Source: Methanococcoides alaskense (GTDB taxonomy: Archaea > Halobacteriota > Methanosarcinia > Methanosarcinales > Methanosarcinaceae). From it: a DNA stretch of 64,000 bases. A program made the position numbers and the translations under genes. Where the stretch lies: positions 1 through 64,000 of the forward strand of contig NZ_JAQFFK010000002.1 of the NCBI RefSeq assembly GCF_027594145.1, given 5' to 3'. Every line of letters starts with the position of its first letter. Position 1 is the stretch's first letter. Below, in pieces: positions 1-64,000 of this stretch. The notes beneath the pieces are model-generated. The model searched no databases, was not told the DNA's origin, and saw only the letters and a program-made list of their open reading frames with translations.

Positions 1-1
1 G

Positions 2-592
2 GATATTGAAAGATTTGTGTATTTCAGTTCAGCTGCTACCTACGGAAACCCTGTTGAGTTGCCAATACCTGAAACACATACGCAAGAGCCATTATCACCA
101 TATGGTGCCAGTAAGCTTGCAGGAGAAAAATATTGCCTTATGTATAACAAGGCATACGGACTACCAACGACCTGTATAAGGCCTTTCAACATATACAGCC
201 CCAGACAGGACCCCTCGAATCCGTATTCAGGAGTTATCTCAAAGTTCATGGATAAAGTTTCAGGAGGGACTGTCCCGATTATCTTCGGTGACGGAGAGCA
301 GACCAGGGATTTCATCCATGTCCAGGATGTTGTGGATCTGGTGGATCTTATGATCTCGAAGAAAGCGGCCATTGGAAATGTTTTCAATGCAGCTACAGGC
401 AAAGCCACAACTATCAATGAGCTTGCAGAGATCATAATAGAACTATTCGAAAAGGATGTCAAGCCAGACCATAAAGAACCAATTGCAGGAGATATAAAAC
501 ATAGTGTGGCCGATATTTCAAAGGCTGAGAAACTGGGATTCGCCCCGAAAGAGAGTTTGAGAAAAGGACTTGAACAATTCTTGGAAAAATGA
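2..592 (+). CDS. NAD-dependent sugar-nucleotide epimerase/dehydratase (C-terminal part)
   Basis: The frame is already open at base 2, so the N-terminal Rossmann nucleotide-binding half lies outside the window. What remains is the C-terminal two thirds of an extended short-chain dehydrogenase of the GalE/WbpP type. The catalytic serine strand (SSAATYG) is followed about 30 residues later by YGASK, which carries the catalytic Tyr and Lys. Then come the RPFN and YSP segments and the FGDGEQTRDFIHVQD motif typical of UDP-glucose or UDP-GlcNAc 4-epimerases. It probably supplies a nucleotide sugar for surface glycans, matching the sugar genes from 7.2 kb onward. Exact substrate cannot be read. It ends in TGA. 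Confidence 0.85.
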   Translation, partial: DIERFVYFSSAATYGNPVELPIPETHTQEPLSPYGASKLAGEKYCLMYNKAYGLPTTCIRPFNIYSPRQDPSNPYSGVISKFMDKVSGGTVPIIFGDGEQTRDFIHVQDVVDLVDLMISKKAAIGNVFNAATGKATTINELAEIIIELFEKDVKPDHKEPIAGDIKHSVADISKAEKLGFAPKESLRKGLEQFLEK

Positions 593-1046
593 AATATGAT
601 GAGGCTAAGAATGGTCAAATTTTAAATTAAATTCCCATGGGAGATACGATCTACACAGGTATGCAAATTCTTCACCGTTTAGCTCTGTAAATTCAAATTT
701 GCAGAGTTATTTGCAATACCATCTTCTTCTTCTTCTTCAGGAATATCTTTGATAGTTACAGCACATATCCCCGGCACCTACAGGAACTGATATTTCTGAA
801 TTATAAAAGGATACACACATCCTTTATATCTGCATATCAGCAACTGCCGATGGTGACAAAAATACAGATAGATATCAAAAGATATCCATTATGAAGAGGC
901 AAAAACAAATTCGATATAAACTGCATATCTAAATATGCGATCATAAGTATATTAACTTCATCAAAATTAGAAAAGCATGACATAGAACCACATATTATTT
1001 ATGTCTTGGAACAGATAAAATAGTAAAACAATTAAGGATGAGACCA
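593..1046. promoter_or_regulatory. Long intergenic region upstream of cdc48 with small inverted repeats
   Basis: No gene is seen in these 450 bases. They hold a short run of TTC triplets near 722-740 and two small perfect inverted repeats. One is at 871-886 (GATATC, four A, GATATC) and the other at 923-938 (GCATAT, CTAA, ATATGC). A TATA-like AT stretch lies near 990-1001, about 50 bases before the cdc48 start. The repeats could bind a regulator of cdc48. That is inference from symmetry and position only. Confidence 0.3.
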
Positions 1047-3263
1047 ATGGAAGAACTACAGATCAAAGTAGAGAAAGCACATCCAATCGATTTTGGACGG
1101 GGTATCATACGTCTTGATCCGAGCACCTTGCTCAGCTTACAGCTATCTCCAGGAGATATTGTGGAGATCGTTGGGAAAAAGAGGACCGCAGCTAAGGTCT
1201 GGCGTGCAGACCGTCAGGACTGGGGGCAGGGGATAGGTCGTATCGATGGGTTCACCCGTCAAAATGCAGGAGTAGGCATTGGGGAAAGGGTCCACATCCA
1301 AAGGACCGAGGTACTTGTGGCGGAGAAGGTCATACTGGCACCTCCTGAAGGTGTGATGATGGAATTCGGATCCAACATAACCGCCATCATCAAGCATAAT
1401 ATACTGAAACGGCCGTTCGTTGTGGGGGATGTCATCCCAATAACAAGTTCGATGACCCAATCAGCACCTGGAAATCAGGCGATACCTCTTGTTGCTATTA
1501 AGAGCGAGCCTGAAGAAGGCATTTTGATGGTCAATGAGAGTACAGAGATAGAACTGCGCCAGAAACCTGTGGAAGGTTATGAGGACACTGCCAGCGGCAT
1601 CACTTATGAGGATATTGGCGGTCTTGGGGACGAGATCCAGAGGGTCCGCGAAATGATAGAGCTGCCTCTGAAACATCATGAGATATTCCAGAGACTCAAT
1701 GTCGAACCTCCCAAAGGGATCATCCTTCATGGCCCACCAGGCACGGGAAAGACACTTATTGCAAAGGCAGTTGCCAATGAATCAAGGGCGAATTTCCTTT
1801 ATGTTGCAGGTCCTGAGATAATGGGACGGTTCTATGGAGAGAGCGAAGAACGCCTGAGAAAAATATTCGAGGAAGCGGCAGAGAATGCACCTTCCATCAT
1901 ATTCATAGATGAGATAGATTCCATTGCACCAAAACGTGAGAACGTGACAGGCGAGGTCGAACGCAGAGTGGTGGCCCAGCTTTTGACACTTATGGATGGC
2001 ATGGAGGAGAGAGGACAGATAGTCGTTATCGGAGCTACCAACCGCGTGGACTCCATCGACCCGGCCCTTCGCAGACCGGGAAGATTCGACCGTGAGATAG
2101 AGATAGGGGTGCCAGATAGCGATGACAGGCTGGAAGTGCTCCAGATACATACTCGCGGAATGCCACTTGCAGAAGATGTTGATCTTGAACATCTCTCCAC
2201 CTATACCCAGGGTTTTGTGGGTGCGGACCTGCTTTCACTTGTCCAGGAAGCTTCAATGCGGTCCCTGCGCAGGATCATCCCAGAGATAAATCTTGATGAG
2301 GATGAGATCCCACAGGAAGTACTGGAAAAGCTCATTGTCCAGGCGGATGATTTTGAGGAAGCACTTAAGGAAGTGGAACCTTCCGCCATGAGAGAGGTGT
2401 TTGTGGAAGTGCCTTCCATTACATGGGAGGATGTGGGTGGCCTTGATGATGCGAAGCAGGAGATCGTCGAAGCTGTTGAGTGGCCACTGAAACATCCGAA
2501 CAGGATCATTGAGATGGGGATCAAGGCACCCAAGGGTATCTTACTATATGGCCCTCCCGGCACCGGAAAAACCCTTATTGCACAGGCCGTAGCAAATGAG
2601 GCAAATGCTAATTTCATTAGTATAAAGGGACCTCAGATGCTGTCAAAGTTCGTGGGAGAGTCCGAGAAGGCTGTGCGTGATACTTTCAAGAAAGCAAGAC
2701 AGGTATCCCCTTGCATAATCTTCTTCGATGAGATAGATTCCATTGCTACAACGAGGATGGCAGATAGTGAGACCGGAAGAAGCTCACAACAGGTCGTCAA
2801 TCAATTGCTGACCGAGCTTGACGGACTGGAGCCTCTAAAGGAAGTAGTAGTTATTGCCGCCACCAACAGACCGGATATGCTCGATCCAGCCCTGATGCGT
2901 TCAGGAAGGTTTGACAGACTTGTGCTTGTAGGCAACTCCACGATCCAGGGAAGGGAAAGTATATTTAATATCCATACCCGCAACGTACCTTTGGATAGCG
3001 ATGTCAGTATCCAGGAGCTTGCCGCCATGACCGAAGGGTATGTGGGGGCTGACATAGAATCCGTATGCAGAGAGGCTGCAATGCTTGCAATGCGCGAGGA
3101 TTTCGAGGCGAAGAAAGTAAAGGCAAGGCATTTCTTTGCTGCAATTGAGAAGGTCAAGCCTACGATAACAGAGGATATGGCCGAATTCTATAACAAGGTC
3201 CAAGACAAACTAAAGGGTGGAACTCATAAGCAAGAAACAAGTTCTTATATGGGTTACATGTAA
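1047..3263 (+). CDS. Cdc48/VCP-type AAA+ ATPase (two AAA domains)
   Basis: This is an archaeal Cdc48/VAT unfoldase that extracts and unfolds proteins for the proteasome. Numbering from the upstream ATG at 1038, an N-terminal double-psi barrel and CDC48 domain 2 occupy about residues 5-180. AAA domain D1 has Walker A GPPGTGKT at 232-239 and Walker B IIFIDEID at 287-294. D2 has Walker A at 505-512 and Walker B IIFFDEID at 560-567. Both carry the distal [13 protein letters not shown]-type arginine-finger segments. I prefer ATG 1047 because AAGG at 1034-1037 is spaced correctly for it and too close to 1038. The last residues are GYM, close to but not exactly the HbYX proteasome-docking motif. A PRC-barrel gene follows 33 bases later. 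Confidence 0.95.
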
Positions 3264-3296
3264 AGATTCTACTAAATATTCAAAGGGAGACAAAGG

Positions 3297-3566
3297 ATGG
3301 CAAAAGTGTTTGCAAAGAACCTGACCAATAAACAGGTAATGGCCACGGATGGAACCGAGCTAGGCGTACTGAACAATATAGTGATGGAAAATAAGACCGG
3401 TGAACTGGAGAACCTTATCATTAAGCCGGATATCGGCCTGGATACTTCCAAATATCAAAAGGACGGACAGTACATCGTCGTTTCTTTTGATGCAGTCAGT
3501 GCTATCAAGGATTACATAGTTGTTGATAAGCTCATAGCGAAAAGCCTGCCACGCAACAACCTGTAA
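3297..3566 (+). CDS. PRC-barrel domain protein
   Basis: This 89-residue protein is essentially one PRC-barrel domain. It has the characteristic start (AKVFAKNLTNKQVMATDGTELGV) followed by the LENLIIKPD strand. PRC barrels are small beta barrels found in ribosome maturation factor RimM and in the photosynthetic reaction centre H subunit. Methanogens carry several stand-alone copies of unknown partner. It lies 33 bases after cdc48 on the same strand with its own Shine-Dalgarno-like AAGGGAG, so cotranscription is likely. A T-rich run (3570-3577) after the stop may terminate transcription against the convergent gene at 3580. Confidence 0.85.
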   Translation: MAKVFAKNLTNKQVMATDGTELGVLNNIVMENKTGELENLIIKPDIGLDTSKYQKDGQYIVVSFDAVSAIKDYIVVDKLIAKSLPRNNL

Positions 3567-3579
3567 TTCCCTTTTTTAT

Positions 3580-4260
3580 TTAGAGAAGGCCATTGGAGAT
3601 AGCATATTCAATGGCCTCAAGGGTTCCTTTTCCAAAGGAAGCTTGGGTCATATATTTTGCAGCCTGTTTTGCTTCATCGTCGGCATTGCCGACTGCAATC
3701 CCAAACCCTGCGACCTGCATCATTTCAGCATCGTTACATGAGTCACCAATGGCAAGATAATCCGAGGGTTCAAGTCCCATAAGTTCTGCCACTTTCAAGA
3801 GCCCTGTACCTTTGTTCATGGCAGTGCTTTTGATGTGTATGGCATAACCGGTGTCGATGATCTCAATATCGATACCGTTTTCAGAGAGAGTACTGCGGAG
3901 ATCTTCGACTGCGACGTCCCTGTTAAGTACGACCTCTGTCTTGCGATATGCGGCATCGAGCTTTACCAGATCATGATATTGAGAAAGCAGCTCATATGCC
4001 TTTTCGCATTCTTCTTTGCCCTCGGCTATGATGGAGGGGCTGTCAAAACCGGTGGAGACCACGCCCCCATTCTCTGCTATTACGATACCACTGATGCCTA
4101 TTAGCTTTGCAGCAGCGTGAACATAGCACAAAGGATTGCCTGTGGACAGGACCACCGGAACGTTCAATTCGCGAAACCTTTTCGCGACATCGAGGTCCAG
4201 TGACCTGTTAGGATTGGTTATAGTTCCGTCAATATCAATGACAATAGCTTTGAGGACCAT
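3580..4260 (-). CDS. Phosphoglycolate phosphatase, archaeal HAD type
   Basis: HAD-superfamily hydrolase of 226 residues. The nucleophile motif DIDGTIT is at residues 9-15 (Asp9 nucleophile, Asp11 acid/base). Motif II is VVLSTGNP near residue 35-42, and the C-terminal metal-binding motif is GDSCNDAEM near 170-178. Length and the compact cap match the archaeal phosphoglycolate phosphatase family, which removes phosphate from 2-phosphoglycolate. Related HAD proteins act on sugar phosphates, so the substrate is by family only. It is 37 bases downstream of radA on the same strand, so it may be read through from radA. Confidence 0.85.
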   Translation of the reverse strand: MVLKAIVIDIDGTITNPNRSLDLDVAKRFRELNVPVVLSTGNPLCYVHAAAKLIGISGIVIAENGGVVSTGFDSPSIIAEGKEECEKAYELLSQYHDLVKLDAAYRKTEVVLNRDVAVEDLRSTLSENGIDIEIIDTGYAIHIKSTAMNKGTGLLKVAELMGLEPSDYLAIGDSCNDAEMMQVAGFGIAVGNADDEAKQAAKYMTQASFGKGTLEAIEYAISNGLL

Positions 4261-4297
4261 GCCATCAGATATGACGAAGAACCATATAATTGTTTAC

Positions 4298-5275
4298 TCA
4301 GGCATCCCCAATACCATCTGTTGTGACGGAGATGAGTGCTTCGCCATCCGGGAGGTTCGGGGAGTCCACGAGCTTGACTATCCTTTTCTCGCCTTTGGAT
4401 TTCCTTATGTAGAGCCTGAAGGTAGCAGTGTGGCCGAGAATGTGACCGCCTATTGGTTTTGTGGGGTCGCCGAAGAAAGCGTCAGGTTTTGACATGACCT
4501 GATTGGTGACTACCACACATGCATTGGAAAGATCCCCAAAACGCAGGATATCATGAAGATGTTTGTTGAGCTTCTGCTGCCGGTCGGCAAGTGTACCCCT
4601 ACCGATATACTCAGCCCGGAAATGGGCAGTGAGGGAGTCAACGATAAGAAGTTTGACTGGCATCTCGGTATTTTTGAGCTCGTTGGCAAGCTCATTGGCG
4701 GAGTCCACAAGAAGGATCTGATGATTGGAATTGAAGGCACGTGCCACATGGATGTTCTTGAGGAATTCCTCAGGGTCGTACTCGATGCCGTGCTTATCAG
4801 AGATACCTTTTACCATCTGTGCGATCCGTTCAGGCCTGAAGGTGTTCTCAGTATCGATCATGATCACAGAGCCACCAAGACCGCCCTGCTCGGGAGGTAA
4901 TTGTACGTTCACAGCAAGCTGATGGGCGATCTGCGTCTTTCCAGACCCGAACTCCCCATACATTTCCGTGATGGACTGGGTCTCTATCCCGCCACCCATC
5001 ATCTCATCGAATTCTGTGCACCCGGTGGACAGTTTGCCCACAAGTTTCCGCCTTTCAAGAACAAGGTCACCGGTTTCGAATCCACCGACATCCGCCGACT
5101 GCCGGGCGGCGTTGATTATCTTTGCAGCTGTAGATTCCCCGATCTCCGCACTGTTGGCAAGTTCTGCCGGGGAGGCTACAGCAATGGCTTCAATGGTAGT
5201 GAATCCAGCATCTTTGAGCTTCTGTGCTGTTGCCGGTCCTACGTGATCAAGATCTTCCAATAATACTTCTGTCAT
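4298..5275 (-). CDS. radA: DNA repair and recombination protein RadA
   Basis: Archaeal RecA/Rad51 recombinase of normal length (325 residues). An N-terminal helix-hairpin-helix DNA-binding domain spans about residues 1-60 ([20 protein letters not shown]). The ATPase core follows, with Walker A GEFGSGKT at 107-114 and Walker [10 protein letters not shown] near 215. The C-terminal [23 protein letters not shown] segment is typical of RadA. A good Shine-Dalgarno AAGGAG sits nine bases before the ATG. It forms nucleoprotein filaments and drives strand exchange. A TATA-like element on this strand lies near 5350-5358. Confidence 0.97.
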
Positions 5276-5661
5276 TTTTAATTACTCCTTGAGGTGCACC
5301 AGTTTTTTTGGTTCATGTGTGCACATTAGTTCTTCAATTATCTTCAGGACTATATATACGTGAGCTAAGCGGGTTGAAAGTATTCGATTGAAAAATGGTC
5401 AAAAATTCAAGATGCTTAGTTAAAATTAAGTTACCCATTGGTAAGGTATTTTGGCCACAAGAAAGAGACATCATTGCCTGATTAGCTGACATCATATGAA
5501 CCAAATGGAAGGATGCTATTGAACAATTAGTAACTGGGCCATACAGAAATTACCCCGTGCCCATGTTTTTTCAAATATCATGCAATTTCACGCAATTTAT
5601 GCCCACCAATCCAAAAAACGCAGTCATAACACTTAATATATTTACAGATCCAGTCAAGATC
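5276..5661. promoter_or_regulatory. Divergent promoter region between radA and a YdjM-like gene
   Basis: A minus-strand TATA-like stretch (5350-5358) is placed for radA. A plus-strand TATA-like stretch at 5633-5641 lies about 25 bases before the ATG at 5662, as in a leaderless archaeal transcript. Two 8-base palindromes built on GTGCAC occur at 5292-5299 and 5319-5326, inside the probable radA leader. No gene is seen. Confidence 0.4.
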
Positions 5662-6210
5662 ATGTTTATCATTGGGCATTTGGGGCTTACACTGGCGATA
5701 TTTTTGATCATCTCACTTCTTATTCCGTCCATTAGGAAGAGGATCGATTATCGGTTCGTTGCCATCGGGGCACTTTTACCGGACCTTATCGACAAGCCGA
5801 TAGGGAGATTGTTCTTTGAAGAAATATTTGCCAATGGAAGGATCTTTGCCCACACATTCTTGTTCGTAGTAGCCCTATTCCTTTTGGGCGTCTTTATTTA
5901 CAGGCAGCAGAGGGAAAATGGATCAGGAATGATCGTTCTGTCTTTTGCCAGCCTCATGCATATTTTACAGGACCGTATGTGGTTAGTACCACAAACGTTC
6001 CTGTGGCCTGTTATGGGATGGGAATTCCCGCAGGGGTCTGTTTATGGAGGATTCTCACATTACATTTCCGTAGTTACCACGAACAGTTTTGCACCGGAGG
6101 TCTCGAACACATACATGTTCGAACTTGCAGGACTTGGAGTGTTCATCGTAGTGATATACTGGCAACTCTTCAGGATCATTGTACCACACACAACAGATCA
6201 GGATCTATAA
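5662..6210 (+). CDS. YdjM-like membrane-bound putative metal-dependent hydrolase
   Basis: This is an integral membrane protein of about 182 residues. From the ATG at 5662 the sequence starts with a conserved GHLG and a long hydrophobic helix. The ALLPDLIDKP motif and a later AHT follow, then an HILQDRMW stretch. Such His/Asp motifs between membrane helices are typical of the YdjM/DUF457 family, annotated as putative metal-dependent hydrolases. The substrate is unknown. An upstream ATG at 5557 keeps the frame open, but those 35 residues are atypical, and a TATA box about 25 bases before 5662 favours the later start. No clear operon partner. Confidence 0.7.
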   Translation: MFIIGHLGLTLAIFLIISLLIPSIRKRIDYRFVAIGALLPDLIDKPIGRLFFEEIFANGRIFAHTFLFVVALFLLGVFIYRQQRENGSGMIVLSFASLMHILQDRMWLVPQTFLWPVMGWEFPQGSVYGGFSHYISVVTTNSFAPEVSNTYMFELAGLGVFIVVIYWQLFRIIVPHTTDQDL

Positions 6211-6307
6211 CATTTATTTAGAGAGTGTTGATCACCGATCTTAAACCACTTACCCATTCCCACACCACCATCCCGACTACCAAGCCCGCCAATCCATCAT
6301 AACACTT

Positions 6308-6799
6308 ATGACATACGAACCCCTTTTGCAAGCGATGGGAAGAACAGCGGTAGGAGGAACCTTTGAATTCCTTCACGATGGCCACACGGCACTGATCAGA
6401 AGGGCGTTCGAGATGGCGGAAGGCGATATTGTGGATATCGGCCTGACATCCGATGAGATGGCAAGACAGAAGAACAGGAACATTCCCGACATCAACACCC
6501 GTAAGAAGAATCTGACCACCTTCATCGAGCAACTTGGCATACCCGAAAAAAGGTACAATATACAGACCCTGAAGGATCCTTACGGCTCTACCCTTGAGGA
6601 AAATTATGAGTTCATCGTAGTGTCCCCCGAGACACACCCCGTAGCCCTGAAGATCAATGAGATCAGAAAAAGTGCAGGAAGGCCCGAAATAAAGATAGTG
6701 AGCATAAACTACGTAATGGCTGATGACGACATGCCCATATCCTCCACCCGTATCGGCCAGGGAGAGATCGATGTGCACGGACATATGAAGCTCAAGTGA
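6308..6799 (+). CDS. coaD: Phosphopantetheine adenylyltransferase (archaeal CoaD)
   Basis: Nucleotidyltransferase of 163 residues making dephospho-CoA from 4'-phosphopantetheine and ATP. The TxxxH-type nucleotide-binding segment is VGGTFEFLHDGH, with HDGH at 23-26. A C-terminal SSTRIGQGEID motif near 145-155 matches the ISSTRI signature of the family. The archaeal/eukaryotic form is distinct from bacterial CoaD, hence some annotation as cytidylyltransferase-related. It stands alone. The phosphopantetheine it handles is also the prosthetic group needed by the ACP at 10.5 kb. A second possible start lies at 6335. Confidence 0.88.
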   Translation: MTYEPLLQAMGRTAVGGTFEFLHDGHTALIRRAFEMAEGDIVDIGLTSDEMARQKNRNIPDINTRKKNLTTFIEQLGIPEKRYNIQTLKDPYGSTLEENYEFIVVSPETHPVALKINEIRKSAGRPEIKIVSINYVMADDDMPISSTRIGQGEIDVHGHMKLK

Positions 6800-6808
6800 G
6801 ATGGATTT

Positions 6809-6839
6809 CAGGTGTGAACTACTGGCTTCCAAACACCTG
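6809..6839 (+). terminator. Hairpin after coaD
   Basis: CAGGTGT at 6809-6815 pairs with ACACCTG at 6833-6839, ten bases beyond the coaD stop codon. A T-rich stretch (6871-6890) follows after about 30 bases. The stem is short and the loop long (17 bases), so terminator function is tentative. Confidence 0.25.
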
Positions 6840-6988
6840 CAAAAGTACTAATTATTATCAATATGTATGTTTCTTTTTTAATATATTTTAAAAGATGCGA
6901 CCGATTTACTTAAATATTTATAGACTACTTAAAATATTGGGTGTAAAGGTGGTAATCCAAAAATTGGCGCCCGGAATTGGTGGTAAGT

Positions 6989-7135
6989 ATGATCAGTGTA
7001 GAGAAGACATGCCCTGTATGTGGCAATAAGTTTGTGGTAGATAAGAGCGTAGCTGAGAGAGACTTGTTTTGTACGCTCGGGTGTTGTTTGAAGAGTACGA
7101 GCAATAGCTCGCAGAGTGATTGTGTGCAGGCTTGA
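6989..7135 (+). CDS. Small zinc-ribbon protein (48 residues)
   Basis: A short gene starts at ATG 6989 and stops at TGA 7133-7135. The product contains TCPVCGNKF near residues 7-15 and FCTLGCC near 27-33. These are two cysteine pairs that would bind one zinc ion, as in rubredoxin-like or zinc-ribbon knuckles. A GGTGGTAAGT sequence just before the ATG can serve as ribosome binding site. A TATA-like stretch at 6908-6920 fits transcription from about 6945. Small zinc fingers of this kind are common and mostly uncharacterised in Methanosarcinales. The function is unknown. Confidence 0.6.
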   Translation: MISVEKTCPVCGNKFVVDKSVAERDLFCTLGCCLKSTSNSSQSDCVQA

Positions 7136-7231
7136 GAAGATCAACCAGCATTAAAGACGTGTAGACTTATAAGGATCGTGAACATTAGTCGTACTTGTAT
7201 TCGATCCATCTATTTTTAAGGAATAATTATC

Positions 7232-8164
7232 ATGTTACGTGTAGGAGTTATCGGAACCGGAGCTATGGGTGTTAACCATATAAGGATATATCATGAGATG
7301 GAAGGCGTGGAACTTGTCGGAATCTCAGATATCGATGAGAAAAGGGTGAATGAACTTTCCAGAAAATACGAAACCGAGCCATTTACAGACTACAAGAGGC
7401 TGCTTGGGAAAGACCTGGATGCTATTAGCATCGTTGTCCCGACAAAGCTCCATAAACGGGTGTGTCTTGATGCCCTTGAAGCCGGGGCAAATGTGCTTGT
7501 GGAAAAGCCCATAGCGGATACGCCGGAAAATGCAAATATAATGATACAGGCTGCAAAGAATGCAGGAAAAGCATTAATGATCGGACACATAGAGAGGTTC
7601 AATCCGGCGGTCATCAAGCTTAAGGAGATCATAGATGAGGGGCTGCTTGGAAAGATAGTTTCCATTTCGACCCGAAGGGTCGGCCCATACAATCCAAGAA
7701 TAAGGGATGTGGGTGTGATCCTGGATATAGGAGTGCACGACATCGATATCATTTCATACCTTTACGGCCTTGAAGTAAACAACGTTCATGCCATTGCAGG
7801 TGCAGACATCCATCCGTTCGAGGACCATGCGTCCATCCACCTGAGATTTGACCATGACCTGACAGGACTTGTGGATACCAACTGGCTGACCCCTCACAAG
7901 ATACGCAACCTTACCGCCGTAGGAATTAAAGGCGTGGCATATCTGGACTACATCAACCAGACATTAGAGCTGCATGATGAGAACTGGATAAGGGAAGCAA
8001 AAGTGGACAAGGCTGAGCCTCTCAGGAACGAACTTGAACATTTCATCAAATGTGTGAGCACAGGTGAAAAGATACATCCCAACGGAGAGAACGGAAAGCA
8101 CGCACTGGAAGTCTGCATGGCTGCCATTGAGTCATACAAACAGGAAAAGACTATCCAATTGTGA
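7232..8164 (+). CDS. Gfo/Idh/MocA oxidoreductase, probable UDP-N-acetylglucosamine 3-dehydrogenase
   Basis: NAD-dependent oxidoreductase of 310 residues. The N-terminal Rossmann fold has GTGAMG at 8-13, the catalytic-lysine motif EKP is at 91-93, and a GFO_IDH_MocA C-terminal sheet domain follows with DIGVHDID near 165-172. In Methanococcus a relative oxidises UDP-GlcNAc at C3 on the way to diamino sugars of N-linked glycans. The neighbour at 8218 is a nucleotide-sugar 6-dehydrogenase, which supports a role in S-layer glycan precursor synthesis. Substrate assignment rests on context and family. SDs are weak, but AAGGAATAATTATC precedes the ATG. Confidence 0.75.
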   Translation: MLRVGVIGTGAMGVNHIRIYHEMEGVELVGISDIDEKRVNELSRKYETEPFTDYKRLLGKDLDAISIVVPTKLHKRVCLDALEAGANVLVEKPIADTPENANIMIQAAKNAGKALMIGHIERFNPAVIKLKEIIDEGLLGKIVSISTRRVGPYNPRIRDVGVILDIGVHDIDIISYLYGLEVNNVHAIAGADIHPFEDHASIHLRFDHDLTGLVDTNWLTPHKIRNLTAVGIKGVAYLDYINQTLELHDENWIREAKVDKAEPLRNELEHFIKCVSTGEKIHPNGENGKHALEVCMAAIESYKQEKTIQL

Positions 8165-8217
8165 TCGCTACATATTAAATTTTTACATTTATAAAACGGA
8201 TAACACAGGTTGATATA

Positions 8218-9636
8218 ATGAGTGACAAGTTACAGAAAATTATGGATGCACGAGGACCAATCAAAAAGATAGGCGTGCTAGGTATGGGATATGTAGGTAT
8301 TCCTGCTGCTGCTCTGTTTGCAGATGTAGATGATTTTGAAAAGGTGCTGGGTTTCCAGAGGAACTCCGCTTCATCCGGCTACAAGATCGATATGATCAAC
8401 AACGGCGAAAGCCCGTTGAAAGGTGAAGAACCCGGCCTTGAAGACCTCTTAAGAAAAGTCACCGATGCCAAAAAGTTCGAGTGCACCCCAGATTTCTCAA
8501 GAATTGCAGAGATGGACGCAGTGACCCTGGCCATCCAGACCCCATTTGCGAACCCTGCAGACCTCATCCCTGATTTCGGAGCCCTCATCGAAGGCATACG
8601 CAATGTGGGTAAATACCTCACCCCCGGCACACTGGTAGTGCTTGAATCCACCGTCACCCCGGGAACCACAAAAGGAATGGCCAAAGACATCCTCGAAGAG
8701 GAATCCGGCCTGATAGCAGGAGAGGATTTCGCCCTGGCCCACGCTCCTGAACGCGTGATGGTAGGACGCCTCCTGAAGAACATCCAGGAACACGACAGAA
8801 TTGTCGGAGGAATAGACGAGACCAGCACAAAGCGAGCCATCGAGCTATACTCCCCGGTCCTCACAAAGGGAAAGATCATCCCAATGTCCGCCACGGCCGC
8901 CGAGGTCACCAAAACCGCAGAGAACACCTTCCGTGACCTCCAGATCGCAGCAGCCAACCAGCTCGCCCTCTATTGCGAGTCCATGAGAATCAACTTCTAC
9001 GATGTCCGTGCCGGAATAGACAGCCTGAAAGGCGAAGGCATCACAAGAGCCATCCTCTGGCCCGGAGCCGGAGTAGGCGGCCACTGCCTGACAAAAGACA
9101 CCTATCACCTTGAAAGAGGTATAGAGATAGCCGGCGAAACGCCCCTTGACTACCCCGAAAATGCTGACTCCATCTACGTCCTCGCAAGAAAAGTGAACGA
9201 CTTCATGCCCGCCCACATGTTCAAGCTCACTGAAGATGCCCTTGCAGCCACCGGCAAAAAGATCAAAGGCTCAAAGATCGCCATGCTTGGCTGGGCCTTC
9301 ATCAATGATTCCGATGATGCGAGGAATCCCCCATCCGAACCATACAGGGATCTACTTATCGAAGCCGGTGCTGAAGTGATGGTACATGATCCGCATGTTT
9401 TAAGCTATCCAAATGTTGAGATCGAGAAAGATATGGGATCAGTAGTGAAAGATGCTGATGCGGTCGTGATCCTGACCGGTCACTCCGAATACTTCAAACT
9501 GAGCCCTGCGGATGTTAAAGCATTGATGGGTAAAGATCAGCCTGTTATTGTGGATGGCAGGAACGTTATTGATCCTACTGTTTTTGTTGATGGAGGGTTC
9601 GTTTATCGAGGGATTGGAAGAGGGGATGTTAACTGA
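8218..9636 (+). CDS. UDP-sugar 6-dehydrogenase (UDP-ManNAc or UDP-GlcNAc dehydrogenase, WecC family)
   Basis: Three-domain UDP-glucose/GDP-mannose dehydrogenase of 472 residues. The N-terminal NAD site is GVLGMGYVG at 19-27. The central dimerisation domain has TAENTFRDLQIA near 232-243. The catalytic cysteine is Cys290 in GVGGHCLTKD, and the C-terminal UDP-binding domain ends in VDGRNVIDP. It oxidises a 6-CH2OH to a uronic acid in two steps. Family and length fit UDP-N-acetylmannosamine dehydrogenase best, but UDP-GlcNAc or UDP-Glc are possible. A decayed copy of the last ~60 codons of such a gene lies at 15142-15329, on the far side of the acyl-carrier cluster. Confidence 0.85.
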   Translation: MSDKLQKIMDARGPIKKIGVLGMGYVGIPAAALFADVDDFEKVLGFQRNSASSGYKIDMINNGESPLKGEEPGLEDLLRKVTDAKKFECTPDFSRIAEMDAVTLAIQTPFANPADLIPDFGALIEGIRNVGKYLTPGTLVVLESTVTPGTTKGMAKDILEEESGLIAGEDFALAHAPERVMVGRLLKNIQEHDRIVGGIDETSTKRAIELYSPVLTKGKIIPMSATAAEVTKTAENTFRDLQIAAANQLALYCESMRINFYDVRAGIDSLKGEGITRAILWPGAGVGGHCLTKDTYHLERGIEIAGETPLDYPENADSIYVLARKVNDFMPAHMFKLTEDALAATGKKIKGSKIAMLGWAFINDSDDARNPPSEPYRDLLIEAGAEVMVHDPHVLSYPNVEIEKDMGSVVKDADAVVILTGHSEYFKLSPADVKALMGKDQPVIVDGRNVIDPTVFVDGGFVYRGIGRGDVN

Positions 9637-9731
9637 ACATATGAGGGAATAAGTTTAGAAGGAGATAATACAGTGATCCAGAGGACATGGAACTGCGGTA
9701 TTTTGTGTGCATATATATGTGGGGAACTGGT

Positions 9732-10361
9732 ATGGACACTAAAAATTTAAAAATACCATCCACTGTTTCTCTGGAACATATACTCCACTTTTGGGAACAG
9801 AATGATATTCTTATCCTCATAGTTGATCTGAATGACTATGATACATTGAATACAGATCACCTGGATGACATTGAAAAAGAACATCTGGAAATATTACAAA
9901 CCGAATATTTCAAAAAAAGATACATTACATCCAGAATCGTTTTGAAACATATTCTGTGTAGTATCCTCAAAGAACGAACCGTATCCGACATATCCATGTA
10001 TAAAGACAAATATGGAAAAGTCCATGTACATAATCATAAAGAAGTACATATCTGCATCTCCTATACTGAAAATATTGTCACCCTGGCGATCTCAAAGACC
10101 GAGATTGGTGTTGATGTCGAGCTTAGAAAATTACGGTCTCTTACAAATGTTTCAAAATACCTGCACAACCCACTTTTACATGCCGACACATATGCGAATG
10201 GTCACGATCATTTAATGATATGGACCCTGAAAGAAGCGTATTGTAAGTTTTTGAATAAGAGCATTTTATCTAATTTGAATAAAGAATTATATCTTGACAA
10301 TATCTGTCATTTAAATTATATTATAAACAGCAAATACATACTTGCTGTTGTTACTGATTAG
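9732..10361 (+). CDS. Sfp-type 4'-phosphopantetheinyl transferase
   Basis: The enzyme transfers phosphopantetheine from CoA to a carrier-protein serine. Counted from an in-frame ATG at 9687, the signature IGVDVE is at 140-145 (Mg-binding Asp143 and Glu145). WTLKEAYCK at 179-187 matches the W(S/T)xKEAxxK motif with its catalytic Glu and Lys. The upstream ICISYTENIVTLAIS strand corresponds to the substrate-binding P1 region. ATG 9732 is preferred because the first 15 residues of the longer form are unlike the family. A strong AAGGAG precedes a GTG at 9674 in another frame, which would give a 25-codon leader. It uniquely ends in TAG. The obvious substrate is the ACP 156 bases downstream. Archaea usually lack this enzyme. 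Confidence 0.85.
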   Translation: MDTKNLKIPSTVSLEHILHFWEQNDILILIVDLNDYDTLNTDHLDDIEKEHLEILQTEYFKKRYITSRIVLKHILCSILKERTVSDISMYKDKYGKVHVHNHKEVHICISYTENIVTLAISKTEIGVDVELRKLRSLTNVSKYLHNPLLHADTYANGHDHLMIWTLKEAYCKFLNKSILSNLNKELYLDNICHLNYIINSKYILAVVTD

Positions 10362-10517
10362 AATCAGTATACGATTAATATTTGTCGTCTCCAGGAAATT
10401 GCCTTGTTGAAAATATATTAATACCATTAGAAATAACATTATACATGGCAAAAAACTAACGTGTATTGCCAACGATCATCGATTCGCAAAAAAGGAGAGC
10501 TTGGGGGCTAGAGAGAC

Positions 10518-10763
10518 ATGGAAACGATAAAGAAAGATATACTTAACTACCTGAATAACAAATCTTTTATGGATGGGAACACCCAGTTGAATGATAATGA
10601 TTCCCTCACCCAGAACGGGATCATGGATTCGATCGGCCTGATCGAATTGATGGATTATATATGTGAAAAATATTCCATAGAAATTCCTGAAGACATGTTG
10701 ACCCCGGAAAATTTTGACTCTTTACAAGGAATCACTGATCTGATCGTTAAACTGACAGAGTGA
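10518..10763 (+). CDS. Acyl/peptidyl carrier protein
   Basis: An 81-residue carrier protein with the phosphopantetheine attachment motif. NGIMDSIGLIELMDYI carries Ser38 in DSIG, followed by the acidic helix II and III regions of a four-helix ACP fold. The protein is acidic and of normal carrier length. It sits 156 bases after the phosphopantetheinyl transferase and 4 bases before the adenylating enzyme, so it should be primed by the first and loaded by the second. A purine-rich GGAGAGC...GAGAGAC leader precedes the ATG. Archaeal lipid synthesis does not use ACP, so this carrier most likely serves a specialised acylation or aminoacylation pathway. A D-alanyl-carrier-like role cannot be excluded. 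Confidence 0.9.
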   Translation: METIKKDILNYLNNKSFMDGNTQLNDNDSLTQNGIMDSIGLIELMDYICEKYSIEIPEDMLTPENFDSLQGITDLIVKLTE

Positions 10764-10767
10764 GATC

Positions 10768-12246
10768 ATGAGAATTGATACCTATATTACAGAATATGCC
10801 AGAAAAAGTCCTCATAACGTTGCCATTGAAGAAGGCAAAAACTCTATTTCCTACAGCTGTCTTGATGAGGATATAAATAGTATTACCTCATCCATGATGG
10901 ACTTTGGGCATTGCAGGTTTGCAATACTAGCAGAATCCGGCATACAATATATAAAAATGCTTATGGCGGTATACCGGTCAAACAACATCGCAATACCTCT
11001 GCCGATCGAATTGCCAATGTTCAGTCTGGAACGGATCCTTGATACTGCCCATATCAATAATATAATTGCAACAGAAACACAGTATTCAAGGCTTGGAGAG
11101 GACTTTTTTGAGTGTTTTGAAACCGTGGTCGTTGTTTCAAATGATACTTCCGTAAAGACCCTGCGTAAAAGGATCGTAAGAGAGATCAATAATCCAGACA
11201 CGAGACTGGTGCTGTACACATCCGGTACAACAGGCACTCCAAAAGGCGTCATGTTAAGTGATAGAAACCTGATAGCAAATGCAGGTTCAATAATAGAGGT
11301 ACTTGACATAATTCCTGATGATAAGGCAGCAATGGTGATATCCCCACACCATGCTTTTGGAAATTCCATAATCGATTCCCAGCTGATGGCTGGCGGATCC
11401 ATCGGAGTCGGGAACATGAACTTTATAGAATCGACTTTCAGTCTGATAGAATCAGGAATATCGATATTCTATGGAGTTCCCAGTACATATCGTATGCTCC
11501 TTCGACATCCAGAGAGGTTCAAAAAGGCATTTGGAAATGTCAGGATGGCTGCATCTGCAGGCGGTGGCATGGATGGAGTCACAGTGAAAAATATAAAGGA
11601 GTCGAATCCGGATATAACGATACTGCCAATGTATGGTCAGACCGAAGCCACGGCAAGACTGGCCTACCTGCCGCCAGAGGATGTGGACAAATTCGGTGAT
11701 ACGATCGGCAAGCCTATACCCGGCGTCATCCTGGATGTATTTGATGCCGACAACAGACCGGTTGGACCAGACATCGCAGGAGAACTGGTTGCTAAGGGCG
11801 ACAATATACTGATAGGTTACTTGGATGATGAGATGGCCACTGAGAAGAAGATCATTGATGGTTGGATGTACACAGGGGATCTGGCACAGAAATTGCCCAA
11901 TGGTTATTTTAGACTACTGGGGCGCAAGGACGACCTTATAAAAATAGGTGACCATCGAGTGAATCCAAGAGAAGTTGAAAAATATATAGAGAACAACAAT
12001 GAGGTCACCAATGTTTTCGTGGTACCGGTGCCACACGAGATTATGGGAAATGCCATTAGCCTCATGGTCATTCCTGGACAAGGGACAGATGTTGAAAACC
12101 TGCATGCATTCTGCCGGAAAAACCTACCTGGCTACCTTTGCCCACGGGAAATACTCTTCATCGATAATCCGCCATTGAGCGAGAACGGGAAAATATCTAA
12201 TAGATCTATAATAGAGGGGTATCAAAATGTCAAAAAAAGTATGTGA
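10768..12246 (+). CDS. ANL-superfamily acyl/aminoacyl-ACP ligase (AMP-forming)
   Basis: Adenylating enzyme of 492 residues with all core motifs. The phosphate-binding loop TSGTTGTPKG is at 151-160, GQTE at 290-293, YTGD at 368-371, the hinge RKDDLIKIGDHRVNPREVE at 386-404, and the catalytic Lys475 is in SENGKIS. It activates a carboxylate as an acyl-AMP and passes it to a thiol, here most plausibly the phosphopantetheine of the ACP whose gene ends four bases upstream. The residues that would define the substrate are not interpretable by eye, so fatty, hydroxy and amino acids all remain possible. It overlaps the next gene by 20 bases, indicating translational coupling. Confidence 0.88.
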   Translation: MRIDTYITEYARKSPHNVAIEEGKNSISYSCLDEDINSITSSMMDFGHCRFAILAESGIQYIKMLMAVYRSNNIAIPLPIELPMFSLERILDTAHINNIIATETQYSRLGEDFFECFETVVVVSNDTSVKTLRKRIVREINNPDTRLVLYTSGTTGTPKGVMLSDRNLIANAGSIIEVLDIIPDDKAAMVISPHHAFGNSIIDSQLMAGGSIGVGNMNFIESTFSLIESGISIFYGVPSTYRMLLRHPERFKKAFGNVRMAASAGGGMDGVTVKNIKESNPDITILPMYGQTEATARLAYLPPEDVDKFGDTIGKPIPGVILDVFDADNRPVGPDIAGELVAKGDNILIGYLDDEMATEKKIIDGWMYTGDLAQKLPNGYFRLLGRKDDLIKIGDHRVNPREVEKYIENNNEVTNVFVVPVPHEIMGNAISLMVIPGQGTDVENLHAFCRKNLPGYLCPREILFIDNPPLSENGKISNRSIIEGYQNVKKSM

Positions 12247-13237
12247 AAAATGTGTTCTGGATTCGGAGATCCCGGGCATAACGATTAATGAGGAGAGTGG
12301 CCTCTGCCATTTTTGTGAGACATATGCCCCTCTTTCTTCGGAAGAGAAGGATGAATATGTAGCCCGGATGGAAGAACTCTTTGAGGAACACAAGGGCAAG
12401 CACAAATATGACATGATCTTTGCACTTTCCGGTGGCAAAGACTCTTCATACACGCTTTACAAACTGAAAAATAAGTATCCCTTCCTGAAAATACTGGCCG
12501 TCCAATTTGATAATGGTTTCACATCTGAGAACGCAGTAGCGAATGCAAAAAAAATGTGTGAGATAGCAGGATGTGACTATTTTAAACTGACCATGGAAAA
12601 GGATATACTGTACGATACATTCAGAAAGGCTGCTGAATCCCATGATGTATTCCCCAAGGTCGCCAAATACAGAGCCAGTGATATATGCAACACCTGCATC
12701 AGTATCATCAAACAGAAGTTGATAGAACAGGCCATCGTTCAGAAAGCACCTTTCGTTGTATTTGCATTCACAGGGGCACAGTCCCCCAATCCCATAATCA
12801 ACCTGTCAGCTAATTTCATACAGTGGTCGAGGAAGCTTTTTGAGAAACAACTTCAAGAGATGGGGATTGATGACAGGGATGAGTTGTTCCTGATAAAAAA
12901 GGATGTTATTGAAAATATAGGAAATGACGCTCCAATCATGCTGCACCCCCTATGTCTGTGGGATTATAATGAAAATACAATAATTAAGAACTTGGTGGAG
13001 ATAGGATGGCTCCCCCCAGATATCAATGACAGTAATTCGACCAACTGTACATTGAATTCCTTTGCCTGTTACAACCATCTGGATAAATATGATATTCATC
13101 CATACGCCTTTGACATAGCAGGAATTGTCAGAAGCGGAGATATGTCCAGAGAGGAAGGTCTGGAAAAACTCCACAAAGAATTATCACAGCCATTGATAGA
13201 AGAAGCTGCGAACAAACTTAAGCTAAAGCTAAAATAA
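12227..13237 (+). CDS. N-acetyl sugar amidotransferase-like ATP pyrophosphatase (WbpG/WbuX/PseA family)
   Basis: Product of 336 residues. An N-terminal zinc knuckle has Cys6, Cys9, Cys27 and Cys30 in CEKC...CHFC. A PP-loop SGGKDS at 68-73 marks an N-type ATP pyrophosphatase. This arrangement is that of the N-acetyl sugar amidotransferases, which turn an acetamido group of a nucleotide sugar or a nonulosonate into an acetamidino group. Such enzymes normally work with HisH/HisF-like ammonia-supplying subunits, and none is seen nearby. The NAD-synthetase-like protein next door might play a related part. It overlaps the ligase gene by 20 bases. Confidence 0.75.
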   Translation: MSKKVCEKCVLDSEIPGITINEESGLCHFCETYAPLSSEEKDEYVARMEELFEEHKGKHKYDMIFALSGGKDSSYTLYKLKNKYPFLKILAVQFDNGFTSENAVANAKKMCEIAGCDYFKLTMEKDILYDTFRKAAESHDVFPKVAKYRASDICNTCISIIKQKLIEQAIVQKAPFVVFAFTGAQSPNPIINLSANFIQWSRKLFEKQLQEMGIDDRDELFLIKKDVIENIGNDAPIMLHPLCLWDYNENTIIKNLVEIGWLPPDINDSNSTNCTLNSFACYNHLDKYDIHPYAFDIAGIVRSGDMSREEGLEKLHKELSQPLIEEAANKLKLKLK

Positions 13238-13460
13238 GCCACAAAGTTATATAGCAGCTTTTTGCTCCATGGCTAAAGAGAATATCTGGATTGCTGGCAA
13301 CCATTCCATGCAAATCAACCAATGTAATCCCTTACCTTGTGATATAATGTCAACCATCCAATCATTGTAGGAGAGTGATACCATACGAATAATTGATGAA
13401 CTGAACGGGGATGCTGAAAAGATCGCCGAAACTATCAGGACTTTTATTAAGGAACAGGTT

Positions 13461-14351
13461 GTGGGTTTTAAGAAAAAAGGATTGGTCATAGGAGTCTCGG
13501 GAGGCATTGATTCAGCTGTGGCCCTTACGCTTGCCGTGCAAGAACTGGGAAAAGATAATGTATATGGCCTGCTCATTCCAGAAAAAGAATCGGCCCCATC
13601 CAGCACATCCCTAGGGGCAGAGATTTGCGAAAGCCTGGAAATATCATATGAAGAGGTCTCCATCTCCCCCATACTGGAATCACTTGATATTTATGATAAG
13701 AAGGAACAGATCATAAAGAGGACCTGTCCGGAATATGACCCCAGGATACACAAAACATCGCTGGTACTGCCTGATTTTCTGAATCAGGGATTGTTGAACG
13801 TTCCATATATACAGCTGATAAAGGATGGCGAAGCGATTGCAAAGTACAGGTTGAAGGCAAACGATTATCTGGAACTGATCGGATTGCAGAACGTCAAGCA
13901 AAGGTCCAGGATGCTCGTCCAGTACATGTGTGCTGAGAAGATGAACTATGCAGTTTGCGGTACTACCAACAAGACTGAACTGGCCCTTGGTCAATTCGTA
14001 AAATACGGAGACGGGGGCGTGGATATTGAACCATTGGCGGATTGCTATAAGACCCAGATATATGCCCTGGCAAAACTTCTCAATGTCGATGAAGCGATCA
14101 TACAGCGGCCACCAAGCGCTGACACATGGAGCCATTTCACCTCTGATGAGGATTTCTACTGGCGCATGCCCATCCATGTCATGGATCAACTACTGTATGC
14201 TCAGGAACATCGGCTGTCTGTAGAGGTAATTGAAAAGAATACCGAATTGTCCAGAGAGACCATACACAAGGCCCAGAGACACATCGATAGAATGAGAAAT
14301 ACTACCACATATGTGCGAGCAGCTCCACCCATCTGTTACCTGGGCAGATGA
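13461..14351 (+). CDS. NAD synthetase-like ATP pyrophosphatase (start uncertain)
   Basis: From GTG 13461 the protein has PP-loop SGGIDS at 13-18. GTTNKTELALGQFVKYGDGG and PLADCYKTQ near 173-205 and RPPSADTW near 217-224 follow, all typical of NadE. Homologous sequence clearly extends upstream (IIDELNGDAEKIAETIRTF), with no ATG, GTG or TTG before 13461. A good Shine-Dalgarno (AGGAGAG, 13369-13375) is spaced for an ATA at 13383 where an ATG would be expected. The frame is closed above by a TAG at 13368, with a further in-frame ATG at 13269. In this cluster it may aminate or amidate a carboxylate instead of making NAD. It overlaps the reductase by four bases. Confidence 0.8.
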   Translation: MGFKKKGLVIGVSGGIDSAVALTLAVQELGKDNVYGLLIPEKESAPSSTSLGAEICESLEISYEEVSISPILESLDIYDKKEQIIKRTCPEYDPRIHKTSLVLPDFLNQGLLNVPYIQLIKDGEAIAKYRLKANDYLELIGLQNVKQRSRMLVQYMCAEKMNYAVCGTTNKTELALGQFVKYGDGGVDIEPLADCYKTQIYALAKLLNVDEAIIQRPPSADTWSHFTSDEDFYWRMPIHVMDQLLYAQEHRLSVEVIEKNTELSRETIHKAQRHIDRMRNTTTYVRAAPPICYLGR

Positions 14352-15106
14352 GTCACGGAAGAAAAATGCTTACAGACAAAGTGGTACTCGTCACAGGAGC
14401 GAGCAGGGGAATTGGAAGAGCTACAGCCTTGATTGCAGCAGAGAACAATGCACACGTGATCATTAACTATAACAAGAGTGAGGAACGGGCAGCTGAACTG
14501 ATGGACCTGATCCGTCGGAAGGGGCTTAACGCTTCGATGATCAAGGCCGATGTCTCATCAGAAGACGATGTCAAGGCCATGTTCGAATCTATCAAGGAGG
14601 AACATTCCAAACTTGATGTGTTGATAAACAACGCAGGGATCATGCGAAACAACCTTCTGATGCTAACTAATATGGAAATGTTCGACCGTACCATCGGGAT
14701 CAATCTGAAGGGAACGTTCCTGTGTACCAGATATGCATCGAATATAATGAGGAAGCAGGGGTCGGGAAGGATCATCAATTTATCGTCCACCATAGGACTC
14801 AAAGGGAATGCCGGGCAGACAGTATATTCAGCAAGCAAGGCGGCAGTGGTCGGATTTACAAGATCCGCAGCGAAGGAACTGGGCAGATATGGGATAACGG
14901 TCAATGCTATTGCACCAGGTCTTATTGAGACCAACCTTATAAAAGATATTAAAACTGATATTCGAGAAAAAATGATGTCCAATATTGCCCTTGGACGTAT
15001 CGGTACGCCGGAAGATGTCGCAAAAGTAATATTGTTTTTGAGTTCGGATCTTGGAAGTTATGTCAGCGGAGAGGTCATTGTGGTGGATGGATGTCAGATG
15101 ATGTGA
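14348..15106 (+). CDS. Short-chain dehydrogenase, FabG-like 3-oxoacyl-ACP reductase
   Basis: Classical SDR of 252 residues. The cofactor motif TGASRGIG is near 16-23, NNAG near 94-97, and the active-site Ser is in NLSSTIG. The catalytic YSASK lies near 159-163, and IAPGLIETNL follows. The C-terminal VSGEVIVVDGCQMM resembles FabG proteins, which reduce 3-oxoacyl-ACP to 3-hydroxyacyl-ACP with NADPH. With an ACP in the same operon, a hydroxyacyl-ACP product is an attractive inference, but many FabG-like SDRs act on sugars or free ketones. ATGA overlap with the preceding gene. It is the last gene of the apparent operon. Confidence 0.85.
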   Translation: MSHGRKMLTDKVVLVTGASRGIGRATALIAAENNAHVIINYNKSEERAAELMDLIRRKGLNASMIKADVSSEDDVKAMFESIKEEHSKLDVLINNAGIMRNNLLMLTNMEMFDRTIGINLKGTFLCTRYASNIMRKQGSGRIINLSSTIGLKGNAGQTVYSASKAAVVGFTRSAAKELGRYGITVNAIAPGLIETNLIKDIKTDIREKMMSNIALGRIGTPEDVAKVILFLSSDLGSYVSGEVIVVDGCQMM

Positions 15107-15141
15107 TCGACCACCAGTGACTTTCTTCACAGATATTAGAC

Positions 15142-15329
15142 GATTGTTTCGGACGCTGATGTTGTGGCTGTCATGACCGGGAATTCAGATTACTTCAAAT
15201 TTGACCCAGCCCAGTTGAAATCCCCACAGGCAAGGAACATCCGACCATCATTGATGGCAGGAATGTTGTAGACCTGATGAGTATGTCAATAGGGGTTTCG
15301 TTTACAAGAAATTGGAAGGGCTTATATGA
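15142..15329 (+). pseudogene. Decayed C-terminus of a nucleotide-sugar dehydrogenase
   Basis: Read in stitched frames, this stretch gives SDADVVAVMTGNSDYFKFDP, then GKEHPTIIDGRNVVD, then RGFVYKKLEG. These parallel the last ~60 residues of the intact dehydrogenase at 8218-9636 (DADAVVILTGHSEYFKLSP, GKDQPVIVDGRNVIDP, GGFVYRGIGRG). At least two frame changes separate the pieces, and the catalytic domains are missing. It sits just past the end of the acyl-carrier cluster, so the cluster is flanked by an intact and a broken member of the same family. Confidence 0.75.
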
Positions 15330-15521
15330 ACAGCCATTTCATATAGTTAAAATATAGAAACAGAGTTATGCAGTATATTTTATACCCCTCGTCATTTTTT
15401 TGTTGGATATTTGATCTGGCCTACACCCTTCTTTTTTGATATGACACGACATTTATCAATAAAGTCGCTTATCATTTTGCTTCTTTTCAGGGTCACATAA
15501 TAATTTCAGATACAGATGAGA

Positions 15522-16221
15522 TCACTTTTCTGACCTGTACCTGACCTCAAAACCAAGATGATTCAATGCAACCAATGCCATCATTATCACAGAGCATATC
15601 AAAATAATCGATAGATAGCATGTCAGCAGGTAATGAACGAAGTCAACACTTGCAAATTCCGCATTCACATACGAAAATATGCAGATTGGTTGCTTGTATA
15701 TCGGATAAAAATAGTCCATTATCTGGCAAGATCATCCAGCAAGAGATGTGCAAGAGACATGGAAACGGCATTAAATCTCATATATACAGCCTCCCAAAAT
15801 TTCGATATACTACATATCCGACAAATGCTCCAAATATGAATGCAGAAGAGCTGAAGAGTAGTGAATGCTTTGCGATGGGACCGATCCAGCTGTTGCAAAG
15901 TACCATTTACAAGGATATTATAAACGACCATGAGGTCCAGAGACAGTGCAAAAAATCCCCCACAAAAAGCAGCAACAGAATTTGCAGACCATTTCGGGAT
16001 GAAAGTTCTTTACGAAGGAGTGCTGCAAAGTTTGCATTGATCACAATCGCACTGATGCAAAGTACAAAAAAAATAGCATGCTGTTGGATAAACCATGTTA
16101 ATAGGTAGAACATTTGAAGATAAAAATCGATCAGGGATTGTTTTGATAAGGAAGATTTCAGATTAGCTAATAAATCTCTCCAGTCTAAGCCGACAAGAAC
16201 ATCCCCTCGAGAAAAAAACAA
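15522..16221 (-). pseudogene. Remnants of one or two membrane-protein genes
   Basis: About 940 bases without an intact gene hold stitched hydrophobic reading frames on the minus strand. The piece from 16221 down to about 15907 has two predicted membrane helices (FYLLTWFIQQHAIFFVLCIS and ILLLLFVGDFLHCLW). After a frame change comes AFIFGAFVGYVV and YRNFGRLYI, ending near 15790. An overlapping ATGA then begins a second fragment reaching 15522. The pattern resembles the C-terminal helices of a membrane glycosyltransferase followed by a small membrane protein. The family is not recognised, and the coding assignment is moderate at best. Confidence 0.35.
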
Positions 16222-16269
16222 TTCAGATTCATTAGGTATAAATAAAAAGGATGGCGCAAGATTTGCGCC

Positions 16270-19200
16270 TCAATTTACAATATCACCAAAATTCTGTGCA
16301 ACTGCTGTGAGATCCAGGATGTTAATTAGACCATCCTGGTTAACATCACAGCGTGGGTCACTCTCCGCAGAGCTGCCGATATTCTGGCCAACCAGTGTGA
16401 TGTCCAGAATATTAACGATTCCATCTTCATTCACATCCGCGCGTGGATAGGCGGCATTTACTTTTATAGTAAAGGATTCTGAGTCAGCAAGATATCCATC
16501 TGTTACCTCTGAAGTGACAACATAAGTACCTGCCTGACCCTCTGAAGGCGTCCATATGAATTCACCTGATGCGGAATCAAAGCTTGCACCGACCGGAAGG
16601 CCTGCTGCCGAGTATATCAGAATATCGCCATCCGCATCTGTAGCACTGACTGCAAATGTAAGCGTACTTGTTTCATCAACATACTTTGCACCAATTTGAT
16701 CAATAACTGGTGCTGTATCAACGAGCACGGTTGCTTTTGAAGTTGTGAAAGGCATGAGATTTGAATTGGTATCACTGATAACCACATTGGCCAGATCAAT
16801 TTCTGCCATGCCTGTAGCACTTCCTGCTGTCATGCTGATCGTAGCCATCACACCCTGGGATGTGACACTTTCCGAGCCGATAATTGAGGAGTAGACTTCT
16901 TCGATCTTGCCATCATTGTTTAGCATTATTCCACTGCTGAAAAACGTGGAAGCACCGTTCTGATCGAAAAGGTTACCTTCTGTTACACTTCCTGCTGTCA
17001 GCTTTGAACCATCAAAAAGAAGATCTAACTGAGCCCCTGTTATTGGTACTGCAGGATCGATCAAAACATCCACCGTGAAGGTTTCACCAGGAGTTACCTG
17101 ATCCGATGAAGCTAAAAGGTGGACAGGAGTGATTGATGGATTCGCAGGTCCAATTACAGAATCGCTTTCTGTTGCATGACCGATGGTGAGCTTTGGCCTC
17201 TGGTTCTCATTGCTCCAGTCAGAACTGTAGAATGCAATATAGTTGTCATGCTCATTTTGTGCCTTGAGGAAGAAACCGGTGTTGTCGTATTCACCACTGA
17301 CATAATCCTGCACCAGTTCTGTGATATCGAACTCATAGTACCTGTTATCAGGCAGATCATTTGCATCAAACGTTATTGATGCATAAGGCTCACTGCCCTG
17401 GGCTACATTGTTCACATCGAACCAATCCCCACCCGCGTTGTTCCATGGAGTGCCAGCTGCCTTGTTGTTCCAGCTTACATCATCAGAATTCCAGTCAGCT
17501 GCTCTGTAGATCTCTACAACAGTGTCCTGGTTACGTGGACTGTTCTCAGGATAGTACCAATATAATGAAAGGGTTGCATCAGAGACTGTGTCAGTGGTGT
17601 TATACGTACTTAGGTTAAACCACATGACATCCCTATAACGACCTGTACCATCAAAGTGCCCTATGTCAATATAATTGTCCTCTGCAAGGGTAGTATCAGG
17701 AGTTGATTCGCGCAGTCGGTTGTCATAAACCAGACTTGGTGCTGTAGCAGTGTTTCTAATTACAGTTATGGTAACTTCTTCAGAATCAGTGAGCTGACCA
17801 TCCGTTACTTCAAATGTGACAGAATGGGTACCTTCCTGACCTTCGGATGGTGTCCAGCTGAAAGCACCTGTGGAACTTCCAATGCTTGCACCAGATGGGA
17901 GACCAGTGGCTGAGTAAGCAAGACTATCACCGTTAACATCTGTGGCACTGACAGTAGAGATTAAGGTGCTTCCTTCATCCACTGTCCTGTCACCGATCGC
18001 GTTCAGGACGGGTGCTGTGTTACTTGGTGCTGGTTTAGAATCATCACTTCCATACACACCTATACCTGCATCAATTATCGGTGAATTCGATCTTAGACGG
18101 TAATCATGATTTGCTCGATCAACGAACAATGGATCGACATTGAGATCGGATGCATATGAACCGACATTGCGGTAATTACCTTTTTCGTTGTCCCATACAT
18201 TGTTGTTCTCCAGGATAAGATCATGCCTTGAGTCAAGATAATTATTGATCCCATACCCACTTGATGAGAAAGCACTGTTATAATTTGAGCCAGTGATGAT
18301 ATTGTTTCTGATATATATCTTGTAGCCGGTTGTGCTACCCATTCCAAATCTGTTACGGGTGATGATCCCATCTCCCTCACTACTATCGATCACATTGTTT
18401 TCAATTACTGTGTTGTCCCAACCATTTATCTGGATCCCACCACTGTGTGAGCCATAACCTGTTGAGTCGTAGATCAAATTATGATGAATATACAGATCAC
18501 TTGCTTTATCAAGTGCGGGGGTTCCTGTCACACGGTTACAAACAACCACACCAAATTCTTGATGGGTTTTTATTTCATTATATGAAATTTCATAATTTTG
18601 ACATGTGTATGAAGCTCCAGTAAGAGATAGATAGATCGCAGACAATCCATGTAATGCAGATGGATCGGTCTGCATTATATTGTTAGTGATCACAACATTA
18701 TCTGTGTTCTCTATTCTGAAACCACAATCACCATTTAGAACTGAAACGAGATTATCGTGAATGTAAACACCATCAGATCCATGTATATATATGTCATCAT
18801 GACCTGTCCAATAAAATTCATTGTCATGGATGTTCATATTAGCGGGTTTTCCGTCGCCGTTGATCTTAATTCCATCATTTGCTATATGATGGATTTCCAT
18901 GTTATATATCTCGAAATCATACGGGTCACTACGATCGCCATTAGGACCGTTATGCCGAAATCCAAACCCATCCATGAAACTCCGCCCGTGAACAGCAGGC
19001 TCACCATACACAGTCCTTACATACTTTTGTGCAAAGTAGTTTCCATCTACTTGAAAATCATGGATCTTAAAATTATGTGCCGCACGTGTAGCAGGTTCAA
19101 ACAATGATTTGTATTGCGGAAACATACATTCATCTACCAATGTTATGATAGTGTCATCTACACCTGCACCCTGCAAGTTCATATTTGAATAGAATATGAC

Positions 19201-19434
19201 AGTATTTGCTATTTCATAATTGCCAGCTTTGATGTACACAGTATCATATTCAGGATGAGCATTCACAAACGCAGTTGCCTGGTTGATCTGAACTTCGTCT
19301 GCTGTCCCATCCGTGTTATAATCACCGCTGCCATCTGTGGCAACATATACGATCGGGGCAGTACTACCCAAAACAGTCGGAATCGTTAGTAACAAAATGA
19401 ATGATACTATTAACAAGATATTTAGCTTTTTCAT
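16270..19434 (-). CDS. Secreted beta-helix surface protein with cohesin and dockerin modules
   Basis: Large secreted protein of about 1054 residues. A Sec signal peptide covers residues 1-25. A right-handed parallel beta-helix of the NosD/PbH1 type (many NxI and HDN-like rungs) spans about 30-460. A cadherin-like He_PIG domain covers 475-560, and a DNRLRE-type module about 570-755 (DNRLRE itself visible at its start). A cohesin-like domain follows at about 770-905 (TPGETFTVDVLID, TAGSVTEGNLF) and a second He_PIG at 910-995. A type I dockerin ends the protein, with two DVNxDGxxNILD calcium loops at about 1000-1054. ATG 19434 is chosen over GTG 19443 because GTGGTAATC lies just upstream. No sorting motif or membrane anchor is seen, so attachment may depend on cohesin-dockerin contacts. 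Confidence 0.85.
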   Translation of the reverse strand: MKKLNILLIVSFILLLTIPTVLGSTAPIVYVATDGSGDYNTDGTADEVQINQATAFVNAHPEYDTVYIKAGNYEIANTVIFYSNMNLQGAGVDDTIITLVDECMFPQYKSLFEPATRAAHNFKIHDFQVDGNYFAQKYVRTVYGEPAVHGRSFMDGFGFRHNGPNGDRSDPYDFEIYNMEIHHIANDGIKINGDGKPANMNIHDNEFYWTGHDDIYIHGSDGVYIHDNLVSVLNGDCGFRIENTDNVVITNNIMQTDPSALHGLSAIYLSLTGASYTCQNYEISYNEIKTHQEFGVVVCNRVTGTPALDKASDLYIHHNLIYDSTGYGSHSGGIQINGWDNTVIENNVIDSSEGDGIITRNRFGMGSTTGYKIYIRNNIITGSNYNSAFSSSGYGINNYLDSRHDLILENNNVWDNEKGNYRNVGSYASDLNVDPLFVDRANHDYRLRSNSPIIDAGIGVYGSDDSKPAPSNTAPVLNAIGDRTVDEGSTLISTVSATDVNGDSLAYSATGLPSGASIGSSTGAFSWTPSEGQEGTHSVTFEVTDGQLTDSEEVTITVIRNTATAPSLVYDNRLRESTPDTTLAEDNYIDIGHFDGTGRYRDVMWFNLSTYNTTDTVSDATLSLYWYYPENSPRNQDTVVEIYRAADWNSDDVSWNNKAAGTPWNNAGGDWFDVNNVAQGSEPYASITFDANDLPDNRYYEFDITELVQDYVSGEYDNTGFFLKAQNEHDNYIAFYSSDWSNENQRPKLTIGHATESDSVIGPANPSITPVHLLASSDQVTPGETFTVDVLIDPAVPITGAQLDLLFDGSKLTAGSVTEGNLFDQNGASTFFSSGIMLNNDGKIEEVYSSIIGSESVTSQGVMATISMTAGSATGMAEIDLANVVISDTNSNLMPFTTSKATVLVDTAPVIDQIGAKYVDETSTLTFAVSATDADGDILIYSAAGLPVGASFDSASGEFIWTPSEGQAGTYVVTSEVTDGYLADSESFTIKVNAAYPRADVNEDGIVNILDITLVGQNIGSSAESDPRCDVNQDGLINILDLTAVAQNFGDIVN

Positions 19435-19665
19435 GATTACCACATATGTTTATTTAAGACTTTTATATTGGTTTTAGATATATATGATGTGAAGCTCAGG
19501 GTTTTTATTCGATATAAGTGTTGTGAATTTCCGTCACCATCATATTTACCGAATAACGTTTTTTATGTACACTGATATGAGTGTTGTGTTCACAATTCTT
19601 GTATTTGAGAACACACTGTCCCGGAGTATGCCTATTGTGGTCAAGATATATCCATACGTTAATAT

Positions 19666-19784
19666 TAAGAGAAGAATCGTAATAAATAGAACCTATAAAC
19701 AGAACTCAATAAAAAATATACCAGTGATAAAACCAGCATTATTAGATTACTTCGTAGTTAAATTCTATAAGTGCAGATAGTTGT
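19666..19784 (+). repeat. Imperfect direct repeat, copy 1
   Basis: This ~119-base unit begins TAAGAGAAGAATCGT, contains AGTGATAAAACCAGCA and ACTTCGTAGTTAAAT, and ends near GTGCAGATAGTTGT. A second copy starts 143 bases further on. The copies differ by scattered substitutions and small indels. No open frame is shared by both, so this is unlikely to be a coding duplication. Confidence 0.7.
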
Positions 19785-19808
19785 CAAAATACATACATAT
19801 GTCATGGG

Positions 19809-19929
19809 CTAAGAGAAGAATCGTGATAAATAGCACCCATATACAGAACCCAATGAAAAATATGCAAGTGATAAAACCAGCAAAATGAGACCACTTCGTA
19901 GTTAAATCCTACAAGTGCAGTTAGTTGTT
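19809..19929 (+). repeat. Imperfect direct repeat, copy 2
   Basis: Second copy of the unit at 19666-19784, about 121 bases long. It starts CTAAGAGAAGAATCGT, has the same internal AGTGATAAAACCAGCA and ACTTCGTAGTTAAAT blocks, and ends GTGCAGTTAGTTGT. The spacing between copies is about 24 bases. It lies 166 bases before the CapK-like start. Confidence 0.7.
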
Positions 19930-20095
19930 AGTGTCCAAAACCATTAGCAATAAGTTAAAAGACTCCTTAACCGAAGACCAATGGATTTCATCGCATAAAC
20001 CCATACATAATATAACCATTTCTACACAAAGCCGTCTTAGGGGAAATCCTTAAAATGATAGGAAACTAATAAAATATTAATTGTTACTTAATACT

Positions 20096-21427
20096 ATGTA
20101 CCATAAACCATTATTCATATTTGCCCATCTTTTAGGAGAGGTTAACTTTTATTCCACATACAAACGTGTGGTACACTCACAGTTTAACCCCTACTCTGAG
20201 CTAAAAACAGATCAGGAAAAACAACTGAGGCACATGATTAGTTTTGCATACGACAATGTTCCATACTATCACAAACTATTCAATGAGCTGAGACTTACAC
20301 CATCTGACATTAAGACGATCGAAGACCTTGAAAAAATTCCGACTCTTACCAAAGACACTATCAAAGACAACTGGGAGGATTTCAAGCCAGTCGATCTGGA
20401 CACAATGAGATACTACACGGATTCAACAGGTGGATCTACGGGGACTCCCTTTCGATACAGGCTGTTGAAATATGATCGTTTTTTATCCGGTGCAATGCTC
20501 TATCGTGGATGGGGGTATGCTGATTACGAACTTGGAGATCGGATGGTATTTCTGGCAGGTTCCTCTTTGGATGTCGGAACCAAATCTATTGTGGTCAACA
20601 AAGCTCATGAGGTCTCAAGGAATATTCGCAAACTATCTGCGTTTGATATGGGTCCTAAGGATATGCAACAATATGCAAACGTCATCAATTCATTCAAACC
20701 TAAATTTATAAGGGGTTATGCTTCATCGGTTAATTTTTTTGCTAATTTCATTAATGAGAACAATGTTGACATCCCCACACCTCAGGCAGTTTTCACTACT
20801 GCAGAGAAACTGATGCCCCACATGCGGAAAAACATTGAAGATAGGTTTGGATGTGAGGTCTATGATGCCTATGGTCTGAACGATGGTGGGGTGGGTGCTT
20901 ACGAATGTGCAGAACACAATGGACTGCATATAGATACCGAACGAAGCATTATGGAAATTGTGGATGATGATGGCAGGCAGCTGGAAGAGGGTATTGGAAG
21001 GATCCTGGCAACGAGTCTTCATAATTATGCGATGCCTTTCATCAGGTATGATACGGGAGATATAGGACATCTTCTCAATGACGAATGTGGTTGTGGAAGA
21101 AAATCCAAGTTGTTGAAAGAAGTCATGGGGCGGACTGTTGATATTCTGTTAACTCCTGACGGAAGGCATGTTCATGGATATTTTCTGCTATATATTTTCT
21201 GGGAATATGGAAAGGGTATAAAAGAATATCAGGTAGTACAGACAAAGGTTGATAAGCTTGTCATCAAGATCGTAACAGACGATAGTTTTGATGAAAAACA
21301 ACTGGACATGATCAGAGAGATCATTAAAAGTAAGTCCAACGAATGGGACGTTGAATTCAGGTTCGTTGATGAGATAGAAAGGACAAAAGCTGGAAAGTAC
21401 AAGTTTATCATCTCTGAGCTGGTATGA
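20096..21427 (+). CDS. CapK/phenylacetate-CoA ligase-like adenylate-forming protein
   Basis: ANL-superfamily protein of 443 residues of the CapK (PaaK-like) branch. The N-terminal region (DNVPYYHKLFNE...LEKIPTLTKDTIKDNW) is typical. The P-loop STGGSTGTPF lies near 107-116, with AYGLNDGG and RYDTGDIG further on. The C-terminal ligase domain is present (VMGRTVDIL). These proteins occur in capsule and exopolysaccharide clusters, where they probably activate a carboxylate. True substrates are rarely known. A TTG at 20081 also keeps the frame, but ATG 20096 has a TATA box about 25 bases upstream, suggesting a leaderless transcript. It overlaps the CapA-like gene by four bases. Confidence 0.85.
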   Translation: MYHKPLFIFAHLLGEVNFYSTYKRVVHSQFNPYSELKTDQEKQLRHMISFAYDNVPYYHKLFNELRLTPSDIKTIEDLEKIPTLTKDTIKDNWEDFKPVDLDTMRYYTDSTGGSTGTPFRYRLLKYDRFLSGAMLYRGWGYADYELGDRMVFLAGSSLDVGTKSIVVNKAHEVSRNIRKLSAFDMGPKDMQQYANVINSFKPKFIRGYASSVNFFANFINENNVDIPTPQAVFTTAEKLMPHMRKNIEDRFGCEVYDAYGLNDGGVGAYECAEHNGLHIDTERSIMEIVDDDGRQLEEGIGRILATSLHNYAMPFIRYDTGDIGHLLNDECGCGRKSKLLKEVMGRTVDILLTPDGRHVHGYFLLYIFWEYGKGIKEYQVVQTKVDKLVIKIVTDDSFDEKQLDMIREIIKSKSNEWDVEFRFVDEIERTKAGKYKFIISELV

Positions 21428-22485
21428 TGTCAGATAATGATGCTGTAACACTTATGGCCGTTGGCGATGTTATGCTGGGAGACCATCCTATCTGCATTGG
21501 TCACGGTGTGGGAAGTCTCATCAAAGAAAAAGGATCCGAGTTTATATTTGAGAATGTTTCAGATATATTAAAAAAAGCAGATATTACATTTGGAAATTTA
21601 GAATCAGTCCTATCCGATGTTGAAATCGATCTCGCTAACATCAAATCGGTACAATTGCGGGGTTCAGAAAGCTCGGTAGATGGCCTCATTTCTGCAGGCT
21701 TTGACGTGATGTCTATAGCGAATAACCACATTTTGGAACATGGCGAGAGATCACTGATAAGAACTCAGGAATTACTATCTAATAGTGACATCAAGACAGT
21801 AGGTGTGTCTGAAAATAAAAAGAGATCCAGGGATTTGGTCATTTTAGATCGAAATGGAATTTCTTTTGGTTTCCTAGCTTATTGTCTTGTGCGTGATGAA
21901 ACCTCTTATTGCTCTGTTGAAGACCCCCAGGATATTGTCAGTGATATCAAAAAAGTCAAAGATGATGTGGACATTTTGATTGTTTCACTTCATTGGGGTA
22001 ATGAATTTGTTAGAAAACCATCACCAGACGAATTTTCTCTTGCCCATGACATAATTGATGCAGGTACAGATCTTATTCTGGGACATCATCCACATGTGTT
22101 ACAGGGTGTCGAGAGATACAATAATGGAGTTATAGTATATAGTATGGGTAATTTTGTTTTTGATATGTGGCAAAGGAAAATGAGGGAATCTATGATATTT
22201 TCATGTAAATTCTCTAAGAATGGTATTGTAGATTTCGAGATCATTCCTGTATTTATCAATGATCATTACCAACCCTGCCCTCTTTATAGGAAAGATAAAG
22301 ATACCCTCTTGTCGAAAATTAATAATGAGTTCATAGAATGTGTTAGTAAAGATACGTATCAAGAGGAAGTAAGGAATTGTAGAGGTCAATATCGTTTGGC
22401 TCTTGTTAAGCACTTGATTACAAATTTCTATCGATATAAGTTCACATACCTATGCCAGATACTTGAAAACTTTGTCAAAAAATGA
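21424..22485 (+). CDS. CapA-family metallophosphatase-like protein
   Basis: Protein of 353 residues of the bacterial capsule (PGA_cap/CapA) family with a calcineurin-like fold. The metal-binding motifs are MAVGDVMLGD near residues 11-20, FGNLES, SIANNHILEHG, SLHWGNEF and LGHHPHVLQG. In poly-gamma-glutamate producers CapA takes part in polymer export or attachment. In archaeal glycan clusters the role is unknown. The CapK-CapA pair is a common unit, and the ATGATG start overlaps the CapK stop. ATG 21427 is an equally possible start. Confidence 0.85.
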   Translation: MMSDNDAVTLMAVGDVMLGDHPICIGHGVGSLIKEKGSEFIFENVSDILKKADITFGNLESVLSDVEIDLANIKSVQLRGSESSVDGLISAGFDVMSIANNHILEHGERSLIRTQELLSNSDIKTVGVSENKKRSRDLVILDRNGISFGFLAYCLVRDETSYCSVEDPQDIVSDIKKVKDDVDILIVSLHWGNEFVRKPSPDEFSLAHDIIDAGTDLILGHHPHVLQGVERYNNGVIVYSMGNFVFDMWQRKMRESMIFSCKFSKNGIVDFEIIPVFINDHYQPCPLYRKDKDTLLSKINNEFIECVSKDTYQEEVRNCRGQYRLALVKHLITNFYRYKFTYLCQILENFVKK

Positions 22486-22495
22486 TGGTGATCTT

Positions 22496-23602
22496 ATGAA
22501 ATTATTAATTACATTGAAATTGGCCGATAGAAACATGATGCACCATCTTTATCCAATAACATTATTGGATGAAGTAGATAAGTTGATAGTTGTACGAGAT
22601 ACAAAAGGCCCTGATATTAACAAATTTCAGTACCATTGCCCCCCATATTGGACTTTGAAGATCCCCATAATCGCTTTATTGTATAAATTTGTGCTAATGA
22701 TCATTCTATCCATTCGGGAAAAACCAGAGTTGATCCATGGTTACCTTATGTTCCCACATGGTATTTTAGCATTTGTAGTAGGCAAATTAACAAGGAAGAA
22801 AGTGGGAATATCGTTACTTGCAGGACCTGTAGAACTCTATGCCCCAGGAAGGAGTCCAATAGGTAAATACTCATACTGTAGACCACTACCACCTTTGAAT
22901 TTTTCAGCAAAAATATTTTTACACATACTAGACAAATGTGATATTATAACAGTCACTGGAAGCTATACCAAAAAATATTTGGAAAATAAAGGTGTCAAAA
23001 ATGATACAATTTCTGTACTTCCCCATGCAGTAGATAATAAATTTAAGCATGTGAATTCTATTAAAGAATATGACATTGTGTTTGTTGGAAGATTGGCTGG
23101 CGTAAAACATGTTGAGACACTAATAAAGTCAATTGATATCGTAAGACGTACGTATGAGGAGGTAAGGGTTGCAATAGTAGGGGATGGCGAGTGTAAAACA
23201 AAGCTAGAAGAGCTTACTAGAGAACTTGGTCTGATGGAGAACATATTTTTTGCGGGGTATCAATCTAATTCATGGAATTGGTACAACAAAGGAAAAATGT
23301 CGATATTAACATCCGAAAGAGAAGGTTTCCCTTATTCAGTTGTCGAAGCTCTTAGCTGTGGCTTACCGGTCATCTCCTCTAATTGTGGAAATGTTTCAGA
23401 TATCATAAAACATGGATATAACGGATTTATTATTGATGATTACCAAGATCACATTTCATTTGCTGAAGCAATCCTTGAATTTTTGCAAAATCCTGAAACT
23501 TTATTGGAATTTTCGAATAATGCAGCAAAAAGTGTTCGCGACCTGAATGAAGAAAGTGTGACAAACGTGTGGAATACTATCATTAATGCGATCTCAAAAT
23601 AA
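22496..23602 (+). CDS. Glycosyltransferase family 4
   Basis: GT-B glycosyltransferase of 368 residues. The C-terminal donor-binding motif EREGFPYSVVEALSCGLPVISSNCG near 275-300 holds the E-x7-E signature of GT4. The acceptor-binding N-terminal half has HGYLMFPHGILAF. ATG 22496 is chosen because GGTGATC lies directly before it; an ATG at 22463 would overlap capA by 23 bases. It is probably translationally coupled to the CapA-like gene and adds a sugar to a surface glycan. Donor and acceptor are unknown. Confidence 0.85.
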   Translation: MKLLITLKLADRNMMHHLYPITLLDEVDKLIVVRDTKGPDINKFQYHCPPYWTLKIPIIALLYKFVLMIILSIREKPELIHGYLMFPHGILAFVVGKLTRKKVGISLLAGPVELYAPGRSPIGKYSYCRPLPPLNFSAKIFLHILDKCDIITVTGSYTKKYLENKGVKNDTISVLPHAVDNKFKHVNSIKEYDIVFVGRLAGVKHVETLIKSIDIVRRTYEEVRVAIVGDGECKTKLEELTRELGLMENIFFAGYQSNSWNWYNKGKMSILTSEREGFPYSVVEALSCGLPVISSNCGNVSDIIKHGYNGFIIDDYQDHISFAEAILEFLQNPETLLEFSNNAAKSVRDLNEESVTNVWNTIINAISK

Positions 23603-23674
23603 GCATTTAGAAACTTTGAAATTGGATTAAAATTAGGCATAGTTGTGGATTAATTAGAGTTTAGAGGTACCGAT

Positions 23675-23862
23675 CTACACGATGAGATGGCCATCTTAAT
23701 GAATGCTTGTACTGTGTTTGTATTGCCGGGTTTGAGGGACTAGGAGGAGGTCTGATCGAAGCAATGGCTTGTGGGAAGCCTGCAGGGTTGCAACTTATAA
23801 TGGTGGGAGTGAAGAGATTATTATATCAGATGATTGCGGATTGTTGTGTGAATCGACGTAGT
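23675..23862 (+). pseudogene. Fragment of a second GT4 glycosyltransferase
   Basis: Stitching three frames gives DEMAILMNACTVFVLP, then GFEGLGGGLIEAMACGKP, then ATYNGGSEEIIISDDCGLLCEST. This is the classic donor-binding end of a GT4 enzyme (E-x7-E in the middle piece), with two frameshifts and no N-terminal half. It is not a copy of the neighbour at 22496, whose motif differs. The rest of the 470-base gap shows no gene. Confidence 0.75.
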
Positions 23863-24072
23863 CAATAAAGCTATCCGATAATTTTTTGTTAGTATTGCAT
23901 CAAAAATTGCATGTCAGGAAAATAGAAACTTGTTTTGCTTAATTTACTTTGGATGAAATGCGTAAATAAATCACCTCCACAGATGAAATATAAAATGTTA
24001 CTCGACTTCAACAAAAAGTAATAAAAAACCATATATGCTGCGGAACTTATCTTTAAATGTGGGGGAAACAGA

Positions 24073-24930
24073 ATGCTTGTAAAAATACCATTCCTTTTGT
24101 TGCGGCTAACAGGGATACCATTATTCATCAGAGAAGTCATCCAGAGAAAAAAAGTAACAATCGTGAATTTTCATGATATAAGTCCTGACAAAGCAGACAG
24201 GACCCTAAGAATACTAAGCTCCAAGTACAATATAATCCCCCTGCAGGATTATGTCAGAGCAAAAGAAGCAGGAACAGTTGATGAACTGCCACCAAAATCA
24301 TTGATCATAACAATGGATGATGGACATAAGAGCAACTATGAGCTCAAACCCCTGCTGGAAAGATATGATATACCCGCCACTATATTCCTGTGCAGCGGCA
24401 TAGTAGACACAAACCGCCATTTTTGGTGGTCCCACAAGACAGGCAATGATTATAGTCTTGAGGATCTGAAAAAGATTCCCAATAAGGAGAGATTGGAGAT
24501 CTTGAGAGAATTTGGGTTCGAGCAAACAAAAGAGTTCGATGACAGACAGGCATTATCAAAGAATGATATCGAAGATATGAAGGCTATGGTAGACTTCCAA
24601 TCCCATACTGCATTCCACCCTGTCCTGCCGAACTGTACCACATCTGAAGCATACAAGGAGATCTCACAGTCAAAGAAGGACCTTGAAGAGAAATATGGAC
24701 TCAAAATATATGCATTGTCCTATCCAAATGGTGATTACTCAGATCGAGAGATCTCAATTGCTAAAAAAGAGGGTTATAAGTGTGGGGTCACCGTTGACGT
24801 AGGATTCAATTCCCAGGATACGGATATATTCAAACTGAAACGCTTCAGTATTCGAGATGGTTCAGACAGCAACGAAGTATTGGTCAAAGCAAGTGGATTG
24901 TGGTGGTATCTCATAAAATTTGTCACATGA
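24073..24930 (+). CDS. Polysaccharide deacetylase (NodB fold)
   Basis: Carbohydrate esterase 4-type protein of 285 residues. The catalytic-base motif is MDDG at 81-84 (usual TFDDG), zinc-binding SHTAFHP at 177-183 (H-x3/4-H), and the later motif is YPNGDYSD. It has an N-terminal hydrophobic patch but no cleaved signal peptide, so it may act on membrane-linked glycan intermediates in the cytoplasm. It would remove N-acetyl groups from amino sugars or act as a related deacylase. It stands between two gene fragments in the decaying part of the glycan region. Confidence 0.85.
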   Translation: MLVKIPFLLLRLTGIPLFIREVIQRKKVTIVNFHDISPDKADRTLRILSSKYNIIPLQDYVRAKEAGTVDELPPKSLIITMDDGHKSNYELKPLLERYDIPATIFLCSGIVDTNRHFWWSHKTGNDYSLEDLKKIPNKERLEILREFGFEQTKEFDDRQALSKNDIEDMKAMVDFQSHTAFHPVLPNCTTSEAYKEISQSKKDLEEKYGLKIYALSYPNGDYSDREISIAKKEGYKCGVTVDVGFNSQDTDIFKLKRFSIRDGSDSNEVLVKASGLWWYLIKFVT

Positions 24931-24933
24931 TGA

Positions 24934-25167
24934 AATAACACTGTATCGAGCCGAACTGTCCTGCCGCAAAGAACATTCAAAGCATTTACAAATGGTGTTT
25001 ATGCACTTGCTAATGTCAATATAAGTGCCAGCAGGAACACCAAAGTTTATGATGATGCCTTAGGAGAGAGTGTCAAATGGGAGCAGAAACCGGACGGTAC
25101 CATAACATTCAAGGTGGAGAATAAACATCGTTATAAAATAATTACAGATCAATACTGGTATTTTTAA
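24934..25167 (+). pseudogene. C-terminal fragment of an unidentified protein
   Basis: A 77-codon open frame without a start codon runs from 24934 to TAA 25165-25167. The product reads like a soluble beta-rich C-terminus (VYALANVNISAS, VKWEQKPDGTITFKVENKH) ending QYWYF. The frame is closed just upstream by the TGA at 24931. It is probably the tail of a lost gene, possibly a polysaccharide lyase or surface protein. The family is not recognised. Confidence 0.5.
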
Positions 25168-25253
25168 AGTTTGAATAACTTAAAACTTTTACTTTGCAAC
25201 TAAATCAGACAATAATATAAGTAATCATCACACAAATAATTAATAGGAATACC

Positions 25254-26381
25254 ATGCCATCAACAAAGATACGCACGCTGGAGGAAAAGGACTTTTCAGA
25301 ACTAGCAGATTTCTTGAGAGAGGGGTTACACTACCCACCTGAGATTTGGCAACGTCGTTTCGATATGTGGTGGAAAAACAATCCCTGGATGGATCCATCC
25401 ATCCCGTTTGGCTGGGTCATTGAAGACGAGAAATCGGAAATTGTTGGTTTTATGGGGAATATCCCTGTAAAATATCAGATAAAGGGGAGAGATGATATCG
25501 CTGCAACCGGTACATCACTATATGTGCGACCTTCGGTACGAGGAGTTATCAGCCTTCAGCTGATACTGGCATTTGCCAGACAGAAAAATATTAAGCTCCT
25601 GCTCAACACCACGGCAAATAAGACCGCGACACAAATATTCTCCAAATTGGGTTTTTCTGATATCGATGTCCCGTTTAATAATCTAGAATACTGGTATATT
25701 CGAGATTATGGACAAATGTGTGATTTATACATACAAACGAACATTACATCTCACAGCCTGCTACCTTTAAGAAAAGTTTCAGTGGCTCCCATAAAGTTGA
25801 TCTCACCTTTTGTTCGATGGTTCAAGGATAAAAGAACATTTAAGTTACAACCGAATCATTACAAATGTTCTCTATGCACAGATTGTGATGATTCGTTCAC
25901 AGAATTGTGGAAAAACAGCAGAACAAAAAATGCAACAACACTGTGCCGGGATGCAGAGACACTTAAATGGATATATTTCTCAAAAGCTGTCGCTGAGAAG
26001 CGATATGTGATCAAGTGTATCGATACCCAAAATGATAAGCTAGTTGGATATTTTGTATTTGATATTGCAGGTTCTGAAAAAGATATTAAGACCATGCAAC
26101 TGAAAGATGCATACATACCACAATTCGAAGAAGAGATAGTTCTATCATTAATTGCGTTCTCAATGGACATGGCAAAAATACATAATGTTGCTGCATCAGT
26201 ATTCTGGCCTATCGATCAGAAAATGGATGAAATACTGAAAAAACGAATTAAGATAAAAAGAAAGCACAAACTTACATATCTGTACAAATTTCTCAATGAG
26301 AATGATGAATTGGATTTGGAGGGGCATGAAGATCACGAATTTATCCCTTCGTACATTGATCCCGATAGAGGAGCACTATAA
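25254..26381 (+). CDS. GNAT-fold acyltransferase-like protein
   Basis: The 375-residue product has an N-terminal half resembling a GNAT acetyltransferase. IRTLEEKDFSELADFL, IVGFMGNIPVKY, TGTSLYVRPSVRG (acyl-CoA loop region) and TANKTATQIFSKLGF appear in the usual order. The C-terminal ~200 residues are not recognised but could be a second, degenerate GNAT unit. In a glycan cluster it could N-acylate an amino sugar or transfer an amino acid. If the ACP cluster feeds this region, it is one candidate acceptor-side acyltransferase, although it lies 10 kb away. It ends in TAA. Confidence 0.6.
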   Translation: MPSTKIRTLEEKDFSELADFLREGLHYPPEIWQRRFDMWWKNNPWMDPSIPFGWVIEDEKSEIVGFMGNIPVKYQIKGRDDIAATGTSLYVRPSVRGVISLQLILAFARQKNIKLLLNTTANKTATQIFSKLGFSDIDVPFNNLEYWYIRDYGQMCDLYIQTNITSHSLLPLRKVSVAPIKLISPFVRWFKDKRTFKLQPNHYKCSLCTDCDDSFTELWKNSRTKNATTLCRDAETLKWIYFSKAVAEKRYVIKCIDTQNDKLVGYFVFDIAGSEKDIKTMQLKDAYIPQFEEEIVLSLIAFSMDMAKIHNVAASVFWPIDQKMDEILKKRIKIKRKHKLTYLYKFLNENDELDLEGHEDHEFIPSYIDPDRGAL

Positions 26382-26588
26382 GAAATTAGCATGGACGTTC
26401 AAAATTTAAAGATCAGACACTATTTTTTGTGTACGATCGTTTTACAGCAGAGTCCCATGATATTTTTGCTAAATTTATCATAATAAGCAGAACACCCCGC
26501 GTAAGCTAGGGGATGAATGCGTACTGACATGATGATAACTGTTATTTAACTCAAAGCATAAGTACGGTTAAGTCGTATAGGGACAAGT

Positions 26589-27698
26589 ATGTTAAAAGCT
26601 TTCAAGTATAGAATGTATCCTACAAAAGAGCAGGAAGAGATGTTTTTTCAACATTTCGGTTCATGCAGGTTCATCTATAATTGGGCTTTGGATAACAAGA
26701 TTAAATCTTATCAAACGGAGGGCAAGTCAACATCAAGGTTCACGTTGAACAAAATGTTGACCGAGTTAAAGGTAGAACATGAATGGTTGAAGGATGTAAA
26801 TTCTCAATCGCTACAAGGTGCTACTCTTAATCTTGAAAGCTTATACGAAGTTTTTCAGGGAAAAGACTGGATTTCCTAAATTTAAATCGAAGAAGAAACC
26901 TGTACAATCGTTTTCTGTACCACAATTCTATAAGGTGGACTTTGATGATAATAAAGTCTATCTTCCAAAGATAGGGTTTGTCAAGACTATTTTACATCGT
27001 AAATTTACAGGTAACGGAAAGACTGCTACGGTTTCCAGAACATCTACTGGAAAATACTATATCAGCATTCTTGTTGATGATGGTAAAGAAGTGCCTGTTA
27101 AATCCTCTTTCGATGAAAATTCAACTGTCGGCATTGATGTGGGGATTAAGGATTTCGCTGTTATCTCCAATGGTGAAAAAGTCGAGAATCCTAAGTATCT
27201 TAAAAACTCTATGCAACGACTGAATGTGCTACATCGAAGGATGAGCAAGAAACAAAAGGGCTCAAATAATAGGACAAAAGCTAAACTTGCATTATCAAAA
27301 CTCCATGAGAAAGTCAGAAACCAGAGAAATGATTTCCAACACAAACTCTCTTCTAAACTATTAAGCGAGAACCAAGCTATAGCGTTGGAAACATTGAATG
27401 TTGAAGGGATGATAAAAAATCACAACCTTGCTCAACATATTGCAGATGCTTCGTGGAGTTCCTTTGTATCCATGCTCGAATAAAGGCAGAATGGTGTGGA
27501 AAGACCGTTCTCCGCATCGGACAATTCGAACCATCAACTAAAATCTGTAACGTGTGCGGTCACTACAAAAATGACATGACACTTGCGGTTAGAGAATGGG
27601 AATGTCCCGAATGCAATTCAATTCACGATAGAGATATTAATGCCGCTATCAACATTAAGAAATTTGCACTTAATAAACAGAACTTAATTGGAATTTGA
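26589..27698 (+). pseudogene. TnpB/OrfB, frameshifted twice
   Basis: Three pieces make one TnpB. Residues from 26589 (MLKAFKYRMYPTKEQEE...NWAL) run to about 26840. A second frame carries KTGFPKFKSKK and the first RuvC Asp in GIDVGIKDFA up to about 27480. A third frame from there carries KAEWCGKTVLRIGQFEPSTKICNVCG, the second zinc pair CPEC and the last Asp in DRDINAAINI. The RuvC-II Glu is present in ALETLNVEGM. All catalytic positions survive but the two frame changes should abolish the protein. The source may be a functional copy elsewhere. Confidence 0.85.
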
Positions 27699-30239
27699 AG
27701 CACCTTCGGAACGAGGGGAAGAGCCTGTGAAGTTGCGTTCGATGGAACGAGCTATGAAACAGGAAGTTCCATGCGTAAGCGTGGAGTAGTTCACACCTGT
27801 AATGATCGCATCTCCCCAGTATTCAGGTACAGCGTAGGAACCTGTTAGATTGCACCAATTAAAGAAATATAAATCACCTGCATTATCCAAGTCATTTATG
27901 GCAAGGAACAAACCAACAATGTCGTTAGAAGGTTGTCCGCCGACGTCACTCCATGGTATTGCAACCTCGATCATGTAGCCCCTATCCTTGTCACTTGCAT
28001 CATTCTTGCTGCCCTGCAACCTCACGCTTTTGAGAATATTGCTGGTGTAATTGTAATCCTTCCCACTACCAGTACCCACATCATCCACCACTGCACCATT
28101 CAGGTTTATGATAAAGTGGTAGTCATCTGTCTGCATTGCGAACCCATTGTTGTGCAAAGTGTCAAGATATATCTCAACGCCATCATCCATATGTAGACTA
28201 GTGTCATCACTTACCCCATCTGCCCGGAGGTTGGTGTCTTTCACATCACATCCAAAGTAAAGGTACGTGTCATCATACATTGCCTTTATTGTTGCTATAT
28301 TGTCTTCTTCTGGATTTCTGTCGGAGACTCCATAAATTGTAATCCCGACTGTGTTTTGCCAATCACTTAGATCACCATCGATTGTAGCTGTACCGCGTAC
28401 TATGTCTAAATTTCCGCAGTCAGTGTCCGATGGAATTTCCTGTACAGTTAAAAGAACAGTGTCCGAATCGATTTTACCCTCAGCGTCTGTCACCGTCAGT
28501 GTTGCTGTATATGTTCCCACTGAACTATAGGAGTGCTGAACAACGATACCAGCGGCATCCTGCTGGAGTCCGTCAGAATCATCGAAGTCCCATGTATAGG
28601 ATATAATACCAACATCGTCTGTTGATGCAGAGCCGTCCAAGGTCACGATCTCACCAGTAGAAACTGTGCGGTCAAGACCGGCGGAAGCATTACTGTAGTC
28701 CGACCCCGAGTATCCCACATCGATGAGCAGACTTGTTATAGAATCGATTATCCATCTACTGACCACAAAGCTTAAGCTCCTTTCTTCATCCACGGTCCTG
28801 CTGCCTATCGTGTTCAGAATGGGTGCTGGTGTAGAATCAGCACTTACATACACACCCATACCTGCATCAATGATCGGTGAATTCGGTTTTAGATGGTAAT
28901 CATGATTCCCTCGATCAACGAACAATGGATCTACATTGAGATCGGATGCATATGAACCTACATTGCGGTAGCTACCTTTTTCGTTGCTCCATAAATTGTT
29001 GTTTTCCAGGATAAGATCATGCCTTGAGGCAAGATAATTATTGATCCCATACCCACTTGATGAGAAACCACTATAATAATCTGTGTTACTGATGATATTG
29101 TTTCTGATGTATATCTTGTAGCCAGTCGTGTCACCCATTTTAAATCTGTTTCTGGTAACGATCCCATCACCATTACAGCCATCGATCACATTGTTTTCGA
29201 TCACAGTATTATTCCAGCCATTTATCTGGATTCCACCACCGTATCCATGACTTCCGATTGCATCATAGATCAAATTGTGGTGGATATACAGATCTTTAGC
29301 TTTGTCAATATCAGGCGTTCCTGCCACACGATTACAAACTACAATGCCCATTTCCTGAACATCTCTTATTGTATTGTACGCAACGGTATAATTGTTAGAT
29401 GTGTGTAAACTATTAGTAAGGGATAAATAAATACCAGATAATCCACGAGGATCAGACGTTTTAGTATACAGAGTATTGTTTGTGATGACAACATCGCTTG
29501 TGTCTTCAATTCGCACGCCACAATCGCCATAGATCCATGTGAAATCATTGTCATAAATATGTACATTTTTTGTATACATAATGTATATATCATCATGACC
29601 TGTCCGATAAAACGTATTATCGTGAATTTTCAGATCAGCATCTGTACCATCCCCTCTGATCCTGATACCATCGTTTGCACCATCATGGAAGTACATATTG
29701 TAGATCTCAACATCGTATGGAGCACTGTGATCTCCATTCGCACCACTGGACGCAAAGAAGAGATCAAGGTATCCCCGACCATGTATGCTTGGCTCACCCA
29801 TCTGGGTTACTACATATGTTTGCTTGTCAAGGTTCCCATCCACTTCAAAATCATGGATTTTAAAACTATGGGCACCCACACTAGATGGTTCGATCAAACC
29901 TTTTCGACCAGGCCATCCACATTCATCTTTTAATTTGACCACAGCACCTGGCTCACCTTCAAGTATTGTATTACTATGAATGAAGATCGTATCGCCTATA
30001 ATGTAAGTACCACTTTTTAGATGAACAGTTGTATATTCAGAATGGCTTACTACGAAGTCCATTGCCCGGTTTATTTGAACCTGGTCATCCGTACCATCAC
30101 AATTGATGTCACCGCTGCCATCTGTAGCAACATATACTGTTGATGCAGCCGAACTACGTAAAGTGGTTGTGATACCCAGTAACAGAACCAATATTAGTAT
30201 ACACAATATTGCGACAGTTGTTTTTCTCATTACTATCAT
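27684..30239 (-). CDS. Secreted beta-helix surface protein with PKD and CBM9-like domains, 3' end replaced by IS sequence
   Basis: Product of 851 residues. A signal peptide covers about 1-32. A parallel beta-helix (about 35-460) is closely paralogous to that of the protein at 16270, including CNRV, HHNLIYD, IENNVID and TRNRF rungs. A cut-off He_PIG start lies at 473-494, a PKD domain at about 515-600 (TLDGSASTDDVGIISYTWDF), and a CBM9/DOMON-like carbohydrate-binding domain at about 608-815. The last ~35 residues after AIITGV are encoded by the inserted IS right end. There is no dockerin, cohesin or anchor motif, so the native C-terminus may be lost. An alternative ATG lies at 30230. Confidence 0.82.
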   Translation of the reverse strand: MIVMRKTTVAILCILILVLLLGITTTLRSSAASTVYVATDGSGDINCDGTDDQVQINRAMDFVVSHSEYTTVHLKSGTYIIGDTIFIHSNTILEGEPGAVVKLKDECGWPGRKGLIEPSSVGAHSFKIHDFEVDGNLDKQTYVVTQMGEPSIHGRGYLDLFFASSGANGDHSAPYDVEIYNMYFHDGANDGIRIRGDGTDADLKIHDNTFYRTGHDDIYIMYTKNVHIYDNDFTWIYGDCGVRIEDTSDVVITNNTLYTKTSDPRGLSGIYLSLTNSLHTSNNYTVAYNTIRDVQEMGIVVCNRVAGTPDIDKAKDLYIHHNLIYDAIGSHGYGGGIQINGWNNTVIENNVIDGCNGDGIVTRNRFKMGDTTGYKIYIRNNIISNTDYYSGFSSSGYGINNYLASRHDLILENNNLWSNEKGSYRNVGSYASDLNVDPLFVDRGNHDYHLKPNSPIIDAGMGVYVSADSTPAPILNTIGSRTVDEERSLSFVVSRWIIDSITSLLIDVGYSGSDYSNASAGLDRTVSTGEIVTLDGSASTDDVGIISYTWDFDDSDGLQQDAAGIVVQHSYSSVGTYTATLTVTDAEGKIDSDTVLLTVQEIPSDTDCGNLDIVRGTATIDGDLSDWQNTVGITIYGVSDRNPEEDNIATIKAMYDDTYLYFGCDVKDTNLRADGVSDDTSLHMDDGVEIYLDTLHNNGFAMQTDDYHFIINLNGAVVDDVGTGSGKDYNYTSNILKSVRLQGSKNDASDKDRGYMIEVAIPWSDVGGQPSNDIVGLFLAINDLDNAGDLYFFNWCNLTGSYAVPEYWGDAIITGVNYSTLTHGTSCFIARSIERNFTGSSPRSEGASNSN
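27690..27796 (+). ncRNA. Candidate omegaRNA scaffold at the IS right end
   Basis: In IS200/IS605 elements the TnpB guide RNA comes from the 3' end of tnpB and the right end, with the guide just beyond it. This segment follows the tnpB C-terminus, is rich in short complementary stretches (CACCTTCGG, GAGGGGAAGAGCC, GTTCGATGGAAC) and ends in the CCATGCGTAAGCGTGG hairpin and AGTAGTTCAC. The other element shares the terminal GGAGTAGTTCAC. Assignment is by position and hairpin content only. Confidence 0.35.
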
Positions 30240-30325
30240 CTTCTACAATAACATTGAGATATGACTCAAGACTTTGTAGATCCATACCTTACTTCTTTGA
30301 TCGAACTATTGATTTTATAGCAAAT

Positions 30326-31780
30326 TCATAACTTGTTCTTAATAGTCTTTAATATACCATATAATTGATCCCTCAATGTAATATCCTTATACATAACTAC
30401 CAGATAATAAGCAAACGTAACTGCGAATGCAACAATGAAGATGACATATACCGATAAAGAGAGGTACTTCACCACAATTAGAGGAAGAGAAATTACAAGT
30501 GCTATTATCAGGTATTCCATTACATTTTTAATTTCTTCGATACATTGAACATCAGACATTCTTAATATATAGAGATCAGCAGCTCCCCACAACAGCACCG
30601 CAGTAGCCGAAAGTAAAGTAAGTGCTATGATTGGGTCTCCATAGGTACCTCCGATATAGAGCACACCAAAAATCGAAATAACAAAGACAAAATTAAAACC
30701 TAATGCTACATTTTGTTTTTCAAGTATATTGAAAGCAGATGATATAGGGGCGTAGATAAATCGCAAAAAGATCCACGGTGCCAATATCTTGGCATAGATC
30801 CCGGCAGTATACCAGTTCGATCCCAAGAAAAAGCTGAACAGCTCTTCACCGATGATCATGAATATAATCATCGGAAATATGCCAATCGATATCAATCTTC
30901 TATGAACATCAGTTAGTATATTCTTAAAATTGCCGGTAATGTTATTCACTTCACTGGCCTTCTGGAAAAATACCTGACTGGTGGCATCTCCTATCAGTGT
31001 CAGAGGTAGAACTAACAATTGATTTGCCATTGAATAGTATCCAACTACGGTAGAACTAAAGAAATATACGAGCATGAACGGCGTTAATTGAAGGGATATC
31101 ATATTTGCAAGTTGAGACCACATCGAAAATATTGGAAATCGTTTATACCTGACCGCTAAGCCCCACATTTTTTTAAGAGATATGTTATTGAAAAGATGCA
31201 GTTCTGATCTTATTTTTATCAAAATAAGGAGATCTGCCAACAAATAGCCGAACATATAACCAGAGATCAATCCGATAGGTGATGTTCTGACTATCCCGAT
31301 CCCAATTTGCGTAACCTTGGATGATAATGAATTAACGACCCTTGCTGTTGCAACAGTTCCATACATGACCCTCCGGGATGTCCATAAATTTAACACCAAA
31401 AAAAGGGCATTTAAAAATACAATAAGAGGAACGAATATGAGGTAATCAGAAAGTTGTGGGGCATTCAGGAAACTGCCTATTTGCTCCGGGAAAAGGACAA
31501 ATATAAAACCAATAATAATAGATACAAATGTTAGAAGAATTATACAAAGTACAACAATATTAGCAGAATCTTCATCATTTTTTGGGAGCATAATAGAAAG
31601 CTGATAAGAAAAACAAGTGAATATAGTAAGAATAGTTGATATCGATAGAAAAAGTTGAAAGACCCCAAAATCAGCCGGAGAGTATATTCTTGCAATGACT
31701 GGGTATAGCATGATCCCCAATGACTGCGCCAGCAAACTCCCAAATACCAATTTTGATACGTTGTTAATGAAACTTGACAT
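30326..31780 (-). CDS. Polysaccharide/lipid-linked oligosaccharide flippase (Wzx-like, MOP superfamily)
   Basis: Integral membrane protein of 484 residues with about 12-14 predicted helices. The family start FVFGSLLAQSLGIMLYPVIARIYSPADFGVFQLF is typical of polysaccharide biosynthesis flippases. Such proteins move undecaprenyl- or dolichol-linked repeat units across the membrane. It should export the glycan assembled by the surrounding glycosyltransferases. It is transcribed opposite to the next glycosyltransferase at 32597. The upstream gap has no nearby partner on the same strand. Confidence 0.88.
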   Translation of the reverse strand: MSSFINNVSKLVFGSLLAQSLGIMLYPVIARIYSPADFGVFQLFLSISTILTIFTCFSYQLSIMLPKNDEDSANIVVLCIILLTFVSIIIGFIFVLFPEQIGSFLNAPQLSDYLIFVPLIVFLNALFLVLNLWTSRRVMYGTVATARVVNSLSSKVTQIGIGIVRTSPIGLISGYMFGYLLADLLILIKIRSELHLFNNISLKKMWGLAVRYKRFPIFSMWSQLANMISLQLTPFMLVYFFSSTVVGYYSMANQLLVLPLTLIGDATSQVFFQKASEVNNITGNFKNILTDVHRRLISIGIFPMIIFMIIGEELFSFFLGSNWYTAGIYAKILAPWIFLRFIYAPISSAFNILEKQNVALGFNFVFVISIFGVLYIGGTYGDPIIALTLLSATAVLLWGAADLYILRMSDVQCIEEIKNVMEYLIIALVISLPLIVVKYLSLSVYVIFIVAFAVTFAYYLVVMYKDITLRDQLYGILKTIKNKL

Positions 31781-32596
31781 TATAGTACCTCACTTTTGCG
31801 TACCCATAGTTGATAGATGGTCAAAACAATACTCATTTTGTAAGAATATCTCACAGCTTTATGATGGACTGGGGGGTCAGGTGAGATAAAACTCCACTAC
31901 AGCCATAATTGAATAGATTCGGACTATTTATTCACATACTTAGCGAAATTTAAGGAGTCTGGGATTACAGTTTTTATGATTCATTATCAGATGTCAGCAT
32001 ATATGAAAAAACTTACCAGAATATAATCTTTTTTATAAATATGAGTCTGCAAGGCAAACAACGCTCATTTTAATTATCTCGAAGTCATACATGGGATTTA
32101 TTTCTACTTGATCGCATCCTTTCACCACCCAGAGGCATCTTGATCACTACTACATGGCTTTCGAGTCCGCAGCCAGATATTTTCGATAAATTTACTGGCC
32201 GGAGATCTTTGCCAGATCCATCACAAATAGACGCCTTATTGGCAATGCACTTGTATCCTTCTTTTTATGCTTTGCTGGGTTGCGATCACTATGGAAAGTG
32301 TAAAGGAACGCGCATATTTTAGGTATAAGGCACTTGTTTTTTCAGCTGTTTGAAAACAGCGTGTGAATAGCACCATGGAGTTATTCTGCCCTATTTTTGT
32401 ATGGGAGGCTGGTGGACATCTATTCTGAGAGCGTACTTGATCATTTTCTTAATATGGTAGGAATTGCTGTGTTCCGCCTCTCCATGATTTTACCTCCGAA
32501 TTTATTGGATTTATCAGAGTTTTTCAATATTATACATATGTAGTCTCAAAATATAAATATGTAAAGTCCAATAGTTAATATAAGAAAGTTGATTCC
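31781..32596. other. 816-base gap with gene-start-like signals but no intact gene
   Basis: No intact gene is visible. On the minus strand near 32496 there is a GGAGGT six bases before an ATG, preceded by a TATA-like stretch near 32530, followed by only 14 codons. A 65-codon open frame without a start follows in another phase. A GCTGTTT/AAACAGC hairpin lies near 32345-32360. On the plus strand a 60-codon frame at 32140-32322 has no recognisable features. The best reading is remnants of a lost minus-strand gene. The final ~80 bases hold the promoter of the gene at 32597. Confidence 0.4.
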
Positions 32597-33745
32597 ATGG
32601 AACAAAAAAAAGGCATAATTATATTGATGGGTGTGAAATTTTCATTCAGCATCGTTCAATCTTCAAGAGCCCTATACATATTCAAAGAACTGAAAGAGCA
32701 GTTTCCAGATACATACATAATTATGCGAAAGAATGAGGAAGAAAAGATCGAATTGGAAAACTTGATCCAAATTAAACCCATAATACCAATCTCAAAAAGA
32801 TTTCAGCTTTTGAAGGGTATGGTAGTTACACTTCAAATAACTCTTCTTTCACTATGGCACATCGTTTCAAAAAGAGTTGATTATGTAATTGTCAGAGGAT
32901 ATGATACCATCTTGTTGTACCCTTTTCTAAAGATCCTTAACATCAAAATATATACGGATTATCATGGAAAGTATAAAAATGAATTAGATCAGCAAAATCG
33001 ACATTTAAGAGCTTTATTTGTTGGTCATATTGAAAGATTGTCACTATATTTGGCAGACAGGATCATTGTGGTAAGTGGTGGTGTTATAACCCAGATACAA
33101 GAATACGAACATAAATGCATATACTTGCCCAATGGTATTGACATTCATACAATAAATGGCAATGATCAGGCATGTTCAATAAAATTACCCGGCAATAAAA
33201 AGATAATTGGATTTATTGGCAACTGGGAACAATTTATGAAAATAGAAGATGTGTGTGAATGTCTGAAATATGCAAATAATTGTATAGGAGTGATTATTGG
33301 GATGGGGTATAAAGCCGACCACATCATGAACAAATATAGTGACACTGAAAACATAATTTTCACCGGGAGACTTCAGCGGGAAGATGTTTATGCACTACTG
33401 CACAAATTTGATATTTGCATACTACCGTATGATAAAGATGACAAGCATTCCCTTTATCCAGATTATTTCTCTTCAAGAAAAGCAAAAGAATACATTGCAG
33501 CCGGGAAACCGATCGTAGTTTCAGACGTAGAGGGACGAGAGTCCTGGTTGATCGAAAATCAAAACTGTCTATTATACGAGTCTGGTAATCCAAAGGACCT
33601 GGCTGAAAAGATCGATATACTCCTGAATAATGAAGAACTATATGACAAAATGTGCACAAACAACAGAGACCTCTCCAAAAATTTTATGTGGGATACTATC
33701 ATTTATCAATCTGGACTAATAGATGATATTCGTGGCAACATATGA
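32597..33745 (+). CDS. Glycosyltransferase family 4
   Basis: GT-B glycosyltransferase of 382 residues. A GT4-like donor domain is present: IGFIGNW near 207-213, IFTGRLQREDVYALLHKFDICILPY near 253-277, then KAKEYIAAGKPIVVSDVEG near 300-318. The usual second Glu of E-x7-E is in KAKEYIAAGKP. The N-terminal acceptor half is less conserved. It starts a plus-strand pair with the large membrane protein 18 bases downstream. Sugar specificity cannot be told. Confidence 0.82.
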   Translation: MEQKKGIIILMGVKFSFSIVQSSRALYIFKELKEQFPDTYIIMRKNEEEKIELENLIQIKPIIPISKRFQLLKGMVVTLQITLLSLWHIVSKRVDYVIVRGYDTILLYPFLKILNIKIYTDYHGKYKNELDQQNRHLRALFVGHIERLSLYLADRIIVVSGGVITQIQEYEHKCIYLPNGIDIHTINGNDQACSIKLPGNKKIIGFIGNWEQFMKIEDVCECLKYANNCIGVIIGMGYKADHIMNKYSDTENIIFTGRLQREDVYALLHKFDICILPYDKDDKHSLYPDYFSSRKAKEYIAAGKPIVVSDVEGRESWLIENQNCLLYESGNPKDLAEKIDILLNNEELYDKMCTNNRDLSKNFMWDTIIYQSGLIDDIRGNI

Positions 33746-33763
33746 TCAGTATAGAAGGTACAC

Positions 33764-35680
33764 ATGAAATCATATGAATTTAAATTTATAACAAAAGATA
33801 ATAGATTACACTCTTTTGCGCTTGCATTACCTGTATTGATACTTCTGACGGTAGTAAGTGGATTTTTATTAGCTTTTGCCATAGATCGACCTGATTATGC
33901 AATAAGAGGTCTGGCGACAGGGCTCCCAGCCATTTTAGCATCATTCTTTTTAGTAATGATCTATCATAAAAGAGAGATCGAGTTAACTTCTTCGTCAAAT
34001 ACATTAGCTATTAGTCAAAGAACTTTGATGATAATTTTTGGGATATTGTTCAATGTATCTATATTGATATTATTGTTAATTCCATTTAGACCATGGTATT
34101 ATTTTGTGCTAATTTTGATATTGTATTCCCTAATATTTACGCAGATCTTCTCAAGAAATGCAAATGTATTGATGATATTGTCTGAAATAATACTCCTTAT
34201 GACCAGTGTAATCTGCGGGATGACACTAAAGTATCCACTATATTTTGGTTGGACTGATATTTTACCGCACTTATTTTTCGCTAAGATAACATATCTATCC
34301 GGGCACACACTCCCAATGGATTACTTTTTAGAATATGCGAACTTCCCATTATACCATATACTGATCGCTGAAAGTTCTTATTTATTGGGTTTAGATCTTA
34401 AAAACACTCTTTTCTTGATAGCAATTCCTATTTATGTTATCCTAATTATTTTTATTTACAAATTATTTAATTTAACCACACGTAATTCACAAATGTCGCT
34501 TCTTACATGTTTAATATACTCAGTAACTTCTGTGGTAATACTCTATGGCGCATATGCGATAACCAGAACTGTAGCCTATGTAGGATTTATCATAATGATA
34601 TATCTAATTTATAAAGGTCACAGTGAAAAAAATGAAGCTGTTTACAGGTCTCTTGCAATACTTTTATCTATATTCGTCATACTTGCACACCAGGTCTCAA
34701 TAATTCAAATGGTTATACTGATGCTTTTTCTACTTGTCTGTGAACGAATCGCAGGTAATAAAAAATATTTAAGCACCAATTTTTTTGTATTGGTTAATGT
34801 CACGTTTATTGGATACTGGTTCTATGGTGCATATTCATTTACTCGAAGTGTGATAGCATCGCATATCAGGCCAGAGTATTTCGAAACCCCGGTGGTGAAA
34901 GCTACTGTTCAATCTGGTAACGAATGGTCATTCTTAGTTAACAACATTGACTCTTCGATTTTTTTATTTTTTGCTTTGATCGGTATCGGATATATACTAT
35001 GGAAAGAAAATAAGAAATATGCTCGTGTATTTAGTTTATTTGCTTTATCCACACTCGTCCTATACACGCCGAACCCGATTCAATTGTTATGGCAATCTAT
35101 GATCTTGTTCAGGTTTGATAGATTTATGCTAATGCTTGCTCCCTTTATGTCGTTCGTGATGAGTGCAGGAATTTTTGCTTTTTTATATTATTTAAGGTCT
35201 AAAAATGTAAAAATACGTTCTGCTTTTATGATAGTATTGGTTTTATTTAGCATATTTTCATTTTCTTCCATAATATCAAATTCAGAAGATTCTAATTATT
35301 TTAAATCGGATACAAACCGCAAGTATTTCATTGAGGAAGAATTGATAGGATATGACCATGTTTCCGGCCATGTTCCATTTGGATCTAGCCTACATTCAGA
35401 TTATGAGACATCGAGATATTTTACACAACGAGAATTTGATGAATCAGATGCGCTGAAGCTTCCCTATTATAGGAGTTATATGATAAACACCTACGAGGGT
35501 ATCCCGGATTACGAAGGTTACATACTGATCAGAGAAAAGCAATTTTTAGATACAAAGCTGGCATTTGAAGAAGGGAATTATTTCCCAACATCTGAAAATC
35601 AAATTCAACTGTACACTTACCTGCAGGGGAACAACAAAGTCTACTCAAATACTGCTGTGGACCTATACCATAGTTCCTGA
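33764..35680 (+). CDS. Large multi-pass membrane protein, possible GT-C glycosyltransferase
   Basis: The 638-residue product has about 12 hydrophobic helices over residues 20-520 and a C-terminal extracytoplasmic segment of about 120 residues. The loop LKYPLYFGWTDILPHLFFAKI near 155-175 is reminiscent of the first extracytoplasmic loop of GT-C enzymes, with an Asp before a helix. No diagnostic motif (such as WWDYG of AglB) is present. It could transfer or polymerise sugars from lipid donors or be an O-antigen-ligase-like protein. The family is not firmly recognised. It is cotranscribed with the GT4 gene upstream. Confidence 0.6.
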   Translation: MKSYEFKFITKDNRLHSFALALPVLILLTVVSGFLLAFAIDRPDYAIRGLATGLPAILASFFLVMIYHKREIELTSSSNTLAISQRTLMIIFGILFNVSILILLLIPFRPWYYFVLILILYSLIFTQIFSRNANVLMILSEIILLMTSVICGMTLKYPLYFGWTDILPHLFFAKITYLSGHTLPMDYFLEYANFPLYHILIAESSYLLGLDLKNTLFLIAIPIYVILIIFIYKLFNLTTRNSQMSLLTCLIYSVTSVVILYGAYAITRTVAYVGFIIMIYLIYKGHSEKNEAVYRSLAILLSIFVILAHQVSIIQMVILMLFLLVCERIAGNKKYLSTNFFVLVNVTFIGYWFYGAYSFTRSVIASHIRPEYFETPVVKATVQSGNEWSFLVNNIDSSIFLFFALIGIGYILWKENKKYARVFSLFALSTLVLYTPNPIQLLWQSMILFRFDRFMLMLAPFMSFVMSAGIFAFLYYLRSKNVKIRSAFMIVLVLFSIFSFSSIISNSEDSNYFKSDTNRKYFIEEELIGYDHVSGHVPFGSSLHSDYETSRYFTQREFDESDALKLPYYRSYMINTYEGIPDYEGYILIREKQFLDTKLAFEEGNYFPTSENQIQLYTYLQGNNKVYSNTAVDLYHSS

Positions 35681-35702
35681 ACTTGTGCCAACACAATTGG
35701 GT

Positions 35703-36755
35703 TTATGCGCTTAAAGGTTTGGAAGTTAGGTTATTAAAATTCTCTATATACCGGACCATAAATGCAGTTACATCAATTTTGTCGCGCAAGAGTTGTTCAC
35801 GCCTCTTATTCCATTCCTCTTTGGTGCTTGGATCGTGGATCAGTTCAACTGCTTTATTCAGGGCCTTGTCAGAATCCTTATAATTGAAAAGCAATCCATA
35901 TTTTTCTTCAAGCTCAGTAAAATTACCCATTGTTCCAACAAGAGATGAAACATAAATAGAAGGGGTCCCCAGTATTGCACTTTCAACAGCAGTGGTTCCT
36001 CCTTCTCCCACATACAGACTTGCATAATATAACAGATCATGCAGTTTTTCCGGAGAAACTTTAATACGGTATTTTTTTAGTGAATAGTCCATCTCACCTT
36101 CAGATGTGATCAACACACGCCCGTGTTTCTCGAGTTCATTCACGAATTCGATCTTGTTCTGGATACCATACTGTCCAATATCATGATCTGCATCCCACTT
36201 AACAAAGCGTAGAATTATAAAAGTGTCATCTTCATTTAACCCGAGTTCAGATAGAACTTCTGGATTGGGAGTGAAATAATCAGGATGAAGATATGCCAGT
36301 TCATGATATCCATCGTATCGTATCTGTTTTTTTCCAAGATCGGCCTTATAGCAAGACGGAGTGCAAATAACAGATGCAAAAGGATCAGTTAATATGTGTT
36401 CAATTTTTGCATGTTCAGTATCATCAAAAACGATGGAAGGTTTTCGGATGATCTTACCTACATGAGCAACATAGGCATTACCAACACCACCAACCAGAAT
36501 ATCGGGTTTAAATGATCTTGCGATCCTGTACAGATTATATTCTATTTTCAGCAACTCTGTGGCTTTTGAAAATAAGGAAGGCTTTGCACTTCCAACAACA
36601 TCATATTCAAATCCATATGCTCCAAGCAAATTCAAAGAAACGTCCTTGTCAACCGTGGTGATCTTACAATCGTGCCCTCGTTTTTCCAGAGCCCATATCG
36701 CATTTTTGAATAAGTGGATCTGACCGGGATGTGCCATATTGAATAAGATCCTCAT
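35703..36755 (-). CDS. DUF354 family protein (GT-B-like fold)
   Basis: Product of 350 residues starting MRILFNMAHPGQIHLFKN. DUF354 proteins of archaea have a glycosyltransferase-B-like architecture related to UDP-GlcNAc 2-epimerase and MurG. Here the C-terminal half has YVGEGGTTAVESAILGTPSIYV near 255-276, the nucleotide-sugar-binding-type loop. The catalytic activity is not established. ATG 36755 gives a four-base ATGA overlap with the deacetylase upstream. A longer frame from 36824 would overlap that gene by 73 bases and is unlikely. Confidence 0.8.
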   Translation of the reverse strand: MRILFNMAHPGQIHLFKNAIWALEKRGHDCKITTVDKDVSLNLLGAYGFEYDVVGSAKPSLFSKATELLKIEYNLYRIARSFKPDILVGGVGNAYVAHVGKIIRKPSIVFDDTEHAKIEHILTDPFASVICTPSCYKADLGKKQIRYDGYHELAYLHPDYFTPNPEVLSELGLNEDDTFIILRFVKWDADHDIGQYGIQNKIEFVNELEKHGRVLITSEGEMDYSLKKYRIKVSPEKLHDLLYYASLYVGEGGTTAVESAILGTPSIYVSSLVGTMGNFTELEEKYGLLFNYKDSDKALNKAVELIHDPSTKEEWNKRREQLLRDKIDVTAFMVRYIENFNNLTSKPLSA

Positions 36756-37522
36756 GTTCTCACCGCAGCTATAACCTTCTTCCCCACATTGACCGCCATA
36801 TCCATACCACAATACAACCCCCACTCAACTACATTCAATGACCAGCGTTCCGGATGCGTAAGAATATAGAGATTATCCAGTTCTCCACCCTCGACCAGGT
36901 CGATCAGGTCATCCGTTGTGTCGGCGGTGAAACCTTCGGTCTTGTTGGGAATGAAATCTCTCAAACTGTTTTTGGAATTCCAGCTTCGTCCAGTATCTGA
37001 AAAATAATTTAATTCATGTCCCACAGAGAGATAGGCTTCACCAACGATATCATAGTCTTTAAAATCGTAAGTCTTCCACAAATCCCTGTTATCGTATTTT
37101 GATAGGGGTTTTCCATGCATGCATATTGTTTTCACTTTACAGACATCATTGAAATTCTCGAGATGAGATCGGAATAGTTCAATACCCTTTTCAGGGTCAC
37201 CATTTGCCTCGCTTAATGTCTCGTAGTGGTAACCGATCTCATGACCCATATCCAGGATCTGCTTCATTATCTCGGGTTTGAACACGCTTTTTATCGATCT
37301 GAAATAATATGTTGCCTTGATGCCCAGTTCATGCTCGATCCGCGCGGTTTCCAGTGCATTTCCTGGCATCCTGTCAACATCATGACGCATCAGCACGAAC
37401 CTGGCAGGATGATCCTTATCCATGTATTCTGCCATTGTGATAGTTGGATACGTTGTGGCTATTGCCTCACAGAGGTGGCGAAACTTATGGATAGTGAAAT
37501 CATGGTCATCAATACTCAGCAT
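36752..37522 (-). CDS. Polysaccharide deacetylase-like protein (NodB superfamily)
   Basis: The 256-residue protein has RHDVD at 46-50, the catalytic-base/metal motif of NodB-type deacetylases. GHEIGYHYETL near 93-103 brings two histidines, and ICMHGKPLSKYD near 134-145 follows. This arrangement matches archaeal deacetylase-like proteins of surface-glycan clusters. It forms an operon with the DUF354 gene through an ATGA overlap. It should act on a glycan intermediate. Whether it is catalytically active cannot be decided by eye. Confidence 0.78.
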   Translation of the reverse strand: MLSIDDHDFTIHKFRHLCEAIATTYPTITMAEYMDKDHPARFVLMRHDVDRMPGNALETARIEHELGIKATYYFRSIKSVFKPEIMKQILDMGHEIGYHYETLSEANGDPEKGIELFRSHLENFNDVCKVKTICMHGKPLSKYDNRDLWKTYDFKDYDIVGEAYLSVGHELNYFSDTGRSWNSKNSLRDFIPNKTEGFTADTTDDLIDLVEGGELDNLYILTHPERWSLNVVEWGLYCGMDMAVNVGKKVIAAVRT

Positions 37523-37921
37523 CAGAGATCACCACACTGCGCTTTCATCCAATTGTGAAGTTTTTTAAATGCATACCCCCTGCCAGAGTCACAATGTTCC
37601 TCCTCTGGCCGATGCTGGGCTGAGGGTTCCCTAAAGGGAACAATTATGGGAGTTTCCGGGATCATTTGTTGCATATTACCACGCTCTCTTATGTGCCTGA
37701 TTTTTCGTATGGGTTCTCGTTGCCAAGCTTTTCGGGTGGCTGGTCCTTGGAGTTATGTTCGTGCGCTACTGATGGACCCTGTGGGCCAGATAATCGTTAT
37801 TCTGTATGTTGGACTGTCTGTGTTTGTGGCCGATCCTGGCCAGTGTGCTCTGTGATCTGTAATATGTGCTTATTTGGATCTGGGTATTGGCAGTATTGTA
37901 ATATTATCAGTAGTCCAGATA
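37523..37921. other. T+G-rich spacer without a recognisable gene
   Basis: These 400 bases separate two minus-strand genes. The plus strand is markedly T+G-rich from about 37640 to 37870, which produces open frames full of Cys, Trp and Val that look accidental. One of them (37666-38082) runs into the neighbouring gene on the opposite strand, which argues against it. No terminator or promoter stands out apart from AT-rich sequence near 37560. Confidence 0.35.
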
Positions 37922-39466
37922 TTACTGCTGGGACAGGCGGCTGCCTTGTCGCATATCCTTGTCCGACTCTTGCATATCGAATAACATCGCAAACAGGAGG
38001 AATTGCATACCTGAAAGGAATATTAGTGCATCCAGCAGAACATAGTTCATGTGGACTGCGATCCCACTCAGGGTTGCAATGACAATGGAAAAGCTAAAGA
38101 CCACTCCAAAAGGTATCAGGATCATCGATAGGAGATAGAACAATACCAGAGGATGGAAGCTCATCACTACGTATTTTGTCTTAAGTCTCCAGAGGAAGCT
38201 CCTGAACAGCATCGAAGACACCTTCAACATGTACGGACTGTACTTGATAGTGGATTTTTCCTCGCCATATCTGGAAGGCATGGTTATGTCCATGGTCCTG
38301 AAACCAAAGGTATTCAGCCTCACAAGCATATGATTGCAATAACCATAATAAGTGTAAACCTCATCAAGTCCAATACCAATAAGGGCTTCTTTTGAGATAG
38401 CTGTGTAACCGTTCTGAGGGTCCATTATGCGCCAGTAGCCACTGCCGATCTTAGTCAGAATGGTCAGCACTGCATTACCGACCTTACGCCATCTGCTCAT
38501 CCCTACGTGGTATTCTATGTCCAGCAGGCGATTGCCTTTCGTATAATCTGCCTTTTTCTCTATGATAGGGATGATCAATTTGTACAACTGATCAGGGTTC
38601 ATCTGGTTGTCACCAGCCATCACAGCCACAATATCCATATCATCCCTCAATGCTGTCTTGTAGCCATCGATAAGTGCAGCACCCACGCCTTTGTTGGTCT
38701 CATGTGTTTTCACGAACACCCTCGGGTCGTTAAGGGTTTCGATGACCTTTGCAGTATCATCAGTGCTCGCATCATTGATCACATAGATACGTTCAACATA
38801 CTGGGGAATACCCTCAACGGTAGGTTTGATAAGCTTCTCTTCATTGTATGCAGGCACGATCACCCCTATGCGTTTGCTTGCCAACAGGTCTCTCCTGACC
38901 GGATCAATTATCTTAACAGGCACTTCAAATACCCTAAAACCGGCAATTATAGCATCATCTATCAACTCACTCTCAATGGCATGATCGCTCTTTATGAACT
39001 TTAAAACATCGAACGTCTTTGAAGAATAAGCACGGAAGCCACTGTCCTTGGTTAGATGAGCACCGTTTGTAGCCTCCACGTCCTCGGGAGTACTATTAAT
39101 GACAATGTCTGGTGAAGTAACATAATCACCATTCACAACATCTGCATATTCTGAAAGTACAGGCTTCAATATTGAGGGGATATCATCAGGATTGTGAAAA
39201 CCATTCGCATAGATGGTCACAAGCACATCAGAATCTAGTTTCTTCGCTTCTTCAAAAGCCGTTGCCAGTGCAGCAGCCTTGCCCAGATTCTTCCCGTGCC
39301 TGATCACCTGTGCACCCATATTAGTAGCAATATAAGCAGTAGCATCGCTACTACCATCATCAACAAGAATTACATGATCAACATAGAGCTTCGTCCTTTT
39401 AATGATATTCTTGATATAGACCTCAGCATTATATGCAGGAATGGCTGCCACTACGGTCATTGCCAT
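37922..39466 (-). CDS. Double-domain GT2 glycosyltransferase with C-terminal membrane helices
   Basis: The 514-residue protein has two tandem GT-A domains of the DPM1 type. The first (about 1-190) has PAYN and LVDDGSSD at 34-41, but the usual DADGQ acid cluster reads IYANG at 85-89. The second (about 198-400) has PAYNEE, NDASTD at 231-236 and AGDNQMNPD at 284-292, and also MDPQNGY near 348-354. Two hydrophobic helices follow at about 438-465 and 472-497. The second domain most likely transfers a sugar to a polyprenyl phosphate, while the first may be regulatory or inactive. It is transcribed away from the gene at 39877. Confidence 0.85.
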   Translation of the reverse strand: MAMTVVAAIPAYNAEVYIKNIIKRTKLYVDHVILVDDGSSDATAYIATNMGAQVIRHGKNLGKAAALATAFEEAKKLDSDVLVTIYANGFHNPDDIPSILKPVLSEYADVVNGDYVTSPDIVINSTPEDVEATNGAHLTKDSGFRAYSSKTFDVLKFIKSDHAIESELIDDAIIAGFRVFEVPVKIIDPVRRDLLASKRIGVIVPAYNEEKLIKPTVEGIPQYVERIYVINDASTDDTAKVIETLNDPRVFVKTHETNKGVGAALIDGYKTALRDDMDIVAVMAGDNQMNPDQLYKLIIPIIEKKADYTKGNRLLDIEYHVGMSRWRKVGNAVLTILTKIGSGYWRIMDPQNGYTAISKEALIGIGLDEVYTYYGYCNHMLVRLNTFGFRTMDITMPSRYGEEKSTIKYSPYMLKVSSMLFRSFLWRLKTKYVVMSFHPLVLFYLLSMILIPFGVVFSFSIVIATLSGIAVHMNYVLLDALIFLSGMQFLLFAMLFDMQESDKDMRQGSRLSQQ

Positions 39467-39876
39467 ACCTCAGGCTCTTTTTTTGAATACGTATGAATTA
39501 TAATTAGATCAGTGAATACAAATAGAGACATCCCCAGATCACCCCGCCACTATAGATATATAAAATTCAATATACATAAACATATCTACCAATTACAAGA
39601 ACACAGTTATATCATTAAATAAAAATAATGCCGCTTAATAACGATTATAAGATACACGAACCCAATACATGAACTACGCATGAACACAAACTCTTATATA
39701 TAATTTATTAGAAGTAAATTCGCCATATAAGATATGCTAAAATTATATAACTAATAATATATAATGTGAAAAAAGGCCAGTGTCTAAATAGAACCCATAT
39801 ACCCACCATTATAAACAAAGATACACATCCAACAAAAAAAGACACGATTTTATATCAGTCCATCATACAATAATTC
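39467..39876. promoter_or_regulatory. AT-rich divergent promoter region
   Basis: No gene is seen in 410 very AT-rich bases. Several TATA-like stretches occur (for example 39694-39704 and 39756-39762). One near 39847-39855 is about 25 bases before the ATG at 39877, fitting a leaderless transcript of that gene. Confidence 0.4.
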
Positions 39877-40209
39877 ATGGGACGAGAATTTTCAGACAAA
39901 GATAAAGAGATCTTTAACAAGCTTGCACCTGAGAACGGCGGTACGCACATGTCTCCCATGGGACATCCTTATCCGTTCATTTTGAGACCGATATCTCACA
40001 AGTTCGTAGAGGACTCTGATGATTTCAGGGAGCGGCTTGAAAGACTTACCGGAGAAGAACTTGAGTACCTCGTAGGTCTCGCCCTGAAAGGGGAAGAGGA
40101 CATAAGGTCCCTTGAGGATGAGGACGTGGACACGTTCTTCAAGCTTGTGGAAGAAAAGGTCTCAAAGGATCGGGCAAAAGAGCTGCGTCTCCATCTGGGG
40201 ATGGCATGA
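39877..40209 (+). CDS. Conserved hypothetical protein (110 residues)
   Basis: A charged, soluble protein with no known motif. The N-terminal half has GGTHMSPMGHPYPFILRPISHKF and the C-terminal half is helical and acidic (LERLTGEELEYLVGLALKGEED). The stop overlaps the start of the TIM-barrel gene by four bases (ATGA), so the two are surely coexpressed and possibly functional partners. A TATA-like stretch 25 bases upstream supports this start. Function unknown. Confidence 0.75.
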   Translation: MGREFSDKDKEIFNKLAPENGGTHMSPMGHPYPFILRPISHKFVEDSDDFRERLERLTGEELEYLVGLALKGEEDIRSLEDEDVDTFFKLVEEKVSKDRAKELRLHLGMA

Positions 40210-41033
40210 AGCAACTGCTCTTCGGGACGGCAGGGGCTCCCCTAAGCTCAAAGAAGAAAGGCTCCATTGAGGGCATCAGGCGTATAGCCGAGCTTGGTCT
40301 TGACTGCATGGAACTGGAGTTCGTGCGAGGGGTTCGCATGAAAGAAGAGACCGCTGCAAATGTCCGGCAGGCCGCCGAGGAAGAGAACGTGGCCCTCAGT
40401 GTGCACGCACCTTATTACATCAACCTCAACTCTGCCGAAGAAGAGAAGATCGAGGCCAGTATTGAGCGTATATATCAGTCAGCACGCATCGGTGCCCTCT
40501 GCGGAGCGTCATCCATTGTATTCCATCCTGCCTACTATCTGGGCCAGAGCAGCGAAAAGGTAATGGAGAAGGTCAACGGGCTGCTCGAAGGTCTTACTTC
40601 AAGGCTGACTGACGAGGGCATCGATGTGGTGCTTCGCCCGGAGACCACCGGCAAAGCGACACAGTTCGGCAGTCTGGAGGAGACCCTGATGATGGCCACG
40701 GATATAGAGGGAGTAATGCCCTGTATAGACTTCTCCCATCTGCACGCACGCAGCTGCGGAGAGTATAATACAATGGAAGAGTTTAGAAGCGTCCTTGAAA
40801 GCGTGGAAAATGCACTCGGAAGGGATGGGCTGGATAACATGCACTGCCATGTCTCCGGTATAGCCTATGGAGAGAAGGGGGAAAAGAACCATCTGGTGCT
40901 TCAGGAGTCAGACCTTAACTATAGTGACATGATGACAGCATTTCGTGAATTCCACATAAAGGGACTTGTCATATGCGAAAGCCCGAACCTTGAAGATGAT
41001 GCCCTTCTTTTGAAAAAGACCTTCTCGAACTAA
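40206..41033 (+). CDS. Endonuclease IV-like TIM-barrel protein (AP endonuclease 2 superfamily)
   Basis: Product of 275 residues with the barrel and metal ligands of endonuclease IV/xylose isomerase-like proteins. SVHAPYYINL lies near 78-87, VFHPAYY near 102-108, RPETTGK near 140-146, CIDFSHLHAR near 178-187, MHCHVSGI near 213-220 and the final CESPN near 256-260. These positions correspond to the His/Glu/Asp zinc ligands of Nfo. It probably cleaves DNA at abasic sites, but sugar-isomerase-like members also exist in archaea. The overlapping upstream hypothetical gene may modulate it. Confidence 0.78.
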   Translation: MKQLLFGTAGAPLSSKKKGSIEGIRRIAELGLDCMELEFVRGVRMKEETAANVRQAAEEENVALSVHAPYYINLNSAEEEKIEASIERIYQSARIGALCGASSIVFHPAYYLGQSSEKVMEKVNGLLEGLTSRLTDEGIDVVLRPETTGKATQFGSLEETLMMATDIEGVMPCIDFSHLHARSCGEYNTMEEFRSVLESVENALGRDGLDNMHCHVSGIAYGEKGEKNHLVLQESDLNYSDMMTAFREFHIKGLVICESPNLEDDALLLKKTFSN

Positions 41034-41304
41034 GATCCATAGGAACGGTAACGAAAGGACGAGATGGGTCCTTATGGAAATTTAAAGAACTTTCAGTCGA
41101 AACCAGTATTTACTAACAGAACAACAATCTAAAGATCAGACGATAATATTAATCGGATTATTTCTGCTGGCCAGAAGGAAAAAGAACAACTGATGAATGG
41201 AAGAGATCATTATGATCTCTTTTATTCAAAAATATATACAGAATTTCAAAAGCTATATATAACACACAATAATTTATTCAATTGCTCCAAGGAGACGATA
41301 TGGA

Positions 41305-41556
41305 ATGCTTACGAGCATAATTTCAACTACAAGAACAGCAGCATCTACGGCATTGTCAATGATAACGGACATAGGGTTGTCTGAGTATGGTGTACTTGTA
41401 GTGATAGCACTTATAATCTTACTCTATGCAAAAGAGATACTATCAGCATCGAAGTACTGGAATAAATCGGTTCGTGCATATCTCAACGGGATCATGATCC
41501 CACTGTTGATCGCTTTTGCATGGATCATTACATTAAAAGTTATAGAGATCATCTGA
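41305..41556 (+). CDS. Small membrane protein (83 residues)
   Basis: Two predicted membrane helices (VLVVIALIILLYAKEIL and IMIPLLIAFAWIITLKVIEI) are separated by a short basic loop with a Trp-Asn pair. AAGGAG at 41289-41294 lies about ten bases before the ATG and supports it as a real gene. It is convergent with the DUF1616 gene seven bases downstream. Placed among cell-surface genes, it may belong to that group. Function unknown. Confidence 0.65.
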   Translation: MLTSIISTTRTAASTALSMITDIGLSEYGVLVVIALIILLYAKEILSASKYWNKSVRAYLNGIMIPLLIAFAWIITLKVIEII

Positions 41557-41563
41557 ACCCATA

Positions 41564-42448
41564 TTAGCCCTCCATCACATCGATCCAGAGGTGGAGATCC
41601 CTATATGGAACTGTCATATTGCCATTTTTATAGAGCAAAAACTGTAACTTCATGTCCTCTCCGACACTCTCCGGCGTAAATGATAGCTCCCCTTCCCAGG
41701 TCTCATTGTGTCCAAGGGTCAGGTAAAGCCGTTCATGCTCCACAGAGGATGAATCGTTCTCAAGCAATAGCTCCAGGGAATAATCAGTGATCTCATACTC
41801 ATGGTTCACAACACCAACGAGCACATTGCCACTTTGCCCCAAAGTAAAATTCGTAGGATAGCCATCAGCCATACCATCCATACCAAGGATATAGAACTCG
41901 GTGAACTTCTCACCCTCCTTTGGCGTCACCACCACATAAGCAAGGGTCACTATCGAAGCGAGTATGGACAGGACAAGGATGATAGAAAGGATCCTGTCAA
42001 GCCTGTTGTCCGGCTTTTTTGACAATTCTTCCCTCAAAGAAAGATAGGCAGCACTAAACGGAACGCTGAACTCCTCATCCTCTGGCAAGACACGCCTTCT
42101 AAGCACTGCCACCACGCACATTACAACAGTAAAAAATGACAGAGACACCAGAATGGGTAACAATCTGATCCCCCACGGAGTATAATTAAGGCCAAGCCCG
42201 ATAAGAGGTACCACTGCAATGCTCAGACCAAAACTAAGTGCCACCCTCTCGATCCCGTCGAGATCATCCTTCTTTGGGAAAAGAGCTGCAATGAGTGCAT
42301 ATCCCGGCAGGAAAAGAACCATGGGCAAGCCCAGGATCGTACGTATAGGAGTGTCGCTCAAGAAAGGAAGCAGTATGAACACACAGGTAAGTGATACCAG
42401 TGCAACAACGATCACGATATCAGAGGGAACATTATTCTTATCAGACAT
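41564..42448 (-). CDS. DUF1616 family membrane protein
   Basis: The 294-residue protein has four to five N-terminal hydrophobic helices (about 8-110, and one at 152-172). The family segment LPMVLFLPGYALIAALFPKKDDLDGIERVALSFGLSIA is followed by an extracytoplasmic C-terminal beta domain of about 115 residues. DUF1616 proteins are common in archaea near S-layer, glycosylation and archaeosortase genes. Their biochemical role is unknown. It is divergent from the PGF-pre-PGF gene, with a strong AT-rich inverted repeat between them. Confidence 0.82.
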   Translation of the reverse strand: MSDKNNVPSDIVIVVALVSLTCVFILLPFLSDTPIRTILGLPMVLFLPGYALIAALFPKKDDLDGIERVALSFGLSIAVVPLIGLGLNYTPWGIRLLPILVSLSFFTVVMCVVAVLRRRVLPEDEEFSVPFSAAYLSLREELSKKPDNRLDRILSIILVLSILASIVTLAYVVVTPKEGEKFTEFYILGMDGMADGYPTNFTLGQSGNVLVGVVNHEYEITDYSLELLLENDSSSVEHERLYLTLGHNETWEGELSFTPESVGEDMKLQFLLYKNGNMTVPYRDLHLWIDVMEG

Positions 42449-42540
42449 CTCAATTTCTCTTTAATATTAATTATAAATACCCTACATTTTGTTCATGATT
42501 TATAAACATGTTTAGAGGACATATTACAGTATGTTATATA

Positions 42541-42589
42541 TAAAATATATATAAAATTATACCACAATATAAATTTTATATATATTTTA
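42541..42589. repeat. Perfect 18-base inverted repeat in a divergent promoter
   Basis: TAAAATATATATAAAATT (42541-42558) is repeated in inverted orientation at 42572-42589 around a 13-base loop. It lies between the DUF1616 gene (minus) and the PGF-pre-PGF gene (plus). It is entirely A+T, so it may be a promoter pair, a regulator site or a structural element. Confidence 0.6.
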
Positions 42590-42730
42590 ACAGATACCGG
42601 AAATCCTTAAGTATAGTGTAACAAACTCAAAGAAGAGAGATATGCTCAAAAATATTATTAAAAGTAAAATATATAGAACATTCCCTGCAACGTTCAACAA
42701 CGCTTATAAAATTATCAACTGGTGGTACAT

Positions 42731-44033
42731 ATGACCAAGAAAACAAAAATATGCTTACTTGTATGCATCACACTAAGCCTTTTCCTATTGATCCCTTCCG
42801 CAGGTGCTTATGAGATAACGCCCATAAACCCGACAGTTGGCGAAGAGATCATAGTGACCGGAAACTCACCAACAAGCTCGGTACCTGCAAAAATAGTTTT
42901 CACTAAAACCGTCCCGGTCGAAGATGGGGAATATCTATATTATGTTGGCAAGGTTGCCATCCCTGAAGGCCCGAACAAATTCATTGTAGAAGCAAGCAAT
43001 GTTGAGGACCTGGAGGTCAAAACAAAGCTCATGTTCTGGCTTACAGCAGGCCACCCCTCTGCAACCGACGGAAAAGCCTCCTATTCAATGTCTAACGTTC
43101 CCAAAGGGTCATTACTCCATAAAACTAACAGGCATAGCCCAGCCTGATGAAACGGCCGTTGATATGAAGATCACCGCAACAAGCGAGATCCCGGTAAAGG
43201 AAGAACGTTACGAATTCAAGTACTCGACCAGTTCCATGCCAGAGGGGGATTTCACACTGACCGTCGATGGCGAAACAAAGATCATACAATTGAACCCCTC
43301 ATCCAATGAAGCAGAACCCTCAAGCGACAGATCAAGTTCAGGTGGTAGCTCCGCCGGAAGCAGTGCCGGAACAAGTCCTGACAAAGACGCAAAAAACGTC
43401 CTGACAACCGATTTTGCGAACCTGAGAGTAACTAGTGGAACACCTGTAGAACATCATTTTGAACGAACTGCGAACCCTGTTACATACATAAAGTTCACAT
43501 CCGGCGTAACAGCCAATAGTGTACCCGTCACCATAGAGGTCCTTAAACAAACATCAGAACTTGTAAAAGAAACACCTGAAGGAACCATTTACAAGAACCT
43601 GAACATATGGGTAGGCTATGCAGGATTCGCGGTCCCAAAGAACATAAAGGACGCAATACTGGAGTTCAATGTAAATACTGCATGGTTTGAAGAGAACAAC
43701 ATCGACCCTCAAAAGGTCTTCATGAAGCATTACAACTCTGAAACCGATAAATGGGAAAACGTCCCGACGACATATATTGAGACACTTGAAGGTATTGCCT
43801 ACTATCAGGCAGAACCGGACTCGTTCTCACCCTTTGCTATCGTAGGGATGGAGAACAAGGACACCCAGAAGAGCATTTATGACCTCGACACAGAGACAGA
43901 GCATTCGTATCAGGAGAACTCAAGCTCGATCAAACGAACGATGTTCAATTCTAATTTGATCACCCTTATCACAGGAGTGGTAATTATGGCAGGAACATTT
44001 GTGTTCTACAGAAAGAGACAGAACAAAGAGTGA
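42731..44033 (+). pseudogene. PGF-pre-PGF domain surface protein, interrupted by one frameshift
   Basis: The first frame (42731-43147) has a signal peptide (KICLLVCITLSLFLLIPSAGA region) and a beta-sandwich domain. At about 43106-43112 (CCCAAAGGGTC) homology passes to the +1 frame, which continues SIKLTGIAQPDETAVDMKIT to 44033. The second part has a Ser/Gly-rich linker, the PGF-pre-PGF domain (IWVGYAGFAVPKNIKDAILEF, WFEENNIDPQKVF) and a C-terminal membrane helix with basic tail. No PGF-CTERM motif is seen. ATG 42731 with GGTGGT just before it is preferred over GTG 42722. Everything except one base is intact, so the lesion is recent, a sequencing error or a recoding site. Confidence 0.75.
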
Positions 44034-44053
44034 ATCCCACTCTTTGACTTTTT
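44024..44053 (+). terminator. Hairpin terminator after the PGF-pre-PGF gene
   Basis: CAAAGAGTG at 44024-44032 pairs perfectly with CACTCTTTG at 44038-44046 around a five-base loop and is followed by ACTTTTT. The left arm overlaps the stop codon. Shape and T-run fit a transcription terminator. Confidence 0.6.
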
Positions 44054-44253
44054 CCACATAATAATTATTGTATCGATACTAATTCTACATATAGCCCAAA
44101 TGCACTGATCGTTAAGGGCATGCCAGAGAACAATATAATTGAAAATATTTGCTTTCAGAACATTAAATGCATACACTAAAAGTCAAGTCCGCAGAACCTG
44201 GAAAAGAAAAATCACTTAATGAAATGATGATAAAAAAGGAAAAGAGAAAGGGA

Positions 44254-45642
44254 TCACTCATCCCTTCTTCTCATTGTCAGGAACATCAGTCCCATAATTG
44301 CCATCACAGGCAGTGCTATGGTAGGAAATTCAGGGATCTCCTCACTAACGATCCATTTCTTTGAAACTTCATTTGAGAGAACTAGTGCCTGCTTTGAATT
44401 AACGAAGCTAGCTACAATTACATCCGTACCAACCGCCTGACTGGTGAAACTAAATAAAGCATCTCCATTCACATCGGCCAGGACATCAGCAGTAGTACCT
44501 GCATTAGGACCTGAAGTGATCTCAAAGTGGACCATTGTGCCAGTTATTGCAGCACCATTATCATCCTGAACAGTCGCAGTAACTTCGTGGGATTCACCAA
44601 GATTGTTTATTGCAGAATCCGGGGAAAGTAAGATGCCTTCACCAACAATAGCATTTGTAGAACCCATAAAGAAAGCTGCGAAATAGATATTATCATCATT
44701 GGAAGGGTTCTGTGTAAAGACGTTGATGCCAGTATCGCCATCATTAACGAATGGGATGAGATCATACAACTCATCATCGCTGCGGGAATTTCCCGGAGGA
44801 GCGTTTGGGTCAGCAGGATTTGCATTGCTATCATCCAGACCACCAACAGTTATCAAACCGCCATTGTAATCCGTACCATCATCATATCCACCTGCAGAAG
44901 AAGTCAGGCGCAGTCCATTGACATTTACAAGGCTGTACTGGTTACTAGGCTGGAACCCAAAAGAGATTCCAAGGCTCATATCCAAAGCAAAGTTAGGATC
45001 GGTCTTGTCTACAGGCTCTGCAAGCGTAATGTTGAACGAATCACCTGTGATACTTTGAGCACCGAACAATAGAACAACAGTATTATCCTCTACTTTATTG
45101 GGATCATCAAATATCACTGCAAGAATATTTCCCTCAACATTAAGTACATCTGATTCTTGAATCGGAATTGAGATCCTCCCTGCAGGAGCTGCGTCAACAA
45201 TTGGTTTGACAATGTTGGTCACATCTGCACGATGATTGTGTGGAGCACCAGAATAAGTTCCCATGACAACATCATCCCAATTGACCGGAATACCTGCAAG
45301 TGTTACACCACCATCAGGAATTTCGACACCACTCCACAGACTTGCAGTCAATAGATATGCTGATCTGACCGTTGCATTAGCAGGTTTTTCGACATCAATT
45401 GATCCAACGGGAGTTAAGTGATCCCCATGACCATCAATGGAAAGGCTAATTTTGCCAGTCTCCGTCACAAATGGTGCCAGTGAAGTTGGAGCAACAGACA
45501 TTACTGAGTTCATTACAGGACCCGAAGGGTTTTCAACAGCTGTACCTTGTTCAACCACAGTAGCACCTGCAGATGATATCGAAAGAATCATCAACAGACT
45601 TAGTAGAACAACAAATGTTTTACTTAGAGTTTTATTTTTCAC
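44254..45642 (-). CDS. PEF-CTERM surface protein
   Basis: The 462-residue protein has a signal peptide (about 1-27) and a beta-rich domain (about 55-330). The latter includes VRSAYLLTASLWSGVEI and VNVNGLRLTSSAGGYDDGTDYNGGLI, resembling archaeal DUF3344-like cell-surface modules. A bacterial-Ig-like repeat follows at about 340-425 (HEVTATVQDDNGAAITGTMVHFEI). The C-terminus IPEFPTIALPVMAIMGLMFLTMRRRDE is a PEF-CTERM signal recognised by an archaeosortase, so it is probably processed and lipid-anchored. The archaeosortase is not in this window. Confidence 0.82.
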   Translation of the reverse strand: MKNKTLSKTFVVLLSLLMILSISSAGATVVEQGTAVENPSGPVMNSVMSVAPTSLAPFVTETGKISLSIDGHGDHLTPVGSIDVEKPANATVRSAYLLTASLWSGVEIPDGGVTLAGIPVNWDDVVMGTYSGAPHNHRADVTNIVKPIVDAAPAGRISIPIQESDVLNVEGNILAVIFDDPNKVEDNTVVLLFGAQSITGDSFNITLAEPVDKTDPNFALDMSLGISFGFQPSNQYSLVNVNGLRLTSSAGGYDDGTDYNGGLITVGGLDDSNANPADPNAPPGNSRSDDELYDLIPFVNDGDTGINVFTQNPSNDDNIYFAAFFMGSTNAIVGEGILLSPDSAINNLGESHEVTATVQDDNGAAITGTMVHFEITSGPNAGTTADVLADVNGDALFSFTSQAVGTDVIVASFVNSKQALVLSNEVSKKWIVSEEIPEFPTIALPVMAIMGLMFLTMRRRDE

Positions 45643-45906
45643 GGAATACCACCTAATTAGTAAATATTATAGTAGTTTAAAGTATATGACAACAAATATA
45701 TTAACTTGCCCCAAAATGTAAGTAAGTTGTTATAATGATAATGATGTTGCAGCATGCGGAAAAAGTTGTAATGTAAAGTTATTGTGCAAGGGCCAAAGGA
45801 TCATAAATGAAGATACTAAATAAAAAAAAGTTCATAAAAAGAAGTTGGTTAAGATATTTGCACTTAACAATAAAAGCCAAATATCACAAACCTGCAAATA
45901 ATAAGA

Positions 45907-46476
45907 TCAATAGTCTTCACAAACCTTAAAGAAGTTCATAAACAGTTCCTCACCCTTATCTGTATGAGCAACCTCAGGATGCCACTGCACTCCATAAATA
46001 GGCCTCTCCTCATGACGCATCGCTTCGATCTCACAAACATCTGAACGGGCAAGGTGAATGAACTCATCAGGAAGCACTGTAACTTCATCAGCATGTGAAG
46101 CCCATACAGATGTTCTGGGCCCAAGTCCTTTTAGTATATCATCCTCTTCGATCACTTCAACATCAATAGCTGCATAGCCACCAAGTTTCCCTGCACTGGT
46201 ATGCCCACCAAATGTCTGGGCTATAAGCTGGTGTCCGAGGCATATACCAAGAATAGGAATGTCGATGCTTTCCACATATTCCTCACACAGCCCAACACGC
46301 TCCATGGAAGGACCACCACTGAGAATGATGCCATCCGGCTCTTCATCAAGGATATCCTCTACGGAAGTGGTGTTATCCACGATCTTCGTATCCATATCAA
46401 GGTCACGCACCGTACGATGAATAAGGTGACAGAACTGGCCATAGTTGTTGATAACAAGGATCTTTAACTCTTTCAT
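45907..46476 (-). CDS. guaAA: GMP synthase subunit A (glutamine amidotransferase)
   Basis: Class I glutamine amidotransferase of 189 residues forming the ammonia-producing half of the two-subunit archaeal GMP synthase. The nucleophile is Cys79 in LGICLGHQ, and the triad His166 and Glu168 are in [14 protein letters not shown] near 52-57 forms the oxyanion region. ATG 46476 is preceded by GGTGTGATC, and an upstream ATG at 46557 would add 27 atypical residues. A minus-strand TATA box lies near 46519-46529. The ATP pyrophosphatase subunit is not in the window. It is divergent from the aromatic operon. Confidence 0.9.
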
Positions 46477-46565
46477 GATGATCACACCGGTAAGGTCGAT
46501 ACTCGAAATATTGATGAATCTATATATAAGACTATTCCACATTTCAAAAGGAAACAAATAACAAA

Positions 46566-46608
46566 GTTTAAATATTAATCCGTGCTACTATGTCACATAG
46601 TAACACGG
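46566..46608 (+). promoter_or_regulatory. Promoter and 29-bp palindromic operator of the aromatic operon
   Basis: A TATA-like stretch TTTAAATATTA (46567-46577) is followed three bases later by a near-perfect palindrome at 46580-46608. CCGTG and CACGG form the outer arms, TACTATGT and ACATAGTA the inner arms, with single-base centre and one mismatched pair. Transcription would start inside or just after the palindrome, the usual place for a repressor site in archaea. The operon start codon is at 46654. Regulator identity is unknown; an aromatic-amino-acid-responsive repressor is the natural guess. Confidence 0.65.
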
Positions 46609-46653
46609 CGAAGATACATACCGATATTAACCAAATAACAGAGAGTGATATAT

Positions 46654-47451
46654 ATGGCAGAGATAGGAAAAAGGATACGAATTGAAAGAATTATGCACAG
46701 AGACAGCAGGAACATGGTCATCATCCCAATGGACCACGGTTTGTCCGATGGGCCTATCAGAGGAGTGATAGACATCGCAGATTCCATCAATAAAGTAGCT
46801 GAAGGCGGAGCTAATGCCATCCTAATGCAAAAAGGAATGGTCTACCATGGTCACAGGGGATACGGCCACGATGTAGGTCTCATAGTCCACATGAGTGCAT
46901 CCACATCCCTTGGACCTGACCCCAATGACAAAGTCCTCGTCTGCAAGGTAGAGGAAGCAATGAAAATGGGCGCTGATGCAGTTTCCATCCATGTGAACAT
47001 CGGATCAGAAACAGAAGCAGAACAGCTCAAGAAGCTCGGATCCGTTGCAGAACAATGTGACGTATGGGGCATACCTCTGCTCTCAATGATGTACCCCAGA
47101 GGAAAGAATATAACAGATCCTCATGACCCACAGATGGTAGCTCATGCAGCAAGAGTAGGTGCAGAGCTAGGTTCCGATGTAATCAAGACGGTCTACACCG
47201 GAGATGTGGACAGTTTCAGAGAAGTCGTCGATGGTTGTCCCGTACCGGTTGTCATTGCAGGCGGACCAAAAACAGAGACCGACCAGGAATTCCTGGAAAT
47301 GATCAGCGGAGCCATGGAAGCAGGCGCAAGAGGAGTTGCGATCGGCAGGAATGTGTTCCAGCACCCTGACCCCATAAAGATGACAAGAGCTATCACGCAG
47401 ATCGTCCACCACAAGATAAGTGTCGAAGAGGCACTACAAACACTTAAATGA
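46654..47451 (+). CDS. 2-amino-3,7-dideoxy-D-threo-hept-6-ulosonate synthase (ADH synthase)
   Basis: Class I aldolase-type TIM barrel of 265 residues (AroA' type) catalysing the first step of archaeal aromatic biosynthesis from aspartate semialdehyde and a deoxyketohexose phosphate. [12 protein letters not shown] is near 23-34. The Schiff-base Lys is in [10 protein letters not shown] near 175-184, and VIAGGPK near 200-206 forms the phosphate site with [11 protein letters not shown] 46654 is preferred over GTG 46645 because GAGTGAT lies upstream. The next gene encodes its pathway partner. Confidence 0.9.
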
Positions 47452-47460
47452 TAAACTACA

Positions 47461-48615
47461 ATGGCGTATAATATGAAGGATAAGACAATTTGGATAAAGG
47501 CCGACAAGGGCCACTGGGAAGCTCACAAGGACAGAATAACAACAGGACTTGAGTCCGGTGCCAATTGTGTGCTTGTAAACTCTGACGAAGTGGAAAAAGT
47601 AAGGGAACTTGGCGACATACAGGTAGCTGCATTTACCTATGACGACAAGTCCGGTGCTGACATCGTTGTTGTTGGAAAGGGCGGAGAAGGAGACGGAACA
47701 AAACCATTATCACCTGACCCCATTGGTTCCCTGGACATGGTCACTGCGATCCGATTGAAAGAAAAAGGATTGACCGTCGGAGCCTACGTAGTGATACAGA
47801 ACAAGAAATACGAAGAATTTGCCGCAGAGATAGGCAAAGAATGCGATTTCCTTATCATAGTCGGTACTGACTGGAAGGTCATCCCCCTTGAGAACCTCAT
47901 TGCCGGACTTCAGGACAGTAATGTGAAGATCATTGCCGGTGTTCGTGACGAAAATGAAGCAAAACTTGCCCTTGAGACCATGGAACACGGCTCAGAAGGT
48001 GTCCTGCTGGACTCCGATGACCCCAGTGCCATCAAGGCCACGGTTGCAGTGGCAGAAAGTTCAGGCATTGAGGACCTTAAGCTTGTTCCCGGAAAGGTCA
48101 CAAAGGTCGAAGCTGTGGGAATGGGAGACCGCGTCTGTGTGGATACCTGCAACATGATGACCAAAGGTGAAGGAATGCTTGTGGGTTCGCAGGCAAGCGG
48201 AATGTTCCTGGTACATTCAGAATCCGAAGAAAGCCCTTACGTTGCATCCCGTCCGTTCCGTGTCAATGCCGGAGCAGTTCATGCCTACGTAAAAGTGGGA
48301 GACAGGACCAGATATCTTTCCGAGCTCAGCTCCGGTGACGAGGTCACCATTATCAATTCACAAGGAAAACAGCGAACCGGCATTGTGGGCAGGGTCAAGA
48401 TCGAAAGACGGCCACTCATGCTCGTAGAAGCCGAAGTGAATGGAGAGATCATAAAGAACATCCTCCAGAACGCCGAGACCATCAAACTGGTGGGCATGAA
48501 CGGAGAACCCATCTCTGTAGCCGACCTGAAACCCGGAGATGAAGTAATGGTCTACTATGAAGGCGGAGCAAGGCATTTCGGAATGAAGGTCGAAGAAACG
48601 ATAATCGAGAAATGA
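47461..48615 (+). CDS. 3-dehydroquinate synthase II
   Basis: AroB' enzyme of 384 residues that converts ADH to 3-dehydroquinate with NAD, replacing bacterial AroB. Family segments are IWIKADKGHWEAHKDR at the start, SLDMVTAIRLKEKGLTVGAYV, VGMGDRVCVDTC near 220-231 and GMLVGSQASGMFLVHSESEE near 238-257, and the C-terminal VGRVKIERRPLMLVEA. A start at ATG 47473 would match the usual family N-terminus better. ATGA overlap with aroD. Confidence 0.92.
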   Translation: MAYNMKDKTIWIKADKGHWEAHKDRITTGLESGANCVLVNSDEVEKVRELGDIQVAAFTYDDKSGADIVVVGKGGEGDGTKPLSPDPIGSLDMVTAIRLKEKGLTVGAYVVIQNKKYEEFAAEIGKECDFLIIVGTDWKVIPLENLIAGLQDSNVKIIAGVRDENEAKLALETMEHGSEGVLLDSDDPSAIKATVAVAESSGIEDLKLVPGKVTKVEAVGMGDRVCVDTCNMMTKGEGMLVGSQASGMFLVHSESEESPYVASRPFRVNAGAVHAYVKVGDRTRYLSELSSGDEVTIINSQGKQRTGIVGRVKIERRPLMLVEAEVNGEIIKNILQNAETIKLVGMNGEPISVADLKPGDEVMVYYEGGARHFGMKVEETIIEK

Positions 48616-49319
48616 GAATGCTGAAAATAGGGAAGTTCGATCTGGAAGAAAGGGCAGCTATCGTCGCTGCCATCAGCAACGAACCTTTACAACAGTCCGG
48701 GACCGCAGCCGAACATGGTGCAGACATCCTTGAGATAAGGTTCGACCTGCTTGGGATAACTACCCCCAAAGAGGCTGCAGACCTGTTGAGAACGGTCAAA
48801 GATAAGACCAGCCTCCCGTGTATTGCAACCAATAGGTTACAAACCCAGGGCGGAAATTGGGAAGGCACGGAAGAGAGCAGAATTGCCCTATTGGAAGATA
48901 TCATGCATCTTACAGATGCCGTGGATATCGAGCTTGAAACAGATGACCAGCTCAGGGACAGGATAGTCAAAAAAGCAAAAGAGGAAAAGAAGACCGTCAT
49001 AATCTCCTCGCACGATTTTGAAAGGACGCCTGACAAAGCCACACTGAAGAGCATCCTTGACCACTCCCACAACGCAGGTGCCGATATTGCAAAGCTTGCA
49101 GTGATGCCTGAGAGCATGCAGGATGTACTGGACCTGCTGGAAGTGACACTGGAAGTAGACGATGTCTGCACGATATCCATGGGACAGATGGGAAAACACA
49201 CTCGCATCATTGCCCCCCTATATGGCTCAAAGCTTACCTATGCAAGCGTATCCGATGCAGTGGCACCAGGGCAATTGAAAGTGGAAGACCTGAAAAAAGC
49301 AATGGAGATGGTGGAATGA
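48612..49319 (+). CDS. aroD: 3-dehydroquinate dehydratase, type I
   Basis: TIM-barrel enzyme of 235 residues that dehydrates 3-dehydroquinate to 3-dehydroshikimate. EIRFDLLG near 37-44 and the catalytic His in IISSHDFERTP near 132-142 are present. The Schiff-base Lys is in GADIAKLAVMP near 156-166, and ISMGQMGKHTRIIAPLYGSKLTYA forms the C-terminal active-site loop. It overlaps dehydroquinate synthase II by four bases upstream and aroE by four downstream, so the whole operon should be translationally coupled. Confidence 0.93.
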   Translation: MRMLKIGKFDLEERAAIVAAISNEPLQQSGTAAEHGADILEIRFDLLGITTPKEAADLLRTVKDKTSLPCIATNRLQTQGGNWEGTEESRIALLEDIMHLTDAVDIELETDDQLRDRIVKKAKEEKKTVIISSHDFERTPDKATLKSILDHSHNAGADIAKLAVMPESMQDVLDLLEVTLEVDDVCTISMGQMGKHTRIIAPLYGSKLTYASVSDAVAPGQLKVEDLKKAMEMVE

Positions 49320-50125
49320 AGAAGGTATTTGCAGTCCTTGGGGATCCCATAGAACATTCACTATCACCCATCATGCACAATTCAGCATTCGAAGCCCTGG
49401 ACATGGACTGCACCTACCATGCATTCAGAGTTGAGAAGAACGACCTTGAACACGCACTGCAGGGTGCAAAGGCCATGGGATTCGGAGGATTGAACCTCAC
49501 AGTACCCCTCAAAGAGACCGCCCTCAAATTCGTTGATGCAGATCCCCTTGCCGCAAAGATAGGTGCCATAAACACCATTGACTTCAAGGACGGTATCAAA
49601 GGTTACAACACTGACGGAATTGGTGCAAAACGAACGATCGAGGATGAAGGTGTCGAGATCAAGGACAAAAATGTCCTGATCCTCGGAGCAGGCGGTGCTG
49701 CAAGAGCCATCGCATTCACATTTGCAGAAGCAGGAGCAAGAGTTAACATTGCCAACCGAACCCCTGAACGTGCCATTCAGCTCGCTGCAGAGATGGGGGA
49801 TGCAAAGGGATACGGCCTTGATATAGTTGACAAGGGCCTTGATGAGATTGATATTCTTATCAATACCACCACCGTAGGACTGGGTAATTCCAATGGAACC
49901 CTTGTGGGCGCGGAGCAGATGCATTCAGACCTTGCAGTTTTTGATATCGTTTACAATCCGCTTATGACGAAACTTTTGCAGGAAGCTGAGACCGCAGGTG
50001 CGAGACCCATCACAGGCATTATGATGCTCGTATATCAGGGAGCTGAAGCTTTCCGTATCTGGACTGGAAGAGAACCCCCCATAGAGATCATGAAGAGAAC
50101 TGTCATGGAGGCATTGGACATATGA
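49316..50125 (+). CDS. aroE: Shikimate dehydrogenase
   Basis: NADP-dependent enzyme of 269 residues. The substrate-binding N-domain has GDPIEHSLSPIMHNSAF (SLS at 17-19), NLTVPLKE with the catalytic Lys near residue 65, and INTID. The cofactor domain has LGAGGAARAIAF near 124-135 and NRTPERA. The C-terminal MLVYQGAEAFRIWTG is characteristic. It reduces 3-dehydroshikimate to shikimate. It has four-base overlaps with both neighbours. Confidence 0.95.
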   Translation: MKKVFAVLGDPIEHSLSPIMHNSAFEALDMDCTYHAFRVEKNDLEHALQGAKAMGFGGLNLTVPLKETALKFVDADPLAAKIGAINTIDFKDGIKGYNTDGIGAKRTIEDEGVEIKDKNVLILGAGGAARAIAFTFAEAGARVNIANRTPERAIQLAAEMGDAKGYGLDIVDKGLDEIDILINTTTVGLGNSNGTLVGAEQMHSDLAVFDIVYNPLMTKLLQEAETAGARPITGIMMLVYQGAEAFRIWTGREPPIEIMKRTVMEALDI

Positions 50126-51435
50126 AAATGCTCATCATCGGCGGCACAGGAGAGATGGGGAAGTGGTTCACGAAGTTCTTTACCGATCACGGTTACGAAG
50201 TTGTGGTCTGGGGCAGCAGCGGAAAGACCGAGATAGCAAAACAAATGGGAGTTGAATTTGCATCAGACCTTGACGATGCAATAAGAACCTCGGATGTAGT
50301 GATCATCACCGTACCAATAGACATTACTGCAGATGTGATCAGGGAGACCGCTCCGAAAATGAAAGCGGGAAGCTTGCTGATGGACCTGACCTCCATAAAG
50401 GCCGAACCTGTAAGGGCAATGAGAGAAACAGCACCCGAAGGCGTTGAGATCCTCGGCACACACCCCATGTTCGGACCATCCATTCCGACATTACAGGGAC
50501 AGATAGTGATAATGAGCCCTACGAAAGGGCGATCTGAGAAATGGTTCCCCATAATGCGAAACCTCTTCGAGGAAAATGGTGCGCATATAGAGATCATCAA
50601 GCCTGAAGAACACGATAAGTTCGTCTCTGTTGTTCAGGGTCTGACCCATTTTGCATACATAACAATAGGGAACACGTTCAAAAGCCTTGATTTTGATGTT
50701 AGCATGTCACGGCGTTTCATGAGCCCTGTCTATGAGATAATGGTCGATTTCGTTGGCAGGATACTTGGACAGAATCCTTACCTGTACGCCCACATACAGA
50801 TGCAGAACGAACAGGTGCTAAAGGTCCATGAGACATTCATAAGTGAATGTAACATCCTCTCTGAGATAGTCAGGGAACAGGACATTGAAGCATTCTGCAA
50901 CAAGATGACAGAGGCTGCTGCTCATTTTAAGGACACACCATCCGCACTTCACCGATCGGACAAGCTCATCAATGCGAAAATATCCGAATTCGAGGAGATG
51001 ATCGCATCTGTGGGAGTCGAAAGAGGCCTTTACCATAACTACTCTGGCGTCACACATGTGGGGACGATCAAGAAAGTGACACCAAGAGCAGTGATAATCT
51101 CCAAGGGCGGAAAGGATATCTACCTGAAGACAGAGAATGTCAGGTTGTACACCGAGAAGGAACTTAAGGATTGGAAAGTGGAAAATCTCCCCCATCCGAA
51201 AAGGGATATTTCGGTATTGATACCTGCAGGAGCTGATGCATCAGTATTTGAGAAGGTCATCGATAATGATGAAAGGATAGCCTCGACCGAGGTAATTGAT
51301 ACCTATTCAGGCCTTTCCGATAACAGACTAAGTGTTACGTTCCGTATTACCATACTTGAAGAGAGCAACGCAACAAAGATGCAGGTCGATGTTGAAAAAC
51401 TCCTCTGCGGACTTGGTTGCGAGATACGCGGATGA
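50122..51435 (+). CDS. tyrA: Prephenate dehydrogenase with C-terminal ACT-like extension
   Basis: The 437-residue protein has a Rossmann domain with IGGTGEMGKWF at 6-16. The TyrA core includes LMDLTSIKAEPVRAM and GTHPMFGPSIP near 112-122, plus the helical dimerisation region to about 290. A segment of about 60 residues follows (THVGTIKKVTPRAVIISKGGKDIYL). The final ~85 residues (KRDISVLIPAGADASVFEKVI...) look like an ACT-type regulatory domain. It would oxidise prephenate to 4-hydroxyphenylpyruvate, with tyrosine feedback through the extra domain. Last gene of the overlapping aromatic operon. The shikimate-to-prephenate genes are elsewhere. Confidence 0.88.
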   Translation: MKMLIIGGTGEMGKWFTKFFTDHGYEVVVWGSSGKTEIAKQMGVEFASDLDDAIRTSDVVIITVPIDITADVIRETAPKMKAGSLLMDLTSIKAEPVRAMRETAPEGVEILGTHPMFGPSIPTLQGQIVIMSPTKGRSEKWFPIMRNLFEENGAHIEIIKPEEHDKFVSVVQGLTHFAYITIGNTFKSLDFDVSMSRRFMSPVYEIMVDFVGRILGQNPYLYAHIQMQNEQVLKVHETFISECNILSEIVREQDIEAFCNKMTEAAAHFKDTPSALHRSDKLINAKISEFEEMIASVGVERGLYHNYSGVTHVGTIKKVTPRAVIISKGGKDIYLKTENVRLYTEKELKDWKVENLPHPKRDISVLIPAGADASVFEKVIDNDERIASTEVIDTYSGLSDNRLSVTFRITILEESNATKMQVDVEKLLCGLGCEIRG

Positions 51436-51505
51436 ACCTCTCTTATATATGCTATGAGGACAGAACAAATAGCCACATAAATAGAACAATACCTACGGTG
51501 ATTTT

Positions 51506-51823
51506 TTGAAAACTAATAACAAAGGGCTTAAAGCTGCCAATGTGCTTCCCGGAGGCATCGAGAAGTATCTCCGATTCTACAAGATGGGATTGTTCTTCAT
51601 TTCCGTCTTTGGGATATACCTGGGAATACAGGGACTTTATCTTATCATTGTAGAAAATAACTACATTCCAGGATTTTGCCTGTTCGGTGCAGCACTGCTG
51701 ATATCACCACCGCCTATAGGGATATCCAATATGGTTGCCCGCAATCTCCATATGGAACTCACAATGGGAATAAAAGTGGGATTCTCCACACTATTGTTGG
51801 CAATCGCAGTGTATTTCCTGTGA
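51506..51823 (+). CDS. Small membrane protein (105 residues)
   Basis: A TTG start at 51506 is supported by GGTGAT four bases upstream and by a TATA-like TTATATATG near 51444-51452. The product has three hydrophobic stretches (MGLFFISVFGIYLGIQGLYLII, GFCLFGAALLIS and KVGFSTLLLAIAVYFL) and a basic N-terminus. The family is not recognised. Its stop codon TGA (51821-51823) lies within an IS200/IS605 right-end relic, so the natural C-terminus may have been replaced or the insertion fell exactly at the stop. Confidence 0.65.
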   Translation: MKTNNKGLKAANVLPGGIEKYLRFYKMGLFFISVFGIYLGIQGLYLIIVENNYIPGFCLFGAALLISPPPIGISNMVARNLHMELTMGIKVGFSTLLLAIAVYFL

Positions 51824-51856
51824 ACTACTCCACGCTTACGCAAGGAGACTTCCCAC
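51820..51856 (-). mobile_element. Solitary right-end relic of an IS200/IS605 element
   Basis: GTGAACTACTCCACGCTTAC followed by GCAAGGAGACTTCC matches, base for base except a few changes, the reverse complement of the right end of the element at 26486-27796 (27760-27794). No transposase is attached. It begins at the stop codon of the small membrane-protein gene, in the same relation to a gene end as the complete element at 54760. Confidence 0.7.
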
Positions 51857-51926
51857 CTGGTGAGTTAAAATAAAGTAAATATGATCAAATAGTATATTGA
51901 TGCCTTACGGCATCACAAATTCTTTT

Positions 51927-52592
51927 TCAGATAAGACTGACAAGATCTTCAAGCGCAGCTTTTGGATCTTTGGCCTTTACGATGCCTGATGCGAGAAGCA
52001 CACCAACTGAACCAAGTTCTATTGCAGCTTTAAGGTCCTCTCCTTTGGAGATACCTGCACCACAAAGCACCTTCACTGCTGTATCGATCCTCTCAACTGC
52101 TGCCACAGAACCTGTTACAACCTCTGGGTCTGCCTTTGAAACAGGAATTCCAGAGCCTATAAGTTCTGGAGGCTCAACTGCAACATAGTCAGGACCTAAT
52201 GCCGCTGCTGCTGCTGTTGTTGCAATATTGTTAGTACAGATTATCGTGCGAAGACCTTCGCCTTTTGCTGCTGTCACAGAAGCTTCGATGTCAGCAAGTT
52301 TCAGTCTGCACTCCGAGTGATTGATGAGCGTACCCACAGCTCCGGCATCCTTTATGCATTTTGCAAAAGCATGTCCGGTAAAACTGCCTGCTCCGACACC
52401 ATCGAGATGCTGGGAATATACAGGAACATCTACCTGGGATGCAACCCTGTAAATATCACAGAACTGAGGTGCGATAGCGATCTCGATCCCGCTTTCTTCA
52501 CCAACCTCTTTACAGGCACGAGCTATCCTTACGGCACCTTCTCCGGTACCTTCGAGATATGTCTTTAGGTTCAATACTATCAAAGGTTTCAA
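51927..52592 (-). CDS. tpiA: Triosephosphate isomerase, archaeal type
   Basis: Short archaeal TIM of 221 residues. LNLKTYLEG near 5-13 has the catalytic Lys, LINHSECR near 93-100 the catalytic His, and VAVEPPELIGSG near 139-150 the catalytic Glu, followed by loop 6. CGAGIS and GVLLASGIVKAKDP near 186-214 form the phosphate site. It starts with TTG at 52592, with GGTGGT six bases upstream, which decides the start. It lies 44 bases after the Fae-Hps gene, with a hairpin terminator between, so expression may be partly uncoupled. Confidence 0.93.
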   Translation of the reverse strand: MKPLIVLNLKTYLEGTGEGAVRIARACKEVGEESGIEIAIAPQFCDIYRVASQVDVPVYSQHLDGVGAGSFTGHAFAKCIKDAGAVGTLINHSECRLKLADIEASVTAAKGEGLRTIICTNNIATTAAAAALGPDYVAVEPPELIGSGIPVSKADPEVVTGSVAAVERIDTAVKVLCGAGISKGEDLKAAIELGSVGVLLASGIVKAKDPKAALEDLVSLI

Positions 52593-52602
52593 ACTACCAC
52601 CC

Positions 52603-52634
52603 CTAAAAAAAAAGAACGTGCGAAAGATCGCACG
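52603..52634 (-). terminator. Hairpin with T-run between fae-hps and tpiA
   Basis: On the minus strand CGTGCGA/TCGCACG forms a 7-bp stem with a four-base loop (52617-52634), followed by a run of nine T (52605-52613). It begins two bases after the fae-hps stop codon. This is a clear terminator or attenuator shape ahead of tpiA. Confidence 0.7.
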
Positions 52635-52635
52635 C

Positions 52636-53826
52636 TTAGAAATCGGTCATTATTCTGAACTGGTCGATCTCAGGCTTGTTCAAGCCTTCAATGAACTGGT
52701 CAGCTGCCTGCCTGACATCCTTTGAATTGGTGATAGCCCTGCCAACGACAAGGATATCAGCACCTGCCCCAAGTGCATCAGAGATAGTGTCAACACGTAC
52801 ACCACCAGCGACTGCTACAAGGACCTTGGAAGAACGCTTCACTGCAAGTGCCTTGATACCTTCGATACTGCCCCATGCGTGAGCAGTGCCCTCGATGTCA
52901 ATTGCACGGTGTAGTTCAACTATATCAGGAAGTACGTCCAATTGTTCAAGGACAGCTACCGGATCAGGAGTGTTCAATGTGTCCATGACAGCATAGATAC
53001 CGGTCTTGTGTGCCTCTTCAATGACCTTATTGAGGGTTGCGATAGGTGCAAGAGCGGATACTACAATAGCATCAGCGGTTGCATCAGCTACCATACGTGC
53101 CTCAAGGTTACCTGTGTCGAGGGTCTTAAGATCTGCAACGATGAACGCGTCAGGTCTGACCTCACGTATTTTGGAAATGACATCCACACCATAGCGTTTG
53201 ATAAGAGGTGTACCTGCTTCCAGTATCAAGTGGTCGCTCTTTGGGAGCTGCTTGATGATATTTAGGATAACAGGAAGGTTTGGATTGTCAAGTGCAACCT
53301 GCAAGTATGGAGCATCCCAAAGTTTGGAGATCTTGAATCCCATGACAGCGTGTGCAGCTCTGTCCTTCTCATGAAGAACTGTGTCAATGTCAGGGAAACC
53401 GTCAAGTGCGCGTTTCAGTGCCAATTTTGTAGCTCCGTAGTTGTACCTGTAGATACGGTTATAGTCCACTGCCTGCGGATGAATGAAAACGCTTGCAATG
53501 ATGACAAGGTCTTCTGCTTTTTCCTTAGGGATCAGTCCTTCTTCCACTGCATCAGCAACTGCCTTTGAAACAGCAGCCTGTGCAGGACCGAATATCTGTG
53601 AAGCCTGGTCCATTCCCTTAACGGTCACTTTTGGAACGATAAGAGTGGATGGCTTTGTAGGTAAGTTCGGGCGGATGACAGAAAGAACTGGAGTGTGACC
53701 TGCTGAAAGCTGGGTCATTCCCGTTGCAAATGCCTGCCCTACCGGCCCCTCCTTATCCCCGATCATAAGATCAACGTGTGCGAGCTCTGGTGCCTCGCCG
53801 ATTAGTGCTTCTCCGATCAACATCAT
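52636..53826 (-). CDS. fae-hps: Fused formaldehyde-activating enzyme / 3-hexulose-6-phosphate synthase (Fae-Hps)
   Basis: The ~396-residue protein has an N-terminal Fae domain (about 1-165). [24 protein letters not shown] carries the catalytic His, and [19 protein letters not shown] follows. The C-terminal HPS TIM barrel (about 170-396) has [22 protein letters not shown] with catalytic Lys/Asp, and [12 protein letters not shown]. Fae joins formaldehyde to tetrahydromethanopterin, and HPS interconverts ribulose 5-phosphate plus formaldehyde with hexulose 6-phosphate. In methanogens this fusion serves pentose formation from hexose with formaldehyde capture. The ATG pair at 53826/53823 lies about 30 bases from a TATA box (53854-53863). 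Confidence 0.93.
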
Positions 53827-53953
53827 AGTTATCAATGCGCTAAATTGCTATGACTATATATATTAGTTCTGATGGAAAATTTGCAGTAAGGCATAAAATA
53901 TAAAAAAGGCATTCCTAATTCATTATATATATTTGTAGAACAAATGGAATAAT

Positions 53954-54754
53954 GTGATAATAGATATATATAACAACCTTATTAAAAAAAGGAAACTTAC
54001 ATTGATGTACCTATTATCCGCAATAGTAGCCACATATTTCGCAAGTTGGCTACCTGATTTTGAGAACCTCATCGGCATAGAAGGTGCCAGAATAAGTTCA
54101 GTGGTATCATTTGGTGCACTGAACGGATTTCTCCTGGGCCCATTCTGGGGTGCCATCGCATCTTTTGCCGGCATAATGGGACATGTGATCATAAGAGATC
54201 AAAGCCCGGATATGTTCCATCTCCTCACACCGTTCTTCGTAGCAATGGCTTCCGTTGTGACAGGACTGTGCATTTCAAAAAGAGAGAAAGCTGCAATGGT
54301 ATTGTTCAGCATACTTATCCTTGGGTGGTACATTACCCCAATAGGAAGGGAATTATTCTACTGGCCATGGTTCCACATTTTAGTTCTTGGCGGCTTTATC
54401 CTATTTCACCATAAATATCGTAACAGGACAGGAAATGTATACACATTCGCATTTCTCCTATTTACGACCCTAATTGCCATCCTTGCAGACCACCTTGCAG
54501 GTAGCATAACAGCGGCAATTCTCTTTGACATTCCCCCACAGATGTTCGCATCCGTGGTGACCATCTATCCAATTGAAAGGATAACACTTGCATTTGCTGC
54601 TGCTGCGATCGTATATCTTTTAATTATTGCACTCCAGAGCACACTAATGGAATCAGAGACATTTCAGGACAAGGTCGAACATAAAAAAAGGGATGAGCTA
54701 TTCAGTTACGTTGATGATGTAAAAGATCTCATCGATAAAGAGAACAGCAAATGA
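53954..54754 (+). CDS. Multi-pass membrane protein, possible ECF-type substrate-binding component
   Basis: The 266-residue protein has about six hydrophobic helices over residues 15-230 and a charged C-terminal tail of about 35 residues. The start fits a GTG at 53954: a TATA box (53922-53931) lies 25 bases upstream, as in leaderless transcripts. ATG 54005 is the alternative. The small-residue-rich loops (GARISSVVSFGALNGFLLGPFWGAIASFAGIMGHVI) resemble ECF transporter S components or energy-independent vitamin uptake proteins, without a decisive motif. No transporter ATPase is adjacent. The IS element begins just past its stop. Confidence 0.55.
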   Translation: MIIDIYNNLIKKRKLTLMYLLSAIVATYFASWLPDFENLIGIEGARISSVVSFGALNGFLLGPFWGAIASFAGIMGHVIIRDQSPDMFHLLTPFFVAMASVVTGLCISKREKAAMVLFSILILGWYITPIGRELFYWPWFHILVLGGFILFHHKYRNRTGNVYTFAFLLFTTLIAILADHLAGSITAAILFDIPPQMFASVVTIYPIERITLAFAAAAIVYLLIIALQSTLMESETFQDKVEHKKRDELFSYVDDVKDLIDKENSK

Positions 54755-54759
54755 TCTCA

Positions 54760-54870
54760 TGTGAACTACTCCCCCCTAATCACCGTCCCGAAGGCACGTT
54801 GATTTGAGGAAGGAGCTTCCTGCGAGTATTTACGTCATTTCGAGATTAATCCGTTAGGAATTATCCCGAT
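54760..54870 (-). ncRNA. Candidate omegaRNA scaffold of the intact element
   Basis: The minus-strand sequence from the tnpB 3' end to the right end includes a GGAAGCTCCTTCC hairpin and ends GGAGTAGTTCAC, the same terminal bases as the other element. A guide would continue into the flanking DNA below 54762. The call is by analogy with other TnpB elements. Confidence 0.35.
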
Positions 54871-56169
54871 CAGTAAACCTGTTTGTCGCAGATTATCAAT
54901 TATTTGTTGATAGCTCGTCCACAGAGCATTATGTTTGAAGTACCTCAATATGATGTTTACTGAACTATTGCAATCCCTGTTAAGAACATTGCCACAGACT
55001 TCACACTCGTAAGTCCTATCGTTAAGTGACATGTCTTTTAAGGATCCACATACACAGCACATCTTTGAAGTATATGATTCATCAATTCTTATTATTCTCT
55101 TACCTGCTTGTTCAGCTTTGTAGGTCAAGAATTGAGCAAATCGTCCCATATGTCCTGAGTTATGGGTACCTCGGTGTACACTTTTATTGTACTTTTTATC
55201 ATCAGGTTTACTTGATGCCATACCTTTGACATCCAGTTTACCTACGATGATCACTTTAGCATCGTTATTTTCAATGATACGTTTGGTAATCTTATGTTGG
55301 TTATCTTTCAATTGATCAGATGATTTACGTTTCATCTTTTTCAAATTACCGTGTAACAAGTTCCATTTCCTGCTGTTCTTCAGGCAATGGTCCCGTCTTG
55401 ATTGGACCTGCTGAACTTTAGGTTCCCAGTATTTATCGGGTCGTCGGTTAATAAGTTCAGTGAAATTACCGTCCGTATCAACCATGGTCTGTTTGGATAC
55501 ACCAATATCAATAGCAAGATATGTATCATTGTTGTTGAACTGGATCGATGGTACACCGTATGTAATTGAAATGTAAAACTTGTTGTCTTTCTGATAAACA
55601 TTGACCTGGTCGATTGTCACAGCATGCTTGAATATTCTCTTGTCTAATAATTCAACAGGAAGTTCGAATTTCAATGGTATTTTGGATGGATGTTTATGTG
55701 AAAGATCAATATACAGTTGATCGTGTTCAGTATACGTTGATATTGGTTGTTTGATCCTGGTATCCATTGATTTTCGTACAACAACATGACCGTTTGAATC
55801 GGATATTTCAAATCCCGATTGATTGTAGAGCATTGTCGTGAAATAATGCTTACCTTTGAACCCAGGTGATCTTGCTTTCTTATCACCGTTCTTCTTTAAG
55901 TTGAAGAACGATCTATAATCGTTATCAAGACACTTCAATGTACCCTGTAAGACTTTTGAATATACCCATGTGTATTCAGGATAAGTTTGTTTAGTCTTGG
56001 GTAGATCGTTCTGTTGTTTAATGTAACTGATTTTGGATTTGTTCTTATATACTTCACGTCGTTCAGTTAACCCGAAATTATATATCAATCTACACTTTTC
56101 AGAAAGGCTCCATAGAACAGTCTCCTGTTCTAAAGTAGGATGGATCTGAATCGGTAGGGTTAACTGCAT
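54835..56169 (-). CDS. tnpB: TnpB (IS1341-type OrfB) with atypical RuvC-II site
   Basis: Intact RNA-guided nuclease-like protein of 444 residues. The N-terminal OrfB helix-turn-helix region covers about 1-100. RuvC-I has Asp221 in LAIDIGV. The segment that normally carries the RuvC-II Glu reads VIIVGKLDVKGM, with Gly310 in the Glu position. Glu364 in RIDESYTSK could be a relocated acid. The zinc finger has Cys371, Cys374, Cys389 and Cys392, and the last Asp is Asp399 in NRDCNSSVNI. It is either a catalytically rearranged TnpB or a nuclease-dead one. Confidence 0.88.
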   Translation of the reverse strand: MQLTLPIQIHPTLEQETVLWSLSEKCRLIYNFGLTERREVYKNKSKISYIKQQNDLPKTKQTYPEYTWVYSKVLQGTLKCLDNDYRSFFNLKKNGDKKARSPGFKGKHYFTTMLYNQSGFEISDSNGHVVVRKSMDTRIKQPISTYTEHDQLYIDLSHKHPSKIPLKFELPVELLDKRIFKHAVTIDQVNVYQKDNKFYISITYGVPSIQFNNNDTYLAIDIGVSKQTMVDTDGNFTELINRRPDKYWEPKVQQVQSRRDHCLKNSRKWNLLHGNLKKMKRKSSDQLKDNQHKITKRIIENNDAKVIIVGKLDVKGMASSKPDDKKYNKSVHRGTHNSGHMGRFAQFLTYKAEQAGKRIIRIDESYTSKMCCVCGSLKDMSLNDRTYECEVCGNVLNRDCNSSVNIILRYFKHNALWTSYQQIIDNLRQTGLLIGIIPNGLISK

Positions 56170-56342
56170 ATAATAATATCTCCAGATTTTATAAATGTTA
56201 CAAAACTATTAAAATGCTGGCATCAGATGCTGTTTTCATATAGTTAGAATCGCTTTCATCCCCTACCTAGCAGCCTTCGGCTGCTTGAGGAGGGGGGCTT
56301 CCCGCTCAAACGTTAAAATAGAGAAACCATATTTGTTGATGA

Positions 56343-57098
56343 TCAGGAAGTTATCTTGTCAAGAGATTCCATGATATCGTAAATTTTCTTTGAGAACATA
56401 TGGCCCGGTTCCGTAAGTACCAGGACCTCATTATCACCCCGGACAGCAACATCACACATACAGGAGATAGATGCCAGAACCGGAAGATCGAACTTTTTAC
56501 CTGAAATATCAGTAGGATTGTCACTATGACACATATTCTCAATAATATAACAATCCTTATCCAGAGGCATATAGACACCTCCAATGACCTGCTCCATCAA
56601 CCTCTGCCTGGAAGCCCCCGGCCTGCCCACCGAGATAACATGGTCTGCAACTGCAATTGCATTGACGGAAGTAAAATCCACACCAGCGCCAGTATCCAGA
56701 ATAACAACATCTATACCTGCATTCGAAAGGTCCTTCTTAGCAGCCATCAAGAGTTTCAATGCTTTTGACTGCCATTTTCGATCCTTGCTTGAAACCTCAC
56801 GTACAGCAAGAATATCAGGATTAGAATAGCCAACATAGAACGCGCCCTTGGTACCCATTTCCTTGCTGACATCCTTGACCACATCCATGACACCGTATCG
56901 CCCTTCAAAGATATCATTGACCCAGTGTTTACCTTCAGGAAGCAGATAATTGAATGAACTAGGCGCCTTTAGATCAACATCCAGAAGGCATACGCTCTTT
57001 CCAACAGATGCATATGCAGATGCAAGATTAATTGCAAACGAGGTTTTACCGGAACCGCCTTTATAAGAATGTATCGCAATTGTCACTGCCATATCCAT
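56343..57098 (-). CDS. ParA/MinD-family P-loop ATPase
   Basis: The 251-residue protein has a deviant Walker A SYKGGSGKTS at 11-20, the DVDLKAPS switch near 40-47, and LDTGAGVDF near 140-148 (Walker B). It resembles orphan MinD/ParA or Soj-like ATPases. No ParB-like partner or centromere-like repeats are seen. It shares orientation with a winged-helix gene 156 bases upstream. A role in positioning, in surface-structure assembly or in regulation is possible. An alternative ATG is at 57092. Confidence 0.8.
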   Translation of the reverse strand: MDMAVTIAIHSYKGGSGKTSFAINLASAYASVGKSVCLLDVDLKAPSSFNYLLPEGKHWVNDIFEGRYGVMDVVKDVSKEMGTKGAFYVGYSNPDILAVREVSSKDRKWQSKALKLLMAAKKDLSNAGIDVVILDTGAGVDFTSVNAIAVADHVISVGRPGASRQRLMEQVIGGVYMPLDKDCYIIENMCHSDNPTDISGKKFDLPVLASISCMCDVAVRGDNEVLVLTEPGHMFSKKIYDIMESLDKITS

Positions 57099-57254
57099 AT
57101 CCCTTCAATATTGTAGAGTTGCAATTAGATAAATGATTAAACTTGTATATAAAATAATTCAAAATTACAATTGATTAGTAATAAAGTTTACTTTACTTAA
57201 AATGATATAAATGACATCATATTTCAACTCAATAATCAGATTGCTGAGCTCGTT

Positions 57255-57602
57255 TCACTTACCCAGCCCTTCCCCAATACTAAAATATACTTTCCTACCA
57301 TTCCTGTTCTTTGCAACATGGCCCATTCGTACCAATTGGTTCAGATAATTGCTTTCAACAGCTCTCTCTTTATTGGTTCTCTCTGCAAGCTCGTCTGCCG
57401 TAGCCGAACCCAGCTCAAAAAGGGCTGTTGCAGTCGTACGTAAATGGTCTGGCAAAGTGAGCAATGTCATAACATCCAGAACATCTAAAATACCATCATC
57501 CGATTCTTTATCAACTGACCCCTGTATAAGGATACGGTCCAGTTTGCCACTGATCTCACGAAGGAGCCTGATCATTTCTTCAGTTGATGAATTATCGGTC
57601 AT
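57255..57602 (-). CDS. Small winged-helix transcriptional regulator
   Basis: A 115-residue protein. The first third is a helical, charged segment with heptad-like leucines (MIRLLREISGKLDRIL), suggesting dimerisation. The C-terminal ~65 residues are a winged helix-turn-helix of the ArsR/TrmB kind (LPDHLRTTATALFELGSATADELAERTNKERAVESNYLNQLVRMGHV), with the wing NRNGRKVYFSI. No ligand-binding cysteines are present. It may control the ParA-like gene downstream or itself. Confidence 0.75.
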   Translation of the reverse strand: MTDNSSTEEMIRLLREISGKLDRILIQGSVDKESDDGILDVLDVMTLLTLPDHLRTTATALFELGSATADELAERTNKERAVESNYLNQLVRMGHVAKNRNGRKVYFSIGEGLGK

Positions 57603-57755
57603 ATGATCCCGCCAACATTATTATTGGATACTACAGATATAATTAAGGAACAATTATACCAATTACGACATTCTTTAATATAAATGTATTGAAGGCTTAC
57701 AGTAATACAACAGATTGAAAAAAAAACAAAATGAATGAAAGATATTAGCAACCCT

Positions 57756-59408
57756 TCATATCATTTTAGACATATACACACCATCGCGATAATAACCAAA
57801 CTTGCGATAATACTGCCTTACACCAATGCCACTGATAATAGAGATCTTTGAGTAACCTGCATCCTTTGCCAGAAGTTCTGCATTTTCCAACAGTTCGGCA
57901 CCATAGCCTTTATGCTGCCAGTCCATGCCCTCAGCACCTTTGCCCACCGGGACCATAGAACCATACACATGAAGCTCCCTTACCAGTGCAGCATCCTGCA
58001 ATTCTTCCCTGTGAGGCGTATTCGGGAACCGAAGACGTAAGAAACCTATCAGAATATCAGTACTTACATCCTCGAACGAAAGGAAATGTTCCTTTCCGCC
58101 ACAGGAATCATAGGTATCGATGGTAAGCTCTATACTATCAACATCAGGTTCATTCCCTTTGAGGAAATTATGACCGACTTCCCTGCAACGGATACACTTA
58201 CACTTAACACCCCTTGACTCAAGACGTTCCTTCGCAAGCTGTCTTATATTACTTTTCTTCACACCTGCGAATATCTGCGGGGACGGGATATCCCTCTGTA
58301 TACGCTGCATACGGACCCACTTCGGCATAATTGCCTTGATATCCGCCAGAAGTTCGATAGCCTCCTCGTCACCGAGAGCCTCATATTCCCCTCTCGACCA
58401 CATATCATAAAGCTCAGTACCTTCCGTCACCAGTGTAGGATATATCTTAAGATAATCCGGCATGAAATTACTATCAGAGAACAGCTTCTTGAATCCCCGA
58501 AGGTCCCTTGCAGAGTCCATTCCCGGAAGATGAGGCATCATATGGAAACCTACCTTCAGTGCACTATCCCGCAGCACCCGGTTCGAATCCACCGAGTCCT
58601 GAACACTATGCCCCCTCCGCATCCTCTCAAGCACGAAATCATATACACTTTGCACACCGATCTCGACCTTGGTAGCACCCAGCTTAAGCATCCGGTCCAC
58701 ATGATCGGCATTAGTCCAATCCGGTCTTGTCTCAAAGGTTATACCGGTATTACGGACCATGGCGGTCTCGTTCGCCTTCTGGACATCTTCGACCGTCACA
58801 TAAGGAATGGAATCCCCGATAACTTTTACATCTTCACGCCACTGTGTACCGGAAAAATCGTTCATGGCCTCAAGGCATCTCTTAGTGTACCATTCCTGGT
58901 AATCGATAGCACGTGAAGAGAACGTACCACCCATGACAATAAGCTCTGCCTTGCCCACATCATGACCTATATGCTTTAACTGAGAAAGACGGCCAGAGAC
59001 AATGCGATAAGGATCGTACTCATATTGCATCGCCCTCATTGTGGCAGGTTCCCTGCCCATATAGCTTTGAGGGGAATTGAAAGAGGACTTCGGGCCCCCC
59101 GGGCAAGGTATACAGACCCCATGAGGACATTCACATGGAGATGTCATTGCCGCTATGACCGCCACTCCCGAGATCGTCCGAACAGGCTTTCGGCGAAGAA
59201 GATCACGAACAAGCTTCTGCTCTTCATCCGTCCCTACCCTGATAATATCAGGATGTTTAGGAAGAGTGGACAGCTTGTACTCTTTGCTGATAACCTTCTT
59301 CGCTTTGGTCAATTGCTTCTCATCAGAGATATCCCCGTCAAGCACCATGTCCAGCAACTTTCGGCATGCAACCCTGAAATTATCATTAACTTCCGATGTC
59401 ATATTCAA
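57756..59408 (-). CDS. elp3: Elp3 tRNA uridine-34 carboxymethyl transferase
   Basis: Archaeal Elp3 of 550 residues. The radical-SAM domain has the cluster motif CPHGVCIPCPGG (Cys94, Cys99, Cys102). Family segments GREPATMRAMQYEYDPY, VMGGTFSSRA and TFETRPDW follow. The C-terminal GNAT acetyltransferase domain includes HVYGSMVPVGKG and QHKGYGAELLENAELLAKDAGY near 505-530. It adds a carboxymethyl group to wobble uridine from acetyl-CoA. It lies eight bases downstream of the RFC subunit gene and is probably cotranscribed. Confidence 0.95.
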   Translation of the reverse strand: MNMTSEVNDNFRVACRKLLDMVLDGDISDEKQLTKAKKVISKEYKLSTLPKHPDIIRVGTDEEQKLVRDLLRRKPVRTISGVAVIAAMTSPCECPHGVCIPCPGGPKSSFNSPQSYMGREPATMRAMQYEYDPYRIVSGRLSQLKHIGHDVGKAELIVMGGTFSSRAIDYQEWYTKRCLEAMNDFSGTQWREDVKVIGDSIPYVTVEDVQKANETAMVRNTGITFETRPDWTNADHVDRMLKLGATKVEIGVQSVYDFVLERMRRGHSVQDSVDSNRVLRDSALKVGFHMMPHLPGMDSARDLRGFKKLFSDSNFMPDYLKIYPTLVTEGTELYDMWSRGEYEALGDEEAIELLADIKAIMPKWVRMQRIQRDIPSPQIFAGVKKSNIRQLAKERLESRGVKCKCIRCREVGHNFLKGNEPDVDSIELTIDTYDSCGGKEHFLSFEDVSTDILIGFLRLRFPNTPHREELQDAALVRELHVYGSMVPVGKGAEGMDWQHKGYGAELLENAELLAKDAGYSKISIISGIGVRQYYRKFGYYRDGVYMSKMI

Positions 59409-59416
59409 AACCAGAT

Positions 59417-60442
59417 TTAATAAAGTTCCAGGACCAACTTCTCCAGATGGATCCGTGGATTCGCACTGTCGATGACCATGGCATCTGTATCAGCTAGACT
59501 GCAGATGGCCCTTGCGATCTCACTTTCGCCCCTACCAGAATCCACTACCACAGAATGTAACTGTTGCAACACCTCGCCCCCTGTAAAACCTTCTTCGATA
59601 AGAAGCGTATCTATCAGTTTTCGTGCATTCAGTATATCATGCTCAATAGCAGCATTATGAAGCTCGGTCACATTTTTGGACACATCGACTAACGCTTCCT
59701 CATAAAGAATATCCCCTGTGATGGTTTTCCCAGGATGGTTCATGACCGCGAACTGAAGTGTAAGAAGGGCTTTGGAAATATCACCCCCTGCATAATAAAG
59801 CAGAGCATCGTAACCATCATCCGATATAGAGATGCCTTCCTTCTCTGCCACCGAGATCACAAATGCCCGGAGTGCATCGTCCGGCACATAAGTAAAGAAC
59901 AGTTCCAGCCCCCTGGAACGCAAAGGAGCTATCAGTTTTGAAGGTTGCGTGGTAGATAATATGAACCTGCAGGTCCTGGTATATTTTTCCATCATGCGCC
60001 TTAAAGCGTGTTGGGCACTCGTTTCCAGAGATTCAACATTGTCGATGAAGATTATCTTATAATCTGCATCTAATGAACCCATGCCTGCAAATTCATTTAT
60101 GACTTCCTTGAATATGGAAATAACACTGGAATATATCTTTTTGGGGTCATCGGTACCTATAATGTGAACAAAACGCTTATCCCTCACAAGATAGCGTTTC
60201 CCCTGATCAAAGAAATCAGAACCATTGAAGTAAGTGAAATTGTTCTCATAGTATTCCCCATAGAGCTCGTATGCCAAAGCGAACGCTGTGGAAGACTTAC
60301 CGGAATTCACCGGCCCATGAAAAACAAGATGGGGAAGGTTGCCCGAATCCACAAGACGAACGAGAGAATTTACAGATTCACCGTTCCCCACAATATCCTC
60401 AAGCTTCTGAGGCCGGTATTTTACAGTCCATAGATCCTTCAT
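59417..60442 (-). CDS. Replication factor C small subunit, divergent paralog (RfcS2-like)
   Basis: AAA+ clamp-loader subunit of 341 residues from ATG 60442, chosen because GGAGGT lies six bases before it. Family start WTVKYRPQKLEDIVGN. Walker A reads GPVNSGKS at 43-50 instead of GPPGTGKT. Walker B reads IFIDNVES at 131-138 instead of the DEAD-type box, and the arginine-finger SRC motif is SRG at 176-178. Methanosarcina RFC has three subunit types, including a second small subunit, and this protein fits that role. ATP hydrolysis may be weakened. It is flanked by elp3 and secD on the same strand. Confidence 0.85.
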   Translation of the reverse strand: MKDLWTVKYRPQKLEDIVGNGESVNSLVRLVDSGNLPHLVFHGPVNSGKSSTAFALAYELYGEYYENNFTYFNGSDFFDQGKRYLVRDKRFVHIIGTDDPKKIYSSVISIFKEVINEFAGMGSLDADYKIIFIDNVESLETSAQHALRRMMEKYTRTCRFILSTTQPSKLIAPLRSRGLELFFTYVPDDALRAFVISVAEKEGISISDDGYDALLYYAGGDISKALLTLQFAVMNHPGKTITGDILYEEALVDVSKNVTELHNAAIEHDILNARKLIDTLLIEEGFTGGEVLQQLHSVVVDSGRGESEIARAICSLADTDAMVIDSANPRIHLEKLVLELY

Positions 60443-60463
60443 TGAACAACCTCCAAACAACCA

Positions 60464-62158
60464 TCACTCTGCTTTGTCAAGGACCACTTTGATCACTTTG
60501 CCATATACAGGTCTTGCAATAAGCACACCGATAAGCACACCAATTATTGTAGTGATGGCAAATCCCCTGAGAGCACCGAATCCCATGACCACCAGAGGTG
60601 ACATAGCAATTGTCGTTGTCGCTGCAGCTGCAAATATAATAGCAAATGCCTTGGAGATCCTTTCCATGTAGACCTTGGTGGATGGAAGCTTGCCTTCATA
60701 CAGAACTTCATCCGTGATGATCACAAGATGGTCGATACCCGTACCGATAGCCGCAATAATACCAGCTATTGCCGGAAGGTCAAGCTGCCAGTTAACAGCG
60801 CCAGCAAAACCAAGTATAATTATGACCTCACAGAGAGAAGTACCCACCATAGGCAACAGGATCTCTTTTTGATGGTATCTCCTGAACACCACTACAGCCA
60901 CTGCCAACAATGCGAAAAGCCCTGCTAAAACCACCTGCCTCTTGAACTGATCACCTAATGCTGCATCCACCTGACCGGAGCCCATGAGCACGACATTAAC
61001 AGGCAACGCACCTGCACGCAAATGTATCTGAAGCTGGTCTGCCTGAGTTTTACCATCCTCATCGGCACCCGTAGAAGCCTGCCAGGAATAGATAGGATGT
61101 TCGTCCAGTGCTGAAGCCGCGGAATAGCTCAATGGTGCACCATATACCTCATTGTCATCCAGGTACATGTAGAGCAGATGAGAATTAGGATCAGCGATAG
61201 CCCCGGTCTCAATGGCGATCTTCTGCAAAGCAAAAGCACCATCCTCATCGAGAGTGAAAGGAGTGTTCCAGTGACCATCCATCTGGGTAACAATACCCAC
61301 TTTTTCTATAGAATCGCCATAAAGTACATGCACACTTTCATTTCCAGTGGTTTGCATGCGTATCTCGAACTTGCCTGGCTTCTCTACGATCTCCTTTGCC
61401 GTAGTAAGATCAGTACCTGCAAAATCGATCAGTATATACTCCTCGCCAACCGTACGCACAGGTATATCCTTAAGACCAAGGGAATTCAGCTTTTCACTAA
61501 GGATATCACGCGTCATGTCCCGGGTCTCTGTCCTGACACCTTCCCTGAATATCACATCCCCGCCACTTCCTGTAAGGACATTGCCTCCAACAGGGACCAT
61601 CAATGTCTGTAATTCTTCCAGAGAGACAGCTGTACGGATCTCGTACTCAACACCATCCCCAACAAAAAGAGGAACAACCTCAGTATTGAGAGCCTTGGAA
61701 AGATATTGCATTATAAGGGTTTGTTTGTTAGTGGAAAGCACGATGCTACTTGTATCATCAGAAAATGAGATATCGGATGCCCCAAGACCCAAAAGGTCCA
61801 TCTGGAGGCCAGAGACATATGTACTGGTCGTGAAAGTGACAGTATTGCCATCATTGGAATATCCCTCACCTTCATCCCCTGTAACACTTATGATCTCTAT
61901 AGGAGCATCGATCGCAGACTCCACTATTTCGGTTACCAGCATTGAGATGTCGGCATCCAGTTGAGTAACGGCACCCTGCAACTTGATCTGTATCCATGAA
62001 CCACCTTCAAGATCAAGACCATAATTAAGATCAGTGTTCAGACCCTCCTCAGCAGAGTAGCCCGGACCTATCATCACAACAGAGAGAACTACAGCCGCGA
62101 TCAGTAACCAGACACGTATATCATTCTTCAATCCTTTCGGAACTTCCTCTTCCCTCAT
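60464..62158 (-). CDS. secD: Preprotein translocase subunit SecD
   Basis: Membrane protein of 564 residues from ATG 62158, which overlaps the secF stop by four bases and is preceded by AAGGAGAAGG. One N-terminal helix (about 14-35), then the large extracytoplasmic P1 domain (DLNYGLDLEGGSWIQIKL at its start), then five C-terminal helices. The RND signature PAIAGIIAAIGTGIDHLVIITDEVLYEG lies near 460-487. It drives late steps of Sec export with SecF. Gene order secF-secD is the archaeal one. It lies 21 bases upstream of the rfcS gene. Confidence 0.95.
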   Translation of the reverse strand: MREEEVPKGLKNDIRVWLLIAAVVLSVVMIGPGYSAEEGLNTDLNYGLDLEGGSWIQIKLQGAVTQLDADISMLVTEIVESAIDAPIEIISVTGDEGEGYSNDGNTVTFTTSTYVSGLQMDLLGLGASDISFSDDTSSIVLSTNKQTLIMQYLSKALNTEVVPLFVGDGVEYEIRTAVSLEELQTLMVPVGGNVLTGSGGDVIFREGVRTETRDMTRDILSEKLNSLGLKDIPVRTVGEEYILIDFAGTDLTTAKEIVEKPGKFEIRMQTTGNESVHVLYGDSIEKVGIVTQMDGHWNTPFTLDEDGAFALQKIAIETGAIADPNSHLLYMYLDDNEVYGAPLSYSAASALDEHPIYSWQASTGADEDGKTQADQLQIHLRAGALPVNVVLMGSGQVDAALGDQFKRQVVLAGLFALLAVAVVVFRRYHQKEILLPMVGTSLCEVIIILGFAGAVNWQLDLPAIAGIIAAIGTGIDHLVIITDEVLYEGKLPSTKVYMERISKAFAIIFAAAATTTIAMSPLVVMGFGALRGFAITTIIGVLIGVLIARPVYGKVIKVVLDKAE

Positions 62159-63057
62159 GTCCTTCTCCTCCTTGGAGTACTGCGGCGAACATGCCATCTC
62201 AGAATACCAGTGTTAAGTAGCCACGTATTCATCAGATCGGCAACCAGTCCAAATATAAGGACTATCGCAATGTCGGAAAGCAGATTTATCTGTGAAACAG
62301 AAGAGGTCACCAGATAAGAGAAGGTGGAAACAATATACATCACGACCAACGCAGCAAGCGTTGTAGTTGTCATGGTGATACCGGTATGCATCGCACGCCC
62401 GATGTTCTCATCAGGACTGCCCCTTCTCTTAAGGACACGAGTGGTCAGCAATATATCACTGTCTACCGAATAACCGATCAGCATCAACAGTGCTGCAACA
62501 GTTCCAAGGGACAGCTCGATCCCTACAAGGTTCATAAAACCAATAGCTATGGCAATATCTGAGAATGCGGAAAGCACCACAGCAAGTGATGGTACCGCCG
62601 TTCTGAAAATAAGGAACACAACAAGGGCCATACCTATGAACGAAAGACAAAGAGCTATCAAAGCCTGTGTCTGCAATTCCTTACCGTACAATGCACCTAT
62701 CTGTTTTATCTCCACACTGCTATACTTGGAAGTTATTGCCTTCTCAATCTCAGACTGAGATTCGCCATCCATCGGGCCGAACTGTAGAATAGCACGGTCT
62801 CCGGTCTTACGGGCATCGACAATGGAATGAGCTGAATATGCAAGCTCAAGGGCTTCTGCAGATTCCTGCGTCTCAAAAGCGATCATCGTTCCGCCCTCAA
62901 ATTCCATCCCAAGCTTCACCGGTGCTCCGGTCGTCGCAAATACGAACCCCGAAACTAAAAGGGAAAGCACCAACACTGCAAGTGGGATCGCGATCAATTT
63001 CTTATCATCGCAACTTCGTACAAAAGAGTCAAGATACTCTGTTAAAATGGCTGCCAT
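62155..63057 (-). CDS. secF: Preprotein translocase subunit SecF
   Basis: The 300-residue protein has a first membrane helix near 22-42 and a short P1 domain (KLGMEFEGGTMIAFET). Five C-terminal helices follow, including GIELSLGTVAALLMLIGYSVDSDILLTTRVLKRRGS with the Asp pair characteristic of SecF/RND proteins. The end is a basic Arg-rich tail. It overlaps secD (ATGA). It acts with SecD at the cell membrane. Confidence 0.95.
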   Translation of the reverse strand: MAAILTEYLDSFVRSCDDKKLIAIPLAVLVLSLLVSGFVFATTGAPVKLGMEFEGGTMIAFETQESAEALELAYSAHSIVDARKTGDRAILQFGPMDGESQSEIEKAITSKYSSVEIKQIGALYGKELQTQALIALCLSFIGMALVVFLIFRTAVPSLAVVLSAFSDIAIAIGFMNLVGIELSLGTVAALLMLIGYSVDSDILLTTRVLKRRGSPDENIGRAMHTGITMTTTTLAALVVMYIVSTFSYLVTSSVSQINLLSDIAIVLIFGLVADLMNTWLLNTGILRWHVRRSTPRRRRT

Positions 63058-63163
63058 TCTTAATGCTCCATTATTAAAAATATGTCACAATATAATAATC
63101 GTTACTATTCTCAGAATCATACACTACAACTTATATATACTACTTGCTATTTTCATTTAACAC

Positions 63164-63619
63164 ATGACTGAAAGACCTTCCATAGATGAATATTTCCTGG
63201 AGATAGCATCAGTTGTCTCAAAACGTTCCACCTGCCTGAGGAACAAGGTCGGTGCCGTCATCGTAAGGAACAAGAGAATTCTTTCGACCGGCTACAACGG
63301 CGCACCAAGCAATATGGAACATTGTCTTGATATCGGCTGCATAAGACAGCAGAACAATATCGCATCAGGAACCTGCCATGAGAAATGTAGGGCAGTACAT
63401 GCGGAACAGAACGCCATCATACAGGCAGCCCTTCACGGAGTAGGCATAGGAGGCGCAACAGTTTACTGCACCCACCAGCCATGCATCCTTTGTGCAAAGA
63501 TGATAATTAATTCCAATATAACCAAGGTAGTATACAGCACTCCATACCCTGACACCGACACGCAGGAATTCTTTAACGCAGCAGGTGTTGAAATGGTGTA
63601 CATTCCATCTCAGGAATGA
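63164..63619 (+). CDS. dCMP deaminase-type cytidine/deoxycytidylate deaminase (ComEB-like)
   Basis: Zinc-dependent deaminase of 151 residues with HAEQN at 79-83 (zinc His and catalytic Glu) and PCILC at 106-110 (zinc cysteines). Family features TCLRNKVGAVIV, STGYNGAPSN and the extra CxxGC...H metal site near 54-72 fit deoxycytidylate deaminase. It should convert dCMP to dUMP. It is convergent with cofE and overlaps it by ten bases. A TATA-like stretch lies about 30 bases upstream (63132-63141). Confidence 0.9.
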   Translation: MTERPSIDEYFLEIASVVSKRSTCLRNKVGAVIVRNKRILSTGYNGAPSNMEHCLDIGCIRQQNNIASGTCHEKCRAVHAEQNAIIQAALHGVGIGGATVYCTHQPCILCAKMIINSNITKVVYSTPYPDTDTQEFFNAAGVEMVYIPSQE

Positions 63620-64000
63620 CGAAGACACTTCAACCCTTTTCTAATAATATCCTCGCCTTCCCGGCGATACATTTCTTTTACGGACACATCATCGCTGCTA
63701 TACAGATCAAAACCACGCACAATGACCACAGGGGTCCCACCTGCAGCCTCACCCATCAACAGGTTCGCAGCCGAAGCAACCTCATCAGCCACCGCTTCCT
63801 CGGTTATCTCAAGCACTTTCCCGAAAAGGTCCTTCTCACCCCGCCAGTTCTTGATAGGGTGAACACCATAGACACCCACCGCAACACCGGTCTGCCCGAT
63901 CTTAAAGGATCGGCCATTCGTATCAGTGATAATTACGCTGACATCCTTGCCGCATAGCTCAGCAACATGCATTCCAATGGCCTTTGCAGACCCATCCGGA
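63610..64000 (-). CDS. cofE: Coenzyme F420:L-glutamate ligase (C-terminal part)
   Basis: The frame is open to the edge of the window, so the N-terminal part lies beyond 64000. The visible ~130 residues include DGSAKAIGMHVAELCGKDVSVIITDTNGRSFKIGQTGVAVGVYGVHPIK, the metal- and GTP-site region of CofE. DEVASAANLLMGEAAGGTPVVIVRG follows near the end. It adds gamma-linked glutamates to F420-0 with GTP. An internal ATG at 63972 is not the true start because the homologous sequence precedes it. Confidence 0.92.
   Translation of the reverse strand, partial: PDGSAKAIGMHVAELCGKDVSVIITDTNGRSFKIGQTGVAVGVYGVHPIKNWRGEKDLFGKVLEITEEAVADEVASAANLLMGEAAGGTPVVIVRGFDLYSSDDVSVKEMYRREGEDIIRKGLKCLRHS

Follow-up and report, generated by a model that had tools for sequence, protein, structure and literature searches.

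The thioamide synthetase CtaC of Ruminiclostridium cellulolyticum is an Fe-S enzyme of the closthioamide pathway, an antibiotic pathway, which acts only on a carrier-bound substrate and needs the residues D77/S78 and C154/C157/C284 (PMC6772006). In alphaproteobacteria, the NadE subfamily NF002048 recurs in gene clusters of the order asnB-ACP-ANL-nadE, often together with a GNAT gene. A GNAT related to that described below was present in five of the nine rhizobial clusters read, and no PPTase was seen within these clusters, which occur in varied contexts, for example adjoining minCDE. The Sinorhizobium meliloti version is most likely SMb20651/SMb20650, and the rhizobial ANL counterpart is reported to acylate its ACP (PMC7232532). 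A third point of reference is the WbuX/WbpG/LpNASAT group of PP-loop enzymes (PMC10607449). Plasmid-borne NASATs are adjoined by HisH/HisF partners.

We analyzed a 64,000-nucleotide stretch of Methanococcoides alaskense (contig NZ_JAQFFK010000002.1, positions 1 to 64,000), in the following called the window. To our knowledge, hardly any carrier-protein pathways are known in archaea, and no description of an archaeal ACP/PPTase module was found in the literature searched. The six ORFs that a preliminary description of this DNA placed between 9732 and 15106 are all present and intact. Their products are an Sfp-type phosphopantetheinyl transferase (PPTase), an acyl carrier protein (ACP), a ligase of the ANL type, a pair of PP-loop ATP-pyrophosphatases, and a short-chain dehydrogenase/reductase (SDR). 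The same description was right that the module contains no ketosynthase.

Gene content and conservation of the module

The features considered are listed in Table 1. The ligase gene begins 4 nt past the ACP stop codon, and its last 20 nt are shared with the following PP-loop gene, an overlap that was measured to be identical in 68 loci. Comparison of the window with its nearest relative gave dN/dS values of 0.07 to 0.51 for the six genes; the ACP, with the value of 0.07, was 98% identical.

Table 1. Positions of the module genes and of associated genes in the window
Feature	Coordinates	Strand	Basis or remark
UDP-GlcNAc 3-dehydrogenase (Gfo/Idh/MocA)	7232..8164	+	NF040723, 521 bits (cut-off 450); upstream neighbor in this lineage only
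UDP-sugar 6-dehydrogenase	8218..9636	+	TIGR03026, 312 bits; upstream neighbor in this lineage only
Sfp-type 4'-phosphopantetheinyl transferase, dedicated to module	9732..10361	+	PF01648, motifs, co-occurrence
Acyl/peptidyl carrier protein (DSIG holds the attachment serine)	10518..10763	+	PF00550
ANL (AMP-forming) ligase, predicted to load the ACP with a carboxylic acid	10768..12246	+	PF00501, PF13193
PP-loop ATP-pyrophosphatase, WbuX/CtaC type	12227..13237	+	TIGR03573, motifs, predicted fold
NadE-like ammonia-dependent PP-loop enzyme	13383..14351	+	subfamily NF002048; start uncertain
FabG-like SDR, optional module part	14366..15106	+	TIGR01830
GNAT-type acyltransferase	25254..26381	+	homologues neighbor the module genes of other archaea; presumed part of the system

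The PPTase, whose start was placed at the ATG at 9732 by comparison with orthologues, is divergent (E = 0.0012 to Sfp 1qr0) and scored 22.6 to 24 bits against PF01648 (ACPS), just under the cut-off of 25 bits. It nevertheless contains the sequences IGVDVE and WTLKEAYCK, which agree with the Sfp-type pattern (I/V)G(V/I)D(V/I)E plus W-x-x-KE(A/S), and the residues G126, D128, E130, W164, E168, and K172 were invariant in the orthologue alignment (A3). This was the only site in the genome with a PF01648 match. The ACP passed the PF00550 cut-off (22.6 versus 20.8 bits), and carrier proteins were its nearest solved structures. The ANL ligase (PF00501, 173 bits; PF13193, 45 bits) was aligned against the gramicidin synthetase A domain and lacks the Asp used by A domains for alpha-amino groups (FDGS aligned to FGNS). 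It is predicted to load a carboxylic acid onto the ACP.

The gene order PPTase-ACP-ANL-PP-loop-NadE(-SDR) was kept in about 40 Methanosarcinaceae loci. In distant archaea all module genes except that of the SDR recur in rearranged order: L084 and L085 have the PPTase, ACP, ANL, PP-loop, and NadE-like genes in linkage, most of the five are found together in L082, L095, and L096, and in Methanoregula-type loci the PP-loop gene lies directly 3' of the ACP gene. The possibility, raised in the preliminary description, that the genes occur only as unlinked singletons in relatives is thus answered by the conserved linkage, which is far beyond chance. The PPTase gene was present in 39 of 39 module genomes, including those in which PPTase and module are unlinked, and together with the PP-loop gene it marked the same 39 of 150 genomes of the order (Fisher p = 2.5e-35, phylogeny ignored); the search of the 111 module-free genomes gave a single match, which was weak and different. 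Linkage and co-occurrence therefore bear out the notion of a self-contained archaeal carrier-protein module with its own PPTase. The module is widespread in Methanosarcina, but many of the family's complete genomes lack both the PP-loop gene and the PPTase gene, which indicates that it is accessory. Three genomes have extra module copies with IorAB genes upstream (L032, L033, L043), an association that we take as local.

The SDR scored 270.8 bits against TIGR01830, below the cut-off of 297.8 bits, and its start is at 14366 rather than at 14348. It is linked to the module in Methanococcoides, Methanolobus, Methanomethylovorans, and a few others, but most Methanosarcina loci and every distant archaeal locus lack it, with the other module genes retained. 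The SDR is thus dispensable, and for the same reason FabG was rejected as a core enzyme, so that the FabG-like reduction regarded as central in the preliminary description found no support. The statement made there that no dedicated acyltransferase is present was too strong, as the window encodes a GNAT and most relatives have a hexapeptide acyltransferase gene in their module cluster. Homologues of the GNAT are module neighbors in five archaeal loci (L026, L095, L096, L084, L085), and it matched the GNATs of the rhizobial clusters (hhalign, 95%). It is a candidate acyl-ACP-dependent N-acyltransferase and presumably belongs to the system. In many relatives, genes for a DUF362-ferredoxin and the hexapeptide acyltransferase are two further conserved members, neither of which is present in the cluster of the window. 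A connection to nickel-pincer/LarA chemistry through DUF362 was rejected, as it amounts to a shared Pfam clan (PMC11770544).

The two PP-loop enzymes

The WbuX/CtaC-type protein carries SGGKDS at positions 68 to 73, and S68, G69, G70, D72, and S73 were invariant in 56 of 56 distinct orthologues, as were the zinc tetracysteine residues C6, C9, C27, and C30 and a further set of cysteines, C154/C157/C274, a candidate [4Fe-4S] triad. Its AlphaFold2 model (pLDDT 91.8) was closest to LpNASAT (8wex, TM 0.71), followed by NcsA/TtuA/LarE. In profile alignments to archaeal NcsA, for which NcsA was taken from two relatives as a PF01171 search of the genome of the window (G000) found none, C154/C157 fell on the NcsA CxxC and C274 on the third NcsA cysteine in one of the two alignments. 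Against TIGR03573 (WbuX) the protein reached 112 bits and distant archaeal module members 74 to 76 bits, below the cut-off of 203 bits, whereas two HisH/HisF-partnered NASAT controls scored above it (213 and 283 bits). HisH/HisF2 partner genes were not seen in the about 40 module loci, and the triad was not found in the four plasmid NASATs aligned. Because of the score below the NASAT cut-off, the lack of HisH/HisF, and the invariant, CtaC-like C154/C157/C274, the earlier assignment of the fourth gene to a sugar amidotransferase in the usual sense is probably a mis-filing.

Such cysteines are not confined to enzymes linked to a carrier protein, since archaeal WbuX-type proteins outside the module (L097 to L099) also have CxxC and a later Cys. 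Full-length bacterial relatives of the PP-loop protein share CNxC and NC and occur within NRPS proteins, either as an insertion into an adenylation domain or joined to a condensation domain; a Streptomyces relative lies in a secondary-metabolite-like cluster. The tree of WbuX-type proteins had long branches, and the module and NRPS-embedded proteins did not form one supported clade, so that our argument draws on the motifs held in common rather than on phylogeny.

The NadE-like protein passed the NF002048 cut-off of 313 bits with 470 bits and has an insert of about 50 residues. Its gene has no ATG, GTG, or TTG at the conserved start, where an ATA is found (about 13383). A canonical NadE is encoded separately in the genome (G000:C1 629703-630425), and NAD synthesis is therefore unlikely to be the main role here.

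Possible pathway and product

From the gene content and linkage we infer a chemistry and a product: the module may be a dedicated thiotemplated pathway in which an ACP-bound acid is amidated, then thiolated or aminated, and passed to an amine, a reading to which we assign a probability of roughly 0.45. Every chemical step, the step order, the substrate, and the acceptor are postulated. The PPTase would prime the ACP, and the ANL ligase would activate a carboxylic acid that lacks an alpha-amino group and attach it to the ACP. The NadE-like enzyme might then convert a second carboxylate of the ACP-bound acid with ammonia to a primary amide, and the PP-loop protein might adenylate this amide and exchange its oxygen, most likely for sulfur, giving a thioamide, or else for nitrogen, giving an amidine. 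Finally, the GNAT or a hexapeptide acyltransferase would pass the acyl group thus modified on to an amine, for which an envelope amino sugar is a plausible candidate. The module itself encodes no sulfur source. The presence of AsnB as the rhizobial partner would favor nitrogen over sulfur chemistry if AsnB and the PP-loop protein are functionally equivalent.

A link to surface glycans is plausible. In the window, sugar-nucleotide genes lie upstream and polysaccharide genes downstream of the module, disaggregatase-type genes were found near the module in three genera, and glycosyltransferases stand beside two extra module copies. In a rival reading centered on the sugar itself, the PP-loop protein would be an amidotransferase that converts an N-acyl sugar to an amidino sugar, a uronic acid would be amidated by the NadE-like enzyme, and the ACP would be only an acyl supplier, the product being an amidino-acyl, uronamide-type envelope sugar. 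This reading, which we regard as unlikely, agrees with the nearest fold (LpNASAT) and family (TIGR03573) of the PP-loop protein, its zinc motif, the UDP-GlcNAc 3-dehydrogenase and UDP-sugar dehydrogenase genes immediately upstream, and its replacement in rhizobia by AsnB, a nitrogen-transfer enzyme. It is at odds with the score below the TIGR03573 cut-off, which HisH/HisF-partnered NASATs exceed, with the absence of HisH/HisF from the cluster and of the triad from the four plasmid NASATs, and with the embedding of full-length bacterial relatives in NRPS proteins; moreover, sugar-nucleotide genes adjoin the module only in the window and L014/L054. If instead the product were a secreted or intracellular small metabolite of a non-ribosomal, closthioamide-like kind, the envelope would not be involved. 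The CtaC precedent, the varied contexts of the rhizobial clusters such as that beside minCDE, and the Streptomyces cluster point in this direction, but a conserved exporter was not seen alongside the module, polysaccharide loci harbor some of the archaeal copies as well as the Roseovarius relative, and the likely last enzymes resemble GNAT or hexapeptide acyltransferases, so that we consider a small metabolite quite improbable.

The proposal of the preliminary description, that the ACP carries an acyl group reduced by FabG to the 3-hydroxyacyl form, which is then attached to a surface sugar modified by the two PP-loop enzymes, would fit the linkage of the SDR in several genera. It has very little probability in view of the patchy SDR occurrence, with the other genes kept, and because the module has no enzyme to make a 3-ketoacyl group. 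A housekeeping role in NAD, fatty acid, or methanophenazine synthesis, to which the NadE-like and FabG-like annotations and the wide presence in Methanosarcina might point, is hardly credible given the separate NadE; a methanophenazine or general lipid role was rejected on the ground that many complete genomes within the family do without the module.

The more specific form of the thiotemplated pathway, that Methanosarcinaceae use NadE-type and CtaC-type enzymes in series to make an acyl thioamide (or amidine) on the carrier and attach it to a polysaccharide of the envelope, we hold to be doubtful. If true, archaea would decorate their surface by a thiotemplated route that has its core in common with an uncharacterized rhizobial pathway. 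The thiotemplated reading as such, if right, would provide a first handle on the rhizobial ACP cluster and would connect the NF002048 "NAD synthetases" with acyl carrier proteins in both bacteria and archaea. Common, genetically tractable Methanosarcina strains would then hold a thiotemplated pathway of accessory nature, and its product could be looked for directly. Names such as NAD synthetase, FabG, and sugar amidotransferase are misleading and mask the module genes, as does the PPTase score under the Pfam cut-off.

Comparison with known systems

The module enzyme shares with NH3-dependent NadE the PP-loop and the GTxNKxE...KYGDGGVD core motifs but differs in the insert, in an altered substrate loop, and in belonging to a subfamily that adjoins carrier-protein genes in both domains. 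Likewise, the WbuX/CtaC-type protein has the fold, the zinc tetracysteine motif, and the PP-loop of WbuX/WbpG/LpNASAT (PMC10607449), whereas its lower family score, the missing HisH/HisF2 partner, the additional Cys triad, and the linkage to ACP and ligase genes set it apart. The rhizobial asnB-ACP-ANL-nadE clusters have homologous ACP, ANL, and NF002048 NadE proteins; one difference lies in AsnB, which in the archaeal module is replaced by the CtaC/WbuX-type enzyme, no AsnB-type amidotransferase gene being seen in the archaeal module loci.

With the closthioamide pathway the module has in common a stand-alone carrier protein, a ligase, and an anaerobic host. No ATP-grasp, peptidyl transferase, or transglutaminase was seen in the module, which has the NadE-like enzyme and a GNAT or hexapeptide transferase instead. 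Judged by motif positions rather than by direct alignment, the PP-loop protein looks like a relative of CtaC: its gene is linked to those of a carrier protein and a ligase, and its D72/S73 and C154/C157/C274 correspond, at nearly equal spacing, to D77/S78 and C154/C157/C284 of CtaC.

Gene content and distribution of the module

The six genes previously described as a carrier-protein acylation module are all present and intact in the window, with the starts of the PPTase and SDR genes fixed by comparison with orthologues. The phosphopantetheinyl transferase (PPTase) is divergent (22.6 to 24 bits for Pfam ACPS against a cut-off of 25) and keeps the motifs IGVDVE and WTLKEA; PF01648 matches nowhere else in the genome. 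The ACP scores above the PF00550 cut-off and contains DSIG. The ANL ligase shows the motifs usual for its family; its best alignments were with NRPS adenylation domains. As it does not keep the A4 aspartate that binds alpha-amino groups (FDGS aligned to FGNS), its substrate is likelier to be a non-amino acid. At the conserved start site of the NadE-like gene the frame contains no ATG, GTG, or TTG; where orthologues begin with ATG, both the window and L014, its nearest relative, read ATA. The protein would begin either at a rare start codon or, in a shorter form, at GTG 13461.

Close orthologues of the PP-loop protein (65 to 94%) were found in 39 of 150 genomes of the order, including the window's own. 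Gene order proved to be conserved, as PPTase-ACP-ANL-PPloop-NadE(-SDR) recurred in about 40 loci from these 39 genomes, by named records Methanosarcina, Methanococcoides, Methanolobus, and Methanomethylovorans. A PPTase profile search of the 150 genomes returned the same 39 and one other, with a weak match of a different form (Fisher p = 2.5e-35 for co-occurrence, a guide only, as the figure ignores shared ancestry). The tie between PPTase and module is more than linkage, since the PPTase gene is unlinked in Methanomethylovorans and two other genomes. Numerous complete genomes from the same family have neither the PPTase nor the PP-loop gene, and the module is therefore accessory. Distant homologues (44 to 52%) occurred in Methanoregula-type genomes and in one record labelled Thermoplasmata, a label that may be wrong because the adjoining genes match Methanoregula. 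At the distant loci the module genes are reordered yet still clustered, and a profile search of the phylum placed the clade in two further families.

Features of the window and of related loci
Feature	Position or locus	Remark
UDP-sugar dehydrogenase	8218-9636	intact, just upstream of module
PPTase	9732 (start)	
PP-loop protein	12227-13237	
NadE-like N-terminus	13371-13400	conserved start site
NadE-like	about 13383-14351	
SDR	14366-15106	FabG-like
Second UDP-sugar dehydrogenase	15140-15320	decayed C-terminal fragment, just downstream of module
PF08480 genes	16270-19443, 27684-30239	disaggregatase-associated
GNAT homologue	25254-26381	
Module genes	L084, L085	all five: PPTase, ACP, ANL, PP-loop, NadE
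Module genes	L082	ACP, ANL, PP-loop, NadE
Module genes	L095	ACP, ANL, PP-loop, NadE; weak PPTase-like match
Module genes	L096	ACP, PP-loop, NadE, GNAT; locus cut by contig end
Module copy	L043	decaying, ligase broken
Module copy	L031	partial, without NadE
PPTase remnant	G145:C4:83027-83191	with stops; intact PPTase on another contig of this genome
Roseovarius NRPS	L112:12415-20463	in polysaccharide locus; 'interrupted' A domain with inserted WbuX/CtaC-type PP-loop domain

The module seems to lie between two copies of a UDP-sugar dehydrogenase gene, one of them broken. Synonymous divergence from L014 (window 7232-15106) was 0.07 to 0.18 for the module genes versus 0.32 to 0.47 for the sugar genes upstream of them. 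The PP-loop gene resembles its counterparts in a Methanosarcina and a Methanosarcinales MAG (80 to 82%) more than those in other Methanococcoides (69 to 72%). These two observations make a recent horizontal transfer of the module likely.

The product of the fourth gene

The fourth gene was initially taken to encode a sugar amidotransferase, a reading against which its score, its cysteines, and its NRPS-embedded relatives all speak. The protein reached 112 for TIGR03573 (cut-off 203), whereas N-acetyl sugar amidotransferases (NASATs) with HisH/HisF partners reached 213 and 283. In the PDB, the best match to its confident AlphaFold2 model (pLDDT 91.8) was LpNASAT (8wex, TM 0.71), ahead of two [4Fe-4S] enzymes, NcsA and TtuA, and of LarE. 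In 56 distinct orthologues the PP-loop residues S68, G69, G70, D72, and S73 and the cysteines C154-x-x-C157 and C274 are invariant. The triad is absent from four aligned plasmid NASATs, three of which adjoin HisH/HisF genes, the fourth having asnB and a formyltransferase gene in the stretch read. Archaeal WbuX proteins outside the module also have a CxxC and a later cysteine. Both profile alignments to archaeal NcsA placed C154/C157 on its CxxC, and one of the two placed C274 on the third cysteine, in a low-confidence stretch.

The closthioamide synthetase CtaC contains an Fe-S cluster, acts on carrier-bound substrate only, and requires D77/S78 and C154/C157/C284 (PMC6772006); by residue position rather than direct alignment, these compare with D72/S73 and C154/C157/C274 of the PP-loop protein. 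Full-length plasmid relatives (24 to 25% identity) from Roseovarius and Streptomyces share CNGC and SxNC. The former occupies residues 863 to 1208 (approximately) of 2682 within an NRPS adenylation domain, separating its core from its C-terminal part, and the latter is N-terminal to a condensation domain. A tree of WbuX-type proteins did not unite module and NRPS forms. Taken together, score, cysteine triad, CtaC residues, and NRPS relatives make a carrier-linked enzyme of the Fe-S type likelier than a sugar amidotransferase.

Core, transferases, and putative acceptor

The FabG-like SDR, counted in the preliminary description as part of the module, does not belong to the core, being absent from most Methanosarcina loci. 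In most relatives the genes after NadE or SDR encode a hexapeptide acyltransferase and a DUF362 protein that has two 4Fe-4S sites. The window has neither gene; a DUF362 homologue (57%) is encoded elsewhere in the genome, and no hexapeptide acyltransferase orthologue was found in this assembly, which is only 77% complete. The statement that a dedicated acyltransferase is missing goes too far, as most relatives carry the hexapeptide type and the window encodes a homologue of a GNAT-type protein that adjoins the module in L026, L084, L085, L095, and L096. Transferases differ between loci (GNAT or hexapeptide) around a conserved core, which suggests that the core would make an activated acyl group and leave the choice of acceptor to the transferase.

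An amino sugar of the envelope is a possible acceptor, judging from the flanking sugar genes, the nearby PF08480 genes, and the extra module copies elsewhere, which adjoin glycosyltransferases and a flippase-like protein. A glycan product, as in the proposed decoration of a surface sugar, is plausible with sugar-nucleotide genes upstream and polysaccharide genes downstream of the module. The two PF08480 genes, less than 15 kb from the module, are the only ones found in the genome. Other Methanococcoides and Methanomethylovorans likewise have PF08480-like genes close to the module.

Relation to rhizobial clusters

The fifth gene product, described before as an NAD synthetase, belongs to NF002048 (470 bits, cut-off 313). 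It has an insertion of some 50 residues and an altered substrate loop, and the genome encodes a distinct, canonical NadE as well. Plasmid searches returned full-length homologues (34 to 37%) in Rhizobiales and Azospirillum, with AsnB, ACP, and ANL beside NadE in all nine clusters examined (translated search being used for L117 and L119) and a related GNAT in five of these alphaproteobacterial clusters. The asnB-ACP-ANL-nadE cluster, often with an unannotated GNAT gene, is conserved on alphaproteobacterial plasmids (L115, L116, L118, L120, L128, L129, L130). Judged by replicon and gene pair, the S. meliloti pSymB cluster is most likely that of SMb20651/SMb20650. The two genes of this pair are reported to be cotranscribed, with SMb20650 acylating holo-SMb20651 in E. 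coli (PMC7232532); further investigation of their function was called for (PMC5686131).

A single carrier-bound acid could naturally pass from carboxylate to amide by NadE-type chemistry and on to thioamide or amidine by CtaC or WbuX chemistry. The cysteine triad would favour sulfur, the AsnB of the rhizobial clusters nitrogen. Rhizobial and archaeal NadE both exceed the NF002048 cut-off, and their ACP and ANL are homologous; beside these the rhizobial cluster has AsnB, whereas the archaeal module has the PP-loop protein. As far as our searches show, pairing two PP-loop enzymes is new among thiotemplated pathways, as is the archaeal host range.
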